Positions 1-64,000 of a stretch of DNA of 64,000 nt are shown in pieces; position 1 is the first letter of the stretch; each line of letters starts with the position of its first letter. Below the pieces are notes generated by a model. It saw only the letters and a program-made list of their open reading frames with translations, did not search any database and was not told the origin of the DNA. The translations under genes were made by a program, and so were the position numbers. The stretch is from Xanthobacteraceae bacterium (GTDB lineage Bacteria > Pseudomonadota > Alphaproteobacteria > Rhizobiales > Xanthobacteraceae): NCBI GenBank assembly GCA_029239875.1, contig JARBUD010000018.1, forward strand, positions 1-64,000. Direction: 5' to 3'.

Positions 1-1
1 G

Positions 2-79
2 CCGCAGGGCGAGACCATCGACTACGACACGCTGATCAAGAGCTGGCCCGCCACCCCGCCGAAGAAAAGCACCAACTGA
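2..79 (+). CDS. C-terminal fragment of an unidentified protein
   Basis: An open frame enters from the left edge and ends at TGA 77-79. It gives 25 residues with a Lys-rich tail (PKKSTN). This is too short to assign to a family. It is the only plus-strand gene end before the minus-strand transporter operon, and a GC-rich hairpin at 87-120 follows it. The reading frame is certain only if the gene really continues to the left. Confidence 0.45.
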   Translation, partial: PQGETIDYDTLIKSWPATPPKKSTN

Positions 80-86
80 GCCAAAG

Positions 87-120
87 GCCGGCCGCCTTCC
101 CAGATCACAGGGCGGCCGGC
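87..120 (+). terminator. GC-rich hairpin after the left-edge gene
   Basis: Perfect 10-bp arms (GCCGGCCGCC at 87-96, GGCGGCCGGC at 111-120) enclose a 14-nt loop eight bases after the stop at 79. No U-run follows, so intrinsic termination is only possible. It lies between two converging genes, where a hairpin is expected. Confidence 0.4.
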
Positions 121-128
121 TCGCACTT

Positions 129-151
129 CCCTCTCCCCGTCGGGGAGAGGG
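129..151. repeat. CCCTCTCCCCG / CGGGGAGAGGG palindrome, copy 1
   Basis: The 11-base arms at 129-139 and 141-151 are perfectly complementary around one central base, so the hairpin would have a three-base loop. The same 11-base arms recur at 32572-32594 between cobS and cobT. This marks a dispersed repeat, not a gene-specific site. Confidence 0.7.
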
Positions 152-226
152 AGCTTTGCCGCTCTCCCGGCAACTCCGAGTCGGATTCTGAGGCAGCCGT
201 GCTGGCGTGGCGGTCGGTCCGGGGCG

Positions 227-1732
227 TCAGCCTTCTTCCTGGAAGGCAACCTCGCGGGTGTTGCGCACCGCTGGCAGCACCACGGCGGCCAGCAGCAGGG
301 CAGAGATCGCCAACAGCGCGGCGCTCAGCGGCCGGGTGACGAAGACGGCGGCGTCGCCGTGCGACAGCAGCAGCGCACGGCGGAGGAACTCCTCCATCAT
401 CGGGCCGAGGATGAAGCCCAGCAGCATCGGCGCCGGCTCGCAGCCGACCTTGCGGAACAGGTAGCCGAGCAGCCCGAACACCGCCATTACATAGACGTCG
501 AAGGTCGAGTTGTTGAGGCTGAACACGCCGATGGCGCAGAAGACGAGGATGGCCGGGAACAGGAAGTGGTACGGCACCGAGATCATCCGCACCCACAGCC
601 CGATCAGCGGCAGGTTGAGGAACAGCAGCATCACGTTGCCGACCCACATCGAGACGATGATGCCCCAGAACAGGTCCGGCTGCTGCGTCATGATCGCCGG
701 GCCGGGCTGGATGCCCTGAATGATCAGCGCGCCGATCATCAGCGCCATCACCGGGTTGGACGGAATGCCGAGCGTCAGCATCGGGATGAAGGAGGTCTGC
801 GCGCCGGCATTGTTGGCGCTCTCCGGCCCCGCGACGCCCTCGATGGCACCCTTGCCGAACTCCTGCGGCCTGCGGGAGACCTTCTTCTCCAGCGCATAGG
901 AGGCGAAGGAGGCGAGCAGCGCGCCGCCGCCCGGCAGGATGCCGAGGATCGAGCCGAGCGCCGTGCCGCGGAAGATCGGGCCGAGGATCCGCTTCCAGTC
1001 CTCGCGCGAGGGCATCAGTCCGGTGACGCGCTTCATCATCACCGTGCGCGACTTCTCGTCCTCGAGATTGCCGACCACCTCGCCGAGGCCGAAAATGCCC
1101 ATGGCGACCGCGACGAAGCCGATGCCGTCGGCAAGTTCCGGCATGCCGAAGGTGTAGCGCTGGGCGCCAGAGTTGACGTCGGTGCCGATCATGCCGAGCA
1201 GCAGGCCGAGCGCGATCATGGCGAGGGCATGCAGCAACGAGCCTTTCGCCAGCACGATGGAGGCGACGAGGCCGAGCACCATCAGGGAAAAATATTCCAC
1301 CGGACCGAACTGCAAGGCGAGGTCGGCAAGAGGTGGCGCGAACAGGGCGAGCAGCAGCGTCGACACCGTTCCGGCGAAGAACGAGCCGATGGCGGCGGTG
1401 GCCAGCGCCACGCCGGCCCGGCCGTTGCGTGCCATCTGGTGGCCGTCGAGCGCGGTGACGACGCTGGAGGATTCGCCCGGCAGATTGACGAGGATCGCGG
1501 TGGTCGAGCCGCCATATTGCGCGCCGTAATAGATGCCGGCGAGCATGATCAGCGCCGAGACCGGCGGCAGGCCGAAGGTGATCGGCAGCAGGATGGCGAT
1601 GGTGGCCACCGCGCCAAGGCCGGGCAGAACGCCGATGGCGGTGCCGAGGAACACGCCGATCAGGCAGTAGAGCAGGTTCGACCACGTCAGCGCCGTGTCG
1701 AGGCCGAGGGCGAGATTGGAAAGAATGTCCAT
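227..1732 (-). CDS. Tripartite tricarboxylate transporter large permease (TctA family)
   Basis: A 501-residue inner-membrane protein, the usual TctA length, hydrophobic throughout with many transmembrane helices. Family-typical glycine-rich loops are visible: GVLPGLG at residues 34-40 and [15 protein letters not shown] at 73-87. TctA is the large channel subunit that works with the small permease TctB and a periplasmic Bug-type binding protein, importing carboxylates with an ion gradient. It is the last gene of a minus-strand run, 13 bases after tctB. Neighbouring tetronate-type enzymes suggest a four-carbon sugar acid as substrate; that is inference. Confidence 0.93.
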
Positions 1733-1745
1733 GGGGATCGCGTCC

Positions 1746-2207
1746 TCAGAGGCCGAACCAGGGATTGCGCGGGAGCGGGACGCCGAGCAGCTGCACGAAG
1801 ACCAGGAAGCAGGCCAGCGCGATGACCACCATGCCGACCATCGCCTTCCATTCGAGGCGGAACTTGTGGCTGGCGGCGGCGCTGACCAGCATCAGCACGA
1901 CGAGGGCGAGGCTGAGCCCGAGCGGCTCCAGCAGCGCACCGAACAGCACGGTGGCGAGGAGGATGAGGATGAGCGGCTTCCACGCCACCGCGCCGATCGG
2001 CTCGCCCTTGCGCAGGAAGGAGCGCACCACGCAGGCGACGCCGAGCGCGATCAACAGCACGCTGAGCACCATGGGGAAATAGCCGGCACCCATGTTCGAG
2101 CCGGTTCCCATGCGGTAGCCCGAGCCGATATAGGCGGCGATGCCGCCGAGGGCGACATAGATGAGGCCGGCACCGAAATCCTGCTGGCCTTTGATCGGTG
2201 TGCTCAT
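1746..2207 (-). CDS. Tripartite tricarboxylate transporter small permease (TctB family)
   Basis: A 153-residue protein with four predicted hydrophobic segments, matching the TctB pattern: a first helix after residue 10, two close helices around a charged loop, and a C-terminal helix ending near GVPLPRNPWFGL. The ATG at 2207 is chosen because upstream residues in the open frame are low-complexity and overlap the aldolase gene; a GGGGAG stretch sits just before it. An alternative ATG lies three codons upstream at 2216. It sits between the aldolase and tctA in one transcription unit and would pair with TctA in the membrane. Confidence 0.9.
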   Translation of the reverse strand: MSTPIKGQQDFGAGLIYVALGGIAAYIGSGYRMGTGSNMGAGYFPMVLSVLLIALGVACVVRSFLRKGEPIGAVAWKPLILILLATVLFGALLEPLGLSLALVVLMLVSAAASHKFRLEWKAMVGMVVIALACFLVFVQLLGVPLPRNPWFGL

Positions 2208-2271
2208 GCTCCCCATCCGTGTTCTTGTATCGGTTCTGTGTCGTGTGATGCCGTCGCGCCCTTCGGTGCGT

Positions 2272-2952
2272 TCAGCTTGGAACGTGCCGTTGGAGATCGT
2301 CGATCTGCTCGCATGTGAGCGGCGAGCTGGGACGGTTGCCGATGAGGAAGAAGACCTTGGCGGTTTCCTCGAGCTCCTCATAGGCATGCACTGCGTCCTG
2401 CAGGGTCCTGCCGGCGACGATCGGTCCGTGATTGGCGAGCAGCATCGCCTTGTGATCGCGCGCGGCGGCGCGCACGGCGTCGGCGAGCTTGCGGTCGCCG
2501 GGCCGGAAGTAGGGCACCAGCGGCAGCTTGCCGACCCGCATCATCTGGTAGGCGGTGAGTGGCGGCAGCACGTTCGAGGTGTCGGCGTGGCACAGGCAGG
2601 ACACCGCCACCGCGCCGGTGGAATGCAGGTGCACGATGGCGCAGGCCGCAGGACGCTCCTCATAGACCGCGAGGTGGAAGAACGCCTCCTTGGAAGGCGG
2701 GTCGCCGGAGAGAAGCGTGCCGTCCAGTGTCACTTTCGAGATGCGTCCGGGGTCGAGGCCGCCCAGCGAGGAGTTGGTGGGGGTGACGAGGATCGAGCCG
2801 TCGTCGAGCCGCACCGAGAGATTGCCGGCGCTGCCATGGGCGAGGCCGCGGGCATAGAGCAGGGCGCCGGTGCGCACGATCTCGTCGCGCAGCCGGGTCT
2901 CGGCCGGATCGGCCGCACGCGCCGCCGCCTGGCTCCTGTTGGCGTCGCTCAT
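2272..2952 (-). CDS. Class II aldolase, probable 3-oxo-tetronate 4-phosphate decarboxylase (OtnC-like)
   Basis: A 226-residue class II aldolase/adducin-fold protein. Zinc ligands are visible as HLHS in the middle of the protein and as the conserved ANHG later; the phosphate-binding GSAGNLS stretch lies near the N-terminus. OtnC-type members convert 3-oxo-tetronate 4-phosphate into dihydroxyacetone phosphate and CO2. The four-base overlap with the upstream kinase gene (2949-2952) supports coupled expression and this assignment. Fuculose-phosphate or ribulose-phosphate aldolase activity cannot be excluded from sequence alone, but pairing with a DUF1537 kinase makes tetronate chemistry much more likely. 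Confidence 0.85.
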   Translation of the reverse strand: MSDANRSQAAARAADPAETRLRDEIVRTGALLYARGLAHGSAGNLSVRLDDGSILVTPTNSSLGGLDPGRISKVTLDGTLLSGDPPSKEAFFHLAVYEERPAACAIVHLHSTGAVAVSCLCHADTSNVLPPLTAYQMMRVGKLPLVPYFRPGDRKLADAVRAAARDHKAMLLANHGPIVAGRTLQDAVHAYEELEETAKVFFLIGNRPSSPLTCEQIDDLQRHVPS

Positions 2953-4253
2953 GACGCCGCCCCGCCCGGGGGCTCGCCCTTCAGCGCGGTGAGCGCCTTG
3001 TCGAAGAAGTCCGGAGCGCCGAAATTGCCCGACTTCAGCGCCAGCGCGACGCTACCCTGCGGATCGGCGAGGATCGGCACGCCGGGATCGATCTCCGGGC
3101 CAATGGCCAGCGCTTCGAGCCCGAGTGCCTGCACCACCGCGCCGGAGGTCTCGCCGCCGGCGACCACGAGGCGGCGCACGCCGCTCTCCACCAGCGCGCG
3201 GGCGGTATCGGCGAACAGCGCGTCGAGCCGGGCGGCGACCGCCTCGCGGCCGTAGCGCGCCTGCATGGCCTTCACCTGCTCCGGGTCGTCGGAGGAATAG
3301 ACCAGCGGCGCCTCGCCCCGATGCGCCGCGAGGAAGCCGGCGACCTCCTCGACGCCCAGGGTCCCGGCCATCACCGCGTCGACATCGAGCGCCAGCACGG
3401 GATGGGACTTGGCGTGCAGGGCGATCTGCCCGCGCGTAGTGCCCGAGCAACTGCCGGCGAGGATCGCCTCCGGGCCGTCGATGCCGGCGAAGGCGCCCGT
3501 CTCGCCTGTCGCTTCGCCGCGGGCGATGAAATTGGCGGGAAGGCCGATGGCGATGCCCGAGCCGCCGGTCAGGAGAGCCGCATCGGCGGCCGCCGCGCCG
3601 AGCACCGCGAGATCGGCATCGGTGGCTGCGTCGCAGATCACCAGCGTCTCGCCGCGCGCCATGGCGGCGTCGAGGGCCTGCCGCACGGCGCCAGGGCCGG
3701 AGCGCACCGTGGAGGTAGCCACCAGCCCGACCGGGCTCTGCGTCTGCCTGCCGAGCCAGCGGCGGATGTCGGGATCGGTCATCGGCGTGAGCGGATGGTT
3801 CTGCATGCCGCTCTCGCTGAGCAGCCGATCCTGCACGAAGAGATGGCCCTGATGCACGCTGCGTCCGAGCGTCGGGAAGGCTGGGCAGGCGATGACGCCC
3901 TTCGCCCCCAATGCGTCGGCCAGCGCCTCGCCGACCGGGCCGATATTGCCCTCCGGCGTCGAATCGAAGGTCGAGCAGTACTTGAAGACGATCTGCCGGC
4001 AGCCCTGTGCCTTCAGCCAGTCGAGCGCCGCCAGCGACTGGGAGACCGCCTCCGCCGCCGGGACCGAGCGGGTCTTCAGCGCGATGACGCCGGCTTCCAC
4101 CTCGGGCGCGGCAGAACGGGCGGGCACGCCGAGATATTGCGTCACCGCGAGGCCGCCATGCGGGCCCGGAATGCCGGCCGGCAGCCCCTTGGCCAGCGTG
4201 TTCGCGATGTCCCCTGCGCCGGTGAAGTCGTCGGCGATGACTCCGAGAAGCAT
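2949..4253 (-). CDS. Four-carbon acid sugar kinase, probable 3-oxo-tetronate kinase (OtnK-like, DUF1537)
   Basis: A 434-residue protein with the two-domain layout of the former DUF1537 family. The N-terminal sugar-binding domain opens with ADDFTGAGD at residues 7-15, and a C-terminal nucleotide-binding domain carries VVAGGETSGAVV. OtnK enzymes phosphorylate 3-oxo-tetronate at C4 in the catabolism of D-erythronate or L-threonate. The gene overlaps the aldolase downstream and follows the racemase-fold gene by about 36 bases, so it is in the same operon as the TctABC importer. The exact stereochemistry of the substrate cannot be read from the sequence. Confidence 0.88.
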   Translation of the reverse strand: MLLGVIADDFTGAGDIANTLAKGLPAGIPGPHGGLAVTQYLGVPARSAAPEVEAGVIALKTRSVPAAEAVSQSLAALDWLKAQGCRQIVFKYCSTFDSTPEGNIGPVGEALADALGAKGVIACPAFPTLGRSVHQGHLFVQDRLLSESGMQNHPLTPMTDPDIRRWLGRQTQSPVGLVATSTVRSGPGAVRQALDAAMARGETLVICDAATDADLAVLGAAAADAALLTGGSGIAIGLPANFIARGEATGETGAFAGIDGPEAILAGSCSGTTRGQIALHAKSHPVLALDVDAVMAGTLGVEEVAGFLAAHRGEAPLVYSSDDPEQVKAMQARYGREAVAARLDALFADTARALVESGVRRLVVAGGETSGAVVQALGLEALAIGPEIDPGVPILADPQGSVALALKSGNFGAPDFFDKALTALKGEPPGGAAS

Positions 4254-4289
4254 GCGTCCGTCCCTGTCTTGCCCGAGGCGATTCCGACC

Positions 4290-4952
4290 TCAGGCCGCCT
4301 CGACCAGCTCGCGCATGCGCGCCACCGCCGCGTCCGGGGCGGTGAGCACCGGCACGCCGATCTTGGCGCGCACCATCTCGGCGGCCCGCGAGGTGGAGAA
4401 ATGCGCGAGCATGATGGCGTCGTGACCGGCGAACTCGGGCGCCCGCTCGGCGACCAGGCTGTTGTGGCTCGCCGCGTCGCCGGCCTTGAGCAGGTCGATG
4501 GCGCGCTCGACCAACACGGTGTCGAGGGTGGCGGACGACTTCGCCTGCCCGACGAACTCGTCGAACTCGTCGGTCATGGTGGAGATCGAGGGAGCGAAGG
4601 TCGCGAGCATGCCGATCTTCTCGCCGCGGGCGATGGCGGCGCGGAACATCGCCTCGTTCGGCTTCAGCACCGGGATGTGCATCTCCGCCGCCAGGCGCTC
4701 GATGGCGGGGCCGAAGGCCGAGCAGGTGACGAGGATGCCGTCGGCGCCGACGCGGGCGGCATAGCGGCCGAGCGCGAGGAAGCGCTGGGTCATCTCCTCG
4801 GTGATGTCGGGGCTTTTCGCGCGGTCGGGCGACAGCGAATCGTCCAGCAGGTTCACCGTTTCCGCCTCGGGCCACGAGGCCGCGAAGGCTGCGCGGATCG
4901 GCTCGACCGCGACGGGTGTCGCATGAAGAAGGACGATGCGGGGGGATGCCAT
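4290..4952 (-). CDS. Asp/Glu racemase-fold protein with a single catalytic cysteine
   Basis: A 220-residue protein of the aspartate/glutamate/hydantoin racemase superfamily. The first catalytic region, VTCSAFGP, keeps its cysteine (C77). The second region, where two-base racemases carry another cysteine in a GCT-like motif, reads LAHFSTS at about residues 182-188, so no second cysteine exists. C77 is the only cysteine in the protein. A classical two-base racemase is therefore unlikely. One-cysteine members of the superfamily include isomerases and decarboxylases. Its place beside OtnK and OtnC suggests an isomerase or epimerase step on a C4 sugar acid. The ATG at 4952 is preferred over 4985 because it opens directly on the first beta strand. 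Confidence 0.8.
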   Translation of the reverse strand: MASPRIVLLHATPVAVEPIRAAFAASWPEAETVNLLDDSLSPDRAKSPDITEEMTQRFLALGRYAARVGADGILVTCSAFGPAIERLAAEMHIPVLKPNEAMFRAAIARGEKIGMLATFAPSISTMTDEFDEFVGQAKSSATLDTVLVERAIDLLKAGDAASHNSLVAERAPEFAGHDAIMLAHFSTSRAAEMVRAKIGVPVLTAPDAAVARMRELVEAA

Positions 4953-4962
4953 GGCAGGAACC

Positions 4963-5700
4963 TCAGTCTGTGCCCGGAAAGGCAAGACGCGACACCAGAC
5001 CGCCGCGGCGATAGGCGTCGTCGGCGTCGCGGCTTACGAGCGTGGCAAGGAAGGCCGCGGCGTCCTCGGGACTGGCAGCATCAGTGAAGATCGCCGCCGA
5101 GAACGGCGTCGCGACCTGCACCTCGTCGGGGAACGGGCCAACGATGTCGACGCCGTCGACCGACATCAGCTCGCTGATCTGCTGTACGGCGAGGTCGGCC
5201 TCGCCGGTCACCAGCTTCTCGGCGGTGAAGCCGGCGGCAATGGTGGTGGCGCGGGCGTTGACCGTTTCCGCCAGTCCCAGCCGTTCGATCAGGCCGCCGA
5301 AATAGATGCCGCTCGCCCCGCCGCGCGAATAGGCGATGGAACGCGCATCCGTGAGCGCGGTCTTGAAGGCGGCGAGGGTGGAGATGTCCGGCTTCGGCGC
5401 GCCTTGGCGCACCGCGAGCCCGAGCACGGCGTCGGCGAGCGACACCCGCGTCTGCGGCCGCACCAGGCCCTCGGCGACCAGCTTGTCCATGGAGCTGTCG
5501 ATCAGCACCACGGCATCGGCGCGCTCGCCCTCGCCGATCCGGCGCATCAGCACGGTGGTCGGATCCCAGACGATCTCGACGGGGCGGCCGGTCGCGGCCT
5601 CGAAGGCCGGCACCAGCGAGCGCTTGAAGGCAAGCTCGACGGCCAGCGCGCTCATGACGCGCAGCGGAGCGGCCCCGGAACGGGCGGAGGAAGAGCTCAT
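4963..5700 (-). CDS. ModA-like (extracellular-binding-protein type II fold) protein without signal peptide
   Basis: A 245-residue protein resembling molybdate-binding ModA: an early LRVMSALAVE beta strand, then a DAVVLIDSSMDKL ligand loop, and later YSRGGASGIYFGGLIERLG. The chosen ATG at 5700 gives no signal peptide, and extending upstream adds only Arg/Pro-rich residues. No modB/modC partners lie nearby. It sits inside the sugar-acid operon between tctC and the racemase-fold gene. A cytosolic ligand-binding or enzymatic role is therefore more likely than molybdate uptake, though the function is unknown. Confidence 0.8.
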   Translation of the reverse strand: MSSSSARSGAAPLRVMSALAVELAFKRSLVPAFEAATGRPVEIVWDPTTVLMRRIGEGERADAVVLIDSSMDKLVAEGLVRPQTRVSLADAVLGLAVRQGAPKPDISTLAAFKTALTDARSIAYSRGGASGIYFGGLIERLGLAETVNARATTIAAGFTAEKLVTGEADLAVQQISELMSVDGVDIVGPFPDEVQVATPFSAAIFTDAASPEDAAAFLATLVSRDADDAYRRGGLVSRLAFPGTD

Positions 5701-5843
5701 GACGAAATCCGGCGGTTCATCGCGGCCCGGCCTGCACGACGGCGCGGCGGCCGTTACCGGGCGACGAAAAGGCACATGCGGGAGAACCCGCGGGAAGAAC
5801 GGCGCCGCATGGACGCGGCGCCGCCAGTCACGGTCGCTGGGAG

Positions 5844-6809
5844 TCAGTCGACCTTGATGTTGTTCTTCTTGATGAGATCGGCCCATTTGGCGATCTCGGC
5901 CTTCTGGTATTCCTTGAATTCCGCCGGGCTCATGCCAGAGGGCTCGACGTTGATCTTGCGGTACTTGTCCGCGACGTCCGGCGACTTCAGCGCCTTGGCC
6001 ATGTCGGCATAGATGCGGTCGATGATCGGCTGGGGCGTACCGGCGGGAGCGAACACCGCCTGCCAGGCCACCATCTCGTAGCCCGGCACCGTCTCGGCAA
6101 CGGTCGGCACGTCGGGCAGGCTCGCCACGCGCTCCTTCGAGGTGACGGCGATCGGGCGCACCTTGCCGCTCTGAATGTACTGCATCACCGAGGGGCCTTC
6201 GAACATCATCGGCACTTCGCCGCTCATGACGTCGGTGATCGCCGGGCTGCGGCCATAGGGGACATGGGTCAGCTTGATGCCCGCGAGCTGTTGCAGCAGC
6301 TCGCCCGAGAGGTGTTGGGTGGTGCCGGTGCCGGTCGAGGCATAGGACAGCTTGCCCGGATTGGCCTTGGCATCGGCGATGATGTCGGCCAGCGTCTTGT
6401 ACGGGCTGTTCGCGGGAACCACGAGCACGTTCGGATTGGTGCCGAGCACGGTGATCGGCTCGAAGCCCTTCGCCGAATCGTAGTCGATGTTCGGGAACAG
6501 GCTCTGGTTGATCGAGTGGGTGGCGATGCTGCCGCCGAGCAGCGTGTACCCGTCCGGCTTGGCGCGCGCCACATAGGACGAGGCGATCATCCCGGTAGCA
6601 CCCGGCTTGTTCTCGATGACCACCGGTACGCCCAGCGATTCCGACAGCTTCTGGCCGACGATACGGCCGAGCGTATCAGTGTTGGAACCGGCGCCGAATG
6701 CCGCGACATAGGTGATCGGCTTGGTCGGCCATGCATCCTGGGCCGCGACGGGCCCGGCGGCCAATCCCGCCGCCAACGCGGCCGCCAGTACAAGCGAAGT
6801 GACGTTCAT
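5844..6809 (-). CDS. Bug-type (TctC family) periplasmic solute-binding protein
   Basis: A 321-residue protein with a clear Sec signal peptide (hydrophobic residues about 5-20, cleavage expected near VAAQDAWP). The mature N-terminus WPTKPITYVAAFGAGSNTD is the Bug-family opening, and VIENKPGATGMIAS follows. It would capture the carboxylate for the TctA/TctB permease encoded downstream. The start at 6809 is supported by a GGAGGAAAC ribosome-binding site just upstream. It is the first gene of the minus-strand operon, and the palindromic LacI-type operator at 6923-6938 lies 114 bases upstream. Confidence 0.93.
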   Translation of the reverse strand: MNVTSLVLAAALAAGLAAGPVAAQDAWPTKPITYVAAFGAGSNTDTLGRIVGQKLSESLGVPVVIENKPGATGMIASSYVARAKPDGYTLLGGSIATHSINQSLFPNIDYDSAKGFEPITVLGTNPNVLVVPANSPYKTLADIIADAKANPGKLSYASTGTGTTQHLSGELLQQLAGIKLTHVPYGRSPAITDVMSGEVPMMFEGPSVMQYIQSGKVRPIAVTSKERVASLPDVPTVAETVPGYEMVAWQAVFAPAGTPQPIIDRIYADMAKALKSPDVADKYRKINVEPSGMSPAEFKEYQKAEIAKWADLIKKNNIKVD

Positions 6810-6922
6810 TCCTGTTTCCTCCGTGCGCGTGCGCAGTGTCGGGCGAGGCTTCAACCCGGCGCCATCACCTCGCCGGTTCGCCAGGCACAAGTCTTCTTAG
6901 GGCCAGCCTACAGCCTGCTTTT

Positions 6923-6938
6923 ATGTAAGCGCTTACAT
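6923..6938. promoter_or_regulatory. LacI-family operator upstream of the sugar-acid operon
   Basis: A perfect 16-bp palindrome, ATGTAAGCGCTTACAT, with the central CG typical of LacI/GalR-family operators. It lies between the end of the LacI-type gene and the start of tctC, where it could control the minus-strand operon. It shares the core AAGCGCTT with the site at 8190-8203. Confidence 0.8.
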
Positions 6939-7014
6939 TGTTGTCACCAAGCTGTCGGGTCGTCAACCCACGCACATACGAATCTTGAAGCGCTGGCGTC
7001 GTCCCGCGCCGGGG

Positions 7015-8100
7015 TCAGACCGGCCGCTCGCGGTCGGGTGGCGGAGCGGTGCTTTCGCGCACGATCAGTTCGGCGGCGATCTCGGTCACGCGCACCGCCG
7101 TTTCGCCGCGCAGGCAGGCCGCGAGATAGTCGGCCGCCGCCTGGCCGATCTCGGTGGCGCGGATGCGCAGCGTGGTGAGCGGAGGCGAGAGGAAGGCCGT
7201 GTAGTCGGCGTCGTTGAAGCCGGTGATCGACAGGTCGCGCGGCACGTCGAGCCCGCGCGACTGCGCCTCGATCATCACGCCGAAGGCGAGCTGGTCGGTG
7301 CCGCAGACGATGGCGGTCGGGCGTGGAACGCCTTCCGCGCCAAGGATATGACGCATGGCGTCGCGCCCGGCGCCGATGCCGTAGGACACGATGACGTCGT
7401 GCGCCGGATGGATCGACAGGCCGCGCGCGGCGAGCGCGCTGCGCACGCCCTCGACGCGGCTTTGCGCGCGATCATTGTCGCGGCGACTGCCGGTGACGAC
7501 GGCGATGCGGCGATGGCCGAGGTCGAGCAGAAACTGCGCCGCCCGCCGGGTCGCCGCCACGTTGTCGAAGCCGACGCAAGGCCGTGCCGCCGACAAGGTG
7601 AAGGTCTGAACCAGCGGCACGCCCATCCGTTCGCTCATCGCGAACAACTCCGCGCGGTGGATGTCGCCGACCAGCAACAGGCCGTCCACACCGCGTGACA
7701 GAAGTGCCGTCGCCTCGCGAAGCTCGACATCGAGATCGTAGCCGGAATTGGTGAGCACCAGCGTGTAGCCGATGTGGCGTAGCCGCGCCTGGAATGCCGA
7801 CAAGGCCTTGAGAAAGCCTTCGTTTTCGATGTTCGGCACCACGGCGCCTATGGTCATGAAGCGCTTGGTCGACAGGGCGCGCGCCGCGCCATTGGCCACG
7901 AAATCGAGATCTTCGGCGGCTTTCAGCACCGCCGCCCGCTTCTTCGCGCTGACGCCGGCCGAGCCGTTCAGCACCCGCGAGACCGTCGCGGTGGACACTC
8001 CGGCACGCTTGGCGACGTCCGCAGCCACGGCAAAGCTCTTGCGCCGCGAGGTCTTGTCATCCCCCGTCGGCTCGTCCTCGCCCGGCGTATCGCCATTCAT
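7015..8100 (-). CDS. LacI-family transcriptional regulator
   Basis: A 361-residue regulator. The DNA-binding domain has the LacI-type helix-turn-helix at residues about 27-50 (VAKRAGVSTATVSRVLNG) and hinge region, followed by a periplasmic-binding-protein-like effector domain (IGAVVPNI, then CGTDQLAFGVMIEA, then SITGFNDADYT). A 20-residue acidic extension precedes the HTH. The ATG at 8100 is taken over one 13 codons upstream because the HTH spacing is then closer to family norm. The gene is flanked by two perfect palindromes, so it probably represses the transporter/kinase operon, its own gene and the divergent dehydrogenase. A sugar acid or its phosphate is the expected inducer (inference). 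Confidence 0.92.
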   Translation of the reverse strand: MNGDTPGEDEPTGDDKTSRRKSFAVAADVAKRAGVSTATVSRVLNGSAGVSAKKRAAVLKAAEDLDFVANGAARALSTKRFMTIGAVVPNIENEGFLKALSAFQARLRHIGYTLVLTNSGYDLDVELREATALLSRGVDGLLLVGDIHRAELFAMSERMGVPLVQTFTLSAARPCVGFDNVAATRRAAQFLLDLGHRRIAVVTGSRRDNDRAQSRVEGVRSALAARGLSIHPAHDVIVSYGIGAGRDAMRHILGAEGVPRPTAIVCGTDQLAFGVMIEAQSRGLDVPRDLSITGFNDADYTAFLSPPLTTLRIRATEIGQAAADYLAACLRGETAVRVTEIAAELIVRESTAPPPDRERPV

Positions 8101-8189
8101 TGCCAAATCTCTCCGCTCCCTCACGGGCATCTGTACCACCGCTGCGGCCGTTTACCGAGTTGACGTGCATCGCAAAGGATGCGCATTAA

Positions 8190-8203
8190 TGAAAGCGCTT
8201 TCA
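8190..8203. promoter_or_regulatory. LacI-family operator between regulator and FMN dehydrogenase
   Basis: A perfect 14-bp palindrome, TGAAAGCGCTTTCA, in the 144-base divergent gap between the regulator start (8100) and the dehydrogenase start (8245). Same AAGCGCTT core as 6923-6938. This position suits control of both divergent genes. Confidence 0.8.
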
Positions 8204-8244
8204 AATACCAAAGCGGTCGACAGAAGCAAAAAACACCGGTCGTT

Positions 8245-9543
8245 ATGGACACTCGCCCCCTTACTTCCGCCGACACTGCGCCCGCGCTTCGCGACGCGGC
8301 GTCCTCCCCGACGCCGGCGGCGCCGGCAGATGCGGTACCCGCCCTGCAGACCGCGCTCAAGCGCACCGGCCCCGTCGTTCCCCGCAAGTTCCGCGACCTG
8401 CTCGCCCTCGACGATTTCGAGCGGCACGCGCGCCGGCGGTTGCCGAACATGATCTTCCAATATGTGGCTGGTGCGGTGGAGACCGGCTCCTCGCTGAGCG
8501 CCGCGTCCGATGCGTACAAGCAGTGGCGCTTCATGCCGCGCATGTTCGTCGACGTGTCCGGCCGCGACCAGGGCGTCGAGCTGTTCGGCACCCGCTACAG
8601 ATCGCCCTTCGGCATCGCGCCGCTCGGGGGAGCCGCCTTCGCCGCCTACCGCGCGGACCTGCGTCTCGCCGAGGCGGCCAAGCAGGCGCAGGTCCCGATG
8701 ATCCTCAGCGCCTCCTCGCTGATCCGCATGGAGGAGGTGATCGCGCAGAACCCGGACGCCTGGTACCAGGCCTATCTCGCCGGCGACCAGCCGCGCATCG
8801 ACCGGTTGCTCGACCGGGTGGAGCGGGCGGGGTTCCGCACCCTCGTCGTCACCGGCGACACGCCGATGCTCGGAAATCGCGAGCACAACATCCGCAGCGG
8901 CTTCTCCATGCCGATCAAGATCACCCGGAACGTGGCGCTGCAATGCGCGCTCTCCCCGCGCTGGCTGCTCGGCGTGGCGGCGCGCACCTTCGCGTTCCAC
9001 GGCACGCCGCATTTCGAGAACACCGACGCCGAGCGCGGCCCGCCGATGATGTCGAAGCTCGTTCGCAACACCATTGCCCGCGACAAGCTCGCCTGGGAGC
9101 ATGTCGAAGCGATCCGGCGCCGCTGGAAGGGCAACCTGGTCATCAAGGGCATCATGTCGCCTGAGGACGTGCGCATTGCCCGCGAGAGCGGCGCCAACGG
9201 CGTCATCCTGTCCAACCATGGCGGGCGTCAACTCGACTGTACCGTCGCGCCGCTGGATACGCTGCCGCTGGTCGCCGCCCAAAAGGCCGACATGAAGGTG
9301 ATCATCGACAGCGGCATCCGTCGCGGCACCGACGTGTTGAAAGCCTTCGCGCTCGGGGCGGACTTCGTGTTTCTCGGCCGGCCGTTCCTCTATGCGGCGG
9401 CGATCGGCGGCACCGAGGCGATCAGCCATGCGATCTCCATTCTGGCTGACGAGATCGACCGCGACATGGCGCTGGTTGGGGTGCGACGGCCGATGGACCT
9501 CACCATGGCGGCACTGACGAGATCCGGCCCGCATCTGCCGTGA
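8245..9543 (+). CDS. FMN-dependent alpha-hydroxy-acid dehydrogenase/oxidase (LldD-like)
   Basis: A 432-residue enzyme of the glycolate oxidase / L-lactate dehydrogenase family. The active-site block SNHGGRQLD at 323-331 contains the catalytic His (H325), the flavin-contacting Lys is in VIKG near 301, and IDSGIRRGTDVLKA (354-367) with ADFVFLGRPF binds the FMN phosphate. These enzymes oxidise a 2-hydroxy acid to the 2-oxo acid. A roughly 45-residue N-terminal extension precedes the conserved domain. The ATG at 8245 is chosen because the earlier in-frame ATG at 8179 would put the operator inside the coding region. Divergence from the LacI-type gene with a shared operator suggests the substrate is the imported sugar acid. 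Confidence 0.87.
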   Translation: MDTRPLTSADTAPALRDAASSPTPAAPADAVPALQTALKRTGPVVPRKFRDLLALDDFERHARRRLPNMIFQYVAGAVETGSSLSAASDAYKQWRFMPRMFVDVSGRDQGVELFGTRYRSPFGIAPLGGAAFAAYRADLRLAEAAKQAQVPMILSASSLIRMEEVIAQNPDAWYQAYLAGDQPRIDRLLDRVERAGFRTLVVTGDTPMLGNREHNIRSGFSMPIKITRNVALQCALSPRWLLGVAARTFAFHGTPHFENTDAERGPPMMSKLVRNTIARDKLAWEHVEAIRRRWKGNLVIKGIMSPEDVRIARESGANGVILSNHGGRQLDCTVAPLDTLPLVAAQKADMKVIIDSGIRRGTDVLKAFALGADFVFLGRPFLYAAAIGGTEAISHAISILADEIDRDMALVGVRRPMDLTMAALTRSGPHLP

Positions 9544-9696
9544 CCGATGCCCTCGCCCGGGAACCGGAAGCACGGGCCTGACCCGGGGACCCTCGACCTT
9601 GGCGACGCGGCAGGAAGTCGTGGGTGGTCGGTCAGGCCCGCCCATAACCGCGCCTGCGCGGAACGGTCTGCGGAAAGCGCGGAAACAACAGGTGCA

Positions 9697-9805
9697 CCCT
9701 CATCCTGAGGTGCGAGCGCAGCGAGCCTCGAAGGATGGTCGCTCAAGAGCGCCCGGATGAGCATCCTTCGAGGCCCGGCTTGCGCCGGGCACCTCAGGAT
9801 GAGGT
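9697..9805. repeat. Family I intergenic palindrome (CCTCATCCTGAGGTGC type), copy 1
   Basis: Outer arms read CCTCATCCTGAGGTGC and GCACCTCAGGATGAGG. Inner arms CCTCGAAGGATG and CATCCTTCGAGG fold within. The unit fills most of the 291-base gap between the dehydrogenase and the DUF930 gene. Related copies are at 22556-22662, 34769-34880 and 42078-42192. The rest of the gap shows nothing recognisable. Confidence 0.85.
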
Positions 9806-9834
9806 TCTTCTTGGATGAGAGGGAGGCAGCCGCC

Positions 9835-10245
9835 CTACGGCGCCACCAGGTAATGCGCGCCCCATTCCGAGTTCGGGATCGCGGCGCCGAGCTTGTAGTC
9901 GAAGCTCTTCACCTCCAGCCCCTCGTTCTGCGTCTCGCAGTCATAGGAGATGTGGTACCAGGTGCCGCCGGAACGGATGGCCGCGCCCGGCGCCTTGATG
10001 CGCGCGCCCTTGATGACGGGATCGCGATAGGCATAGGCGACCAGTTCGTCCGGCTTCATGCCCTTCACATTGCGCTGCACCTCGCCCATGGCGCGGGCGT
10101 TGCAGCGCTGCTCGATGCGCTCGGAGGGATCGAGCAGCAGCATCTGCTCGTCGGGCGAGCGGGCGTGCGCCGCGCTGAGGTCGGCGAGCAGGAGGACGCC
10201 GCCGCAGGCGAGAACGGCGAAGCTGGGAACGATCGAACGCGGCAT
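9835..10245 (-). CDS. DUF930 domain-containing secreted protein
   Basis: A 136-residue protein with an N-terminal signal peptide (VPSFAVLACGGVLLLADLSAAHA) and the DUF930 pattern. The pattern includes a DEQMLLLDPSERIEQRCNARAM region, RDPVIKGARIKAPGAAIR, then WYHISYDCET near the C-terminus. Two cysteines in the mature protein may form a disulphide. The function of the family is unknown; it is common in Hyphomicrobiales and probably periplasmic. The ATG at 10245 gives a normal signal peptide, while upstream in-frame residues are charged. It is transcribed divergently from ccmC. Confidence 0.82.
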   Translation of the reverse strand: MPRSIVPSFAVLACGGVLLLADLSAAHARSPDEQMLLLDPSERIEQRCNARAMGEVQRNVKGMKPDELVAYAYRDPVIKGARIKAPGAAIRSGGTWYHISYDCETQNEGLEVKSFDYKLGAAIPNSEWGAHYLVAP

Positions 10246-10377
10246 GGGCAGGCGAATCCCCTCGTCATACCAATTCAGTTCAATATTCGACTTATGTCCA
10301 TCCTGTGGCTTCACATCCGCGTTGTGACGCATGCCGCTCGTGTTGCCGGGGCACGCGGGGCGGATTAGAACCGCCCC

Positions 10378-11112
10378 ATGGCGCTGATGGACCTTGCCAA
10401 CCCCACCCGCTTCCTCGCCCTTTCCGGGCGCGTCCTGCCATGGCTGACGGGCCTCGCTCTGGCGACCCTCGCCGTCGGCTTCTTCCTCGCCTTCCGCGCC
10501 CCGGCCGACTACCAGCAGGGCGAGACGGTGAAGATCATGTACATCCACGTGCCCTTCGCCTGGCTCGCCATGTTCGGCTATTCGCTGCTGGCGCTCTCCG
10601 CGCTCGGCATCCTGGTCTGGCGCCACCCGCTGGCCGACGTCGCGCACAAGGCGATGGCGCCCATCGGGGCCGTGTTCGCCTTCCTCTGCCTCGTCACCGG
10701 CTCGCTCTGGGGCCGGCCGATGTGGGGCACCTACTGGGTGTGGGACGCGCGGCTCACCTCCATGCTGGTGCTGCTGCTGCTCTATCTCGGCCTGCTCGCT
10801 TTGCGCTCGGCGATCGAGGATCCGAACCAGGCCGGGCGCGCCGCCGCGGTGCTCTCGCTGGTCGGCTTCGTCAACGTGCCGATCGTCAAGTTCTCGGTCG
10901 ACTGGTGGAACACGCTGCACCAGCCGGCCTCGGTCTTCCGCATGGGCGGCTCCACCATCGACGCCAGCATGCTCTGGCCGCTGATGATCTGCGCCTTCGG
11001 CTTCACCTTGCTGATGCTGGCGCTGCACATGGCGGCGATGCGCACCGAGATCTACCGCCGCCGCCTGCGCGTGATGGAAGCGCGCGCCGCGGCCGAAGCC
11101 GCCTTCGCCTGA
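10378..11112 (+). CDS. ccmC: Heme exporter / c-type cytochrome maturation protein CcmC
   Basis: A 244-residue inner-membrane protein with six hydrophobic segments. It has the tryptophan-rich periplasmic loop of the family (WGRPMWGTYWVWDARLTS) flanked by candidate heme-ligating histidines in MYIHVPFAW and NTLHQPASV. CcmC attaches heme to the chaperone CcmE during cytochrome c maturation (system I). It starts a plus-strand ccmC-ccmD-ccmG set with short spacing. The ccmA and ccmB genes, often just upstream, are not adjacent here; the divergent DUF930 gene occupies that place. Confidence 0.96.
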   Translation: MALMDLANPTRFLALSGRVLPWLTGLALATLAVGFFLAFRAPADYQQGETVKIMYIHVPFAWLAMFGYSLLALSALGILVWRHPLADVAHKAMAPIGAVFAFLCLVTGSLWGRPMWGTYWVWDARLTSMLVLLLLYLGLLALRSAIEDPNQAGRAAAVLSLVGFVNVPIVKFSVDWWNTLHQPASVFRMGGSTIDASMLWPLMICAFGFTLLMLALHMAAMRTEIYRRRLRVMEARAAAEAAFA

Positions 11113-11123
11113 GGGAGCCCGCG

Positions 11124-11288
11124 ATGTTCGGCGAGCACGGCCTGTTCATCATCGCCTCCTACGGGGTGAGCGCGCTGGCGCTCGGCGCGCTGGCGCTGTG
11201 GACCGTGCTCGACGGGCGCAGCGTGCGCCGCCGGCTCGACGAGCTCGACTCGCGCGGGGTCAGGCGCCGCTCGGCGGGCCGCGAATGA
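11124..11288 (+). CDS. ccmD: Heme exporter protein CcmD
   Basis: A 54-residue protein with one transmembrane helix (ASYGVSALALGALALWTV) after a short MFGEHGLFII N-terminus and a basic, cytosolic C-terminus. Size and topology match CcmD, which helps release holo-CcmE from the CcmABC complex. It lies 11 bases after ccmC and 10 bases before ccmG, with GAGGGAGCCC as ribosome-binding site. Confidence 0.9.
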   Translation: MFGEHGLFIIASYGVSALALGALALWTVLDGRSVRRRLDELDSRGVRRRSAGRE

Positions 11289-11298
11289 GCGACGCGAG

Positions 11299-11895
11299 AT
11301 GAGCGATACCTCCACCCCCTCCGGCACTGGGCGCCGGCGCCTGCTCGTCCTGCTGCCGCTGATCGCCTTCGTCGCGCTCGCCGCGCTGTTCTATGGAAGG
11401 CTGTTCTCCGGCGATCCCTCGCGCATCCCCTCGGCGCTGATCGGCCGCCCCGCCCCCGCGCTCGACCTGCCGCCGCTCGAGGGCCTCGCCCGCGACGGCC
11501 AGCCGGTGCCGGGCCTCACCTCGGCCGGGCTCAAGGGCGAGGTGACGGTACTCAACGTCTTCGCCTCCTGGTGCGTGCCCTGCCGCGACGAGCACCCCTT
11601 CCTGGTCGAACTGTCGAGGATGCAGGGCTTCCGCCTCGTCGGCCTCAACTACAAGGACGAGGCGGAGAACGCCCGCCGCTTCCTCGGCCGCTTCGGCAAT
11701 CCCTATGCGGCGGTCGGCGTCGATGCCGGCGGGCGCGCCGCCATCGACTGGGGTGTCTATGGCGTGCCGGAGACCTTCGTCGTCGGCAGGGACGGGCGCA
11801 TCGCCTACAAGTTCATCGGGCCCATCGATGCGCAGGGGCTGAAGGAACGCCTGCTGCCGGAGATCGAGAAGGCGAAGGCCGCGCCGGCAAGCTAG
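11299..11895 (+). CDS. ccmG: Thiol:disulfide interchange protein CcmG/DsbE
   Basis: A 198-residue membrane-anchored periplasmic thioredoxin. A helix at residues about 14-33 is followed by the TlpA/DsbE fold with the redox motif WCVPC at 91-95 and the cis-proline region VYGVPETFVV. CcmG reduces apocytochrome c cysteines before heme attachment. It is the last gene of the ccmCDG set. Its stop overlaps the end of the converging DUF1178 gene by four bases. Confidence 0.94.
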   Translation: MSDTSTPSGTGRRRLLVLLPLIAFVALAALFYGRLFSGDPSRIPSALIGRPAPALDLPPLEGLARDGQPVPGLTSAGLKGEVTVLNVFASWCVPCRDEHPFLVELSRMQGFRLVGLNYKDEAENARRFLGRFGNPYAAVGVDAGGRAAIDWGVYGVPETFVVGRDGRIAYKFIGPIDAQGLKERLLPEIEKAKAAPAS

Positions 11896-12377
11896 TTCCG
11901 CTCGTCCGGCAGCACCGGCAGCGGCAGCACCTCGATCTCGTCCTCGATCAGCGCCCGCACCTCCTCGGAGGTCGCCTCGCCGCGGATGGCGCGCTTCTCC
12001 TCCTCGCCCTCGTGCATGCGGCGGGCGAGCCGGGCGAAGTCGTCGCCGACATCGTCGGTATTGGCCTCCACATGCGCGCGAACCGCGCGCAGCATCGACC
12101 GGAGCTGCTGCTCCTTCTCCGACATCATCGCCACCGGCTGGGTGGGAGCGGGCGCAGGCGCGGCGGCGGGAGCCGACGCCTCGGCCGGGGCTTCCGCCTC
12201 GAACTTGCGCGTGCCGCGGCCCAGCGCCGGCGCCATGATCGCCTTGGAGACATCCGGCGAATCGCAGACCGGGCAGGTCACGAGGCCCTGCGCCTTCTGG
12301 GCGTCGTAGGCGGCGGAATCGCGGAACCAGCTTTCGAACTCGTGGTCCTTGGCGCAGCACAGGCTGTAGAGGATCAT
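11892..12377 (-). CDS. DUF1178 family protein
   Basis: A 161-residue protein with the DUF1178 N-terminus: MILYSLCCAKDHEFESWFRDS, then a CPVCDS metal-binding-like pair, giving a probable zinc ribbon (C7/C8 with C36/C39). The middle is Ala/Pro-rich and the C-terminus is a charged helical region. Function is unknown. It overlaps the upstream amidase gene by four bases (12374-12377), so the two are translationally coupled. This pairing recurs across Alphaproteobacteria. Confidence 0.88.
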   Translation of the reverse strand: MILYSLCCAKDHEFESWFRDSAAYDAQKAQGLVTCPVCDSPDVSKAIMAPALGRGTRKFEAEAPAEASAPAAAPAPAPTQPVAMMSEKEQQLRSMLRAVRAHVEANTDDVGDDFARLARRMHEGEEEKRAIRGEATSEEVRALIEDEIEVLPLPVLPDERN

Positions 12378-13291
12378 GCCGCGTCACCCGGGGAAGCGAG
12401 ATGCAGCCGGCCGAAATCGCCCGGCGCCACCATCTCGAAGCGCCGGCCATTGGCCAGCGAGGGGATTCGCCCGCGCACCGCCGCCACCTGCGCCGGATCG
12501 ATCTCGGCGCTGATCACGCCCGGCTCGGTGCCGGCCTCAGCCAGCACTTTGCCCCACGGGTCGATGATCAGGCTGTGGCCGAAGGTCTTGCGGCCGTTCT
12601 CATGCGTGCCGCCCTGCGCCGCCGCCAGCACGAAGCAGCCGGTCTCGATGGCGCGGGCGCGCAGGAGGATGTGCCAGTGCGCCTCGCCGGTGGACTGGGT
12701 GAAGGCGGCGGGCACCGCGATCATCCCCGCCCCCGCCTCGGCCAGCGCACGGAACAGCGCCGGAAAGCGCAAATCGTAGCAGATGGTGAAGCCCAGCCGG
12801 ATGCCCGGCAGGTCGGCGGCGACCGCGAGTTCCCCCGGCCGGTAGGCTTCGGATTCGCGGTAGACGTCGCCATTCGGCAGGTCGACGTCGAACATGTGGA
12901 TCTTGTCGTAGCGGGCGAGGATCGCCCCGTCCGGCCCGATGAGGAAGGAGCGGTTGGCGGCGCGGTGCTCGCTCGCCTTCACCGCCAGCGAGCCGATGTG
13001 CAGGTGCACCTTCAGCTCCGCCGCGAGCGCGGAAAACGCCTTCAGCGCCGGGTCGCTCTCCTCGTCATGCAGCACGGCGAACAGCGCCTGCCGGTTCTCC
13101 TCCATCGTGCCGGTCATCTCCGGCGTCTGGATGTAGCTGGCGCCGCCCGCCGCCGCCTCGCGGATCAAGGCCGAGGCGGTCTCGACATTCGCCTCCACGC
13201 TCTTGGCGGTGCGCAGCTGCACCAGCGCGGCGCGGAAGGGCGCGCCCAGATGCGGCGGGCGGGGAGCGGTCGAATCGGTCGAGGCTGTCAT
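12374..13291 (-). CDS. Carbon-nitrogen hydrolase (Nit1/Nit2-type omega-amidase-like)
   Basis: A 305-residue nitrilase-superfamily enzyme with the Glu-Lys-Cys triad visible: E58 in IQTPEMTG, K130 in YDKIHMFDVDLP, and C171 in FTICYDLRFP. The HMFDVDLP signature places it with the Nit1/Nit2 branch. Members deaminate alpha-ketoglutaramate or deaminated glutathione, acting as metabolite repair enzymes. The gene is placed between grxC and DUF1178, a conserved alphaproteobacterial order that fits a glutathione link. The exact substrate is inferred. Confidence 0.9.
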   Translation of the reverse strand: MTASTDSTAPRPPHLGAPFRAALVQLRTAKSVEANVETASALIREAAAGGASYIQTPEMTGTMEENRQALFAVLHDEESDPALKAFSALAAELKVHLHIGSLAVKASEHRAANRSFLIGPDGAILARYDKIHMFDVDLPNGDVYRESEAYRPGELAVAADLPGIRLGFTICYDLRFPALFRALAEAGAGMIAVPAAFTQSTGEAHWHILLRARAIETGCFVLAAAQGGTHENGRKTFGHSLIIDPWGKVLAEAGTEPGVISAEIDPAQVAAVRGRIPSLANGRRFEMVAPGDFGRLHLASPGDAA

Positions 13292-13306
13292 CTGAATAAG
13301 GTCCGT

Positions 13307-13564
13307 TCAGCTCGCCAGCAGAGCGTCGAGCTCGCCGGCCTCCTCCAGCGCATAGAGGTCGTCGCAGCCACCGACATGGCGGCCGTCGATGAAGATCTGC
13401 GGCACGCTGGTACGCCCGTTGGCGCGGCTCGACATGGTCGAGCGCATCACCGGATCGCCGGTCACGTTGATCTCGGAGAAGCCGACGCCCTTGCGCTTCA
13501 GGAGATCCTTGGCGGCATGGCAATAGGGGCAGGTATAGGTGGTGTAGATCTCGATCTGCGACAT
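13307..13564 (-). CDS. grxC: Glutaredoxin 3 (GrxC)
   Basis: An 85-residue glutaredoxin with the dithiol active site CPYC at residues 12-15, the TSVPQIFIDG cis-proline segment and the GGCDDLYAL glutathione-binding loop. It reduces disulphides using glutathione in the cytosol. The ATG at 13564 gives the standard length; the longer open frame upstream is not conserved-looking. It lies 15 bases before the amidase gene and 49 bases after comF, all on the minus strand. Confidence 0.95.
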   Translation of the reverse strand: MSQIEIYTTYTCPYCHAAKDLLKRKGVGFSEINVTGDPVMRSTMSSRANGRTSVPQIFIDGRHVGGCDDLYALEEAGELDALLAS

Positions 13565-13613
13565 CGTTTCCGACCTTTGGAGCCGACTACCGGGGCCACG
13601 GCGCGGGTCCTCC

Positions 13614-14423
13614 CTATGATATGGCGCCGCCCCGCCCGTCAACAACCCGCGCGAACACCAGCACGTCCACCCTGCCCGCCCCGGCGCGCGTCAGCGCCTT
13701 GGCGCAGGCGTCGATGGTCGCGCCGGTGGTGAGCACGTCGTCGACGATGACGACGCGCCGTCCCCGCAGCTCGGCGCGGGCCGCCGCGGGCACGACGAAG
13801 GCGCCGGCGACGTTCTGCGCCCGCGCCGCCCGGTCCAGCCCGACCTGCGGCACCGTCGCCCGTGCGCGCGTGAGCCAGGAGGTGCGCACCGGAATCTTCG
13901 CCTCGCGTCCCACGACCTTGGCCAGCGCCGCCGACTGGTTGAAGCGCCGCCGCCACAGCCGCAACCCGTGCAGCGGCACGGGGATCAGCGCGTCGGCGTC
14001 ATCGAGGATGTCCGCCCCCGCCCGCGCCATCATCCGCGCCATGGGCGGGGCGACGTCGAGCCGGTCGGCATATTTCAGCGCGTGGACGAGGTCGCGCGCC
14101 ACCTCGCCGAAGGCCGCCACCGCCCGCGCCCTCGCATAGGCCGGAGGGTCGGCGAGCGCGGCCGATGAGACCGCGGGCCCGTCCAGCGGATCGCTGTCAT
14201 AGGGCAGCGGCGTGCCGAGCCGGTCGCAATAGGGCCGCTCGATGAATTCCATCCCCCGCCAGCAGGAGGCGCACAGGCAGCCCGGCTGGTCCACGGCCGC
14301 CCGGCAGGCCATGCAGACCGGCGGCAGGGCGAAGTCGACCAGCCCGCGCGCGGCCACCCGCGCCGCGCCAGCGAGGCGGGCGGCGAATGGAAGGGCGCTT
14401 TCCGCTTCCAGAGGCTTGTCCAT
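13614..14423 (-). CDS. ComF family protein (double zinc ribbon, phosphoribosyltransferase fold)
   Basis: A 269-residue ComF-type protein. The N-terminus carries two CxxC pairs (C37/C40 and C51/C54) forming a zinc ribbon. The C-terminal phosphoribosyltransferase domain has the PRPP-binding motif VVIVDDVLTTGAT. ComF is needed for DNA uptake in competent species; in most Alphaproteobacteria the role is not established. It begins a minus-strand set comF-grxC-amidase-DUF1178 and diverges from the DUF5990-like gene. Confidence 0.9.
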   Translation of the reverse strand: MDKPLEAESALPFAARLAGAARVAARGLVDFALPPVCMACRAAVDQPGCLCASCWRGMEFIERPYCDRLGTPLPYDSDPLDGPAVSSAALADPPAYARARAVAAFGEVARDLVHALKYADRLDVAPPMARMMARAGADILDDADALIPVPLHGLRLWRRRFNQSAALAKVVGREAKIPVRTSWLTRARATVPQVGLDRAARAQNVAGAFVVPAAARAELRGRRVVIVDDVLTTGATIDACAKALTRAGAGRVDVLVFARVVDGRGGAIS

Positions 14424-14523
14424 GGCGGCGAGCCTAGCATGTGCGCGGAACGGCCGCCTCGGCTTGCGCCCCGGTCATGTCTCGGCTTGAATTCGCCTCC
14501 CTTCCGCTGAGCTGCGAGCCCGC

Positions 14524-14955
14524 ATGGCGACGACCGATCAGAGCGTGATCAATATGCGGATCGTCATCGAGCAGCCGGTCGTCGGCGTACTCCACAGCCT
14601 TCAGGCCAAGGACGAATCGCCTCTCGATCCGAAATCCTCGCGCGAGGGCGAGGCGCTCCGCTTCGATTTCCAGATCCGCGTGGGGCCGGGGCCGAAATTC
14701 TTCGGCGATCAGGTGCGCCGCGAAGGGCCCGAGCGGCGCTTCGTCTATATCCGCATCGGCCAGCTCGCCGGCGAAGCGTCCTCTCCCTGGTCGCGCCGGA
14801 TGAAGATCGACATCCACGACATCGCAGGCGACCTGCTGGAGCGTGCGGCGATGAGCGGAGCGGTCATCGAAACCACCGTCGACGGCACCGGCAAGGACGG
14901 CATGCCCGCCTGCGCCACGCTGCGGCCAACCGGGCGGCGCATCGTCGAGCGCTGA
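14524..14955 (+). CDS. Small DUF5990-like protein
   Basis: A 143-residue soluble protein with a basic RIVIEQPVVGVLHSLQ start, a central LRFDFQIRVGPGPKFFGDQVRREG and a C-terminal PACATLRPTGRRIVER. The pattern resembles the DUF5990 family of unknown function, though I recognise it only moderately. It is a single gene between divergent comF and the methyltransferase. No enzyme motif is visible. Confidence 0.7.
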   Translation: MATTDQSVINMRIVIEQPVVGVLHSLQAKDESPLDPKSSREGEALRFDFQIRVGPGPKFFGDQVRREGPERRFVYIRIGQLAGEASSPWSRRMKIDIHDIAGDLLERAAMSGAVIETTVDGTGKDGMPACATLRPTGRRIVER

Positions 14956-15027
14956 AGCCGGACGGCACTGCCGGCGCCTTTGACCCGCCGCGACGGCCGT
15001 CCTATGGCTCTGGCCGAGGAGCATCCC

Positions 15028-15909
15028 ATGTCCGGCCCGATGAACGTCTTCGACCCGCGCGCGCTCGCCGCTCGCCGCCGCCGCGCTCTCGCCCTCGGCC
15101 CGGAGACCTTCCTGCTCGACCGCGTCGCCGAGGACCTCGCCGACCGGCTCGGCGCGGTGAAGCGCCGCTTCGAGGTGGCCGCCGACCTCGGCACGCCGAC
15201 GCCGGTCCTGCGCGCCGCGCTCGCCGGCTCCGGCATGGTCGGCACGCTCCACGCCTTCGGCCCGGCCGAGCGGGGGGATGTCGAAATCGTCACCGATCCC
15301 GAGGCCCTGCCCTTCGCGCCGGAAAAGCTCGACCTCGTGGTCTCGGCGCTGGCGCTCCAGACGGTCAACGACCTGCCCGGCGTCCTCTCGCAGATCCGCC
15401 GCGCGCTGCGACCGGACGGGCTGCTCATCGCCGGCTTCCTCGGCGCCGGCACCCTCAGCGAGCTGCGCGAGGCCTTCGCCATCGCCGAGAGCGACACGCT
15501 GGGCGGCATCTCCCCGCGCGTCGCCCCCTTCGCCGATCTGCGCGACCTCGGCGGCCTGCTCCAGCGCGCCGGCTTCGCCCTGCCGGTCACCGATGTCGAC
15601 CGCGTCGTCGTGCGCTATGGCGACCCGCTGGCGCTGCTGAACGACCTGCGCCGCATGGGCGCCGCCAACCCGCTCGCCGACCGCCGCCGCACGCCCCTGC
15701 TGCGCAAGACGCTGGCGCGGCTGTTCGAGGTCTATGCCGAGCGCTTCTCCGACCCGGACGGGCGCCTGCGCGCCACTTTCGAGATCGCCTGGATTTCCGG
15801 CTGGGCGCCGCATGAGAGCCAGCAGAAGCCGCTCCGCCCCGGCTCGGCCAAGGCCCGGCTGGCGGATGCGCTGAAGGTTCCCGAGGGACGGCTGCCGGGC
15901 GGGGGGTAG
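15028..15909 (+). CDS. SAM-dependent methyltransferase, BioC/NDUFAF5-like
   Basis: A 293-residue protein starting MSGPMNVFDPRALAARRRRA, the opening typical of the alphaproteobacterial BioC-like/NDUFAF5 group. The class I methyltransferase core follows, with a somewhat degenerate SAM motif (VAADLGTPTPV), acidic FAPEKLDLVVSALALQTVNDLP and IRRALRPDGLLIAGFLG. The mitochondrial relative NDUFAF5 hydroxylates an arginine in complex I assembly, while BioC methylates malonyl-ACP. Which applies here is open. The ATG at 15028 is preferred; an in-frame ATG at 15004 is possible. Confidence 0.85.
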   Translation: MSGPMNVFDPRALAARRRRALALGPETFLLDRVAEDLADRLGAVKRRFEVAADLGTPTPVLRAALAGSGMVGTLHAFGPAERGDVEIVTDPEALPFAPEKLDLVVSALALQTVNDLPGVLSQIRRALRPDGLLIAGFLGAGTLSELREAFAIAESDTLGGISPRVAPFADLRDLGGLLQRAGFALPVTDVDRVVVRYGDPLALLNDLRRMGAANPLADRRRTPLLRKTLARLFEVYAERFSDPDGRLRATFEIAWISGWAPHESQQKPLRPGSAKARLADALKVPEGRLPGGG

Positions 15910-15921
15910 CCTCACTCGCAC

Positions 15922-16013
15922 CGTCATGCCCGGGCTTGGCCCGGGCATCCACGACTTTGTCCAGCAGAGCCCGGCGGAAAGGCGTGGATGGCCGGGCCAA
16001 GCCCGGCCATGAC
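15922..16013. repeat. Family II intergenic palindrome (GTCATGCCCGGGCTTG type)
   Basis: Left half GTCATGCCCGGGCTTGGCC and right half GGCCAAGCCCGGCCATGAC form imperfect long arms, with inner CATCCACG and CGTGGATG arms. It fills the gap between the converging methyltransferase and mutT genes. Related units occur at 30350-30440, in 34604-34745 and at 51416-51501. Confidence 0.8.
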
Positions 16014-16026
16014 GTCCTTCTTCTCT

Positions 16027-16446
16027 CTACCGCCCCGGCCCGAGCAGGTCGAGCAGCACCGGGATCAGCGGCTCGTCGGCCGGCGGCATGGGGTAGTCGC
16101 GCAGCGTGCCCGGCTTCACCCAGGCGAGGCGCTGGCCTTCCTTGCCCTGCGCCAGCCCTTCCCAGCGCCGGCAGATCCACAAGGGCATCAAGAGCTGGAA
16201 GGTCTCGTAGGTGTGGCTGGCGAAGCTCAGCGGCGCCAGGCACGGCTCCTTCACCACGATGCCGAGCTCCTCGGCGAGCTCGCGGATCAGGCAGTCCTCC
16301 GGCCGCTCGCCGGGCTCGACCTTGCCGCCGGGAAACTCCCACAGCCCCGCCAGCGACTTGCCCGCCGGGCGCTCGGTCAGCAGCACGCGCCCGTCGGCGT
16401 CGATAAGGGCGCAGGCGGCGACGAGGACGAGCTTCATCGGCGCCAT
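16027..16446 (-). CDS. mutT: 8-oxo-dGTP diphosphatase (MutT/Nudix)
   Basis: A 139-residue Nudix hydrolase. The Nudix box is intact: [20 protein letters not shown] continuing to ELGI, with the catalytic REx2EE pattern. An N-terminal [20 protein letters not shown] strand matches MutT. It sanitises oxidised nucleotides. It lies only two bases downstream of argJ on the minus strand, a linkage often seen in Alphaproteobacteria. Confidence 0.92.
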
Positions 16447-16448
16447 GG

Positions 16449-17687
16449 TCAGGACCGGTAGTCGCCGTTGATGGCGACATATTCCTTGGTGAGGTCGCAG
16501 GTCATCACCCGGTCCGAACCGCGCCCGAGGCCGAGATCGACGGTGAGGTCGATGACATCGCTCTTCATGTAGGCGGAGACCTCGGCCTCGTCATAGGACG
16601 GGTCGCGCGCGCCCTCATGCGCCACGCGGATCGGCCCGAAGGAGATGGAAAGCCGGTCGCGCTCGGCGGGCTCGCCGGCCTTGCCCACCGCCATCACGAC
16701 GCGGCCCCAATTGGCGTCCTCGCCGGCTACCGCCGTCTTCACCAGCGGCGAGTTGGCGATCGACATGGCGATGCGCCGGGCCGAGCGCTTGGAGGTAGCG
16801 CCGGTGACATGGATGCGCACCAGCTTGCGCGCGCCTTCGCCATCCCGCGCCACCTGCTCGGCCAGATCCTCCAGCACGCCGGTCAGCGCCCGGCGGAAGC
16901 GGGCGAGGCGCGGGTCCTTCGCATCCGAGATGCGCGGCGCGCCGGAGGCGCCGGTGGCGAACAGCAAGAGCGTGTCGGAGGTCGAGGTGTCGCCGTCGAT
17001 GGTGACGGCGTTGAACGAGTCGGTCACGCCCTTGGAGAGCAGCGCCTGCAGGGCGGGCGCGTCGATGGCGGCATCGGTGAAGACGAAGGAGAGCATGGTC
17101 GCCATGTCCGGCGCGATCATGCCGGCGCCCTTGGCCATGCCGGCGATGGTCACCTCGACGCCCTCGATCTTCACCTTGGCGGTGGCGAGCTTGGGGAAGG
17201 TGTCGGTGGTCATGATCGCCCTGGCCGGGTCGATCCAGGGCAGCGGCGCGAGGCGCTTGGCGGTCTCGTCCAGCACGCCCTCATATTTGGTGGCGTCCAG
17301 CGGCTCGCCGATGACGCCGGTCGAGGCGAGATAGATCTCGTCCTCGCGGCAGCCCAGCGCCTTGGCGGCGATCTTCGCGGTCAGCGCGGTCGCCTCGCGG
17401 CCCTTCCTGCCGGTGAAGGCGTTGGCATTGCCGGAATTCACCACCAGCCCGCGCGCCGCGCCCTTGGCGAGGATGTCGCGGCACCACTCGACCGGCGCCG
17501 ACGGGCACTTCGATTTGGTGAACACGCCGGCGACGCTCGTCCCCTTGTCGAGCGCCAGCAGCAGCACGTCGGTGCGGCCGCGATAGCGTATGCCCGCCTC
17601 GGCGGTGGCGAAGCGCACGCCGGCGACGGGACCGACCTCGGGCGTCGTCTTGGGCGCGAGCGGGGAGACGGGGGAAGCGTGGGCCAT
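16449..17687 (-). CDS. argJ: Bifunctional glutamate N-acetyltransferase / amino-acid acetyltransferase (ArgJ)
   Basis: A 412-residue ArgJ. The self-cleavage site is visible as [16 protein letters not shown] with the nucleophilic Thr at about 197; most homologues read IAPNMATML, so an Asn-to-Asp change precedes it. The C-terminal end [14 protein letters not shown] is canonical. ArgJ transfers acetyl from N-acetylornithine to glutamate in the cyclic arginine pathway. It shares a minus-strand unit with mutT. The upstream parvulin gene ends before a terminator at 17797-17823. Confidence 0.96.
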
Positions 17688-17792
17688 CGGGAGGGTCTCT
17701 GCGGCGGGAAGGGCCGCACCGATGTGCCCGAGAAGCGCAACATCCGCAAGACGGATCGCCGCTAGCCGTCCCGCCCCCCGTCACCCGACAAT

Positions 17793-17823
17793 GAAAAGGC
17801 CCCGGACGCGACGTCCGGGGCCT
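17793..17823 (-). terminator. Rho-independent terminator of the parvulin gene
   Basis: Perfect 12-bp arms (AGGCCCCGGACG at 17797-17808, CGTCCGGGGCCT at 17812-17823) surround a CGA loop. On the minus strand TTTTCATT follows, after the stop of the parvulin gene at 17847. The plus-strand side has only a weak T-rich stretch. Confidence 0.85.
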
Positions 17824-17846
17824 CGTTGTTTCAGATCAGGTGCCCC

Positions 17847-18848
17847 TCACTGCGCCGGCTTGGCGGCGTCCGGAGTGGCGGGTGCGTCGGCGGCGGGGGC
17901 CTTCGGCGCGGCGTCGGTCTTCTCGACCTTGGCAGCCTCGCGGGTCTTCTGCACCGCCTCGGCCTGCGCCTTCTGGGCAAGGAACTGCTCGATCTGCGGC
18001 TTCACCTCGTCGAAGGTCGGCGTCGGCTTCTCGCGCTTCTCCTCGACCTTGATGACGTGCCAGCCGAACTGCGTCTTCACCGGCTTCGACACCTCGCCCG
18101 GCTTCATGCCGAAGGCGACCTCGGCGAATTCCGGCACCATCTGCTCCTTGGCGAAGAAGCCGAGGTCGCCGCCGTCCTGCTTGCCCGAGGGGTCCTCGGT
18201 CAGCTCCTTGGCCAGCGTGGCGAAGTCCTCGCCCTTCTTCAGCCGGGCCTCGACGTCCTGCGCCTTCTTCTCGGCGGCGGCGGAGGCGTCCTTGTCGTCC
18301 GGAGAGGCGCGGAACAGGATGTGGCGGGCGTGCACCTCCTCCTCCGGCTTCTGCTGCTTCACCGCCTCCTGATAGGTCTTCTGCATCGCCTCGTCGGTCA
18401 GCGCCGCCTTGGTCGCCTTCTCCAGCGCGGCCTGCATCAGCACGCGCTTGCGGATGAAGTCGAGCTGCTGCTTGAAGGCCGGGGTCTGGTCAAGCTTGTC
18501 GGCCTCGGCGGCCTGCGCCATGGCGGTGAGGTCGATCAGGAAGCCGAGCACATATTCGTCGCGGGCCGGGCCCTGAAGCTGCGGCGGCAGGTTCTGCGCC
18601 AGCTCCTCGGCGGCGGCGTTCACGTCGCCGCGGGTAATCGGCTTGCCGTTGACGGTCGCCAGCACCGTGTCGTCGGGCTGCGCCGGCGTGCTCGCCGCGG
18701 GAGCCGCGGCCGGTGCCGGCGTCTGGGCGAGAGCCGGCAGCGCGGCAAGACTTGCAGCGCCGAGCAGGGCGGCCGTCAGGCCGGCGCGCAGCAGGCCGGC
18801 GGGGCGGGAAGATGCCTGGAGCACGGCATGCGGGCGATGACGGGTCAT
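17847..18848 (-). CDS. Periplasmic parvulin-type peptidyl-prolyl cis-trans isomerase
   Basis: A 333-residue secreted protein. A signal peptide (hydrophobic LRAGLTAALLGAASLAALPA, cleavage near ALAQ) is followed by an Ala/Pro linker and a SurA/PrsA-like N domain. The rotamase domain has VHARHILFR, GEDFATLAKELTEDPS, GGDLGFFAKEQMVPEF and GWHVIKVEEKRE. The C-terminal tail is Ala/Lys-rich. It should assist outer-membrane or periplasmic protein folding. It is divergent from secA across a 440-base gap. The ATG at 18848 gives a normal signal peptide. Confidence 0.92.
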   Translation of the reverse strand: MTRHRPHAVLQASSRPAGLLRAGLTAALLGAASLAALPALAQTPAPAAAPAASTPAQPDDTVLATVNGKPITRGDVNAAAEELAQNLPPQLQGPARDEYVLGFLIDLTAMAQAAEADKLDQTPAFKQQLDFIRKRVLMQAALEKATKAALTDEAMQKTYQEAVKQQKPEEEVHARHILFRASPDDKDASAAAEKKAQDVEARLKKGEDFATLAKELTEDPSGKQDGGDLGFFAKEQMVPEFAEVAFGMKPGEVSKPVKTQFGWHVIKVEEKREKPTPTFDEVKPQIEQFLAQKAQAEAVQKTREAAKVEKTDAAPKAPAADAPATPDAAKPAQ

Positions 18849-19288
18849 TGGGACGTTCCTCAGGATTGCGGTTGTCCGCGGTTGGGCCGCGAAAGCTGGC
18901 CCAGTCGGGTCCATGTTGCAAGCGGGTAGAATGGACGGCGGAACTTATTTGGCGCCGCGGCGCCGGGTTGACGGCAGGCCGGCCTCGGGCCTCCCTACGG
19001 GAAGGGAAACTGTCGTCCGGCCCGCGATTGACAACCCCCAAACCCGTTCATAAGTGTGGCAGGCGGTGCGGGGCCTCCCGCGCGCTCGCATTTATGTGAC
19101 GCAAGAACCCGCAAGCCGTTCGCGGTGGCCTGGCGTGCAAGACCCATTTCGGCCGCAAATGGCGTCTCGTTGAGCCCTGGCCCCGCGGAGGAGCCCCGGC
19201 GTTCGCGCCGGCAGCTTGCACTAAGGACGCGGCGGCCCGTCACCGCCCGTCTGACACCTGATCCTGGCGGACACGGATTGGAAGTCTC
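18849..19288. other. Divergent gap between the parvulin gene and secA
   Basis: A 440-base non-coding stretch. A TTGACA hexamer at 19028 is the only promoter-like element I can point to. No hairpin with a U-run and no SecM-like arrest peptide was recognised, so the roughly 230-nt secA leader is otherwise unexplained. Confidence 0.5.
19028..19054 (+). promoter_or_regulatory. Possible secA promoter
   Basis: A perfect TTGACA -35 hexamer at 19028-19033 is followed 15 bases later by CATAAG, a four-of-six match to the -10 consensus. The spacing is shorter than ideal. It would give a leader of about 230 nt before the secA ATG. Confidence 0.3.
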
Positions 19289-22084
19289 ATGTTCGGCGCT
19301 CTCGCGCGAAAGCTGTTCGGATCGGCCAATGACCGCCGCGTGCGCGGCTACCAGCCCAAGGTGGCGGCCATCAATGCGCTCGAACCGGAGGTCAGGGCGC
19401 TCTCCGACGAGGAGCTGCGCGCCCGCACGGCGACCTTCCGCGAGCAATATGCCAACGGCACCAGCCTCGACGACCTCCTGGTCCCCGCCTTCGCCACGGT
19501 GCGCGAGGCCGCAAGGCGCGCGCTCGGCCAGCGCCATTTCGACGTCCAGCTGATCGGCGGCATGGTGCTGCACGAGCGCGGCATCGCCGAGATGCGCACC
19601 GGTGAAGGCAAGACGCTGGTGGCCACTGCCCCGGTCTATCTCAACGCCATCACCGGCAAGGGCGTGCACGTCGTCACCGTCAACGACTACCTCGCCAAGC
19701 GCGACGCCGAATGGATGGGCCGGGTCTACCGCTTCCTCGGTCTCACCGTCGGCGTCATCCATCACGGGCTCGACGACAATGAGCGCCGCGAGGCCTATGC
19801 CTGCGACGTCACCTACGCGACCAACAACGAGCTCGGCTTCGACTATCTGCGCGACAACATGAAGTACGAGCTGAACCAGATGGTCCAGCGCCCGCACTAC
19901 TTCGCCGTGGTCGACGAGGTCGATTCGATCCTGGTCGACGAGGCGCGCACGCCGCTGATCATCTCCGGCCCGCTCGACGACCGCTCGGACTTCTACAACA
20001 CCATCGACACCTACATCCCCAAGCTCGACAAGAGCGACTACGAGGTCGACGAGAAGCAGCGCTCCGTCGCCATGACCGAAGCCGGCATGGAGAAGATCGA
20101 GACCCTGCTGCGCGACGCCGGCCTGCTGAAGGGCGACAGCCTCTACGACATCGAGAACGTCTCGGTCGTCCACCACGTCAACCAGGCCCTGCGCGCCCAC
20201 ACGCTGTTCCAGCGCGACAAGGACTACATCGTGCGCAACGGCGAGGTCGTCATCATCGACGAGTTCACCGGCCGCATGATGCCGGGCCGCCGCTATTCGG
20301 AAGGCCTGCACCAGGCACTCGAGGCCAAGGAGCGCGTGCAGGTCCAGCCGGAAAACCAGACGCTCGCCTCCATCACCTTCCAGAACTACTTCCGCATGTA
20401 CGAGAAGCTGGCCGGCATGACCGGCACGGCGAACACCGAGGCGGCTGAGTTCGGGGACATCTACAACCTCGAAGTGGTGGAGATCCCGACCAACCTGCCC
20501 GTCCAGCGCGTCGACGACGACGACGAGGTCTACCGCACGGCCGGCGAGAAGTACGACGCCATCATCACGCTGATCGAGGACTGCAAGACGCGCGGCCAGC
20601 CGGTCCTCGTCGGCACCACCTCGATCGAGAAGTCCGAGCTGCTCGCCGAGCTCCTGAAGAAGCGCGGCTTCAAGCAGAAGGACTTCTCCGACGCCGACGC
20701 CTTCCGCAGCCTCTATGACGGCGACCAGGGCAAGGCCTCCGAGAAGGTGTTCGCGGTGCTCAACGCCCGCCACCACGAGCAGGAATCCTACATCGTCGCG
20801 CAGGCCGGCGTGCCCGGCGCCATCACCATCGCCACCAACATGGCCGGCCGCGGCACCGACATCCAGCTCGGCGGCAATGCCGACATGCGCATCGCCCACG
20901 AGATCGCCGACATGCCCGAGGGCGAGCAGCGCGCGGGCGCCGAGCAGCGCATCCGCGACGAGGTGGTGGCGCTCAAGGCCAAGGCGCTCGCCGCCGGCGG
21001 CCTCTACGTCATCGGCACCGAGCGCCACGAGAGCCGGCGCATCGACAACCAGCTGCGCGGCCGCTCCGGCCGCCAGGGCGACCCCGGCCATTCGCACTTC
21101 TTCCTGTCGCTGGAAGACGACCTGATGCGCATCTTCGGGTCGGACCGGCTGGACGGCATGCTGCAGAAGCTCGGCCTCAAGGAGGGCGAGGCCATCGTCC
21201 ACCCCTGGATCAACCGGGCGCTGGAGAAGGCGCAGCAGAAGGTCGAGGCGCGCAACTACGACATCCGCAAGAACCTGCTGAAATACGACGACGTGATGAA
21301 CGACCAGCGCAAGGTGGTGTTCGAGCAGCGCGTCGAGCTGATGCAGGACGAGGACGTCGCCGACACCGTGGTCGAGATGCGCCACGGCGTCATCGAGGAC
21401 ATCGTCGTCAAGCATGTGCCGCCGAACGCCTATCCCGAGCAGTGGGACACGGACGGGCTTTCCGAGGAGCTCACCCGCGTCCTCGGCCTCGAATTGCCGG
21501 TCAAGGAATGGGCGGCCGAGGAAGGCATCGCCGACGAGGAGATGCGCGAGCGCGTGCAGAGCCGCGCCGACGAGGCCATGGCGTCCAAGGTCGCCAAGTA
21601 CGGCCCCGACGTCATGCGCTATGTCGAGAAGTCGATCCTGCTGCAGACGCTCGACCATCTCTGGCGCGAGCACCTGGTCACGCTCGACCATCTGCGCCAG
21701 GTCATCGGCCTGCGCGGCTATGCCCAGCGCGATCCGCTGAACGAGTACAAGTCCGAGGCCTTCCAGCTGTTCGAGGCCATGCTCTCCAACCTGCGCGAGG
21801 CGGTGACCGCCCAGCTCATGCGCGTCGAGGTGGTCACCACGCCGCCGCCCGAGCCGCTGCCGGTCATGCAGGCGCACCATCTCGACGCCGGCACCGGCGA
21901 CGACGAGTTCGCGCTCGCCGATGCCGAGATGAGCGCCGAGGCGACGCTGGCGCCCGCCGCCGACGCCGGCTCCCCGCGCCGCGATCCCGACGACCCGTCG
22001 ACCTGGGGCCGGGTCGGGCGCAACGAGGCCTGTCCCTGCGGCTCCGGCCTCAAATACAAGCACTGCCACGGCAAGTTCGTATGA
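19289..22084 (+). CDS. secA: Preprotein translocase ATPase SecA
   Basis: A 931-residue SecA of normal length. The Walker A motif MRTGEGKT lies at 102-109, the DEAD-like [17 protein letters not shown] follows near 205-222, and the preprotein cross-linking and helical scaffold regions are intact. The C-terminal zinc-binding tail [14 protein letters not shown] (915-928), which contacts SecB and phospholipid, is present. SecA drives secretory proteins through SecYEG. Its stop overlaps the ATG of the NTF2-like gene (ATGA at 22081-22084). Confidence 0.98.
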
Positions 22085-22473
22085 ACGAGGCGGCGCCGGC
22101 GGCTGACGACCTCGCCGGCGTCGAGACGGCCGAGCGCCGCCTGCGCGACGCCGCGCTGCACGGCGACGTGGCAGCGCTCGACGAGTTGCTCGCCGACGAC
22201 CTGATCTTCGTCGACCAGACCGGCCAGTTCCTCTCCAAGGAAGACGACCTCGCCATGCACCGCACCGGCGCGCTCAAGCTCGGCGCCCTGCGGTTCTCCG
22301 ACTACCGGCTACGCCTCCTGGCGCCCGGCGTGGTGCTGGTGGTGCTGCGCGCCGACGCGTCCGGCCGCGCCGCCGGCGAGCCCTTCGACGCCGCGCTGCG
22401 CTTCTCCCGCGTCTGGCGGCGCGAATCCGGCCGCTGGCGCGTCGCCAGCGCCCATTCGACCTTCATCGCCTAA
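22081..22473 (+). CDS. NTF2-like (DUF4440-type) protein
   Basis: A 130-residue protein with an SnoaL/NTF2-like cone fold. An N-terminal helix [24 protein letters not shown] precedes [20 protein letters not shown], and the C-terminal strands read [19 protein letters not shown]. Family members are small enzymes or ligand-binding proteins; no function can be named. The ATG overlaps the secA stop codon, so translation is coupled to secA, an uncommon partner. Confidence 0.85.
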
Positions 22474-22485
22474 GAGAATCGAAGT

Positions 22486-22527
22486 CGTCATCCCGGCCGC
22501 AGCCCGAAGGGCGGAGAGCCGGGATCG
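22486..22527. repeat. Family II palindrome (GTCATCCCGG type)
   Basis: GTCATCCCGGCC at the left is mirrored by GCCGGGATCG at the right around a short inner stem, 13 bases after the NTF2-like gene. It resembles 34605-34642 and 45507-45544 and may terminate transcription. Confidence 0.65.
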
Positions 22528-22555
22528 CCCCCATCCCTCCCCTTCCCCGCACGCC

Positions 22556-22662
22556 CCCATCCTGAGGTGCCGCCGCAGGCGGCCTCGAAGGATGGTCAGC
22601 TCAGCGCACCCAGACGAGCATCCTTCGAGGCCCAGCGAAATGCCGGGCACCTCAGGATGAGG
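22556..22662. repeat. Family I intergenic palindrome, copy 2
   Basis: Outer arms CCATCCTGAGGTGCC and GGGCACCTCAGGATGAGG enclose inner arms CCTCGAAGGATGG and GCATCCTTCGAGG. It lies between the converging NTF2-like and L,D-transpeptidase genes. Confidence 0.85.
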
Positions 22663-22696
22663 TCGATCGTGTGGGAAATCGGGCGCGTGAAGGCGC

Positions 22697-24415
22697 CTAC
22701 TGCACCGAGGAGGAGAAGCCGCCGGGCGCCAGGATCGAGGCGCCGGGCAGCGCGCCGGGAGTGCCGAAGAGCGGCTGCTGCGAGGAGGCCACCGAGGGGC
22801 GCAGCACCGGCGCCTCGCCGGAATCGGCGGCGGAGGCCGCGGCGGGCGTCGCCTGCGGCGCCGCGACGGTGCTGGTGGTCGCGCCATAGCCGGGATGGGT
22901 CGGCCGCGGCACCACCTGCGGCGCGCTGGCGGAGGTCGCGGCCGCCGGACGCGGCGCGGCGGAGCTCTGCCCCTGCGGTGCCGGCTTCGCCGGGGTGGCC
23001 GGGCGGGTAGACGTGGTCTGCGGTCGCGCCGTCGGCCGCTCGGGCGGCAGCGGCACATCAGACGGCGTACCGGTGCTGGCGGTCGCCGCCGGCACGTTCG
23101 GGGGCGGCGAGCCGCCGCCGAACCAGCTCTTCAGCCCGGCGAAGAAGCCGCCGCCGGCATCGAGCGCGGCGACCTGGGTGCCGGCCGGAGTGCTCTGCAC
23201 GCTCGGCGCCGGGGCCGGTGCGAAGGCGCCGAACAGGCTCGGCGCCTGCGGCGCCGCCGCCACCTGCGTGCGCAGGCCACCCGGCGCGTCGGTCGGGCGC
23301 GGCGCCGGCAGCGGCACGTTGGCGGCCTGCTCGACCATGTCGGCCTTGGCCAGCGCGATGCTCTCGGCCGGGGCCGGCGCGTTGGTCTCGACGCCCCACT
23401 CGCTGCCCGGCGGCTTCACGATCGCCGGCAGCGAGCCCGGCGCGTTCAGCTCCGGATTCTCCAGCTTGGCGAGGAAGACCTTGTGCATGCCGCCGTCCTT
23501 GCCGGTCTTCACCGGGGCGGTCGGCTGCAGCGTGCCGGCGCTGGCGATGCGAGAATTGACGGCCTGCTGGCGGGCGGCGAGCGCCTGCTGCAGCCCCTCC
23601 GGCTGGGTGTATTGCGGGCACGGCGCCGACGCGTCGAAGCGCGCGCTCGGATCCACGGGCGTGGCGTTGAACACGTAGCGCTTGGCGCAGAAATCGACCT
23701 TCGGCGGCGCCTTGGTGACCTCGAACGTGTCGCTGCCTTCCTTGATCATCTTCCAGAAGGCGAGGTTCGGGTTGTTGCGGTGGCGCACCATGTTGTCCGC
23801 GGTCATGCGGAACGGATAGGCCTGCACCTGGAAGGAGCGCTGGCCGCCCATGAAGCTCTCGCGGCCGAGCGCGAACACTTCCTGCACCTGCTCGTCGGTC
23901 ATGGCGTAGCAGCCGCGCGAGGTGCAGTCGCCATGCACCATCAGGTTGGCGCCGGTGCGGCCGAGCGAGCGGTCGAAGGCGTTGGGATAGCCGAGATCGA
24001 AGGACAGGTAGTACTGGGAGTTCGGGTTCATCTGCCCGGGCGTGACGGTGTAGAAGCCCTCCGGCGCCTGCCGGTCGCCTTCCTTCACCTTCGGCCCGAG
24101 CTCGCCGGACCAGCGGCAGATCGGATAGGTCTTCAAGAGCGCATAGTCGCCGCTGGTGGTCTGCTTCCAGACTTCCAGCTCCGATTCTTCCTTGAAGATG
24201 CGCACGACGATCGGGCTGGTGCGCGACATGCCCTTCTCGCCGATCAGCGCCACGGTCTGCGGCGACAGCGACTTGGTGCCCTTGGCCGACATGGGCGAGG
24301 GACCGTCGTCGCCGGTGCAGCCGGCGAGCGCCAGCGCGGCGGCGCCGGCGAGCAGCGCGGCGCGCCAGCGCGCAGGCCCCTTGTGCAGGAGGCGCGAAAA
24401 GCTTGGAACCCTCAC
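22697..24415 (-). CDS. Lipoprotein L,D-transpeptidase (YkuD / YafK-like) with a long disordered tail
   Basis: A 572-residue protein. The GTG at 24415 is chosen because GGGGAG sits seven bases upstream; it yields a lipoprotein signal with lipobox LALAGC (C33). The YkuD domain at about residues 70-200 carries the catalytic block HGDCTSRGCYAM, with H161 and catalytic C169. Such enzymes cross-link peptidoglycan or attach proteins to it, and the YafK branch often lacks classic cross-linking. From about residue 280 the chain becomes Ala/Pro/Thr-rich to the end, apparently disordered, which makes it about twice the length of simple family members. It stands alone on the minus strand. Confidence 0.88.
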   Translation of the reverse strand: MRVPSFSRLLHKGPARWRAALLAGAAALALAGCTGDDGPSPMSAKGTKSLSPQTVALIGEKGMSRTSPIVVRIFKEESELEVWKQTTSGDYALLKTYPICRWSGELGPKVKEGDRQAPEGFYTVTPGQMNPNSQYYLSFDLGYPNAFDRSLGRTGANLMVHGDCTSRGCYAMTDEQVQEVFALGRESFMGGQRSFQVQAYPFRMTADNMVRHRNNPNLAFWKMIKEGSDTFEVTKAPPKVDFCAKRYVFNATPVDPSARFDASAPCPQYTQPEGLQQALAARQQAVNSRIASAGTLQPTAPVKTGKDGGMHKVFLAKLENPELNAPGSLPAIVKPPGSEWGVETNAPAPAESIALAKADMVEQAANVPLPAPRPTDAPGGLRTQVAAAPQAPSLFGAFAPAPAPSVQSTPAGTQVAALDAGGGFFAGLKSWFGGGSPPPNVPAATASTGTPSDVPLPPERPTARPQTTSTRPATPAKPAPQGQSSAAPRPAAATSASAPQVVPRPTHPGYGATTSTVAAPQATPAAASAADSGEAPVLRPSVASSQQPLFGTPGALPGASILAPGGFSSSVQ

Positions 24416-24572
24416 CCCAAGACTCCCCACTGAAGCTCCCCGACAGGCCCGCCCCACGCGGGCATGCTGCAAAGCGTTATACGCGTGCGGGCATCATCGC
24501 AATCCCGCCTCGGATTACCGGCACGTCCCAGCGCCCGCGCGCAGCGGCGAAGGCGGTCGTCGCGGCCGGGAC

Positions 24573-25526
24573 TTAGAGGTTCCGGCCGATGGAAAGGAAC
24601 TTCTCCCGGCGCGCCTTGCGCAGTGCAGCCGAATCGAGCCCCTCCAGCTCGCCCAGCGCCGCCTCGATGGCGTCGCCGGCGGCGGTGATCGCCGCCTGCG
24701 GGTCGCGGTGCGCGCCCCCGGTCGGCTCGGCGATGACGGTGTCGATGACGTTGAAGCGGAGCAGGTCCTGGGCGGTGATCTTCATGTTCACCGCGGCTTC
24801 CTGCGCCTTGGCGGTGTCGCGCCACAGGATCGAGGCCGCGCCCTCCGGCGAGATGACGCTGTAGATGGAATGTTCCAGCATGAGCACCCGGTTCGCCGTC
24901 GCGATGGCGATCGCGCCACCCGATCCACCTTCGCCGATGATAACGGCGACATTGGGGACGCCGAGCGAGAGGCAGGCATCGGTGGAGCGGGCGATCGCCT
25001 CGGCCTGGCCGCGCTCCTCGGCGTCGAGGCCGGGGAAGGCGCCGGCGGTGTCGACCAGCGAGATCACCGGCAGCGAGAAGCGGTCGGCCAGCTCCATCAG
25101 CCGCGCCGCCTTGCGGTAGCCCTCGGGCCGCGCCATGCCGAAATTGTGCTTGATGCGGGTCTCGGTGGTCGAGCCCTTCTCCTGCCCGATGATGCAGACC
25201 GGCCGGCCGCGGAAGCGCGCAAAGCCGCCGAGGATGGCGTGGTCGTCGCCGAACTTGCGGTCGCCGGCGAGCGGGTCGAACTCCTCGAACAGCCCGTTGG
25301 CATAGTCGGTGAAGTGCGGGCGCAGCGGGTGGCGCGCAACTTGAGTCTTCTGCCAGGGCGAGAGGTTGGCATAGAGCTGGACGAGGGCGTCCTTGGCCTT
25401 GCCTTCCAGGCGGACGATGTCATCGCCGATGGAGACGGCGTCGCCCTGCGCCGCCATGGCGCGCAATTCTTCCAGCTTGGCCTCGAGTTCGGCCACGGGC
25501 TTTTCAAAATCGAGGTAGCTGCGCAT
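24573..25526 (-). CDS. accA: Acetyl-CoA carboxylase carboxyltransferase subunit alpha (AccA)
   Basis: A 317-residue AccA, exactly the usual length when started at [21 protein letters not shown] (ATG 25526). Conserved blocks [40 protein letters not shown] and the oxyanion-hole region [12 protein letters not shown] are present. With AccD it transfers CO2 from biotin to acetyl-CoA in fatty-acid synthesis. The gene stands alone, divergent from the glyoxalase-fold gene. Confidence 0.97.
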
Positions 25527-25734
25527 TGGAGGACGGCAAACCCGGCTCATGAGGAGGGCCGCCTCGGGCGGGCGGCCAGTAAAAAGTCGCGCGGAAGCTG
25601 CCCCGAGAGGGTGGCGGCGTCAAGGCAAGCCGTGCGCGGGCAATGTCGCAGCACGAATTTCAGCCCCGGCTGCGGCCCGGCTTTGCCGCTATGCTGGATC
25701 GCAGGCTTGTCCGCCGATCCGGGAACCCGCCGCC

Positions 25735-26373
25735 ATGCTCAAGCTCGACCACCTCACCGTCATAGCCCCGACCCTTACCGAGGGCGTTTCCCATGTGCGC
25801 GACTGCCTGGGCTTCGACGTGCCGTTCGGCACACGCCACCTCTACATGGGCACGCATAATCACCGGCTTCAGCTCGGAAACTCGGTATACCTCGAAATCG
25901 TCGCGCTCGATCCCGAGGGCATCGATCCCGGCCGCCCACGCTGGTTCGGCCTCGGCGATGCCGCACGGGTGCGCGCCGATTGGCAGGAAGGCCGCCGCCT
26001 GCGCGGCTGGGTCGCCGGTACCGAGGCGATGGACCACGCGCTTTCCACACATGCCGCGATGTTCGGCGAGAAAGTCGAGCTGCCACCGGAAAACCCGAGC
26101 TTCAGCTTCAGCATCCCGAAGGATGGCTCCTTGCCGCTGGACGGCGCGGCGCCCTCGCTCATCGATCATCGCGGCAATGCCAGCTACATCGCTACGCTTC
26201 CCGATCTCGGCGCGCGGCTCGTGTCCTTCACGCTGGAGTACCCGGACCCGGCCTTCATCGAGGCGCTGTTCCGCGCGCTCGGCATCGACCGCCCGCCGAC
26301 GGTGATCGAGGGACCGAAGCCGCGCTACCGGGCGCTTATCGAGACCCCGGCCGGGATGAGGGAGCTGACCTGA
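25735..26373 (+). CDS. VOC-family (glyoxalase-like) protein
   Basis: A 212-residue protein opening with LKLDHLTVIAPTLTEGVSHV, the standard first motif of a vicinal-oxygen-chelate domain, then GTHNHRLQLGNSVYLEIVALDP. The second half lacks an obvious paired metal-binding repeat, as in the glyoxalase_3-type subfamily. Substrate unknown. It is a single gene converging on xerD. Confidence 0.82.
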   Translation: MLKLDHLTVIAPTLTEGVSHVRDCLGFDVPFGTRHLYMGTHNHRLQLGNSVYLEIVALDPEGIDPGRPRWFGLGDAARVRADWQEGRRLRGWVAGTEAMDHALSTHAAMFGEKVELPPENPSFSFSIPKDGSLPLDGAAPSLIDHRGNASYIATLPDLGARLVSFTLEYPDPAFIEALFRALGIDRPPTVIEGPKPRYRALIETPAGMRELT

Positions 26374-26391
26374 CCCCGGAGGCCGGGACGC

Positions 26392-27408
26392 TCAGCTCCC
26401 GGCCGGATCGTCCGCCGCATCACCTAGCGGATGCAGGTCGCGCACGAGGCTCTTCAGCCGCTCGTCGAGCACATGGGTGTAGATCTGCGTGGTCGAGATG
26501 TCGCTGTGGCCGAGCAGCGTCTGCACGATGCGCAGATCCGCCCCATGCGCCAGCAGATGGCTGGCGAAGGCGTGCCGCAGCACATGCGGCGAGAGCTTGC
26601 CGGGATCCAGCCCGGCGGCGAGCGCGAGGTCCTTCAGGTCCAGCGCCACCTGCTGGCGGGTGATGTGGCCGCTTGCCGCAGCGGAAGGAAAGAGCCAGCG
26701 ACCCGCCTCCACCCCGGCCTTCGCCGGCTTCGCCGCCGCGGCCTGCTCCAGCGCGGCGCGATACGCGCGCATGGCGCTTTTCGCCGCCTCGCCGAGCGGG
26801 ATGAGCCGTTCCTTGTTGCCCTTGCCGCGCACGATGATGGCATCGCCCTTGGCGTTCGCCGCCGAGGCCGGCAGCGCCGCCAGCTCGGAGACGCGCAGGC
26901 CGGTGGCGTAGAGCAGCTCGACGAAGCAGGCCACGCGGGCCCGCCGCGCCGCCTCGCCCGCCCTTACCGCCGCATCGCCGGCCCGGTCCGGCAGGGCGCC
27001 GGCGGCCGGCGCGGCGCAGGGCGCGGCCGCACGGGCATGCGCCGTCTCGATCAGCTTGGTCACCTCGTCGAGGGTCAGCACCTTCGGCAGCGGCCGGCTG
27101 CGGCGCGGGCCTTCCAGCACGGCGGCGGGATCGTCGGCGCGGTAGGTCTCGACATAGAGGAAGCGGTGGAACTGGCGCACCGCCGAGAGCTTGCGCGCCA
27201 CGCTGGCGCCGGCGAGCCCCCTCCCCGACAGCTCGGCCAGATAGGCGCGGATATGCTCGGTCCCCGCCTCCAGCGGCCCGACGCCCTCACCGACGAGGAA
27301 GGCCTCGTAATCGTCAAGGTCGCGGCCATAGGCGGCGAGCGTGTTGGCGCTGGCGCCGCGCTCGGCGGCCATCATGTCGAGGAAGAGCCGGGTCTCGCGC
27401 CCGCTCAT
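26392..27408 (-). CDS. xerD: Site-specific tyrosine recombinase XerD
   Basis: A 338-residue tyrosine recombinase. Catalytic residues are visible: R172 in ATGLRVSELAAL, K196 in RGKGNK, H275 and R278 in HVLRHAFASHLL, H301 in LLGHSD and nucleophile Y310 in TTQIYTHV. XerD with XerC resolves chromosome dimers at dif. An Ala/Arg-rich stretch at about 127-156, before the first catalytic block, makes it about 30 residues longer than typical XerD. It overlaps the start-side small membrane protein gene by four bases. Confidence 0.94.
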   Translation of the reverse strand: MSGRETRLFLDMMAAERGASANTLAAYGRDLDDYEAFLVGEGVGPLEAGTEHIRAYLAELSGRGLAGASVARKLSAVRQFHRFLYVETYRADDPAAVLEGPRRSRPLPKVLTLDEVTKLIETAHARAAAPCAAPAAGALPDRAGDAAVRAGEAARRARVACFVELLYATGLRVSELAALPASAANAKGDAIIVRGKGNKERLIPLGEAAKSAMRAYRAALEQAAAAKPAKAGVEAGRWLFPSAAASGHITRQQVALDLKDLALAAGLDPGKLSPHVLRHAFASHLLAHGADLRIVQTLLGHSDISTTQIYTHVLDERLKSLVRDLHPLGDAADDPAGS

Positions 27409-27548
27409 TTGGCGAAGCGGTCGGCGGGCACGTTCACGCTCATCTCGCGCGTGTGCGGCTCCACCAGATTGGCGAAGGCCCAGAGCGTGCCGTAGACGAT
27501 GCCTCCGATCAGGCCGAGGACGACGAGGAGGCGGATGAGGCTCGGCAT
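27405..27548 (-). CDS. Small single-helix membrane protein upstream of xerD
   Basis: A 47-residue protein, MPSLIRLLVVLGLIGGIVYG with the helix continuing to about residue 27, then a polar tail ending VPADRFAK. Its stop overlaps the xerD start (ATGA). A similar short membrane protein precedes xerD in many Hyphomicrobiales; its function is unknown. Start at 27548 is the only in-frame ATG giving a sensible helix. Confidence 0.78.
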   Translation of the reverse strand: MPSLIRLLVVLGLIGGIVYGTLWAFANLVEPHTREMSVNVPADRFAK

Positions 27549-27723
27549 GGAAGGACGTGGCCCTGCGATTCGAAACGGTCCCGGCAGCCCGATCCTAAGG
27601 CCTTCGGCCGGGCGGACGGAAGCGACCCGGTTCCATCCTGGACGCCTCCGTCTGAAGGCCGCGTTACATTGCATCCCCGCACGGCGGATGATAGTCCGCC
27701 ATTCGCATGAGCGGGCACGGGCA

Positions 27724-28329
27724 ATGACGGCGAGCATCGACCAGGACGCCAGGGCGGCGGCGCTGCACGAGCGGCTCGGCACGCGCTCCATCGTGCTGGT
27801 CGGCATGATGGGCGCCGGCAAGTCCTCGGTCGGCAAGCGCCTCGCCCGCCGCCTCAACCTCTCTTTCGCCGACGCCGACACCGAGATCGAGCAGGCGGCG
27901 GGGATGGCGATCCCGGAGATCTTCGCCCATCACGGCGAGCCCGCCTTCCGCGACGGCGAGAAGAAGGTCATCGCCCGCCTGCTGGAGCACGGCCCGATGG
28001 TGCTCGCCACCGGCGGCGGCGCCTTCATGAACGCCGACACCCGTGCCGCCATCGCCAACCACGGCATCGCCGTCTGGCTCAAGGCCGAGCTCGACGTGCT
28101 GCTGCGCCGCGTGCGCCGGCGCGACGACCGCCCGCTCCTGAAGACGGAGAACCCGGAGGCCACGCTGGCGCGGCTGATCGAGCAGCGCTATCCGGTCTAC
28201 GCGCAGGCGGACGTCACGGTGGTGTCGCACGACGTGCCGCAGGAGGTCATGGTCGACGAGGTGATCGACGCGCTGATGCGCCACCTCGGCGCCGATGCAG
28301 GATCCGCGCGATCGGGAGACGAGACGTGA
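27724..28329 (+). CDS. aroK: Shikimate kinase (AroK)
   Basis: A 201-residue P-loop kinase. Walker A is GMMGAGKS at 27-34. The shikimate-binding DADTEIEQ, the ATGGGAF loop and the lid RRDDRPLL follow. It phosphorylates shikimate in aromatic amino-acid synthesis. The start at 27724 leaves an N-terminal extension of about 20 residues, common in this group. Its stop overlaps the aroB GTG start by four bases. Confidence 0.95.
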   Translation: MTASIDQDARAAALHERLGTRSIVLVGMMGAGKSSVGKRLARRLNLSFADADTEIEQAAGMAIPEIFAHHGEPAFRDGEKKVIARLLEHGPMVLATGGGAFMNADTRAAIANHGIAVWLKAELDVLLRRVRRRDDRPLLKTENPEATLARLIEQRYPVYAQADVTVVSHDVPQEVMVDEVIDALMRHLGADAGSARSGDET

Positions 28330-29474
28330 ACAAGCCTGCCCTTTCCCCGCGCCCCGACGTGACGCAGCTTCGCGTCGGCCTCGGCGAGCGTTCCTACGAC
28401 ATCGCCATCGGCCCCGGCCTGCTCGCCGAGGCGGGCGCGCGCATCGCGGCGCTGCGGCCCGGCGCCCGCGTCGGCATCGTCACCGACCGCAACGTCGCCG
28501 AACGCCATCTGCCGACGGTCGAGGCGGCGCTCGCCGGGGCCGGGCTCACCTCCACCGCCATCCTCGTCGAGCCCGGCGAGAAGTCGAAGAGCTACGCCAC
28601 CTTCGAGACCGTGGTGGACGCGCTCATCGCCGCCCGCATCGAGCGCCGCGACCTCGTGCTGGCGCTGGGCGGCGGCGTGGTCGGCGACCTCGCCGGCTTC
28701 GCCGCGGCGGCGCTCCGGCGCGGCGTCGACTTCGTGCAGGCGCCGACCAGCCTGCTGGCGCAGGTCGATTCCTCCGTCGGCGGCAAGACCGGCATCAATT
28801 CGCGCCACGGCAAGAACCTCGTCGGCGCCTTCCACCAGCCCATCTTGGTGCTGGCCGACACCGGCGCGCTCGACACCCTGCCCTTGCGCGAATTCCGCGC
28901 CGGCTATGCCGAGGTGGCGAAGTACGGCCTCATCGACAACGCCCCCTTCTTCGCCTGGCTGGAGCGCAAGTGGGAAGAGGTGTTCGCCGGCGGCCCCGCC
29001 CGCATCGAGGCCATCGCCACCAGCTGCGCCGCCAAGGCCGCCGTCGTCGCCCGCGACGAGAAGGAGACCGGCGACCGCGCCTTGCTCAATCTCGGCCACA
29101 CCTTCGGCCATGCGCTGGAGGCGGGTGCCGGCTTCTCCCAGCGCCTGCTGCACGGCGAGGCGGTGGCGGTGGGCATGGCGCAGGCCTTCCGCTTCTCGGC
29201 CAGCGAAGACCTGTGCGCACCGGCCGACGCCGCGCGGGTCGAGGCGCATCTGCGGAAGGTGGGCCTGCCCACCCGCATCGCCGACATCCCCGGCGAGCTG
29301 CCCGGCACGGACGGGCTGATGGACCTTATCGCCCAGGACAAGAAGGTCTCGCGCGGCGCGCTCACCTTCATCCTCGCGCGCGGCATCGGCCAGAGCTTCA
29401 TCGCCCGCGACGTCGACCCGGACAAGGTGCGCGCCTTCCTCGATGCCGAGCGCGCGGGGATCCCCCGCCGATGA
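28326..29474 (+). CDS. aroB: 3-dehydroquinate synthase (AroB)
   Basis: A 382-residue AroB starting at GTG 28326. The NAD-binding region GGGVVGDLAGFAA, the PTSLLAQVDSSVGGKTG block, and the zinc ligands in LNLGHTFGHALE and LLHGEAVAVGM are all present. It catalyses the second step of the shikimate pathway. It is coupled to aroK upstream and to the CBS-domain gene downstream by four-base overlaps. Confidence 0.96.
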   Translation: MNKPALSPRPDVTQLRVGLGERSYDIAIGPGLLAEAGARIAALRPGARVGIVTDRNVAERHLPTVEAALAGAGLTSTAILVEPGEKSKSYATFETVVDALIAARIERRDLVLALGGGVVGDLAGFAAAALRRGVDFVQAPTSLLAQVDSSVGGKTGINSRHGKNLVGAFHQPILVLADTGALDTLPLREFRAGYAEVAKYGLIDNAPFFAWLERKWEEVFAGGPARIEAIATSCAAKAAVVARDEKETGDRALLNLGHTFGHALEAGAGFSQRLLHGEAVAVGMAQAFRFSASEDLCAPADAARVEAHLRKVGLPTRIADIPGELPGTDGLMDLIAQDKKVSRGALTFILARGIGQSFIARDVDPDKVRAFLDAERAGIPRR

Positions 29475-30337
29475 GCCGGGGGCCGGCGTTCTATGGCCTC
29501 AGGCGCTGGCTGAAGGGTCGCCCGCCGGCCCGTACGCCGCAGCCCCAGAGCGCGCCGGAGCTCACGCCGCGGGATGAGCTGCGCCAGGCGCTGGACGCGC
29601 TCCAGCGCGCCGCCGGCATCGTCGGCGACGACCTCGCCATGGTCGAGGGGCTCCTGAACCTGCGCGAGCTCGAAGTCTCCGACATCATGGTCCACCGCAC
29701 CAAGATGGCGACACTCGACGCCGGCGCCGCGCCAGCCGACCTCGTGCGGCAGGTGTTGGCCTCGCCCCATACCCGCCTGCCGCTGTGGCGCGACACGCCG
29801 GACAACATCGTCGGCGTGCTGCACGCCAAGGACCTGCTGCGCGAGCTCCAGGCGCTCGGCGACGACATCTCGAAACTCGACGTCGATAAGATCGCCCGCC
29901 CGCCCTGGTTCGTGCCCGACGTCACCCTGCTGACCGACCAGCTCAAGGCCTTCCGCCGCCGCAAGCAGCACTTCGCCCTCGTCGTCGACGAGTATGGCGA
30001 GGTGATGGGTCTGGTGACGCTGGAGGACATCCTCGAGGAGATCGTCGGCGACATCTCCGACGAGCACGACCGCGCCTTCACCGGCGCCCGCCGCAACGTC
30101 GACGGCTCGGTGAGCGTCGAGGGCTCGGTGCCGATCCGCGACCTCAACCGCGCCATGGGCTGGGACCTGCCGGACGAGGAGGCGACCACCATCGCCGGCC
30201 TCGTCATCCACGAGGCGCGCATCATCCCCGAGCCCGGACAGGCCTTCCTGTTCCACGGCTTCCGCTTCCAGGTGATGCGCAAACAGCGCAACCGCATCAC
30301 CCTTCTGCGCGTCGCGCCGCTGCGCCGCGGGGCGTGA
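29471..30337 (+). CDS. CBS-domain / CorC-type hemolysin-like protein
   Basis: A 288-residue soluble protein with a CBS pair (VSDIMVHRTKMATLD through the second repeat at HFALVVDEYGEVMGLVTLED) and a C-terminal CorC_HlyC domain (TIAGLVIHEARIIPEPGQ). It lacks the DUF21 membrane domain, so it is CorC-like. Roles in metal-ion efflux are known for relatives. Its ATG overlaps the aroB stop. In many Alphaproteobacteria this gene follows aroB. Confidence 0.9.
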   Translation: MSRGPAFYGLRRWLKGRPPARTPQPQSAPELTPRDELRQALDALQRAAGIVGDDLAMVEGLLNLRELEVSDIMVHRTKMATLDAGAAPADLVRQVLASPHTRLPLWRDTPDNIVGVLHAKDLLRELQALGDDISKLDVDKIARPPWFVPDVTLLTDQLKAFRRRKQHFALVVDEYGEVMGLVTLEDILEEIVGDISDEHDRAFTGARRNVDGSVSVEGSVPIRDLNRAMGWDLPDEEATTIAGLVIHEARIIPEPGQAFLFHGFRFQVMRKQRNRITLLRVAPLRRGA

Positions 30338-30349
30338 TCGATTGAATTG

Positions 30350-30440
30350 CCCTCATCCCCGGGCTTGACCCGGGGACCCAGTCCTTACCGCCGACGCCTG
30401 GTCCCAAGTCTGGGTGGCCGGGTCAAGCCCGGCCATGAGG
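30350..30440. repeat. Family II intergenic palindrome (CCCGGGCTTGACCCGGG type)
   Basis: CCCCGGGCTTGACCCGGGGA at left and CCGGGTCAAGCCCGGCCATGAGG at right. It lies just after the CBS-domain gene, between converging genes. Confidence 0.75.
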
Positions 30441-30455
30441 GGCGGAGAAGGCGCT

Positions 30456-30483
30456 CTGGAATTCCCGCCGCCCGCCCCCATAT
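30456..30483 (+). promoter_or_regulatory. Weak sigma-32-like promoter antisense to bolA
   Basis: CTGGAAT, 14 bases, then CCCATAT. Compared with the sigma-32 pattern (CTTGAAA, 13-15 bases, CCCATNT) the -10 is perfect and the -35 has two mismatches. A transcript from it would run antisense through bolA towards the DnaJ-domain gene. The CCCCATATTGGGG palindrome at the same place offers another explanation. Confidence 0.25.
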
Positions 30484-30484
30484 T

Positions 30485-30498
30485 GGGGAGGCTTCCCC
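30485..30498 (-). terminator. Possible bolA terminator hairpin
   Basis: GGGGA and TCCCC arms with a four-base loop lie seven bases past the bolA stop on the minus strand. It is short and has no U-run, so termination is uncertain. Confidence 0.3.
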
Positions 30499-30504
30499 GG
30501 ACGG

Positions 30505-30798
30505 TTATTCCCCCGGCGCCTTGGCCTCGATGGCGAGCGCGTGCAGCCCGCGTGCGATCTCGCCCGCGAGCAGCCCGTTCACCACGCGGTGACGGGCGAT
30601 GCGGCTCTGTCCCCGGAAGGCTTCCGCCACGATGCGCACGCGTAAGTGCGTGAGCTCACCCGCACGGTATCCGCCATGACCCTCATGCCGATGGCTTTCA
30701 TCCTCCAGCTCCAGCACGGTGGGGGAGAGTTCGGCCAGCGCGGCGCGCACGCGCGAAAGCGCCTGTGCCACGGCATCGTCGGGAATGTTCGCGTTCAT
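30505..30798 (-). CDS. BolA family protein
   Basis: A 97-residue BolA-fold protein: ALAELSPTVLELEDESHRHEGHG, the RIVAEAFRGQSRIARHRVVN helix-turn and the LALEA-like HALAIEAKAPGE end. The histidines in SHRHEGH and RHR are those that coordinate iron-sulphur clusters with monothiol glutaredoxins. Divergent from the DnaJ-domain gene, a conserved order ahead of cobS and cobT in this bacterial order. Confidence 0.9.
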   Translation of the reverse strand: MNANIPDDAVAQALSRVRAALAELSPTVLELEDESHRHEGHGGYRAGELTHLRVRIVAEAFRGQSRIARHRVVNGLLAGEIARGLHALAIEAKAPGE

Positions 30799-30908
30799 GA
30801 CCGATGCGGTACGCGCGCCTCAGACCGGCGTCAATATCGTCCAATCGCACCGTGACGGTGCGGCGGTTTCTTGTATACCTGCGCCAGCATCAGCATAATC
30901 GACCGACC

Positions 30909-31529
30909 ATGAAGCTCGACTCCCCGATATTCGACCGCATCCGCGTCAAGCCGGACCGCGATCGCCGCGTGAAGGCGGAAGGCCCCGTCTGCGAATGGCA
31001 GGGGTGCGTCAACTGTGCGACCCATCGCGCCCCCAAGGGACGGCAGGCGGAAGGGCAGTTCTGGCGCTTCTGCTTCGATCACGTGCGCGAGTACAACCAG
31101 TCCTACAACTACTTCTCGGGCATGGGCGACGACGCCGTCGCGGCCTACCAGAAGGACGCGCTCACCGGCCACCGGCCGACCTGGAAGATGGGTTCGCGCG
31201 GCGGCGGCCGCGCCGCTTCCGACCATGCCCGCCATCATTCGACGGAGGGCTTCGCCGACCCGTTCGGCATGTTCGGCGAGGTGGGCGGTCGCGCCCGACC
31301 CGAGCCGGAGCCGACACGCGAGAGCCGGATGATCCGCAATGCGGAGCGCCGCGCCTTCGAATCCCTCGGGGTGGAGGTCTCCTCGACGCCCGAGGAGATC
31401 AAGGCCCGCTTCAAGGTTCTGGTGAAGAAGTACCACCCGGACGCCAATGGCGGCGACATTTCGACCGAGGACCGTCTCCGCGACGTCATCCAGGCCTATA
31501 ATCACCTCAAGAGCGCGGGCTTCTGCTAG
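30909..31529 (+). CDS. DnaJ-domain (J-domain) protein
   Basis: A 206-residue protein. The N-terminal part has a cysteine/histidine cluster ([15 protein letters not shown], then [16 protein letters not shown]) that may bind metal. The C-terminal J-domain, about residues 140-200, holds [11 protein letters not shown] with the HPD motif for stimulating DnaK. The ATG at 30909 precedes the conserved [15 protein letters not shown] start. It is a conserved neighbour of cobS in Hyphomicrobiales; the client is unknown. Confidence 0.9.
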
Positions 31530-31579
31530 GCCCGCGTGACAGACCAGCCCGCGTCGGTTTGCGCGGCAACGGAGGAAGA

Positions 31580-32563
31580 ATGACTGCCCCCACGCAAGCG
31601 CCCGCCCTGCCGGACATGAAGGTCTCCGTCCGTCAGGTGTTCGGCATCGACGTCGATCTGGATGTGCCGGCCTATGCCGAGCCGGACGAGTATGTGCCGG
31701 AGGTCGATCCGGACTATCTGTTCGACCGTCCGACCACCCTCGCCATCCTCGCCGGCTTCGCCCATAACCGCCGCGTGATGGTCACCGGCTATCACGGCAC
31801 CGGCAAGTCGAGCCATATCGAGCAGGTCGCGGCCCGCCTCAACTGGCCCTGCGTGCGCGTCAACCTCGACAGCCACATCAGCCGTATCGACCTGATCGGC
31901 AAGGACGCCATCGTGGTCAAGGACGGGCTGCAGGTCACGGAGTTCCGCGACGGCATCCTGCCCTGGGCCTACCAGAACAACGTCGCGCTGGTGTTCGACG
32001 AGTACGACGCCGGCCGCCCGGACGTGATGTTCGTGATCCAGCGCGTGCTGGAGAGCTCCGGCCGACTGACGCTGCTCGACCAGAACCGCGTCATCCGCCC
32101 GCACGGCGCCTTCCGCCTGTTCTCGACGGCCAACACCATCGGCCTCGGCGACACGACGGGCCTTTATCACGGCACGCAGCAGATCAACCAGGCGCAGATG
32201 GACCGCTGGTCCATCGTCACCACGCTGAACTACCTGGCGCACGACAAGGAGGTGGACATCGTCCTCTCCAAGGCCAAGCAGATGCAGACCCCGGAAGGCC
32301 GCGACAGCGTCGCCCGCATGGTGCGCCTCGCCGACCTCACCCGGCAGGCCTTCATCAATGGCGACCTGTCGACCGTCATGAGCCCGCGCACGGTGATCAC
32401 CTGGGCGGAGAACGCCGAGATCTTCCAGGATCTCGCCTTCTCCTTCCGCGTGACCTTCCTCAACAAGTGCGACGAGCTGGAGCGCCCGCTGGTGGCCGAG
32501 TTCTACCAGCGCTGCTTCGGCAAGGAACTGACCGAGTCGGCCGTCAACGTCGTCCTTTCCTGA
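31580..32563 (+). CDS. cobS: Cobaltochelatase subunit CobS
   Basis: A 327-residue AAA+ ATPase. Walker A is GYHGTGKSS, Walker B is [12 protein letters not shown], and [15 protein letters not shown] holds the sensor region. CobS forms a ring with CobT that drives cobalt insertion by CobN in aerobic cobalamin synthesis. GGAGGA lies just upstream of the ATG at 31580. CobT follows after 46 bases containing a hairpin. Confidence 0.97.
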
Positions 32564-32571
32564 CGCGAGTC

Positions 32572-32594
32572 CCCTCTCCCCGCCGGGGAGAGGG
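32572..32594. repeat. CCCTCTCCCCG / CGGGGAGAGGG palindrome, copy 2, between cobS and cobT
   Basis: The 11-base arms at 32572-32582 and 32584-32594 are identical to those at 129-151. It sits in the 46-base cobS-cobT gap, 15 bases before the cobT ATG, so it may also affect cobT translation. Confidence 0.7.
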
Positions 32595-32609
32595 CGCCAA
32601 GGCATCATC

Positions 32610-34589
32610 ATGTCCACCACCTCGAACCGCCCCAACCGCACCGCGCCCAAGGAAGCCCCGACCGAGCCGCTCAAGCGCGCCGTCACCGGCTGCCTGCGCG
32701 CCATCGCGGGCAATCGCGAGATCGAGGTGAGCTTCGGCTCGGAGAAGCCGGGCTATGCCGACGGGCGCGCCCGCCTGCCCGAGCCCTCGCGCCGCATGTC
32801 GAAGCAGGACGCGGCGATCATGCGCGGCCACGCCGATTCCATGGCGCTGCGCATGGCCTGCCACGACCCCAAGGTGCATCAGCGCCTCTCGCCGGTCGGC
32901 CAGCAGGCGCGCGCCGCCTTCGAGGCGGCCGAGCAGACCCGCTGCGAGTCGCTCGGCGCACTGCGCATGGACGGGGTGGCTCTCAACCTCTCGGCCATGC
33001 TGGAGGACCGCTACCAGCGGGCCAATTTCGCCAATCTCGCCGACCGCTCGGACGCGCCGATCGAGCATGCGCTCTCGCTCATCCTGCGCGAGCGCATGAC
33101 CGGCATGGCCCCACCCGCCGCGGCGCGCGAGATGGTCAATCTCTGGCGCGGCTTCATCGAGGAGCACGGTGCGCGGGCGCTCGACGAGCTCGAGCACTCC
33201 GCCGACAACCAGACGCGCTTCGCCGAGGCGATGCGCGACCTGCTGTCCTCGCTCGGCATGGGCGAGGACATCGCCCCCTTCGACGAGAACAACGACCCCT
33301 CCACCGACGCCGACGACACCCGCGACGACGATTCCGGCAAGGGCGCGGATTCCGAGGAGGACGAGAACACCGAGGGCCAGACCGAGGTCGACACCGACCT
33401 TTCCTCCGACCAGAACCCCGAGGAATCCGAGGACCAGCAGGAGCAGCCCAATTCCGAGCTCTCCGACGATGCGGAGCTGGGCGAATCCGACGATTCGTCC
33501 GAGCCCTGGCAGCCGCAGAACGCGGTGCCGGCCGAGCCGCGCCCGCCGGAGTACCACCCCTTCACCCCGCGCTTCGACGAGACGGTGAACGCCGACGAAT
33601 TGTGCGACCCGGAGGAGCTGGCGCGGCTGCGCGCCTATCTCGACAAGCAGCTCGTGCACCTGTCCGGCGTCGTCGCCCGCCTCGCCAACCGGCTGCAGCG
33701 CAAGCTGATGGCGCAGCAGAACCGCGGCTGGGAGTTCGACCTCGAAGAGGGCCTGCTCGACCCGGCCCGCCTGCATCGCGTCATCATCGATCCGATGCAG
33801 GCGCTGTCGTTCAAGCGCGAGCGCGACACCGACTTCCGCGACACGGTGGTGACGCTGCTGCTCGACAATTCCGGCTCCATGCGCGGGCGCCCGATCACGG
33901 TGGCGGCGGCGTGCGCGGATATTCTGGCCCGGACGCTCGAGCGCTGCGGCGTGAAGGTCGAGATCCTCGGCTTCACCACCAAGGCGTGGAAGGGCGGGCA
34001 GGCGCGCGAAGCGTGGCTCTCGGCCGGCAAGCCCGGCTCGCCCGGCCGGCTGAACGATCTGCGCCACATCATCTACAAGTCGGCGGATGCGCCGTGGCGG
34101 CGCGCCCGGCGCAATCTCGGCCTGATGATGCGCGAGGGCCTGCTCAAGGAGAACATCGACGGCGAGGCGCTGGAATGGGCGCATAACCGCCTGCTGGCGC
34201 GCAACGAGTCGCGCCGCATCCTGATGATGATCTCCGACGGCGCGCCGGTCGACGATTCCACCCTATCGGTGAACCCCGGCAACTATCTGGAGCGGCATTT
34301 GCGCTGGATCATCCAGCAGATCGAGGACAAGTCCCCGGTCGAGCTCATCGCCATCGGCATCGGCCATGACGTGACGCGCTACTACAAGCGCGCCGTGACC
34401 ATTGTCGACGCCGAGGAGCTGGGCGGCGCCATGACCGAGAAGCTGGCCGAGCTGTTCGACGAGCGCGAGAAGGCCCCGCGCAAGGGCGCGCCGATCCTGA
34501 CGCCCGCCTGCCGCGCCGCGTCCGCAAGGCCCGCCCCCGCCGGAGCGCGCTCGGCGCCGACCCCGCTGTCGACCCGCCGGGTGCATTGA
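32610..34589 (+). CDS. cobT: Cobaltochelatase subunit CobT
   Basis: A 659-residue CobT. An N-terminal alpha-helical region is followed by a very acidic stretch (about residues 225-295, rich in Asp/Glu/Ser). The C-terminal von Willebrand A domain has the MIDAS motif [10 protein letters not shown] and [14 protein letters not shown]. It partners CobS in the chelatase complex. The last 35 residues are basic and Pro/Ala-rich. It is the final coding gene before the 550-base gap. Confidence 0.96.
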
Positions 34590-34603
34590 GGGCTCCCCCC
34601 GCC

Positions 34604-34880
34604 CTCGTCATCCCGGCCGGAGCGGGGCGAGAGCCGGGATCGCTCTCCATCCTGCATGCGATCCCGGATCGGCCTGATGGCCGTCCGGGATGACGGCTTG
34701 AATGGGAACGCCGTCATGGCCGGGCTTGGCCCGGCCATCCACGCCTTCCAAGGATCGACCCGGCAGGCCATCCTTCGAGGCTCGCTGCGCTCGCACCTCG
34801 GGATGAGGTCGTTCTGCCGGCCCGAATGAACGACCATCCTCATGCTGAGGTGCCGGCCGACAGGCCGGCCTCGAAGCACG
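34604..34880. repeat. Cluster of four intergenic palindromes downstream of cobT
   Basis: Units stand in series. GTCATCCCGGCC with GCCGGGATCG lies at about 34605-34642. GATCCCGGATCGGCC with GGCCGTCCGGGATGAC lies at 34659-34693. GTCATGGCCGGGCTTGG with CCCGGCCATCCACG lies at 34712-34743. A degenerate family I unit, with CATCCTTCGAGG and CTGAGGTGCCGGCC, lies at 34769-34880. All three repeat types of the window meet here, marking an insertion hot spot. This accounts for the first half of the 550-base gap after cobT. Confidence 0.75.
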
Positions 34881-34912
34881 CGGGCGATTTCCGCTACGTC
34901 ATCGCCCGCCCC

Positions 34913-34940
34913 CTTGAATTCCCGCCGGCACCACCCAAAT
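34913..34940 (+). promoter_or_regulatory. Candidate sigma-32 (RpoH)-like promoter
   Basis: CTTGAAT at 34913-34919, a 14-base spacer, then CCCAAAT at 34934-34940. The sigma-32 pattern is CTTGAAA, 13-15 bases, CCCATNT, so each element has one mismatch. It points at the structured RNA candidate that ends at the strong terminator, and no coding gene follows. Confidence 0.5.
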
Positions 34941-34973
34941 AGGTGTCATCCCAGCCAGAACAGGGCTTCCGGC

Positions 34974-35060
34974 ATGTTGGCGCTTCGTCAGCGCCTCGCC
35001 GGTTGGATCGCGGTCAGGACGGATGTACTCCGGCCGCGCTCATCCCCTCCGGCCGCCTGA
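34974..35060 (+). CDS. Possible 28-residue small protein inside the RNA candidate
   Basis: ATG 34974 to TGA 35060 gives MLALRQRLAGWIAVRTDVLR followed by PRSSPPAA, an amphipathic basic peptide. No good ribosome-binding site is visible, and the codons overlap the predicted RNA stems, so it may be chance. In Rhodobacter the comparable RNAs are co-transcribed with a short basic DUF1127 protein; this peptide does not clearly match that family. Confidence 0.18.
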   Translation: MLALRQRLAGWIAVRTDVLRPRSSPPAA

Positions 35061-35104
35061 CGAGCGGCCGGGCTCTGGCGGGTGTTTCCTCCCTAGACTT
35101 GGAC

Positions 35105-35132
35105 AGCGCGCCGAAAGGCGCGCTTTTTCTTT
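35105..35132 (+). terminator. Strong rho-independent terminator with GAAA tetraloop
   Basis: AGCGCGCC (35105-35112), GAAA loop, GGCGCGCT (35117-35124), then TTTTCTTT. The U-run exists only for the plus strand, so it cannot serve hemY on the minus strand. The nearest plus-strand gene end, cobT, is 515 bases upstream. Confidence 0.88.
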
Positions 35133-35139
35133 GTGCGCG

Positions 35140-36747
35140 TCACACCGCGAAGGGCGGGCGGGTGCGGCCGGCCGGCTCGTCCGGGAACGGCTCCGGGCCG
35201 GGATCATCAGGCAGATGCGGCATGGCCACCACCGGCGACGGACCGGGCGAAACCCGGGCCGCGGGCGCGGCCTCGGCCTTCGCCGGCTCCTTCACCTCGG
35301 CCTCGGGGGCGAGGCTCGGCGCCGGCTCCTCCGGCGTGAGGTCGACCACCGGCGGCTCCGGCGTCCTCTCGGACGCCACCTCGACCTCGGCCGCCGGCCG
35401 CGCCTCGATAGCGGCGGCGATCGCCGCCTTCACCCGCTCGGCCTCGTTCTCCAGCATCGGCGTGGTGGCGACGCCGGGGGGCAGCTTCCACTCGAAGGCG
35501 TCGAGCTTGCCGGTCACCGGCGAGACCGGCGCCCAGCGCTCCGCGACGATGCCATCCGCCACCCAGGCGGGATCGCGCGCCGCGCGCACGGCGCGGGCCG
35601 TCCATTCGCGGGCCTTGCCGACATCGCCATGCTCGGCCGCTTCCAGCTCCGCCATCAAGAGGCAGGCGCGCTGCGTCGGCTCGCCCAGCAGCGGCGCCAG
35701 CGAGGTGCGGGCGACGTCGAAATCCTGCGCGTCCAGCGCGGCGCGGGCGAGCACCATGGCGCTCTCGGGATGCGCCGGCATGCGCGCGGTCAGCGTCCGG
35801 ATGCGCTTCAGCCGCTCGCGCGAGGAATCGCCCGGCCGCAGATGCAGGAAGGCATCGGCGAGGTCGGGATGCGGCGTCGCCGCATAGGCGGCCTCGATGA
35901 TCTTCGCCGCCTTGCGCGCGTCGCCCGCGGCGCCGAGCAGCCGCCCGGCCACCTCGGCCGCCGGCACCAAAGTCGGCGCGAGGCGGGTCGCCTCCACCGC
36001 CTTCTCGCGCGCGGTCGACGGGTCGGAGAGTTCGAGCGCCTGCGCCTGCGCCGCCAGCAGCACGGCGCGGCGGCGGCGATGGGCGGCGCGCTCGAGCCCG
36101 CCATGCGCGGCCTCGCGCTCCAATGTCGCCAGCGCGCCGGCGAAGTCGCCATTGAGGCAGCGCGCCTCGATCACCGCATCCGCCGCCCAGGCAAGGCCCG
36201 GCTCGTGACGCGCGGCCTCTTCCGCCGACAGCAGCGCCGCGGCGGCATCGCCGCGCCGGCGCGCCTCGATGTGCAGGCCGCGCAGGCCGAGCAGACGCGT
36301 CGAGGGCGTCTCGGTCATGGCGCGGAACGCCGCCTCGGCGCCGTCGCGGTCGCCGGCGAGCTGCGCCGCCTGCGCAGCGAGCAGCCGGGCCAGCGGCTCA
36401 TGCCCGAGCAGGCGCTCGGCGTCGTTGGCGGCGCGGCGGGCGCCCAGCGCATCGCCGGAGCCGACCGCCACCAGCCCGCGCGTCACCGCCGCCCAGCCGC
36501 GGTTGCGCCGGCGCGCGCGCCAGGAGAAGGCGATGAGGTCGGGCGAGCGGAAGATCAGCCGCAGAAGCGTCCAGACGAGGATCGTCGCCGCCAGCAGCGC
36601 CAGCAGCGCGCTCGCCGCCACCAATATGCTGGTCTCGATCTGCCAGCCCTGCCAGTCGATGGCGATCGACCCCGGCCGGTCGGCGAGCCAGGCGACGCCG
36701 AAGGCGATGAGCGCGAGGACGAGCAGATAGACGACGAGCCTGATCAC
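35140..36747 (-). CDS. hemY: HemY-like protein (HemY N-terminal domain, TPR)
   Basis: A 535-residue membrane protein. The first 60 residues hold two helices around DRPGSIAIDWQGWQIETS, the HemY_N signature. A TPR-like alpha-helical region follows, and an Ala/Pro/Glu-rich tail ends the protein. HemY_N proteins lie next to heme genes but have no proven enzymatic role; this is not the protoporphyrinogen oxidase also called HemY. The gene overlaps the mitofilin-like gene by four bases and belongs to the hemC-hemD unit. Confidence 0.88.
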   Translation of the reverse strand: MIRLVVYLLVLALIAFGVAWLADRPGSIAIDWQGWQIETSILVAASALLALLAATILVWTLLRLIFRSPDLIAFSWRARRRNRGWAAVTRGLVAVGSGDALGARRAANDAERLLGHEPLARLLAAQAAQLAGDRDGAEAAFRAMTETPSTRLLGLRGLHIEARRRGDAAAALLSAEEAARHEPGLAWAADAVIEARCLNGDFAGALATLEREAAHGGLERAAHRRRRAVLLAAQAQALELSDPSTAREKAVEATRLAPTLVPAAEVAGRLLGAAGDARKAAKIIEAAYAATPHPDLADAFLHLRPGDSSRERLKRIRTLTARMPAHPESAMVLARAALDAQDFDVARTSLAPLLGEPTQRACLLMAELEAAEHGDVGKAREWTARAVRAARDPAWVADGIVAERWAPVSPVTGKLDAFEWKLPPGVATTPMLENEAERVKAAIAAAIEARPAAEVEVASERTPEPPVVDLTPEEPAPSLAPEAEVKEPAKAEAAPAARVSPGPSPVVAMPHLPDDPGPEPFPDEPAGRTRPPFAV

Positions 36748-38207
36748 TGGGCTCCTCCCGCGAGGCTGGCGAGGACATGTTGGTTGAGGCCGGCGATGGC
36801 GTCGAGCGCCGCCTGCCGCGCCTCCAGCGTCTGCGCGACCGGCTGCACCTTGGCACGGTCGGCTTCCGGCAGCGTGGCCAGCGCTGCGCGCGCGGCGGCG
36901 AAGTCGCCCCGCTCCAGCGCCGCCTGCGCCTCGGTAATGCCGGGCGGCGTGCCCGTGGCGTCGAGGCGGCGGACGGTGACGAGGCCCTGCGCGCCGCGCA
37001 TCAGCCGGTCGAGCACGCCCTCGTCGGTCGGCACGCCGGCCTGGGTCGGCGGTGCCGGCGGGGGCGCGACGGCGCGCTTCAGCTCGGCGGCGAGCGCCGG
37101 CCCGGTGGGGAAGCCCCCGGCCGCCACCGGCTCCAGCGCGGCGAGCGGCGCGGCTTCCGCGCCGAGCAGCGCCCGCGCGGCCTTCAATTCCGTGGTGAAC
37201 GGCTTCGAGCCCAGCACCGCCTCGCGCAGCGCCGACAGTGCGACCAGCTGGGCGGCGCCCTGCCCGCTCGCCTGCTGCGTGCTGGCGACGGCGGAAAGCT
37301 TCTGCTCCAGCGCGGCGATGCGGCTGGTGGCGGCGGCGAGGTCGTCGGGCGACGCGGCCGGGGACGGCGCGGGCAACGCCGCGACCTTGCTCTCCAGCGC
37401 GCCGATCCGCGCATTGGCGGCGGCGACGTCGTCCGGCGTGGCGGCGGGCGCCGGCAGCGAGCTCAGCTTGTCCTCCACCGCGCCGACCCGGCTGCCGAGC
37501 GCGGCGACGGCTTCGGCCGAGGCGCCCGGCGTCGCGGGCGCAGCCTCGGTGGGGGCGACGGGCGCCGGCTGGGTGTCCACCTTCTTGCCCAGCGCATCCA
37601 GCCCGCTCTCCAGCGCGTCGAGCCGTGCCGCCAGTTCCGCCGGGGCGGTATCGAGGCCGGGCGCCGGCTGGCCGCCGGCAGCCTCCAGCGTCTCGACCCG
37701 CTGGCGCAGATCGAGCGCGCGCGCCTCCAATTCGGTGATGGCGTCGGCGTTCTCCTCGGCGCTGGTGAAGGTGCCGACGATGGCAAAGGCCACGGCCGCG
37801 CCGAGCACGCCGGAAACCAGCGCCACGGCGAGCCCGCCGATGAGACCGAGCTGCCGCGCGGGCCGCTTGGCCGCCGGCGGCACCGGATCGACCTCGGGTG
37901 CCTGCGCGGGGTCCATCGGCGGCTCGTCCGATCCGCCGGCACCGGCGGTGGCCGGCGCTTCGGCGTCGAGCACCGGCACCTCGCCAGAGGTGTTGGGGGT
38001 AGGCGTCTTGGGAGTCTCGGAGGTTGCTTCGGCGGAGGCCAGGGGCTCGGTGGTCGCCGCCTCGTCGGAGACCGGCGTGACCGGCGCCGGGTCGGTCGGC
38101 TTCGTCACATCCTTGGCGGAAAGGTCGAGGGTCGGCGGCGGGCGCCGCGAAGGCTTGCCCGCACCGCTCTTGTCGGTCGTGCCGCTTTTCGGATCGTCTT
38201 TCGCCAC
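36744..38207 (-). CDS. Mitofilin/MICOS Mic60-like inner-membrane protein
   Basis: A 487-residue protein starting at GTG 38207 (VAKDDPKSGTTDKSG). An acidic Pro-rich N-terminus of about 110 residues precedes one helix (LGLIGGLAVALVSGVLGAAV), then a long coiled coil with repeated LEALE/IAALE patterns, and a C-terminal mitofilin signature (LERGDFAAARAALATLPEAD). Alphaproteobacterial Mic60 homologues shape intracytoplasmic membranes, and their linkage with hem genes is conserved. It lies between hemD and hemY on the minus strand. Confidence 0.88.
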   Translation of the reverse strand: MAKDDPKSGTTDKSGAGKPSRRPPPTLDLSAKDVTKPTDPAPVTPVSDEAATTEPLASAEATSETPKTPTPNTSGEVPVLDAEAPATAGAGGSDEPPMDPAQAPEVDPVPPAAKRPARQLGLIGGLAVALVSGVLGAAVAFAIVGTFTSAEENADAITELEARALDLRQRVETLEAAGGQPAPGLDTAPAELAARLDALESGLDALGKKVDTQPAPVAPTEAAPATPGASAEAVAALGSRVGAVEDKLSSLPAPAATPDDVAAANARIGALESKVAALPAPSPAASPDDLAAATSRIAALEQKLSAVASTQQASGQGAAQLVALSALREAVLGSKPFTTELKAARALLGAEAAPLAALEPVAAGGFPTGPALAAELKRAVAPPPAPPTQAGVPTDEGVLDRLMRGAQGLVTVRRLDATGTPPGITEAQAALERGDFAAARAALATLPEADRAKVQPVAQTLEARQAALDAIAGLNQHVLASLAGGAQ

Positions 38208-38304
38208 GTCCCTACCTCTACCCTGACAAAGCGCCGGACCGGCGCTTGTTCCCCGGGATAACCGTGCGGAGTCTCCGCCGCAACCTCGGGGGAGCCCCCA
38301 TGAT

Positions 38305-39009
38305 TTACCGCCCGAGCAGCGCGAACAAGCCGTCCTCGGTCGGCTCTGCGGCGATGCGGGTCGGCCAGCCGGCGGCCGCCAATGGCGCCGCCACATTGGC
38401 CGAGAAGCACAGATGCGTGATGTGGCGGAAATGCGCCGCGGAGCCCGCGGCCTGCGCCAGCGTCGCCAGGGTCGCGGCGGTGCGGGGAGAGAAATGGAAG
38501 GCCGCGTCGATCCGCCTCGCCTGTGCGGCGTCGACGGTTGCCGCCGCCAGCGCCGTGGCCGCGACCGCCCGATAGATAACGAAAAGTTCGGCCGCGATGC
38601 CCGCCGGCGCCAGCGCCTCGGGCAGTTCCACCGCCCGCTCCTCGCCGGCCACATGCAGCACCCGCGCCCCGCGCGGCAGCTTCTCGCGCAGCAGTTCGAC
38701 CAGCGCCGCCCCGTCGCCGCCGGCGACATGGACCGCGGAGAATCCGGGAGGCGCCGCCGCCGCCGTGCGCTTGCCCACCGCATAGAGCGGCAGGCCGGCC
38801 AATTCCGCCAGCTCGGCACGCGCGGCCAGCGTCCGCGCGCCGTTCACGCTGGTCAGCGCCACCGCGTCGAACCGCCCGTCCGGCAGGCGGGCGTCCGGCA
38901 CCGGCTCCACGCTCAAGAGCGGATCGACGATGGCGTCAAACCCCGCGGCGGCGAGCCGCTCGGCCGTCGCCTCGGCGTCGGGCCGGGGGCGTGTGACGAG
39001 TACCCGCAT
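38305..39009 (-). CDS. hemD: Uroporphyrinogen-III synthase (HemD)
   Basis: A 234-residue protein with the weakly conserved HemD pattern: MRVLVTRPRPDAEATAERLA at the start, FDAVALTSVNGARTLA in the middle and HFSPRTAATLATLA later. It closes the linear tetrapyrrole with inversion of ring D. Its ATG shares one base with the hemC stop codon, so the pair is tightly coupled. Confidence 0.92.
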   Translation of the reverse strand: MRVLVTRPRPDAEATAERLAAAGFDAIVDPLLSVEPVPDARLPDGRFDAVALTSVNGARTLAARAELAELAGLPLYAVGKRTAAAAPPGFSAVHVAGGDGAALVELLREKLPRGARVLHVAGEERAVELPEALAPAGIAAELFVIYRAVAATALAAATVDAAQARRIDAAFHFSPRTAATLATLAQAAGSAAHFRHITHLCFSANVAAPLAAAGWPTRIAAEPTEDGLFALLGR

Positions 39010-39938
39010 CAGTGCGGCAGCAGGTCGGCCGGCACCATGGCGCGCATCTCCTGCCCGGCGGCGAGGCCGAGCTCCAGCGCGCGGCCGGCCGGCCCGTAGC
39101 GCACGATCTCATAATAGCGGCTGCCGTCGGGCGAGAGCACCACGCCGCGGAAGCGGATCTCGTCGCCCTGCACCTCCGCCAGCCCGCCTATGGGCGTGCG
39201 GCAGGAGCCGTCGAGCTCGCCGAGATAGGCCCGCTCGACGCGCAGCGCGAGGCCGGTCGCCGGGCAGGTCACCGGCACCAGCAGCGCGTCCACCGCGATG
39301 TCGCCGAAGCGCGATTCGATGGCGACCGCCCCCTGCCCCACCGCGGGCAGGAAATCCGCCACGTCGAGCAGCGCGCTCGCCCTGTCCGCCATGCCGAGCC
39401 GGGTCAGCCCGGCCAGCGCCAGCAGCGTGGCGTCGAATTCGCCGCTCTCGACCTTGGAAAGCCGCGTGTGGACGTTGCCGCGCAGCAGCGACACCTGAAG
39501 GTCCGGCCGCAGCCGGCGAAGCTGCGCCTCGCGCCGCAGCGAGGCGGTGCCCACCTTCGCACCCGGCTTGAGGTCGGCGAGCGAGGAGCCCTCGCGCAGG
39601 ATCAGCGCGTCGCGGACATCCGCGCGGGGAAGATAGCCCACCAGATGCAAGCCATCAGGCAGCTTGGTCGCCATGTCCTTGGCCGAATGCACGGCGAGGT
39701 CGATGCGCCGGTCGAGCAGCGCCTCCTCCAGCTCCTTGGTGAAAAGCCCCTTGCCGCCCGCCTCCGACAGCGCGCGGTCGGTGATGGCGTCGCCGGTGGT
39801 GCGGATCACCTGCACCTCCACCGCCTCGGGCGCCCAGCCATGCGCCTTCACCAGCGCGTCGCGCACCGCATGCGCCTGCCACAGCGCCAGCGGGCTGCCG
39901 CGCGTGCCGAGCCGGAGTCTGGGAAGCGATTGCGTCAT
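39009..39938 (-). CDS. hemC: Hydroxymethylbilane synthase (HemC)
   Basis: A 309-residue porphobilinogen deaminase of standard length. C246 in LDGSCRTPIGG binds the dipyrromethane cofactor. LRLGTRGSPLALWQ, HSAKDMATKLP and GTASLRREAQLRRLRPD are intact. The ATG at 39938 follows family length; the in-frame ATG at 39995 would overlap the region next to tsaD. It is the first gene of the minus-strand heme unit and divergent from tsaD across a 63-base gap. Confidence 0.96.
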   Translation of the reverse strand: MTQSLPRLRLGTRGSPLALWQAHAVRDALVKAHGWAPEAVEVQVIRTTGDAITDRALSEAGGKGLFTKELEEALLDRRIDLAVHSAKDMATKLPDGLHLVGYLPRADVRDALILREGSSLADLKPGAKVGTASLRREAQLRRLRPDLQVSLLRGNVHTRLSKVESGEFDATLLALAGLTRLGMADRASALLDVADFLPAVGQGAVAIESRFGDIAVDALLVPVTCPATGLALRVERAYLGELDGSCRTPIGGLAEVQGDEIRFRGVVLSPDGSRYYEIVRYGPAGRALELGLAAGQEMRAMVPADLLPH

Positions 39939-40001
39939 GCCGTCCTGCGATGCTAGCGGTTCGAGACAGGGTTCAGAACAACGTCCGGCGGCCATAAGTC
40001 A

Positions 40002-41078
40002 ATGCGTGATCTTCTCCTGCTCGGCATCGAGACCACCTGCGACGAGACCGCCGCCGCGGTGGTGCGCCGCCGCGCGGACGGTACGGGAACCATCCTCTCC
40101 AATGTGGTGCTCTCGCAGACCGAGGACCATGCCGAGTTCGGCGGCGTGGTGCCGGAGATCGCCGCCCGCGCCCATGTCGAGGTGCTGGACGGGGTGATCG
40201 AGCGGGCGCTGCGCGCCGCCGGCGTCGGCCTGTCGGAGCTCGACGGCATCGCCGCCGCCGCCGGGCCGGGGCTGATCGGCGGCGTCATCGTCGGGCTCAC
40301 CACCGCCAAGGCGCTGGCGCTCGCCGCCCGCAAGCCGCTGGTCGCGGTGAACCATCTCGAAGCCCATGCGCTGACCGCCCGGCTTACCGACAAGGTGCCC
40401 TTCCCCTTCCTTTTGCTGCTGGTCTCGGGCGGGCATACCCAGCTCGTCGCCGTCACCGGCATCGGCGAGTACGAGAAGCTCGGCGGCACCATCGACGACG
40501 CCATCGGCGAGGCCTTCGACAAGACCGCCAAGATGCTCGGCCTGCCCTATCCCGGCGGCCCGGCGGTGGAGCGGGCGGCGCTGAAGGGCGACGCCTCGCG
40601 CTTCGCCCTGCCCCGCCCGCTGCACGGCAAGCCGACGCCGGACTTCTCGCTCTCCGGGCTCAAGACCGCGGTGCGGCTGGAGGCGCTGAAGATCGCCCCC
40701 CTGTCCGATGAGGACATCAACGACCTCTGCGCCTCCTTCCAGGCCGCCATCGTCGACATCCTCGCCGACCGCGTGCGCTGCGCCCTGCGCGTGATGCGCG
40801 AGCGCGGGGTGAAGCCGCACGCCCTCGTGCTCGCCGGCGGCGTCGGCGCCAACCAGGCGGTGCGCCGCGTGCTGCACAAGGTGGCGGCCGATGGCGGCAC
40901 CCGCCTCGCCGTGCCGCCGCCGGAGCTCTGCACCGACAATGGCGCGATGATCGCCTGGGCCGGCGCCGAGCGCATGGCCCGCGGCCTCACCGATGGGCTC
41001 GACACCTCGCCCCGCGCCCGCTGGCCGCTGGCGGAAGTCGAAGGCGCAGCGCCGGGCGCCCCTGGGACGAGCCGCTGA
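40002..41078 (+). CDS. tsaD: tRNA N6-adenosine threonylcarbamoyltransferase subunit TsaD
   Basis: A 358-residue Kae1/TsaD protein. [16 protein letters not shown] is the N-terminal signature; the metal-binding histidines lie in [10 protein letters not shown], and [12 protein letters not shown] plus [14 protein letters not shown] follow. With TsaB and TsaE it makes t6A37 in ANN-decoding tRNAs. Its stop overlaps the gpsA start (TGATG). Confidence 0.97.
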
Positions 41079-42067
41079 TGCCGGCACGCTTCGCCACCAT
41101 CGGCGTCGCCGGCGCCGGCGCCTGGGGCACGGCACTGGCCAATGCCGCGGCCCGCGCCGGGCGCTCCGTCGTGCTGTGGGGCCGCGATCCGCAGGCCATC
41201 GAGGCGATGCGCCGCGGCCGCGCCAACGAGGCGCATCTGCCCGGCGTCGAGCTCGCCGCCGCCGTGGCCCCCACCGCCGCGCTTGCCGACCTCGGCGATT
41301 GCGACGCGGTTCTGCTGGTGGTGCCGGCGCAGGCGAGCCGCGAGGTGGCCGGCGCGCTGACCCATCATCTGCGGGAAGGCACGCCGCTCGTCACCTGCGC
41401 CAAGGGCATCGAGCGCGGCACCGAACTGTTCATGACGCAGGTGCTGGCGCAGGCCTGCCCGCACGCCGTGCCGGCGATCCTCTCCGGCCCCAGCTTCGCC
41501 GCGGATGTGGCCGCCGGCCTGCCGACCGCGGTGACGCTCGCCGCCCGCGATCCCGCCCTCGCCGAGGCGCTGGCGGCCGCGCTGGGCTCCTCCTCCTTCC
41601 GGCTCTATCACAGCGACGACGTGCGCGGCGTCGAGATCGGCGGCGCCGCCAAGAACGTGCTCGCCATCGCCGCGGGCATCGTCGGCGGGCGCAGGCTCGG
41701 GGCGAGCGCCGGCGCGGCGCTGGTGGCGCGCGGCTTCGCCGAGCTTATGCGCTTCGGCCGGGCCTTCGGCGCCCGCGCCGAGACGCTGACCGGCCTCTCC
41801 GGCCTCGGCGACCTCATCCTCACCTGCTCCACCCCCCAGTCGCGCAACTATTCGCTCGGCTTCGCCCTCGGGCGCGGCGAGGGCCTGCACCCCTCCGGCC
41901 AGCTCGCGGAAGGCGCCCTCACCGCCAGTGTGCTGGTGGCGATGGCGCAGGAGCGCGACATCGACATGCCGATCGCCGCCGCCGTCGAGGCGGTGCTGGC
42001 CGGGCGCAGCGATATCGAACAGGCGATCGGGTCGCTGCTGGCCCGTCCCCAGAAAGCGGAAGCGTGA
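41078..42067 (+). CDS. gpsA: NAD(P)H-dependent glycerol-3-phosphate dehydrogenase (GpsA)
   Basis: A 329-residue GpsA with the N-terminal dinucleotide motif [44 protein letters not shown], the catalytic-lysine region [13 protein letters not shown] and [11 protein letters not shown]. It makes sn-glycerol 3-phosphate for phospholipids. It is translationally coupled to tsaD. Confidence 0.97.
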
Positions 42068-42077
42068 GTTGAAAGTT

Positions 42078-42192
42078 CACCCTCATCCTGAGGTGCGAAC
42101 GCAGTGAGCCTCGAAGGATGTTGAAGCAGTGGACCTTCTGCTTGAGCATCCTTCGAGGCTCGGGCTATGCCCGAGCACCTCAGGATGAGGTT
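42078..42192. repeat. Family I intergenic palindrome, copy 4
   Basis: Outer arms CCTCATCCTGAGGTGC and GCACCTCAGGATGAGG with inner CCTCGAAGGATG and CATCCTTCGAGG. It fills the gpsA-EVE gap, between co-directional genes, so it sits in a possible transcript. Confidence 0.85.
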
Positions 42193-42206
42193 CACGAGGA
42201 TTGGAA

Positions 42207-42623
42207 ATGGCGCACTGGCTCTACAAGTCCGAACCCTTCAAATGGTCCTGGGACAACCAGGTCGCCGCCGGGGCGAAGGGCACGCATTGGGACGGCGTGC
42301 GCAACCATGCCGCCAAGCTGAACCTGCTGGCGATGAAGAAGGGCGACCGCGGCTTCTTCTACCACTCCAACGAAGGCAAGGAGATCGTCGGCATCGTCGA
42401 GGTGATCAAGGAGGCCTATCCCGATCCCTCCGATCCCACCGGCAAGTTCTTCATGGTCGACATCAAGGCGGTCGAGCCGGTGAAGAAGCCGGTTTCGCTG
42501 GCCGACATCAAGAACGAACCGCGCCTCGCCGATATGGCGCTGCTCAAATATTCCCGCCTCTCCGTGCAGCCGGTCACCGCCGCGGAATGGGCCATCGTGC
42601 TGGAGATGGCGGGCGGCGCGTGA
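42207..42623 (+). CDS. EVE-domain protein (YTH/PUA-like)
   Basis: A 138-residue EVE-domain protein: MAHWLYKSEPFKWSWDNQVA at the start, WDGVRNHAAKLNLLAMKKGD, and FFYHSNEGKEIVGIVEVI. Aromatic residues in these segments build the cage that reads modified bases in the PUA/YTH superfamily. Its target in bacteria is uncertain. The start at 42207 is chosen over 42201. It overlaps the methyltransferase gene by four bases. Confidence 0.92.
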   Translation: MAHWLYKSEPFKWSWDNQVAAGAKGTHWDGVRNHAAKLNLLAMKKGDRGFFYHSNEGKEIVGIVEVIKEAYPDPSDPTGKFFMVDIKAVEPVKKPVSLADIKNEPRLADMALLKYSRLSVQPVTAAEWAIVLEMAGGA

Positions 42624-43339
42624 GCCGGTGGCCGGTCGCCGACCCCACCGCCTTCATCCGCGCCGAGACGCGGCTTCTCCCGGTCCCGCTGGTGCCGGAA
42701 ATCAGCCTGCACCTCGCCGAGGAATCGCTGCCAATCTGGCAGCGCACGGAGGAGGAGCTCGGCGAGATCGGCCTGCCGCCGCCCTTCTGGGCCTTCGCCT
42801 GGGCCGGCGGGCAGGCGCTCGCCCGGCATGTGCTCGACAATCCCGAGATCGTGCGCGGCAGACGCGTGCTGGATTTCGCCAGCGGCTCCGGCCTCGTGGC
42901 CATCGCCGCGCTCAAGGCGGGGGCGGCCTCGGTCGAGGCGGCCGAGATCGATCCCTTCGCCCAGGCGGCGATCGCGCTCAACGTCGCGGCGCAAGTCACT
43001 TCGGACGTCGCCACCGATGACACCGCGGATGCCACCGCTTCGGCGCCGGATGTCACCTTTTCTGCCACCATCCTCGCCGCCGACATCATAGGCAAAGATG
43101 CAATGTGGGACGTCGTGCTCGCCGGCGACATCGCCTATGAGCGCGACCTAAGCCAGCGCGTCTTCGCCTGGCTGGAGGCGCTTGCGGCGCGGGGCGCGCA
43201 GGTGTGGATCGGCGACCCCGGCCGCTCCTACCTGCCGCGCGAGCGGCTGGAAAAGGTCGCCGACTACAGCGTGCCGGTGACGCGCGAGCTGGAGGACGCC
43301 GAGATCAAGCGCACAGCGGTCTGGCGGCCGCGCCGATGA
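42620..43339 (+). CDS. Class I methyltransferase, ETFB-lysine-methyltransferase-like
   Basis: A 239-residue protein starting at GTG 42620 within the EVE stop region. The SAM-binding motif is [20 protein letters not shown]. An [18 protein letters not shown] block before it and [14 protein letters not shown] after it match the METTL20-like group that methylates lysines of electron-transfer flavoprotein beta. A Thr/Asp/Ala-rich insert at about residues 127-147 interrupts the core. The substrate is inferred. Confidence 0.85.
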
Positions 43340-43533
43340 CCGACCCTTGCCTCCAACAGGCCGATCACACATTTCGCATACCAGTCGTAGAGAGCCGGCC
43401 TGCTGGCTCCTCCGGGCAACTACATACCGACCAAAGTCGCGCGCTGGCGTCCTTGTCCCGCCGGGGCCACGTCCCCATAATCCGCCCGAACCAAGAGAGG
43501 CGCGCCAGCGCCTGCCGCAGGGGAAGAAACGCC

Positions 43534-45492
<1,959 letters not shown>

Positions 45493-45506
45493 CCCTGCGG
45501 GCTAAC

Positions 45507-45544
45507 CGTCATCCCGGATCGGCCTGCGGCCGTCCGGGATGACG
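45507..45544. repeat. Palindrome between converging acs and glutamate dehydrogenase genes
   Basis: Perfect 12-bp arms CGTCATCCCGGA (45507-45518) and TCCGGGATGACG (45533-45544) with an inner CGGCC/GGCCG stem. It is 14 bases after the acs stop and can fold on both strands, so it probably also limits read-through. Confidence 0.75.
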
Positions 45545-45563
45545 CCAATTGGCAAGAAACGGC

Positions 45564-48500
45564 CTACCCCCGCACCAGGTCGCCGATCAGGCTCGCCGCC
45601 ACCGACAGCTTCGACACGCTGAGCCCGGAGGCAGCGATCTCGTGCACGCCGGTGCGCGCGCGCTCGACCACCTCGCCGCGCGCCTCGGCCCAGGCGGTGA
45701 CGCCGGCGACGCCCGGCCCGTGCGCCTCGATCACCTCGGCGGTGAGGCGCCGCACCGCGATCTCGAAGGCGGTGAGCGCCCGCTCCAGGGCGAGCCGGTC
45801 GTAATAGTCCGTCACCGACAGCGTGCGCGCCGCGCCAAAGATGCGGTCGAGCCGGAACAGCAGCCCGACCGCGAAGAAGGTCACGGCGACGTCGCTGATC
45901 GACGCCTTGGTGCGGTCGGCGATCAGCACGATGTCGGTGGCGTTCTCCACCGCCGGCAGCCGGGCGATGCGGCGCGCCAGCCCTTCCGGTACGCCGGCCT
46001 GTGTCCATTGCGCCACGCGCGCATCGTGCAGCGAGCGCGCCTCCTCGGGCAGCAATTCGCGCACCGGGCCGGAGAGCACCGTCTCCACCGGCGCGATGCC
46101 GGCGGCATAGTGCGCGACCAGTTCGTCGAGGCTGGAGCGCAGGTCGACATTGCGCAGGAACCACACGGAGCGGTCGAGCAGCATGTCCTGCACGACGCCG
46201 TAGAGGTCGAGCTGCACCGCGCCCGGCACGACGCCGTCCAGCGCATCAATCTCCTCGTTCAGCCCGTTCAGGCCGAAGCCGTCGCGCACGGCGGCGAAGG
46301 CCTTGGCGATGGCTCCCACCGTGGCGCCGGTCTCGTCGGCAAGGCGCGCGACGAAGGTCGGCCCGCCATGGTTGATCATGGCGTTGGACAGGCGCGTGGC
46401 GATGATGTCGCGCCGCAGCCGGTGCTGCTCGATCCCCTCGGGGAAGCGCTCGCGCAGCTCCGGCGGGAAATAGGCGGCGAGCTCGCGGGCGAGATAGGGG
46501 TCGTCCGGCACGTCGGTGTCGAGCAGGTCGGAATGCGCGGTGAGCTTGGCATAGGCGAGCAGCACCGCGAGCTCTGGCCGCGTCAGCCCCTCGCCGCGCC
46601 CGCGGCGTTCGTTGAGCTCGGCATCGGAGGGCAGGAACTCCACCGCCCGGTCGAGCAGGTCGCGCGCTTCCAGCCGCTGCATCAGCCGCTGCAGGAAGCC
46701 GGCCTCGTCGAGGTTGCGCCGCTCGGCCAGCGAGAGCGCCAGCGTCTGCAGATAGTTGTTGCCCAGCACCAGTTCGGCGACCTCGTCGGTCATGCTGGCG
46801 AGCAGGTCGGCGCGGCGCTCGGCGTCGAGCCGCCCTTCGCGCACTACCGGCCCGAGGGCGATCTTGATGTTCACCTCGACGTCGGAAGTGTTCACGCCGG
46901 CCGAGTTGTCGATGGCATCGGTGTTGAGCCGCACGCCGCGCCGCGCCGCCTCGATGCGCCCGCGCTGGGTGACGCCGAGATTGGCGCCCTCGCCGATCAC
47001 CTTGGCGCGCACCTCAGCGCCGGCGATGCGGATCGCGTCGTTGGCGCGGTCGCCGACCTGCGCATCGGCCTCGTTAGACGCGCGGACATAGGTGCCGATG
47101 CCGCCGAACCAGAGCAGGTCGACCGGCGCGCGCAGGATGGCGCTGATCACCTCGGCGGGTGAGGCCGAGCTCCGGTCGAAGCCGAGCGCCTCGCGGATCG
47201 CCGGGCTCAGCGCGATGCTCTTGGCCGTGCGCGGGAACACGCCGCCGCCCGCCGAGATCAGCGACTTGTCGTAGTCCTGCCACGAGGAGCGCGGCAGGGC
47301 GAACAGCCGCTGGCGCTCCGCCAGCGAGACGAGCGGGTCGGGGTTCGGATCGAGGAAGATGTCGCGGTGGTCGAAGGCGGCCACCAGCTTGATGGTGTTC
47401 TCCAGCATCATGCCGTTGCCGAACACGTCGCCCGACATGTCGCCGACGCCGACCACGGTGAAGGGCGTCACGCGGATGTCGACGTCCATCTCGCGGAAAT
47501 GCCGGCGCACCGCCTCCCAGGCGCCGCGCGCGGTGATGCCCATCGCCTTGTGGTCATAGCCGACCGAGCCGCCCGAGGCGAAGGCGTCGCCGAGCCAGAA
47601 GCCGCGCGCTTGCGAAAGCGCATTGGCGGTGTCGGAGAAGGTCGCCGTGCCCTTGTCGGCGGCGACCACCAGATAGGGGTCGTCCTCGTCATGGCGCACC
47701 GTCTGCGGCGGCGGCACGATGGCGCCGCCGTCGATGTTGTCGGTAACGTCGAGCAGGCTGGAGATGAACAGCTTGTAGGCCTCGACGCCCTCGGCCTGGA
47801 TCGCCTCGCGCGGGCCGGAGGGTAGCTGCGCCGGCACAAAGCCGCCCTTGGCGCCGACCGGCACGATGACCGCGTTTTTAACCTGCTGCGCCTTGACGAG
47901 ACCCAGCACCTCGGTGCGAAAGTCCTGCGGCCGGTCGGACCAGCGCAGGCCGCCGCGCGCCACCCGGCCGAAGCGCAGATGGATGCCCTCCACGCGCGGG
48001 GAATGCACGAAGATCTCGAACAGCGGGCGCGGCAGCGGCAGCCCCTCCACCTTGTGGCTGAGGAACTTGATGGCGATGGTCGGACGGAAGCCGCCATCCT
48101 CGCCGCGCTGATGGAAGTTGGTGCGCACTGCCGCCTCGATGAGATTGGCGAAGCGCCGCAGGATGCGGTCCTCGTCGAGGCTCTGCACCTCGGCGAGCGC
48201 CGCCTCGATCTCCTCGCGGATCGCCGCCTGCCGCTCCTCCCGCCGCTCGGGCTGGTCGACGTCGAAGCGGGCGTGGAACAGCGCCACCAGCCGGTCGACG
48301 ATGGCAGGATGCGCGTTGAGCGTCGCCCACAGATAGTCCTGGCTGAACGGAACGCCGATCTGGCGCAGATAGCGCGCCAGCGTGCGCAGCAGCGCGATGT
48401 CGCGCCAGCCGAGCCGCGCATTCAGCGCCAGCGCGTTGAAACCGTCGCTCTCCGCCGTCCCGCGCAGTACCGCCATCAGCGTCGAATGCAGGCGCCCTTC

Positions 48501-50420
48501 CAGCAGGTCGAGCGCGATCTCGCCGCCGCCGCGCCGGCCGAGCACCATGTCGTGGACATAGACCGGCGGCGTGCCCTCGGGCTGCACGGTGAAGGTGCGC
48601 TCGTCCACCACGACGAAGCCCATGGCTTCCAGCATCGGCACCCGCTCGGAGAGCAGGCGCGGCACCTCGTAGCTCAGCACCTTCAGTGCGATGCGCTCGC
48701 GGCCCGGCACGGACGGCGCGCGGGCGAAGTCGGCGGCGACGGGATGCTGGGCGCTCAGCCGCTCGATGAGCCTGAGGTCGGCCAGCGCCTCCTCAGGCGT
48801 GTAGCTGCTCTGGTAGCCGACGGGGAAGGCCCCGCCGTAACGCTTGGCCAGCGCCGTCGCCTGCGCCGGCGGGAAGACCAGGCCGAGCGCCGCGCCGAAG
48901 GCGTCGCCCCAGGTGCGGATGATGCCGGCGACGGCATCCTCGAGTTCGATGCGGCCGACCTCGCGCACCGGCGCGCCGGTCTGCTCGACAATGAAGTGGA
49001 CGCGGGTCAGCGGCCCTTCCACGAAGAGCGGCCGGAACGCCGCCACCTGCCCGCCGAAGCTCGTCGCCAGCAATTGGCCGATGCGCTCGCGCACCTCCGA
49101 GCCGTAGCGGTCGCGCGGCACGAAGACCAGCACCGAGACGAAGCGCTCGAAGCGCTCGCGCCAGGCGAGCACGCGCGCGCGCGGATGCTCGTCGAGCTGG
49201 AGGATCGCCATGGAGAACTGGAACAGCGTCGCCGGGTCGATCTGGAACAGGTCGTCGCGCGGGAACAGCTCCAGCACCTTCACCAGCGCGCGGCCGGAAT
49301 GGCTCTCCGGCACGAAGCCGGCGCGAGCCAGCACGCCGGCCACCTTGTGCCGCACCAGCGGGATGGAGCGGACGGATTCGGCATAGGCGGTGTTGGTGAA
49401 CAGGCCGGCGACGCAGAGCCCGCCGACGATGCGCCCTTCGGTGTCGTAGCGCTTGACCACCACCACGTCGATCCAGGCGCGCCGGTGGACATATGAGACG
49501 GTGCGCGACTTGACGACGATGAGTGGCGTCGGCTCGGCGAGCACCTCGCTGAGGTCCATACTCACCGCGCGCGGATCGCTGGCGCGGCGGAACAGGCGAA
49601 ACTCCTCGTCCGCCAGCACGCCGAGCGCGTCCTCCATGCGACGGTCGAAGGCGATCCGGCCGCCGGCGCCTTCGCGCGCGTCGTAGTTGCGGCTACCGAG
49701 GAAGGTGAAATTGCCGTCCAGCAGCCATTCGAGCAGGGCGACCGCCTCCTCGACCTCCTCGGCCGGCACCTTGGCGGGCGCGTTGGCGAGGTCCGCCAGC
49801 GCGCCGTGGACCTGTTCCATCATCGGCTTCCAGTCCGCCACCGCCCGGCGCACCTGCCCCAGCACCACGCCGATCTCCTCGGCCAGCGCGGCGCGCTGCG
49901 CCTCGTCCTCGATGCGCGGGATGTGGATCTGGATCAGGCTCTCCCGGCGGGCCCGCGCGCTGGCGGGCGTGTCAGTGGGCGTCAGCCCGTCGAGCGCGCC
50001 AGCCGCGTCGCGCTCGACGCCGAAGATGGGATGCACAACGAAGGACGCGGTCAGCCCGCGCGCATTGAGCGCCGCCATCACCGAATCGAGCAGGAACGGC
50101 ATGTCGTCGTTGACGATCTCGATCAGCGTGACCTTGCCGAGCCGCTCGCCCTCTCCGTCCGGCAGGCGCGGCAGTTCGACGCGGATGTCGGGCGCCCCCG
50201 GCCGGCGCGCGGCGAGATGCCCGTAGGCGCCCAGCGCCAGGCTGGCGAGCTCGTGCGCCGTGTAGAGCCGCACATCCTCCGCCACCGCCCGGCCGAACAG
50301 CCGGCTGGCGAACTGCGCCGGCACGCTGCCGTCGGTCGCCTGCAGGATCAGGTCGGCCTGCTCGACCAGCTGCCGCGCCGCGCGTTCGTCCTCGGTGGAG
50401 AGAAACCCTTCAACGCCCAT
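45564..50420 (-). CDS. gdhB: Large NAD-specific glutamate dehydrogenase (GdhB / GDH-180)
   Basis: A 1618-residue enzyme, the size expected for the 180-kDa NAD-glutamate dehydrogenase class. The N-terminal third contains ACT-like regulatory segments (KVTLIEIVNDDMPFLLDSV). The central catalytic domain has GLRWSDRPQDFRTEVLGLVK and VIVPVGAKGGFV with the substrate-binding lysines, and WFGGIGTYVRAS lies near the NAD domain. It deaminates glutamate to 2-oxoglutarate in amino-acid catabolism, often under allosteric control. It is a single gene on the minus strand. Confidence 0.95.
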   Translation of the reverse strand: MGVEGFLSTEDERAARQLVEQADLILQATDGSVPAQFASRLFGRAVAEDVRLYTAHELASLALGAYGHLAARRPGAPDIRVELPRLPDGEGERLGKVTLIEIVNDDMPFLLDSVMAALNARGLTASFVVHPIFGVERDAAGALDGLTPTDTPASARARRESLIQIHIPRIEDEAQRAALAEEIGVVLGQVRRAVADWKPMMEQVHGALADLANAPAKVPAEEVEEAVALLEWLLDGNFTFLGSRNYDAREGAGGRIAFDRRMEDALGVLADEEFRLFRRASDPRAVSMDLSEVLAEPTPLIVVKSRTVSYVHRRAWIDVVVVKRYDTEGRIVGGLCVAGLFTNTAYAESVRSIPLVRHKVAGVLARAGFVPESHSGRALVKVLELFPRDDLFQIDPATLFQFSMAILQLDEHPRARVLAWRERFERFVSVLVFVPRDRYGSEVRERIGQLLATSFGGQVAAFRPLFVEGPLTRVHFIVEQTGAPVREVGRIELEDAVAGIIRTWGDAFGAALGLVFPPAQATALAKRYGGAFPVGYQSSYTPEEALADLRLIERLSAQHPVAADFARAPSVPGRERIALKVLSYEVPRLLSERVPMLEAMGFVVVDERTFTVQPEGTPPVYVHDMVLGRRGGGEIALDLLEGRLHSTLMAVLRGTAESDGFNALALNARLGWRDIALLRTLARYLRQIGVPFSQDYLWATLNAHPAIVDRLVALFHARFDVDQPERREERQAAIREEIEAALAEVQSLDEDRILRRFANLIEAAVRTNFHQRGEDGGFRPTIAIKFLSHKVEGLPLPRPLFEIFVHSPRVEGIHLRFGRVARGGLRWSDRPQDFRTEVLGLVKAQQVKNAVIVPVGAKGGFVPAQLPSGPREAIQAEGVEAYKLFISSLLDVTDNIDGGAIVPPPQTVRHDEDDPYLVVAADKGTATFSDTANALSQARGFWLGDAFASGGSVGYDHKAMGITARGAWEAVRRHFREMDVDIRVTPFTVVGVGDMSGDVFGNGMMLENTIKLVAAFDHRDIFLDPNPDPLVSLAERQRLFALPRSSWQDYDKSLISAGGGVFPRTAKSIALSPAIREALGFDRSSASPAEVISAILRAPVDLLWFGGIGTYVRASNEADAQVGDRANDAIRIAGAEVRAKVIGEGANLGVTQRGRIEAARRGVRLNTDAIDNSAGVNTSDVEVNIKIALGPVVREGRLDAERRADLLASMTDEVAELVLGNNYLQTLALSLAERRNLDEAGFLQRLMQRLEARDLLDRAVEFLPSDAELNERRGRGEGLTRPELAVLLAYAKLTAHSDLLDTDVPDDPYLARELAAYFPPELRERFPEGIEQHRLRRDIIATRLSNAMINHGGPTFVARLADETGATVGAIAKAFAAVRDGFGLNGLNEEIDALDGVVPGAVQLDLYGVVQDMLLDRSVWFLRNVDLRSSLDELVAHYAAGIAPVETVLSGPVRELLPEEARSLHDARVAQWTQAGVPEGLARRIARLPAVENATDIVLIADRTKASISDVAVTFFAVGLLFRLDRIFGAARTLSVTDYYDRLALERALTAFEIAVRRLTAEVIEAHGPGVAGVTAWAEARGEVVERARTGVHEIAASGLSVSKLSVAASLIGDLVRG

Positions 50421-50570
50421 GATCGTCCTCCCGCTTGCCCGTCCGATTTCATGCGCCGCCGCTCATGGCGGCCGGTCGGGGCCTTTTCTGCATCCTCTAC
50501 CTTGCCGGCGGATGACAGCCCAGCATCATGTGGCAATACGGTTACACAAGGGCGCGCGTAAATCCCGCCT

Positions 50571-50584
50571 TTGACTTGGATCAA
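50571..50584. promoter_or_regulatory. FNR/FixK-type box upstream of ompW
   Basis: TTGACTTGGATCAA: a perfect TTGA, six bases, TCAA and one mismatch from TTGAT-N4-ATCAA. It lies 83 bases before the ompW ATG. OmpW is FNR-controlled in enterobacteria, which supports a real oxygen-responsive site. Confidence 0.65.
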
Positions 50585-50666
50585 GCGGCGCCTCCCCCTT
50601 CCGCCGCACGTTGCGATGCAGCAACCGGACGATGATCCGGGCTGGGGCAATAAGGGGTTTTGCACG

Positions 50667-51395
50667 ATGTCGACGCGCCGCACCGGTCTTTCCAACACGC
50701 AAGCCGGCTCTCTGAAGCTTTCGGTTCTCGCGCCCATGGCGGCGCTGCTCGCGCTGGCCTTGCCGGCCGCTCCCGCCATGGCCGCGGACGTCGCCACCGC
50801 GGCGGTGCCGGTCTACAAGGCACCGGTGGTCGAGTTGCCGAGCCCGTGGCAGATTCGCGTACGCGCCCTCGGCGTGATCACCGACGACAGCGGCTATGTG
50901 AGCCAGGTGCCGGGCTCCGGCCTCAGCTACTCGGATTCGATCGTCCCCGAGCTCGACATCACCTACTACTTCACCGAGAACTTCGCCGCCGAACTCATCC
51001 TCGGCGTCACCCCGCACGACATCGACGGCTCCGGCACCATCGCCAGCCTCAACAAGCTCGGCGACGTCTGGGCGCTGCCACCGACGCTGACCCTGCAGTA
51101 TCACTTCACCAATTTCGGCGCCTTCAAGCCCTACGTCGGCGCCGGCATCAACTATACCTTCTTCTTCGACCAGAACGCTTCCGCCGCGGATTCGCTCGAC
51201 GTGAAGGACACCTTCGGCTGGGCGCTGCAGGCCGGCTTCGACTACATGTTCGACCAGCACTGGGGCATCAACGTCGACGTCAAGAAGCTCTTCCTGGAGC
51301 CGGACTTCGACGCCGTCGTCGGCGGCGCGCCGGTCAGCGGCACGGCCAAGCTCAACCCGTGGCTCGTCGGCGTCGGCGTCACCTACCGGTTCTGA
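50667..51395 (+). CDS. ompW: OmpW-family outer-membrane protein
   Basis: A 242-residue protein with a long signal peptide (about 40 residues, LSVLAPMAALLALALPAAPAMAA). The eight-strand OmpW barrel pattern is visible: PWQIRVRALGVITDD, PELDITYYFTENFAAELILG, TLQYHFTNFGAFKPYVGAGINYTFFF, and a terminal LVGVGVTYRF with C-terminal Phe. OmpW barrels pass small hydrophobic molecules. The ATG at 50667 is preferred; the TTG at 50571 overlaps the FNR-type box. Confidence 0.92.
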   Translation: MSTRRTGLSNTQAGSLKLSVLAPMAALLALALPAAPAMAADVATAAVPVYKAPVVELPSPWQIRVRALGVITDDSGYVSQVPGSGLSYSDSIVPELDITYYFTENFAAELILGVTPHDIDGSGTIASLNKLGDVWALPPTLTLQYHFTNFGAFKPYVGAGINYTFFFDQNASAADSLDVKDTFGWALQAGFDYMFDQHWGINVDVKKLFLEPDFDAVVGGAPVSGTAKLNPWLVGVGVTYRF

Positions 51396-51415
51396 GCGAC
51401 TTCTCCATCCAGGAC

Positions 51416-51501
51416 GCCGTCATGGCCGGGCTTGTCCCGGCCATGTGTGTTCTGGGTCCCGTGGTGCCGGCGGCAAAGACATCGCCCCCGGGTCAAGCCC
51501 G
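51416..51501. repeat. Family II intergenic palindrome after ompW
   Basis: GTCATGGCCGGGCTTG with CCCGGCCATG form a first stem, and CCCGGGTCAAGCCCG closes the unit. It lies between the converging ompW and RidA-family genes. Confidence 0.65.
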
Positions 51502-51514
51502 TGCCTCGACAGCT

Positions 51515-51913
51515 TCAGGCGACGAGGGCCGTGGCGGCGATCTCGACGAGGAATTCCGGCTTCACCATGTCCAGCTTCACGCAGAACCGGGCCGGAAGGA
51601 TGTTGGGGAAATACTGCACGTAGACGGCGTTCATCCGGTCGTAATCGGCAAGATCGCGCAGGAAGATCTGGTTGAAGACGACGTCATCCATCGTGCCCCC
51701 GGCGGCTTCGATCACCTCCTTGATGCTGTCCAGCACGCGGCGGGTCTGTACCTCGACGTCGCCGATGCCGACGATGTGGCCGTCATAGGGATCGGTGGCG
51801 AGCATCCCCGCGACATAGATGTGGTTGCCGGCCCGGATCCCCCAATTGAGATGATGGGTGCCGGCCGAGGTGCGGCCGGGAAGCCAGCCATTGGGATTGA
51901 CCGCGATGTTCAT
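51515..51913 (-). CDS. RidA-family protein, arginine-containing type
   Basis: A 132-residue RidA/YjgF/RutC-family protein: TSAGTHHLNWGIRAGNHIYVAG, then DVEVQTRRVLDSIKEVIEAAG and FPNILPARFCVKLDMV. The Arg in PARF matches the catalytic Arg of imine/enamine-hydrolysing Rid proteins. RutC relatives act on unstable acrylate-type intermediates of pyrimidine ring opening. It is the last gene of a minus-strand run that begins with the LLM monooxygenase, supporting a role in the same route. Confidence 0.88.
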   Translation of the reverse strand: MNIAVNPNGWLPGRTSAGTHHLNWGIRAGNHIYVAGMLATDPYDGHIVGIGDVEVQTRRVLDSIKEVIEAAGGTMDDVVFNQIFLRDLADYDRMNAVYVQYFPNILPARFCVKLDMVKPEFLVEIAATALVA

Positions 51914-52000
51914 GATGGTTCTCCGATTGTGACGAGGACGATGGGCCGGCCGCGGCGGTCGCGACCGCCGGCAGCGGAAGGCGCCGGGTGGAAGTGCCGC

Positions 52001-52939
52001 CTAGCGGGCTCCCCGGATGAAGGGAACGCCGAGGTCGCCGGGCGCGGCGTCGCTGCGCCCCATGACGATCCAGGCGAGGAGGGCGAGCAGGAACGGGAAC
52101 ATGAGGAGCAGCGGCGCCGGCAGCGCCAGACCGATCGCCTGTCCCTGGTACTGCAGCGCATCGGCGCAGCCGAACAGCAGGGAGGCCAGCACGATCCAGA
52201 GCGGCTTCCACCGGCCGAAGATCACCACCGCAACGGCGAGATAGCCGCGTCCGGCGGTAACGTTGTCGGTGAAGACGCCGCCCGAGGCGACCAGGGTGAG
52301 GTAGGCGCCGGCGATGCCCGCCAGGAGCCCGCAGAAGACCATGGCGGCGAAGCGCACGGCGGTGACCGGGATGCCGGCGGCGTCGGCCGCACTGGCGCCC
52401 TCGCCGACCGCGCGCAGCACCAGGCCGGGGCGGCTATGGCGGATCACCGCCCACAGGACGATGGCGAGCACGATCCCGCCATAGAGCAGCGGGCTCTGGC
52501 CGAAGAAGGCCCGCCCCACCACCGGCACCTCCCACAGGCCGGGAATGCGCCAGCTGGCGAGGGCGCGCAGCGAGGGCGCCGTGAAGGACGGCGACAGCAG
52601 CAGTTCCCGGCCGAGCGAGGTGCCGCCGAGCGCCAGTATGTTGAAGCCGATGCCCGCCACCACGCTGTCGGCGCGCAGCACCGCGACCGCCACGGCAAGG
52701 ACGATGGCGGCCCCCGCGCCGGCCGCCACGCCGCAGAGGACGCCGAGCACCGGCTCGCCGGTCCATTGCAGGCCAAGCACGGCACCGAACGCGCCGAACA
52801 GCATCAGCCCTTCGAGGCCGATATTGAGCACTCCCCCCCGCTCGCAGACGAGCTCGCCGAGCGAGGCCAGCAGGATCGGCGCCGACAGCCGCACCGCCGA
52901 GGCGAGAAGGAGGCCGAACGTCACCGCGTCGAAGACCAT
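52001..52939 (-). CDS. BMP-family ABC importer, membrane permease 2
   Basis: A 312-residue integral membrane protein of the BPD_transp_2 family with about eight to nine helices. SAPILLASLGELVCERGGVLNIGLEG is the nucleoside-type permease signature, and AAGIPVTAVRF is the cytosolic coupling helix. It pairs with permease 1, whose gene lies immediately upstream; the two overlap by 19 bases. BMP/Nup-type systems import nucleosides, purines or related compounds. The start at 52939 matches the family N-terminus. Confidence 0.92.
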   Translation of the reverse strand: MVFDAVTFGLLLASAVRLSAPILLASLGELVCERGGVLNIGLEGLMLFGAFGAVLGLQWTGEPVLGVLCGVAAGAGAAIVLAVAVAVLRADSVVAGIGFNILALGGTSLGRELLLSPSFTAPSLRALASWRIPGLWEVPVVGRAFFGQSPLLYGGIVLAIVLWAVIRHSRPGLVLRAVGEGASAADAAGIPVTAVRFAAMVFCGLLAGIAGAYLTLVASGGVFTDNVTAGRGYLAVAVVIFGRWKPLWIVLASLLFGCADALQYQGQAIGLALPAPLLLMFPFLLALLAWIVMGRSDAAPGDLGVPFIRGAR

Positions 52940-54024
52940 AGCGGGCGTCCTTTCAGCAATCTGTAGCCGTTGAGGCAGGCGAGCGCGATGATCGGCAGGC
53001 TGGCCATGACCTGCGCCAGCGCCGCCGGCACGCTGAGGGCGCTCTGCAGGGCCAGCGTGCCGCTGTCGATGGCGCCGAAATAGAGGGCGACGACGACCGA
53101 GCCGAGCGGATCGAGGCCGCCCAGGAGGGCGATGGCGAGCCCGTCGAAGCCGATATCGGTACTGAAGCCGTCGATCAGCCGGTACTGCACGCCCAGCACC
53201 TCGACCGCGCCACCGATACCGGCGAGGGCGCCCGACAGCAGCATGGAGGAGAGCACCAGCCGGCGCATGGGCAGCTGGAGCAGCCGCGCGGTACCGGGGG
53301 CGAGGCCGGCGGCCTGCAGCCGGGCGCCATAGGCCGTGTGGTAGAGCAGCGCCCACACCATGGCAGCGGCGGCAAGTGCGAGCAGCACGCCCGCATGCAG
53401 CCGGCTGCCGGGCAGGATCACCGGCAGCATGGCGCCATCGGGCACCTTGGCGGACATGTTGAAGTCCGACCCCGGCGGCTGCAGCGGCCCCTGCACGAGA
53501 TACTTCACCAGATAGATGGCGATGAAGTTCATCATCAGCGTGACGATGATCTCGTTGGCGCCGCGCCAGAGCTTCAGCACGGCGGGGATCAGCCCCCAGA
53601 GCCCCCCGAGCAGCGCCGCGCTGAGCACCGACAGCGGCAGCAGCAGCGGGCCGAGCTCGGCCGGCAGGAAGGTCGACGGCAGGATCGCACCGACCGCGCC
53701 GAGCTGGAGCTGGCCTTCGCCACCGAGATTGAAGAAGCCGCAGCGCAGCGCCACCAGGGCGGCGAGCGCAGTAAGCAGCCGCGGGGCCATGAAGACCAGC
53801 GTGTCCGCCACCGCGCGGGGCGAGCCCAGGGCGCCGTCCAGCATGACCGCCAGCGCCTCGACCGGATCCCGGCCGAGCAACGCGAGAAGCCCGAGGCTGA
53901 AGCCGATGCTGAGCGCGAAGGCGGCCAGCGTCGCGAGCGCCGGCGAGCGCGCGATCCGCGCCACCATGGCACGCAGACCGGGAGAGGCCATGCCGGCCTC
54001 CTGTGGGGTCGAGAGGCTCTTCAT
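52921..54024 (-). CDS. BMP-family ABC importer, membrane permease 1
   Basis: A 367-residue BPD_transp_2 permease. ALVALRCGFFNLGGEGQLQLGA is the family signature, GANEIIVTLMMNFIA follows, and about eight helices span the chain. Its ATG overlaps the stop of the ATPase gene. Together with permease 2, the ATPase and the BMP lipoprotein-type binding protein it makes a complete importer, in the order typical of nucleoside-type systems. Confidence 0.92.
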   Translation of the reverse strand: MKSLSTPQEAGMASPGLRAMVARIARSPALATLAAFALSIGFSLGLLALLGRDPVEALAVMLDGALGSPRAVADTLVFMAPRLLTALAALVALRCGFFNLGGEGQLQLGAVGAILPSTFLPAELGPLLLPLSVLSAALLGGLWGLIPAVLKLWRGANEIIVTLMMNFIAIYLVKYLVQGPLQPPGSDFNMSAKVPDGAMLPVILPGSRLHAGVLLALAAAAMVWALLYHTAYGARLQAAGLAPGTARLLQLPMRRLVLSSMLLSGALAGIGGAVEVLGVQYRLIDGFSTDIGFDGLAIALLGGLDPLGSVVVALYFGAIDSGTLALQSALSVPAALAQVMASLPIIALACLNGYRLLKGRPLWSSTR

Positions 54025-55544
54025 GCCGGCACGGCCTCGCGCTCGTCGCCGGTCATCAGGACGCCGAGCCGCTCGCGGTCGACCGGCGCCGACAGCTGGC
54101 CGACGATCCGCCCGCCATAGATAACCACGATGCGGTCGCTGATCCTCAGCAGTTCGTCGAGATGGCTGGAGATGACCAGCACGGCGCGCCCCTCCCCGGC
54201 CGCCGCGCGCAGCCGGCGGAGCACCTCCTCGCTGGCCGCGAAGTCGAGGCCGCGGGTCGGCTGGTGTACCACTACCATCAGGGAATCCCCGGCCAGAGCC
54301 CGGGCCAGTACGATCTTCTGCTGGTTGCCGCCCGACAGCGTGCGCGGGGTCTGCTCGACCGAGTGCGTGCGCACGTCGGCCTCGGCGCACATCGACCGGG
54401 CGTGGCTGGCGATGTCCGCATGCCGCAGCCGGCCCGCCGGCGTAGAGAAGGCCGGCTCGCCGATCCGGTCGAGCAGCAGGTTCAGCGAGACCGGCAGATC
54501 GAGCACCAGGCCTTCCCGGTGGCGATCTTCCGGCACCAGCCCCGGAGCGGCCACGCGCTCGGGCGCCGACGGATCAGCTGCGCCTGACATCCACGTCACC
54601 GTGCCACGCTCGGGCGACACGAGGCCGGCAACGACGTCGAACAGCTCGCGCTGGCCGTTGCCCTCAACGCCGGCGACGCCGACCACTTCGCCGCGCCGTA
54701 GCTCCAGCGACACGTCGCGCAGGCCGGCCGAGGAGGGACGCGGGGCGAGGCTGACCTTCTCCAATCGGGCGACGACGTCTCCATCGGCCCGTCCCTGCCC
54801 GGCCGCGAGCGGCTCCAGCTCCAGGCTGCGGCCGACGATGTCGCGCACCAGATCGGCGCGGCTGCGACCGGCGACGGGGCCGGAGCTCACGAGGCGCCCG
54901 TGGCGGATGACGGTGACGCGGTCGGCATGGTCGAGGACTTCGGCGAGATGATGCGTCACCACGACGATCCCCCGGCCATCGGCCGCCAGCCGGCGCAGCA
55001 CCGCGTAGAACCCGGCGATCTCCTCCGGGCCGAGGATGGTGGTCGGCTCGTCGAACAGGATGAGCGCGGCTTCGTTGACCAGCGCCTTCACGATCTCCAC
55101 GCGCTGCTGCAGGGCGAGCGGCAACTGCGCGACGGGTATGTCGATCGGGATCGGCAGGCCGAAACTTTCGGCCAGCCGCCCGATGTCGGCGTCTCTGGAA
55201 AGGCGACGGCGCGCCGCCGGCGTGGCGGCGAGGCGCAGATTCTCGCCGGCGGTGAAGCTCGGCACCAGCTTGAAGTGCTGATGCACCATGCCGATGCCGT
55301 TAGCGATGGCGTCGGACGGGGAACGGTGGATCACCTGCCGCCCGTCGAGCAGCAGCCCGCCCTCGTCCGGCTGATGCAGGCCGAACACGATGTTGAGCAT
55401 CGTGCTCTTGCCCGCGCCGTTCTCGCCGAGCACCGCATGCAGCTCGCCGCGGCGGAACGACATCGAGACATTCTCCAGCACGGGATGGCCGGGCACGAAG
55501 CTCTTCGAGACACCGGTCAGCCGCAGCAACGCATCCGGATCCAT
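54021..55544 (-). CDS. BMP-family ABC importer, duplicated ATPase subunit
   Basis: A 507-residue protein with two fused ATPase halves, as in RbsA/NupO-type importers. The first half has Walker A GENGAGKST at 40-48 and Walker B LILFDEPT. The second half has a degenerate VAGVEGNGQREL P-loop and an intact RTLSGGNQQKIVLARAL signature. It lies two bases after the BMP binding-protein gene, within one operon. Confidence 0.94.
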   Translation of the reverse strand: MDPDALLRLTGVSKSFVPGHPVLENVSMSFRRGELHAVLGENGAGKSTMLNIVFGLHQPDEGGLLLDGRQVIHRSPSDAIANGIGMVHQHFKLVPSFTAGENLRLAATPAARRRLSRDADIGRLAESFGLPIPIDIPVAQLPLALQQRVEIVKALVNEAALILFDEPTTILGPEEIAGFYAVLRRLAADGRGIVVVTHHLAEVLDHADRVTVIRHGRLVSSGPVAGRSRADLVRDIVGRSLELEPLAAGQGRADGDVVARLEKVSLAPRPSSAGLRDVSLELRRGEVVGVAGVEGNGQRELFDVVAGLVSPERGTVTWMSGAADPSAPERVAAPGLVPEDRHREGLVLDLPVSLNLLLDRIGEPAFSTPAGRLRHADIASHARSMCAEADVRTHSVEQTPRTLSGGNQQKIVLARALAGDSLMVVVHQPTRGLDFAASEEVLRRLRAAAGEGRAVLVISSHLDELLRISDRIVVIYGGRIVGQLSAPVDRERLGVLMTGDEREAVPA

Positions 55545-55546
55545 GC

Positions 55547-56539
55547 TCAGTTCTCGAGCTTGATCTCGCCCTTGGCGAGCTTCCCGATCACGCCGAAGAC
55601 CTGTGTCTCCACTTCCGGAGCCACGTGCTGGAACGGCCGCGCCAGCGTCCAGCCGTCATTGGCGAGGTCCATCTGGAAGATCTGGCCGCCGAGCGTGCCG
55701 GCCTTCATCATCTGGCCCATCTGGTCATAGGCCTTGTCGAAGTTCAGCACCGTGCTGGTGATGATCGCGCCTGGAAACTGCTTGCTCTGGTCCATGTAGG
55801 CCCCGATCGTCAGCTTCTTCTCCTCTTCCGCCGCCTGCTGGATGCCGGCGTCGGCGAGATCGGCGGAAGGCAGCAGCACGTCGGCGCCGCGCAGGATGAC
55901 GCCGGTGGCGATCTCCTTCGCCTTGGCGATGTCGGTAAAGGAACCGGTGAACACCTTGTCGACCTGGATGTCCGGGACCACCGCCTTGGCGCCGCGGGTG
56001 GTGAACTCGTGCGTGCGCTTGGCGGAGGGGATTTCCTCGCCGGAGATGATGGCGATGTGCTTGTTGGCGCTCGACGCGGCGGCGAGGGCGCCGGTCACGT
56101 AGCCGTATTCGTCCCAGTTCACCGACCAGGCAGTGTAGTTCTTCAGCCCGCCGGTGCTGGCCGCGTAGCTGTAGAGCACGAATTGCGTCTGGGGGAATTC
56201 CTTGGCGACCTCCAGTATGGCTGCCGAGTAGCCGGAGCTCTGGCAGATGATCATCTTGACGCCGCGCGCCGCAAGCTGCCGCAGGATCGCCGGCGCCTTC
56301 TCATAGGTGGCGTGCTCGACATAGGAGGATTTGAAGCCGTAGGTCTTCGCCATCTTCTGGAAGGCGGCGAAGCCGGGCGGGTCCCAATTGCCTTGGGTGA
56401 CGGCCCCGGTGAACAGGCCGGCCACCTCGATGGCGTTCTCCGCCCGCGCGGAGAGCGGCGACGGGCCGGGCGACAGAAGCGCGCCGGCGACGAGACCAAG
56501 AACGATGCGACGCGATAGGAAGCGGAACGGCTGATCCAT
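55547..56539 (-). CDS. BMP-family periplasmic substrate-binding protein
   Basis: A 330-residue BMP-type binding protein. The signal has a Tat-like SRRIVLG followed by a hydrophobic LVAGALLSP and cleavage near SARA. The mature part carries AGLFTGAVTQGNWDPPGFAAFQKM and a later LLPSADLADAGIQQAAEEE. BMP proteins bind nucleosides, purines and other N-compounds, while no residue set here fixes the ligand. It heads the importer genes, right after the second RidA-type gene. Confidence 0.9.
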   Translation of the reverse strand: MDQPFRFLSRRIVLGLVAGALLSPGPSPLSARAENAIEVAGLFTGAVTQGNWDPPGFAAFQKMAKTYGFKSSYVEHATYEKAPAILRQLAARGVKMIICQSSGYSAAILEVAKEFPQTQFVLYSYAASTGGLKNYTAWSVNWDEYGYVTGALAAASSANKHIAIISGEEIPSAKRTHEFTTRGAKAVVPDIQVDKVFTGSFTDIAKAKEIATGVILRGADVLLPSADLADAGIQQAAEEEKKLTIGAYMDQSKQFPGAIITSTVLNFDKAYDQMGQMMKAGTLGGQIFQMDLANDGWTLARPFQHVAPEVETQVFGVIGKLAKGEIKLEN

Positions 56540-56597
56540 CGTGTTTCCCTGGTGGCTGGAAGGTGTGAGCGCCGGGTGTTCGCCTCGGCTTGTCGGT

Positions 56598-56984
56598 TCA
56601 GTCGGCGACCATCACAACGAGGTCGATCTCGATGAGCAGGCGCGGGTCGGCCAGCGCGGCGACCTCGACCAGTGTGCTGGCCGGCAGGTCGCAGCCGGCG
56701 AAGAAGGCGAGCCGGCCACGGTGGATGGCGGCGGCGAAGCGGGTGTCGGTGACATAGGTGACGGTCTTGACGATGTCGTCCGGCACCGCTCCGAGCCCTT
56801 CGAGGAGCAGCCCGATATTCCGGTAAACCTGCGCCACCTGGGCATCGATGTCGCCGACGCCGACGACCTCGCCGTTCTCGTCCCAGGCCACCTGCCCGGT
56901 CGGGAACACCGGGCGCCCCGGCCGGATCTTGGCGTGGTTGTAATAGGCCTGCGGCTTCAGCCCGCGCGGATTGATCGCCGCCAT
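56598..56984 (-). CDS. RidA-family protein lacking the catalytic arginine
   Basis: A 128-residue Rid-family protein: PTGQVAWDENGEVVGVGDID, QVAQVYRNIGLLLEGLG and VTYVTDTRF are typical. The conserved LPARS region reads LPASTLVEV, so the catalytic Arg is replaced by Ser. It therefore falls outside the RidA-type imine deaminases and nearer the Rid4-Rid7 groups, whose chemistry is unknown. The ATG at 56984 is preferred over 57032. It directly follows the LLM monooxygenase gene. Confidence 0.85.
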   Translation of the reverse strand: MAAINPRGLKPQAYYNHAKIRPGRPVFPTGQVAWDENGEVVGVGDIDAQVAQVYRNIGLLLEGLGAVPDDIVKTVTYVTDTRFAAAIHRGRLAFFAGCDLPASTLVEVAALADPRLLIEIDLVVMVAD

Positions 56985-57010
56985 GCGTCGCCCCCCCGGT
57001 CGCTGCCGTG

Positions 57011-58111
57011 CTAATGCGCATAGGCGTTGCACATGACGCCCCCGTCATGCAGACCGTCCACCACGGCGGTGCCGATGGTGCGAAGGTCGTCGATGAAGTC
57101 GGGAACGATGACGGTGATGCCGTCGAGCTCCGCGCCGTGGATGATGTCGGCGAGCTTGCGGGCGATGGTCTCCGGCGAGCCGACGATCGCCGCCGGGCTC
57201 ATGGAGTTGCGCTGCTCGCCCTGGGCGATGAACCGATTGGCCATCGTGTTCTGCTTCAGGCTCGGATCGGAGGCGTATTCGCGGGTCTGGTTGTCGAGCG
57301 CGACCGTGTCCACACCCGCATTGTAGTAGGCGACCCGCTCCTGGGCCTCCTTGTCGGTAGCACCGGGAACGATGGTGAACAGGCCATAGGTCTTGAAGTC
57401 GGTGCGGCCGAGCTCCGCGGCGACCTCCTTGGCGCGGCGCCCGGTCTTCACGAAGTCGTCGCGGTTGCTGCCGAGCAGGAAGCTCCCGGTGCAGTGCTGC
57501 GCGGTGAAGCGGAAGCCGGTGTCGGAGGCGCCGGCGCAGATGACCGGCGGGGCGTGCTCCGGCTTGGGGTTGGACATGCAGTCCTCCAACCGGAAGAACT
57601 CGCCGGCGTGATCGACCCGCTCCTCGCTCCACAGGCGCCGGATGACGGTGAGCCACTCCTCGGCCAGCCGGTAGCGCCCCCCATGGTCGAGGTCGCGCCA
57701 CAGCCCCATCTGTCCCTGATCCACCGGATTGGAGCCGGCGACCAGGTTGAGGCCGAAGCGGCCCTTGGAGATCTGGTCGATCACCGCGGCCATCTTCGCG
57801 ACCACGGCCGGATGGAAGATCATGGTGTGGACAGTGCCCCACACGCCGATGCGGCTGGTCGCCTCGGCGAGGCCGGCCATGGTGGTCATCGATTCGAGGG
57901 TGAAATCCCAATGGCGGCTCGGGCCGCCATAACCCCTCCACTTCGCCATGCTGAGCGCGAAGTCGAAGCCGAGCTCCTCCGCCAGCACCGCCACCTGCTT
58001 GTTGTAGTCGTAGGTGGCCGGCAGCTGCGGGCTGGTGGTCGACGTAATCCAGCCGCCATTGCCTACGGGAAGGAACACGCCGAGTTCAACATGACGCTCG
58101 GAAACCTGCAT
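57011..58111 (-). CDS. LLM-class flavin monooxygenase, RutA-like
   Basis: A 366-residue bacterial-luciferase-fold enzyme. GVFLPVGNGGWITST, FDFALSMAKWRGYGG, WDFTLESMTTMAGLA and GRFGLNLVAGSN follow RutA, the uracil-ring-opening flavin monooxygenase, block by block. RutA uses a flavin-N5-peroxide and FMNH2 supplied by RutF. The RutF-like reductase gene here lies 2 kb away on the plus strand. The region around 58131-58146, 20 bases upstream, holds a perfect inverted repeat. An amide-containing N-heterocycle is the likely substrate; uracil itself is not proven. Confidence 0.88.
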   Translation of the reverse strand: MQVSERHVELGVFLPVGNGGWITSTTSPQLPATYDYNKQVAVLAEELGFDFALSMAKWRGYGGPSRHWDFTLESMTTMAGLAEATSRIGVWGTVHTMIFHPAVVAKMAAVIDQISKGRFGLNLVAGSNPVDQGQMGLWRDLDHGGRYRLAEEWLTVIRRLWSEERVDHAGEFFRLEDCMSNPKPEHAPPVICAGASDTGFRFTAQHCTGSFLLGSNRDDFVKTGRRAKEVAAELGRTDFKTYGLFTIVPGATDKEAQERVAYYNAGVDTVALDNQTREYASDPSLKQNTMANRFIAQGEQRNSMSPAAIVGSPETIARKLADIIHGAELDGITVIVPDFIDDLRTIGTAVVDGLHDGGVMCNAYAH

Positions 58112-58130
58112 TTTACTTAATTCCTCAAGT

Positions 58131-58146
58131 TTCTCGCAAACGAGAA
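58131..58146. promoter_or_regulatory. Inverted repeat upstream of the LLM monooxygenase gene
   Basis: TTCTCG, CAAA, CGAGAA: perfect six-base arms 20 bases before the monooxygenase start. It could be a regulator site, or a hairpin affecting the start region. Confidence 0.5.
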
Positions 58147-58210
58147 CTGGAAACTGATGGTCACGCTACCAGCCATCACGAGGCGGCGATAACAGAGATG
58201 TTGCGATGTC

Positions 58211-58231
58211 GTGTTGCGCAAAGGGCAACAC
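58211..58231. promoter_or_regulatory. Dyad between the LysR and monooxygenase genes
   Basis: GTGTTGC (58211-58217) and GCAACAC (58225-58231) with a seven-base spacer, 38 bases after the LysR stop on the minus strand. No U-run follows, so a protein-binding site or an attenuator-like hairpin is more likely than a terminator. Confidence 0.45.
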
Positions 58232-58268
58232 CGAGATGCGTCAAGGGACCGCCGCGGCCATGCGCCGG

Positions 58269-59177
58269 TCATGCGGCGGCGCGACCGGCGCTGGGGAATT
58301 CCTTGACCAGCATCTTCAGGAATTCATGCGCCGCGTAGCTCAGCCGCCGGTCGCGATGGACGCAGATGGCCGAGGTGGCCGCGGCGAACTCTTCTTCGTC
58401 GATGGGGATCGCCTTCAGCGTGCCCTCGTCGATCTCCTTGCTGGCGGCAAGGGCGGGCCCGACGGTAATGGCGCGGCCGGTGATCGCCATAGCGCGCGTC
58501 AGTTCAAGATTATTGGCCGAGACGATGGTATTGGCCGACAGATTGCGGCGGGAGACCGCCTTGTCGAAGAGTTGTCGCAATCCGAAGCTGGGCACCGGGA
58601 GCGCGATCTGCTGCGTGCAGATCTCGGAAAGCGACAAGCTCTTGCGGTCGACGAAGGGATGATCGCTCGCCACCAGGCACATGACCGGCTCGGTATGGCT
58701 GGCGACGATCTCTATATTCGGCCGCGGCCTGGCATTGAAGACGATGCCGATATCCGCCTCGTCCTTGATCATCGCCTCGATGATGCGATCGGTCGATTCG
58801 GTGAAGACGGAGAAACGGATGGCCGGATAGACGTCGTTGAACTTGTTGATCGCACGGGGAAGGAAGCTGAAGATAAGGCCCTCGATCGCCCACAGCTTGA
58901 CCTCGCCCTGCCGCAATCCTTTCAGCGTGCGAATGGAATCCTGCACGCGCTCCAGATCGCGGAACATGGTGCGCGTATAACGCTCCAGCAGCAGCCCGGC
59001 GGGAGTCAATTGTATTCCGGTATTGGAACGCTCCAGCAGCAGCGTGCCGAGTTGATGTTCGAGCAGAGCCAGCTGCCGGCTGATCGCCGAGGGCGCCACA
59101 TGCAGGCGATCGGCGGCACGGCGGATCGACCGCGTCTCGGCAACCTCGTTGAAGTAGCGGTATGTGTTGAAGTTCAT
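58269..59177 (-). CDS. LysR-family transcriptional regulator
   Basis: A 302-residue LysR protein. The winged HTH is at residues about 3-60 (YRYFNEVAETRSIRRAADRL, then VAPSAISRQLALLE), followed by a co-inducer domain (EGLIFSFLPRAINKFNDVYP). It is encoded between the two arms of the Rut-like cluster: co-directional with the monooxygenase arm and divergent from the hydrolase/reductase arm. It is the likely regulator of both. Confidence 0.93.
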   Translation of the reverse strand: MNFNTYRYFNEVAETRSIRRAADRLHVAPSAISRQLALLEHQLGTLLLERSNTGIQLTPAGLLLERYTRTMFRDLERVQDSIRTLKGLRQGEVKLWAIEGLIFSFLPRAINKFNDVYPAIRFSVFTESTDRIIEAMIKDEADIGIVFNARPRPNIEIVASHTEPVMCLVASDHPFVDRKSLSLSEICTQQIALPVPSFGLRQLFDKAVSRRNLSANTIVSANNLELTRAMAITGRAITVGPALAASKEIDEGTLKAIPIDEEEFAAATSAICVHRDRRLSYAAHEFLKMLVKEFPSAGRAAA

Positions 59178-59550
59178 GGCTCACGCTTCCGGCCGGATGG
59201 TCGTCACGTGAAGCAAGCCATGTGCCACCGGCGCCGGATGGCGTTCATCATTAGGCAACACGGCCAACACCATTCTGGTATACGCGCCGCCGTCCGGACT
59301 TGTTAGGTTGCGTCGTCTCGACACAAAGCAATCCTTCGACCGGCCGAGACATTTTCATGAATTTCCGAACTCACCGAAGAATAGATAGCGCAATCCCTAC
59401 GTAATATCGGCCGACCCTCAAGCCCGGTTCGCGCCGCCAGCTGCCTCGTCCGCGACACCCGCCACTCGCTGCCTCCCCGGCGTCCCACACGCCGAGGCAG
59501 GCCGACTGCGCCCCGTCTGCGGGCATGGCAGCTCAGTCAGGAGTTCACCG
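59178..59550. other. Divergent gap between LysR gene and RutD-like gene
   Basis: A 373-base non-coding stretch that should hold the promoters of both arms of the Rut-like cluster. TTCATGAA at 59354-59361 is a short palindrome; no unambiguous T-N11-A LysR box or promoter was found. An AGGAG ribosome-binding site lies just before 59551. Confidence 0.5.
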
Positions 59551-60372
59551 ATGCCCATCGCATCGCTCGACGATATCGATCTGTTCCACGAGATCAGCGG
59601 GGAAGGTCCCCTCCTGGTCCTGGTCACCGGGCTGGCCGGCGTGGCGTCCTATTGGCGGCCGAACATCGAGGCCCTCGCGCAGCATTTCACCGTGCTGCGC
59701 TACGACCAGCGCGGCACCGGGCGCAGCAGCCGCCCCGAGGGCACCTATTCGGTCGAACTGCTCACCGACGATCTCGTCCGGCTGATGCGCCATCTCGGGC
59801 TGTCGCACGCCCGCATCCTCGGCCATTCGACCGGCGGCGCGATCGGCCAGGTTCTGGCGGCGCGGCATCCCGAGCTCGTCGAGCGCCTCGTGCTCTATGC
59901 GAGCTGGGCGAGCCTCTGCCCGCAGATGCGGATGTGCATGGAGATCAGGCAGCAGCTGCTCGCCGCGGCCGGCCCGGCGGCCTATCACCGGGCCTCGCCG
60001 CTCTTCCTCTATCCGCCGCGCTTCGTGTGCGAATCCTGGCCGCGGATCGCCGCCGAGCTCGACGCCGGCGTCGCGCAGTCGACGACGCCGGCAATCTTGG
60101 CGGCGCGGGTCCGCGCTGTCATGGACTTCGACGGCCGGCCCTATCTCCCCTCGATACACGTGCCGACGCTGGTCCTCGTCGCCGACGACGACATATTGAC
60201 GCCGCGCCTCGCCGCCGACGAACTGCAGGCGGGGATCGCCCATGCCCGGCTCCAGACCATGACCTATGGCGGGCACGCCGTATCCTATTGCGAACCCGAG
60301 GCGTTTCACGCCGCCGTCCTGCCGTTCCTGCGGCAGGAGGCGTCGGGTGCCGCCGAGCGCCGCTCGGCCTGA
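59551..60372 (+). CDS. Alpha/beta hydrolase, RutD-like
   Basis: A 273-residue alpha/beta hydrolase. The nucleophile elbow GHSTGG carries S93, the acid is in LVADDDILTP (about D213/D214), and H242 lies in YGGHAVSY. YDQRGTGRSS near residue 51, PLFLYP near 150 and the YGGHA end parallel RutD, the hydrolase of the Rut pathway that cleaves aminoacrylate or carbamate-type intermediates. It opens the plus-strand arm. The RutF-like reductase gene starts ten bases after its stop. Confidence 0.87.
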   Translation: MPIASLDDIDLFHEISGEGPLLVLVTGLAGVASYWRPNIEALAQHFTVLRYDQRGTGRSSRPEGTYSVELLTDDLVRLMRHLGLSHARILGHSTGGAIGQVLAARHPELVERLVLYASWASLCPQMRMCMEIRQQLLAAAGPAAYHRASPLFLYPPRFVCESWPRIAAELDAGVAQSTTPAILAARVRAVMDFDGRPYLPSIHVPTLVLVADDDILTPRLAADELQAGIAHARLQTMTYGGHAVSYCEPEAFHAAVLPFLRQEASGAAERRSA

Positions 60373-60382
60373 GGGTAACGCC

Positions 60383-60904
60383 GTGCATCCCCTTCCCTCC
60401 TCCCCGGCGGCGATGGACGCCTCGGTCGACGGCGCCCTGTTCCGCGCCGGCATGCGGCGGCTCGCATCAAGCGTCTGCCTGATCACCGCGCATCACGCCG
60501 ATCGCCGCCATGGCCTCGTAGCGACGTCGATCTCCTCGCTCGCCGCGGAGCCGCCGAGCCTGATCGCCTGCGTCCACCGGTCTGCATCCGCACATGGCCC
60601 GATCCGCCAGGCCGGCGCCTTCTGCGTCAACCTGCTCGGCACGCGGCACGAGGAGCTGGCGCTGCTGTTCAGCGATCCGGACCGCCGCGACCGACGCTTC
60701 GAGACGGCAGGCTGGGCCACGCTGGCGACCGGCGCCCCGGTGCTGGCCGATGCCTTGGCCGCCTTCGACTGCCGGCTCGAACGAGTGGTGGAGCACGCGA
60801 CCCACGCCATCCTGATCGGCACGGTGCTCGATATCCGCATCGATGATTTCGGCGATCCGCTGATCCACGCCGACCGGCGCTTCACCCGCCTCGCCGCACA
60901 CTGA
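60383..60904 (+). CDS. Flavin reductase, RutF-like
   Basis: A 173-residue flavin reductase-domain protein. GTG 60383 follows GAGGG by eight bases and is preferred over ATG 60413. FRAGMRRLASSVCLITAHHA, GLVATSISSLAAEPPSLIACV and AFCVNLLGTRHEELALLFS are the family blocks. It should supply reduced FMN to the RutA-like monooxygenase. The two genes are on opposite strands, whereas in rut operons they are together. Confidence 0.9.
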   Translation: MHPLPSSPAAMDASVDGALFRAGMRRLASSVCLITAHHADRRHGLVATSISSLAAEPPSLIACVHRSASAHGPIRQAGAFCVNLLGTRHEELALLFSDPDRRDRRFETAGWATLATGAPVLADALAAFDCRLERVVEHATHAILIGTVLDIRIDDFGDPLIHADRRFTRLAAH

Positions 60905-60964
60905 CGTGGCAGCCTCCCGCCTCGCTCATCGCCCTGTCCTAGCCAACCGATCCGAGTTCCTGCC

Positions 60965-61519
60965 ATGACGCATCCGACCATCCGCAAATTCGTCATCCAG
61001 ATCGAAGAGACGCTCAGCGCCGCCGGGCATACGGTCGAACCGCCGGTCCGCAAGGCGACCGTCGCGGCCGTCATCGCCAACCCTGTCGCGGGCCGCTACG
61101 AAGAAGACCTGACGCCGCTCTACGATATCGGACGGCAGATCGCGGCGACGCTGACCGAGCGGGCCATGCTGGCGCTCGGCGCCGAGGCCGATGACATCGA
61201 GGCCTATGGCAAGGCCGCGATCGTCGGCCTCGACGGCGAGCTCGAACACGCCGCCGCGCTGCTGCACCCGGAGTTTGGCGCGCCGGTACGCTCGCGGACC
61301 GGCGGCAGCGACATCATTCCCTCGACCAAGAAGATCGGTGCGGCCGGCGCTGCGATCACCCTGCCGCTGACCGGCAAGACTTCCATCTGGAGCTTCGATC
61401 ATATGGACGCCACCGAGATCAGCATCGCCGACGCGCCTCGTCCGGACGAGGTGGTGGTGATCCTTGCCCTCGCGACGGGCGGTCGCGCCCTGCACCGCAT
61501 CGCGCCGCGACCGGCCTAG
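60965..61519 (+). CDS. AA_synth family protein (PF06684, DUF1185)
   Basis: A 184-residue protein of the former DUF1185 family: RKATVAAVIANPVAGRYEED, DDIEAYGKAAIVGLDGELEH and RSRTGGSDIIPSTKKIGAAG. Known structures of this family show a chorismate-mutase-like fold, and no reaction is proven. It is the third gene of the plus-strand arm, in the place where a rut operon would need an amidohydrolase such as RutB. A hydrolytic or lyase-like role on the ring-opened product is inferred. Confidence 0.85.
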   Translation: MTHPTIRKFVIQIEETLSAAGHTVEPPVRKATVAAVIANPVAGRYEEDLTPLYDIGRQIAATLTERAMLALGAEADDIEAYGKAAIVGLDGELEHAAALLHPEFGAPVRSRTGGSDIIPSTKKIGAAGAAITLPLTGKTSIWSFDHMDATEISIADAPRPDEVVVILALATGGRALHRIAPRPA

Positions 61520-61566
61520 AGCCGCAGCACAGGCGGCACGTCGCGACGGCGAACCACGGGATGCGC

Positions 61567-63018
61567 CTAGAACCAGTCGTCGAGCAATCCGGCAACGTCA
61601 TCGCACTGTTCGATGGCGAGCATGGCTGAGATCAGACCGGCGGTGTCGCCTCGACCGCTCAGATTTCTGGCGGCCTTGTCAAAAACCACATTATCGTCGA
61701 CCGGTCTGCGCTCGCCGCCCAACGGCGCCTCGACATGGCTTGCGAACCGTCGACCATCCGTCGTGACGATCGACGCAGCGGCCGAAGGCCGGCGCATCTT
61801 GCCGTTCATTAGGCGATCCATGACCGGGTCGACGGAAACCTCCACCTTGTCGGCCACCTCGCGCAGCGCCGCATCGGTGAAGGCGTCCGCCGCGAACCAG
61901 TCCGGCCCGGGCGAGCGACCCGTCGCGATCGCACCGATGGCATAGGGCAGGCTGAACTGCGCATCGATCGGATTCACCGGCCTCCGATCCATCAGCTTCT
62001 CGGCGATGACTCCGAAGGTGCTGATCCGGATCTCGGCGATCGCCGCCGGCGTCAGGCCCGCGTCGACATAAGCGTTCTCGAACGCCTCCAGCGCCGGGGC
62101 AAGCCAGCGGCAGGCCGGATAGGTCTTGAAGCTGCCCTTGCCCGCCAGCCAGAGCGTTCCGAGATCGTCGGTGACGAGCGACGCATCGAACCTGTCCGAG
62201 CCGATCATCCGCCAGTAGCCCTGCGGCCCGTCGAGCAGGTCCGCGCTGCCGACGAATCCCTCCTCGCTCATGATCGCCGCCTGAACGCCGGCCTGCGCCG
62301 CCGGTGCCACGCCGTCCTTGAGCGAGATGATGGGCCGGGTTTGCCAGTTGTACTTGTGCAGGCTCGGCAGCGGGCTCAGCGCGCCGGCGAGGCCGATCGC
62401 GTTCCGTATGCCCGTGGCGTCGCCGCCGGACAGCTTGGCGAAGACCAGCGCCGCGCCGATCGCCTGATGCTGGCCGACGCCATAGACCTGCCTGAAGCGC
62501 GCGGCCGTGGGCTGCATCGCAAGTATGAGGCGGTTGTTGATCTCATAAGCGGCGGCGAGCGCGGCGAGTAATTCGCGCCCCGAAATCGGCCGATGCCCCA
62601 AGGCGGCAAGAGCGGCCGGAACGATGCTGGAGCTGGGATGCCCCATGCCCTTGCCGTTCACCTCGAAGCCATCGTCATAGTCGAGGGCGTTGGCGATGAC
62701 GCTGTTGGCTAAGGCCGCCGCGATGGGCGTGAAGCGCTCCTCCGCCCCGAAGACGCGGCAGACTCCGCCCTGTCCCATCCGCGAAGCGACGGCACGGGCA
62801 CTGCGCGAAATGTCGAGATCGCGGCCGGCGACAGCGCAGCCGATGGTGTCGAGCAGATGCAGCTTGAGGCGATGGAGAACGGCATCCGCCACTTTCTCGT
62901 AGCGCAACTCGGCGGCGAAGGTCGCGACCCTGCCGGTCACATCGTCGCTGCCGACCGCCATGTCGGCAAACGCGTCGGGGGAGGCATCGCGCGACGCCAC
63001 GTCTCTCGTCATGGTCAT
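61567..63018 (-). CDS. MmgE/PrpD family protein
   Basis: A 483-residue protein of the MmgE/PrpD fold, which includes 2-methylcitrate dehydratase, cis-aconitate decarboxylase and iminodisuccinate epimerase. LHLLDTIGCAVAGRD, NALDYDDGFEVNGKGMGHPSSSIVPAA and KTYPACRWLAPALEA are the usual blocks. The reaction cannot be set from sequence. It follows the amino-acid permease gene on the minus strand with a 29-base gap and converges on the AA_synth gene, so either cluster could use it. Confidence 0.9.
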   Translation of the reverse strand: MTMTRDVASRDASPDAFADMAVGSDDVTGRVATFAAELRYEKVADAVLHRLKLHLLDTIGCAVAGRDLDISRSARAVASRMGQGGVCRVFGAEERFTPIAAALANSVIANALDYDDGFEVNGKGMGHPSSSIVPAALAALGHRPISGRELLAALAAAYEINNRLILAMQPTAARFRQVYGVGQHQAIGAALVFAKLSGGDATGIRNAIGLAGALSPLPSLHKYNWQTRPIISLKDGVAPAAQAGVQAAIMSEEGFVGSADLLDGPQGYWRMIGSDRFDASLVTDDLGTLWLAGKGSFKTYPACRWLAPALEAFENAYVDAGLTPAAIAEIRISTFGVIAEKLMDRRPVNPIDAQFSLPYAIGAIATGRSPGPDWFAADAFTDAALREVADKVEVSVDPVMDRLMNGKMRRPSAAASIVTTDGRRFASHVEAPLGGERRPVDDNVVFDKAARNLSGRGDTAGLISAMLAIEQCDDVAGLLDDWF

Positions 63019-63047
63019 GTTGAGCTTCGAAGCAGTGACAGCGCGGT

Positions 63048-63722
63048 TCAGCGACGGAAGTACTTGAGGAAGACGTGCCGCTCGATGGCTCCCGCCGTCA
63101 GGGTCAGCGGGAGGATGACCACCACGAAGAAGGCCGCGACCAGCGTGAGCACTTCGAGCGGACGGAAGGTGTGGATCGACAGGCGCTGCCCCTCATAGAG
63201 GATCTCGCCGACCGCGATGTAGCTGCCGAGCACCGAGTTCTTGATCGCCATCACGCACTGGCTGGTGAAGGGCGGCAGCACGCGCAGGAAGGCCAGCGGC
63301 CCGGTAACGCGCAGCATCACGGTCATCGGCTTCATGCCCACCGACATGCCCGCTTCCACCAGCCCACGATCGACCGCCTGCACGCCGGCACGGAAGATCT
63401 CCGCGAAGAACACACCCGAATAGAGCGCGACGGCGAAGACGCAGGTCCAGAAGGCGGGAAGCGCGAGCCCGGTCAGGATCGGCAGGCAGTAATAGCACCA
63501 CACCACCAGCACCAGCGGCGGGATCGAGCGCACGACTTCGATGATCGCGGTCGCTGGGTAACGCAGCAGCCGGCGCTCGGCCATGCGGAACGGCGCGAGG
63601 ATCAGGCCGACCACGATTCCCAATCCGACCGAGAAGAGGACGAGCTGGAAAGTAACGGCGGCCGCCCCCAGCATGAGGCCCCGATACTCGGTCAGGATCG
63701 AGAAGTCCCATTCGTAGTTCAC
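63048..63722 (-). CDS. Polar amino-acid ABC importer permease
   Basis: A 224-residue HisM/GlnP-type permease starting at GTG 63722 (VNYEWDFSILTEYRG). About five helices are present, with IIEVVRSIPPLVLVVW and AEIFRAGVQAVDRGLVEAGMSVG, the EAA loop that contacts the ATPase. Its start overlaps the stop of the ATPase gene. A single permease gene may form a homodimer, or a second one may lie outside the window. Confidence 0.9.
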   Translation of the reverse strand: MNYEWDFSILTEYRGLMLGAAAVTFQLVLFSVGLGIVVGLILAPFRMAERRLLRYPATAIIEVVRSIPPLVLVVWCYYCLPILTGLALPAFWTCVFAVALYSGVFFAEIFRAGVQAVDRGLVEAGMSVGMKPMTVMLRVTGPLAFLRVLPPFTSQCVMAIKNSVLGSYIAVGEILYEGQRLSIHTFRPLEVLTLVAAFFVVVILPLTLTAGAIERHVFLKYFRR

Positions 63723-64000
63723 GCCGGACCTCCCGCATTTTCCTGCCGCTGGCTGGCGAAGAACTGCCGGGCACGTGGGTTCTCGGATTGCGTCATCACG
63801 TAATCGGGCGCGCCGCGCTCGACGATCTGGCCGCCTTCCAGAAGAACCACCTCCTCGCACGCGTTTCGCGCGAAGCTCATCTCGTGGGTGACGACCACCA
63901 TGGTGGTGCCGCTCTTCGCCAGATCGAGCATGACCTGGAGCACTTCGCCGACGAGTTCCGGATCGAGGGCGGACGTCGGCTCGTCGAACAGCATGATCTT
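63719..64000 (-). CDS. Polar amino-acid ABC importer ATPase (C-terminal part)
   Basis: The C-terminal 93 residues of a GlnQ/HisP-type ATPase. Walker B and D-loop (MLFDEPTSALDPE) and the H-loop (VVVTHEMSFARN) are visible, ending QRQENAGGPA. The Walker A and signature motifs lie beyond the right edge. It is coupled to the permease gene by a four-base overlap. Confidence 0.92.
   Translation of the reverse strand, partial: KIMLFDEPTSALDPELVGEVLQVMLDLAKSGTTMVVVTHEMSFARNACEEVVLLEGGQIVERGAPDYVMTQSENPRARQFFASQRQENAGGPA

Follow-up and report, generated by a model that had tools for sequence, protein, structure and literature searches.

The window, a 64,000-nucleotide stretch of a Xanthobacteraceae genome, carries a gene cluster that appears to serve catabolism by RutA chemistry, and we hold with somewhat better than even confidence that its substrate is deaminated thiamine pyrimidine, 2-methyl-5-(hydroxymethyl or aminomethyl)pyrimidin-4-one. 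Since the clusters of relatives adjoin genes for the uptake and processing of thiamine pyrimidine, the group to which the monooxygenase belongs probably lets bacteria open the pyrimidine ring of vitamin B1 as food; the ring opened would be the deaminated thiamine pyrimidine or a 4-pyrimidinone much like it. The window has the short form of the cluster, with a BMP importer and without an aminohydrolase, so the exact ring is less certain there than in long-form relatives. Gene content, grouping, the pocket change, operon linkage and the conserved dyad can be read from the DNA, and the enzyme activities given below are predictions from it.

A Rut-like cluster and its monooxygenase

An earlier sequence-only reading had listed a RutA-like LLM monooxygenase, a RutD-like hydrolase, a RutF-like flavin reductase and two RidA/RutC-family proteins, and profile searches recovered all of them (Table 1), with RutA, RutD, RutF and RutC as the top NCBIfam models for four of the cluster proteins. 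The gene map also agrees with its description of a BMP-type ABC importer and of divergent arms around a LysR gene in place of a TetR-controlled operon. As that reading had it, RutB and RutG are absent; tblastn and profile searches of window positions 47011-63999 found no homologue of either, nor of RutE or RutR. The monooxygenase gene overlaps that of the adjoining Rid protein by 22 bp.

Table 1. Features of the cluster, in window positions
Feature	Position	Strand	Basis
Rid protein, RutC-like	51515..51913	-	TIGR03610 123 bits, cut-off 169
ABC importer permease 2	52001..52939	-	PF02653 113 bits
ABC importer permease 1	52921..54024	-	PF02653 130 bits
ABC importer ATPase, double ABC	54021..55544	-	PF00005, two stretches; nearest NCBIfam NF047930, below cut-off
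BMP-family substrate-binding protein	55547..56539	-	PF02608 122.6 bits
Rid protein adjoining monooxygenase, predicted enamine deaminase	56598..57032	-	PF01042 74 bits
RutA-family flavin-dependent (LLM) monooxygenase, 366 aa, predicted ring-opening enzyme	57011..58111	-	TIGR03612 285.6 bits
GTTGC-N7-GCAAC dyad between LysR and LLM genes, candidate LysR operator	58213..58229	.	Exact in 9/9 divergent-layout loci
LysR-family regulator	58269..59177	-	LysR-type models
Weaker dyad copy, 2 mismatches, between RutD-like and LysR genes	59243..59259	.	Motif scan
RutD-like alpha/beta hydrolase	59551..60372	+	TIGR03611 216 bits, cut-off 238.5
RutF-like flavin reductase	about 60413..60904	+	PF01613 123 bits; TIGR03615 129.5 bits, cut-off 254.75
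AA_synth protein (PF06684), adjacent, membership doubtful	60965..61519	+	PF06684 220.7 bits

Judged by its matches, the monooxygenase is a member of the RutA family, yet not RutA itself. RutA gave both the best model (285.6 bits, against 155.8 for SfnG and 98.6 for the alkanesulfonate model) and the top solved structures (5wan, 6sgl and 6sgg; E about 1e-72), and the protein is thus not placed with the sulfone or alkane monooxygenases, which the sequence-only reading had named as the competing assignment, though in our tree it sits outside the canonical RutA group. Its score is below the TIGR03612 equivalog cut-off of 498.3, and five further group members scored 277-303 bits; E. coli RutA scores 725.8. 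In the alignment, the O2-site residues Thr105 and Asn134, whose roles in RutA are described in PMC10005588, are T and N in 32/32 group rows (Thr93/Asn122 in the window protein). In contrast, the substrate-side Trp139 (RutA numbering) is conserved in 53/54 canonical rows but replaced by Ser in all 32 group rows (Ser127 in the window protein), and a further 21 columns are fixed differences between group and canonical rows.

The group is rare, comprising 34 loci in three phyla. Gene content was counted at these and at 50 canonical loci, with flanks of up to about 12 kb. RutB and RutG are each found at none of the group loci, against 44 and 30 of the canonical ones, and a LysR homologue occurs at 27/34 against 6/50. 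RutE-type genes are present at four group loci and weak TetR-type matches at three. Homologues of the cluster's own proteins are widespread in the group: the Rid protein at 56598-57032 has one at 33/34 loci and that at 51515-51913 at 32/34 (the two Rid profiles cross-match), and the RutD-like, RutF-like and BMP binding proteins have theirs at 29, 25 and 23 of the 34.

The pattern bears on whether the cluster might be a diverged uracil or thymine Rut pathway that obtains its RutB and RutG functions from elsewhere. We consider this improbable: the total lack of RutB and RutG among the group loci, the W139S change with the other fixed differences, and the scores of the six members tested, all far under the RutA cut-off, outweigh the Rut-type top models, the retained O2 site and the four RutE-type genes. 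Riboflavin or lumichrome catabolism, which came to mind from ribB or ribA/ribBA neighbours in some relatives and from the LLM riboflavin lyase, was rejected as the main reading, RutA being a far better match. RibBA matches also occur at several canonical Psychrobacter loci, and ribBA neighbours may supply flavin.

The group was delimited as follows. L085 was kept out of it (48% identity; RutB match weak, 29%), L049 and L052 were removed as duplicates of L056 and L072, and L084 and L086 are missing from the alignment, their LLM matches being split into separate pieces. L066, L073, L074 and L078 lie on short contigs, and all of these except L074 were excluded from the change counts. Of the 107 different rows, 64 went into the tree. 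There the group, as delimited, does not form a single clade, L055 (very long branch, 38% identity) falling inside, and support at the node with L082 is 89/62. Some group proteins are currently annotated as RutA or LLM oxidoreductase, such as rutA_5 of L051.

Arms, importer and AA_synth

Of 22 loci compared, 12 have the RutD-like gene and the monooxygenase gene on the same strand (L077, where the LysR match is absent, was excluded). In the divergent layout, the dyad between the LysR and monooxygenase genes was exact at all nine loci scanned, the window included and L064 left out. The second dyad, in the gap between the RutD-like and LysR genes, was exact at three of the nine and had two mismatches at six; alone it is weak, with 0.18 chance matches expected in the window region. 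The same-strand relatives and the conserved dyad support the view that the two arms belong together, a relationship the sequence-only reading had presupposed; the arms may be co-regulated.

Among solved chains, the BMP binding protein is nearest to 4p98 and then to 6pi5, an atrazine periplasmic binding protein. A vitamin B6 importer was considered, as NCBIfam 'B6 ABC transporter' models came top for the BMP protein and the ATPase, but was set aside since these matches are far below cut-off.

The AA_synth gene is present, as had been noted, 60 bp downstream of the RutF-like gene, but it did not stand as a cluster member: among the 34 group loci it occurs only in the window, and is therefore not part of the conserved system. 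The fold of AA_synth is Bacillus chorismate mutase-like (PMC2954203). The idea that it stands in for RutB was rejected on the same count, together with the divergence of its plasmid homologues (below 60% identity in 380/380 records) and the absence of any homologue from genome G020. Seven homologue loci in five other genomes have contexts other than this cluster, with tandem pairs at L152/L156, L153/L157 and L155 and ABC ATPases at L151. Weak BMP-type matches (28-30%) at L152 and L156 and a weak alpha/beta hydrolase match at L154 faintly resemble cluster parts, and thus a link of AA_synth to such systems is possible.

Thiamine-pyrimidine genes in relatives and the proposed pathway

An aminohydrolase occurs at 12/34 group loci (the L082 copy being just 47% identical), against 2/50 canonical loci (30% identity), and TenA at nine, all of which also have the aminohydrolase, against 0/50. 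At four loci tested, the YlmB-type deformylase scored 722-739 bits, above a cut-off of 412, and the top solved match of ThiY from L049 is 3ix1, the N-formyl-4-amino-5-aminomethyl-2-methylpyrimidine binding protein. In a Paenibacillus operon (L083), genes for YlmB, TenA, the LLM protein, Rid, an SsuE-type FMN reductase, an ABC ATPase, a permease, an NMT1/THI5 binding protein and the aminohydrolase follow one another on one strand with intergenic gaps of at most 37 bp. Only three of 72,556 plasmid records have the aminohydrolase (E up to 1e-80), and the LLM protein is present in all three. Feeder genes are found at only about one third of group loci, and the aminohydrolase label takes 6 changes over 29 rows of the tree.

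RutA depends on the amide being intact and leaves cytosine unconverted (PMC7662398), which would explain an aminohydrolase partner. The feeder steps would convert degraded thiamine to a 4-oxo-pyrimidine, the amide for RutA chemistry. Salvage roles are known for TenA, YlmB and ThiXYZ (PMC5627462), and the thiamine genes beside some members might accordingly serve vitamin salvage only, as chance neighbours of an unrelated LLM protein. This we regard as very unlikely, given that the Paenibacillus monooxygenase gene lies within the operon between TenA and Rid, that the same genome has a second TenA with a TPP riboswitch 152 bp before it, and that the association recurs across three phyla; moreover, an aminohydrolase would be expected to spoil the 4-amino ring rather than salvage it. 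No TPP riboswitch was found at the 12 group loci scanned, and all six of these that lie in genomes scanned whole have one elsewhere in the genome. None was seen either at TenA loci in the window genome and in G020, but the flanks scanned there, about 1.5 kb, were too short for this to count for or against.

The window genome has no close aminohydrolase (best homologue 39%) and no YlmB above cut-off (best 185 of 412 bits), and its three TenA genes are all away from the cluster. A close aminohydrolase is likewise missing from ten more short-form genomes (best 35%; E up to 1e-40), and the short form may thus use another 4-pyrimidinone. This would fit a group that opens 4-pyrimidinones in general, a possible but less probable reading in which the window's short form acts on a different ring, for example a plant-derived pyrimidine; as tentatively, the thiamine arm would be just one among several feeders. 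Three beta-proteobacterial loci (L053, L080 and L081) indeed have a Rieske oxygenase and its reductase instead, with a formaldehyde dehydrogenase match at L053 and L081 and not at L080, and the names of several hosts suggest plants or bark beetles. However, the window monooxygenase is about 82% identical to long-form members from Rhizobium, Pararhizobium and Acidisoma and is nested with them in a nine-row starred group, with pocket residues and dyad common to both, which suggests that its substrate is the same as the long-form one or very close to it.

For the thiamine pyrimidine, we see an even chance that these genes encode a previously unrecognised oxidative pathway mineralising the pyrimidine of vitamin B1, of which the window's short form takes up the ready 4-oxo ring. 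Equally balanced is our proposal for its steps: in the long form, ThiXYZ-type FAMP import, YlmB-type deformylation, TenA and deamination by the aminohydrolase would come first and yield the 4-oxo amide, which RutA-family ring opening would follow. In the short form, the BMP importer would bring the ring in. The RutF-like enzyme, going by its family, would provide FMNH2, and the RutA-like enzyme, by analogy with RutA, would cut the N3-C4 amide, with Thr93/Asn122 as its O2 site and Ser127 in place of the pocket Trp. Release of the acetamidine/enamine product would fall to the RutD-like hydrolase and its deamination to the Rid proteins; the predicted end products are acetate, ammonia and a C4 aldehyde acid, the last presumably reduced by an aldo/keto reductase in many relatives.

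The Rut-like N-heterocycle pathway of the sequence-only reading is thereby supported, with a likely substrate that can now be named; that this is not uracil, we infer. Among the open-licence PMC papers listed in our searches, none connects thiamine pyrimidine with an enzyme of the RutA family, and the main text of Niehaus 2015 (PMC4433059) mentions neither RutA nor thiamin. If our reading is correct, some bacteria destroy scarce thiamine pyrimidine instead of recycling it, which bears on B1 exchange in communities. RutA-type ring opening would then reach past uracil and thymine, with Trp139 to Ser as a diagnostic pocket change, and a protein group now carrying RutA or LLM oxidoreductase annotations would gain a function.

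Comparison with known systems

Two likenesses are distant. AtzT (6pi5), which ranks second among solved structures for the window's BMP binding protein, matches it at E 1e-22. Riboflavin lyase RcaE (5w48) is also an LLM-family enzyme of vitamin catabolism, but its match to the window protein (E 5e-15) is far weaker than that of RutA (about 1e-72). FAMP thiamine salvage has a likeness in relatives, some of which have parts of the ThiXYZ, YlmB and TenA set beside or inside the cluster, with the L049 ThiY matching the FAMP-binding protein; unlike salvage, they add an aminohydrolase and an LLM protein, show no TPP riboswitch at the 12 loci scanned, and the importer/YlmB/TenA set is absent from the window cluster. 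The Rut pathway of E. coli (RutABCDEFG) differs from the window in having RutB, RutE, RutG and RutR where the window has a LysR gene and a BMP importer, and in the pocket Trp139, replaced by Ser in a monooxygenase 37-40% identical to those of the canonical RutA loci it was compared with. What the two have in common is an LLM protein with the RutA O2-site residues, a flavin reductase, Rid proteins and a RutD-type hydrolase.

Composition and limits of the group

All the genes that the sequence-only reading had named at 51515–61519 are present where it placed them. Its claim that the cluster lacks RutB and RutG was upheld, since no homologue of either was found in 47011–63999 of the window; nor were homologues of RutE or RutR found there. 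The window LLM (the RutA-family monooxygenase; 285.6 of 498.3 bits) and the RutD-like (216 of 238.5 bits), RutF-like (129.5 of 254.75 bits) and RutC-like Rid proteins (123 of 169 bits) fall below their curated cut-offs, and no protein in the window genome passes that for RutA. Genes downstream (61567–63018 and beyond) encode an MmgE/PrpD protein as well as an ABC importer of amino-acid type, probably a separate unit, with a LysR gene further on; AA_synth may belong with either side. About 6 kb past AA_synth, and beyond the window, an ORF (7828–8661 of locus L136; contig 67828–68661) resembles an isochorismatase-type hydrolase by eye. Elsewhere in the window, 35065–35139 matches the suhB/mmgR small RNA family, barely above the gathering score.

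Using neighbourhood profiles built from the loci themselves, we compared 34 loci with a window-type LLM (the window, L050, L051, L053 and 30 of L056–L086; hereafter the group) with 50 canonical loci of RutA type, over flanks of at most about 10–12 kb, some contigs being short. RutB was found at 0/34 group versus 44/50 canonical loci, a few of the latter matches being weak (31–32% identity in L128, L133 and L135), RutG at 0/34 versus 30/50 and RutE at 4/34 versus 15/50. The corresponding counts were 23/34 versus 2/50 for the BMP binding protein, 19/34 versus 0/50 for an aldo/keto reductase, 12/34 versus 2/50 for the aminohydrolase, 9/34 versus 0/50 for TenA, 9/34 (one weak) versus 1/50 for ArgE/YlmB, 15/34 (several weak) versus 5/50 for ThiY-like proteins, and 1/34 versus 0/50 for AA_synth. 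RutD-like proteins occurred at 29/34 versus 39/50 loci and RutF-like proteins at 25/34 versus 33/50. Two Rid profiles matched 33/34 and 32/34 group loci, counts that show just the presence of a Rid protein because the profiles cross-match.

In the tree, canonical rows occupy a separate branch (support 97/87) and the window lies inside starred sets of 2, 9 and 24 rows. As delimited here, the group requires two changes, because the very long branch L055 falls within it. Three actinobacterial loci (L078, L076 and L082) each carry a second, more distant LLM (43–49% identical to the window's); these second copies make up a starred set of their own. At L084 and L086 (Pantoea rodasii and Erwinia sp. 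S63) the LLM is matched as separate segments, which may reflect a disrupted gene or a sequence error.

The active site was compared in E. coli RutA numbering, with that protein (taken from L149) included in the alignment. PMC10005588 places Thr105 and Asn134 at the O2 site and Trp139 at the border of the si-side cavity. Both O2-site residues are kept in 32/32 group rows; position 139 is Ser in 32/32 group rows versus Trp in 53/54 canonical rows. Altogether, 22 alignment columns show near-fixed differences between the sets, while Glu292 varies in both and is uninformative. Another RutA-like group (L039–L042, L054; 40–45% identical to the window) has Ser or Ala at position 139, and other mid-distance rows have Gly.

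Group loci occur in Pseudomonadota, Actinomycetota and Bacillota. Among 61 genomes, including 29 congeners of the window genome, only one other, the congener G020 (contig coordinates identical to those of L073), has a close LLM copy (96%; next best 42%), and the cluster thus appears patchy and perhaps mobile. The LLM matched 126 of 72,556 plasmid records, five at 59–82% identity and the next at 44%. A genome scan with a six-member alignment, which relied on two peptide patterns and may miss members, found 574 matching stretches, 530 of which were relatives; the best 80 of these comprised 31 at >=48% and 49 at 37–40%, most of the latter with RutB.

Thiamine genes beside the long form

YlmB, ThiXYZ, TenA and the aminohydrolase flank the cluster in Rhizobium, Pararhizobium and Acidisoma relatives, and all are present at L051, on a Paracoccaceae plasmid. 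The Sinirhodobacter flank (L077) holds ThiXYZ and the beginning of the aminohydrolase; TenA would lie just past it, if contig C3 is the same contig. In Paenibacillus (L083) the LLM sits inside a single operon with the feeder genes, in which neighbouring genes are never more than 37 bp apart. Three records of the plasmid collection carry the aminohydrolase (E up to 1e-80), and the same three carry the LLM.

Coordinates of the Paenibacillus operon (L083) and of the window dyad
Feature	Coordinates	Position
L083 YlmB	7936–9279	first of operon
L083 TenA	9245–9976	after YlmB
L083 LLM	9983–11104	between TenA and Rid
L083 Rid	11142–11546	after LLM
L083 SsuE-type FMN reductase	11574–12122	after Rid
L083 ABC ATPase, permease, NMT1/THI5 binding protein		in that order, between FMN reductase and aminohydrolase
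L083 aminohydrolase	14775–16094	last of operon
Window dyad GTTGC-N7-GCAAC	58213–58229	between LysR and LLM

Among solved structures, the ThiY of long-form locus L049 best matches the FAMP-binding protein, and its TenA retains a Cys, which we take to be catalytic, also present in both solved TenA-family proteins compared. A TPP riboswitch scan of 12 loci of the group (L049, L051, L058, L076, L079, L083, L050, L056, L057, L061, L074 and L077) found none. Whole-genome scans for six of these (L056, L058, L076, L077, L079 and L083) gave an over-cut-off TPP riboswitch elsewhere in 6/6, that of Paenibacillus lying 152 bp ahead of a second TenA.

HMP and its amino analogue bear a 4-amino group. RutA cleaves uracil at N3-C4 and requires an intact amide, cytosine giving no turnover (PMC7662398). 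An aminohydrolase step would therefore be needed before ring opening, giving the amide on which RutA chemistry depends. The Rid proteins are assigned the deaminase role of RutC, a 3-aminoacrylate deaminase (PMC8113886); the steps after ring opening, including the fate of acetamidine, we infer.

In the Cupriavidus and Variovorax relatives (L053, L080 and L081) the LLM is accompanied by a Rieske oxygenase and a VanB-type reductase, with no aminohydrolase found; L053 and L081 also give a formaldehyde dehydrogenase match, which is absent at L080. These genes may feed the pathway by demethylating a methoxy- or N-methyl-pyrimidine.

The short form and the candidate operator

The window cluster is without the feeder arm. 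Its genome has three TenA genes and no YlmB over cut-off, and its best aminohydrolase match, at 39%, is not a close one. Nor did ten further short-form genomes give a close aminohydrolase in a search that returned matches at 100% and 79% from two long-form control genomes. The window importer should therefore deliver a ring already bearing the amide. The window LLM has 82% identity to Rhizobium proteins of the long form, with pocket residues and the dyad in common, so its substrate is likely the same as, or close to, that of the long form, although we are less sure of it than for the long form itself.

The dyad, a candidate LysR operator, lies between LysR and LLM in 9/9 divergent-layout loci scanned (seven with near-copies merged). 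Between the RutD-like gene and LysR it is exact in 3/9 and has two mismatches in 6/9, the window among the latter. An exact copy lies between LysR and the next gene at 11/22 loci, one of the 22 having no such region; the RutD-like gene and LLM share a strand at 12/22. With one mismatch allowed, the pattern is not rare window-wide (two expected, one found); the evidence for the dyad is its conserved position, not its rarity.

Taken together, these results support and sharpen the earlier interpretation of a Rut-like pathway, with the thiamine pyrimidine now the leading substrate. By the sequence comparisons made, the cluster appears Rut-like in its working, yet outside the Rut pathway, and is most reasonably taken for a new form of oxidative pyrimidine-ring cleavage.
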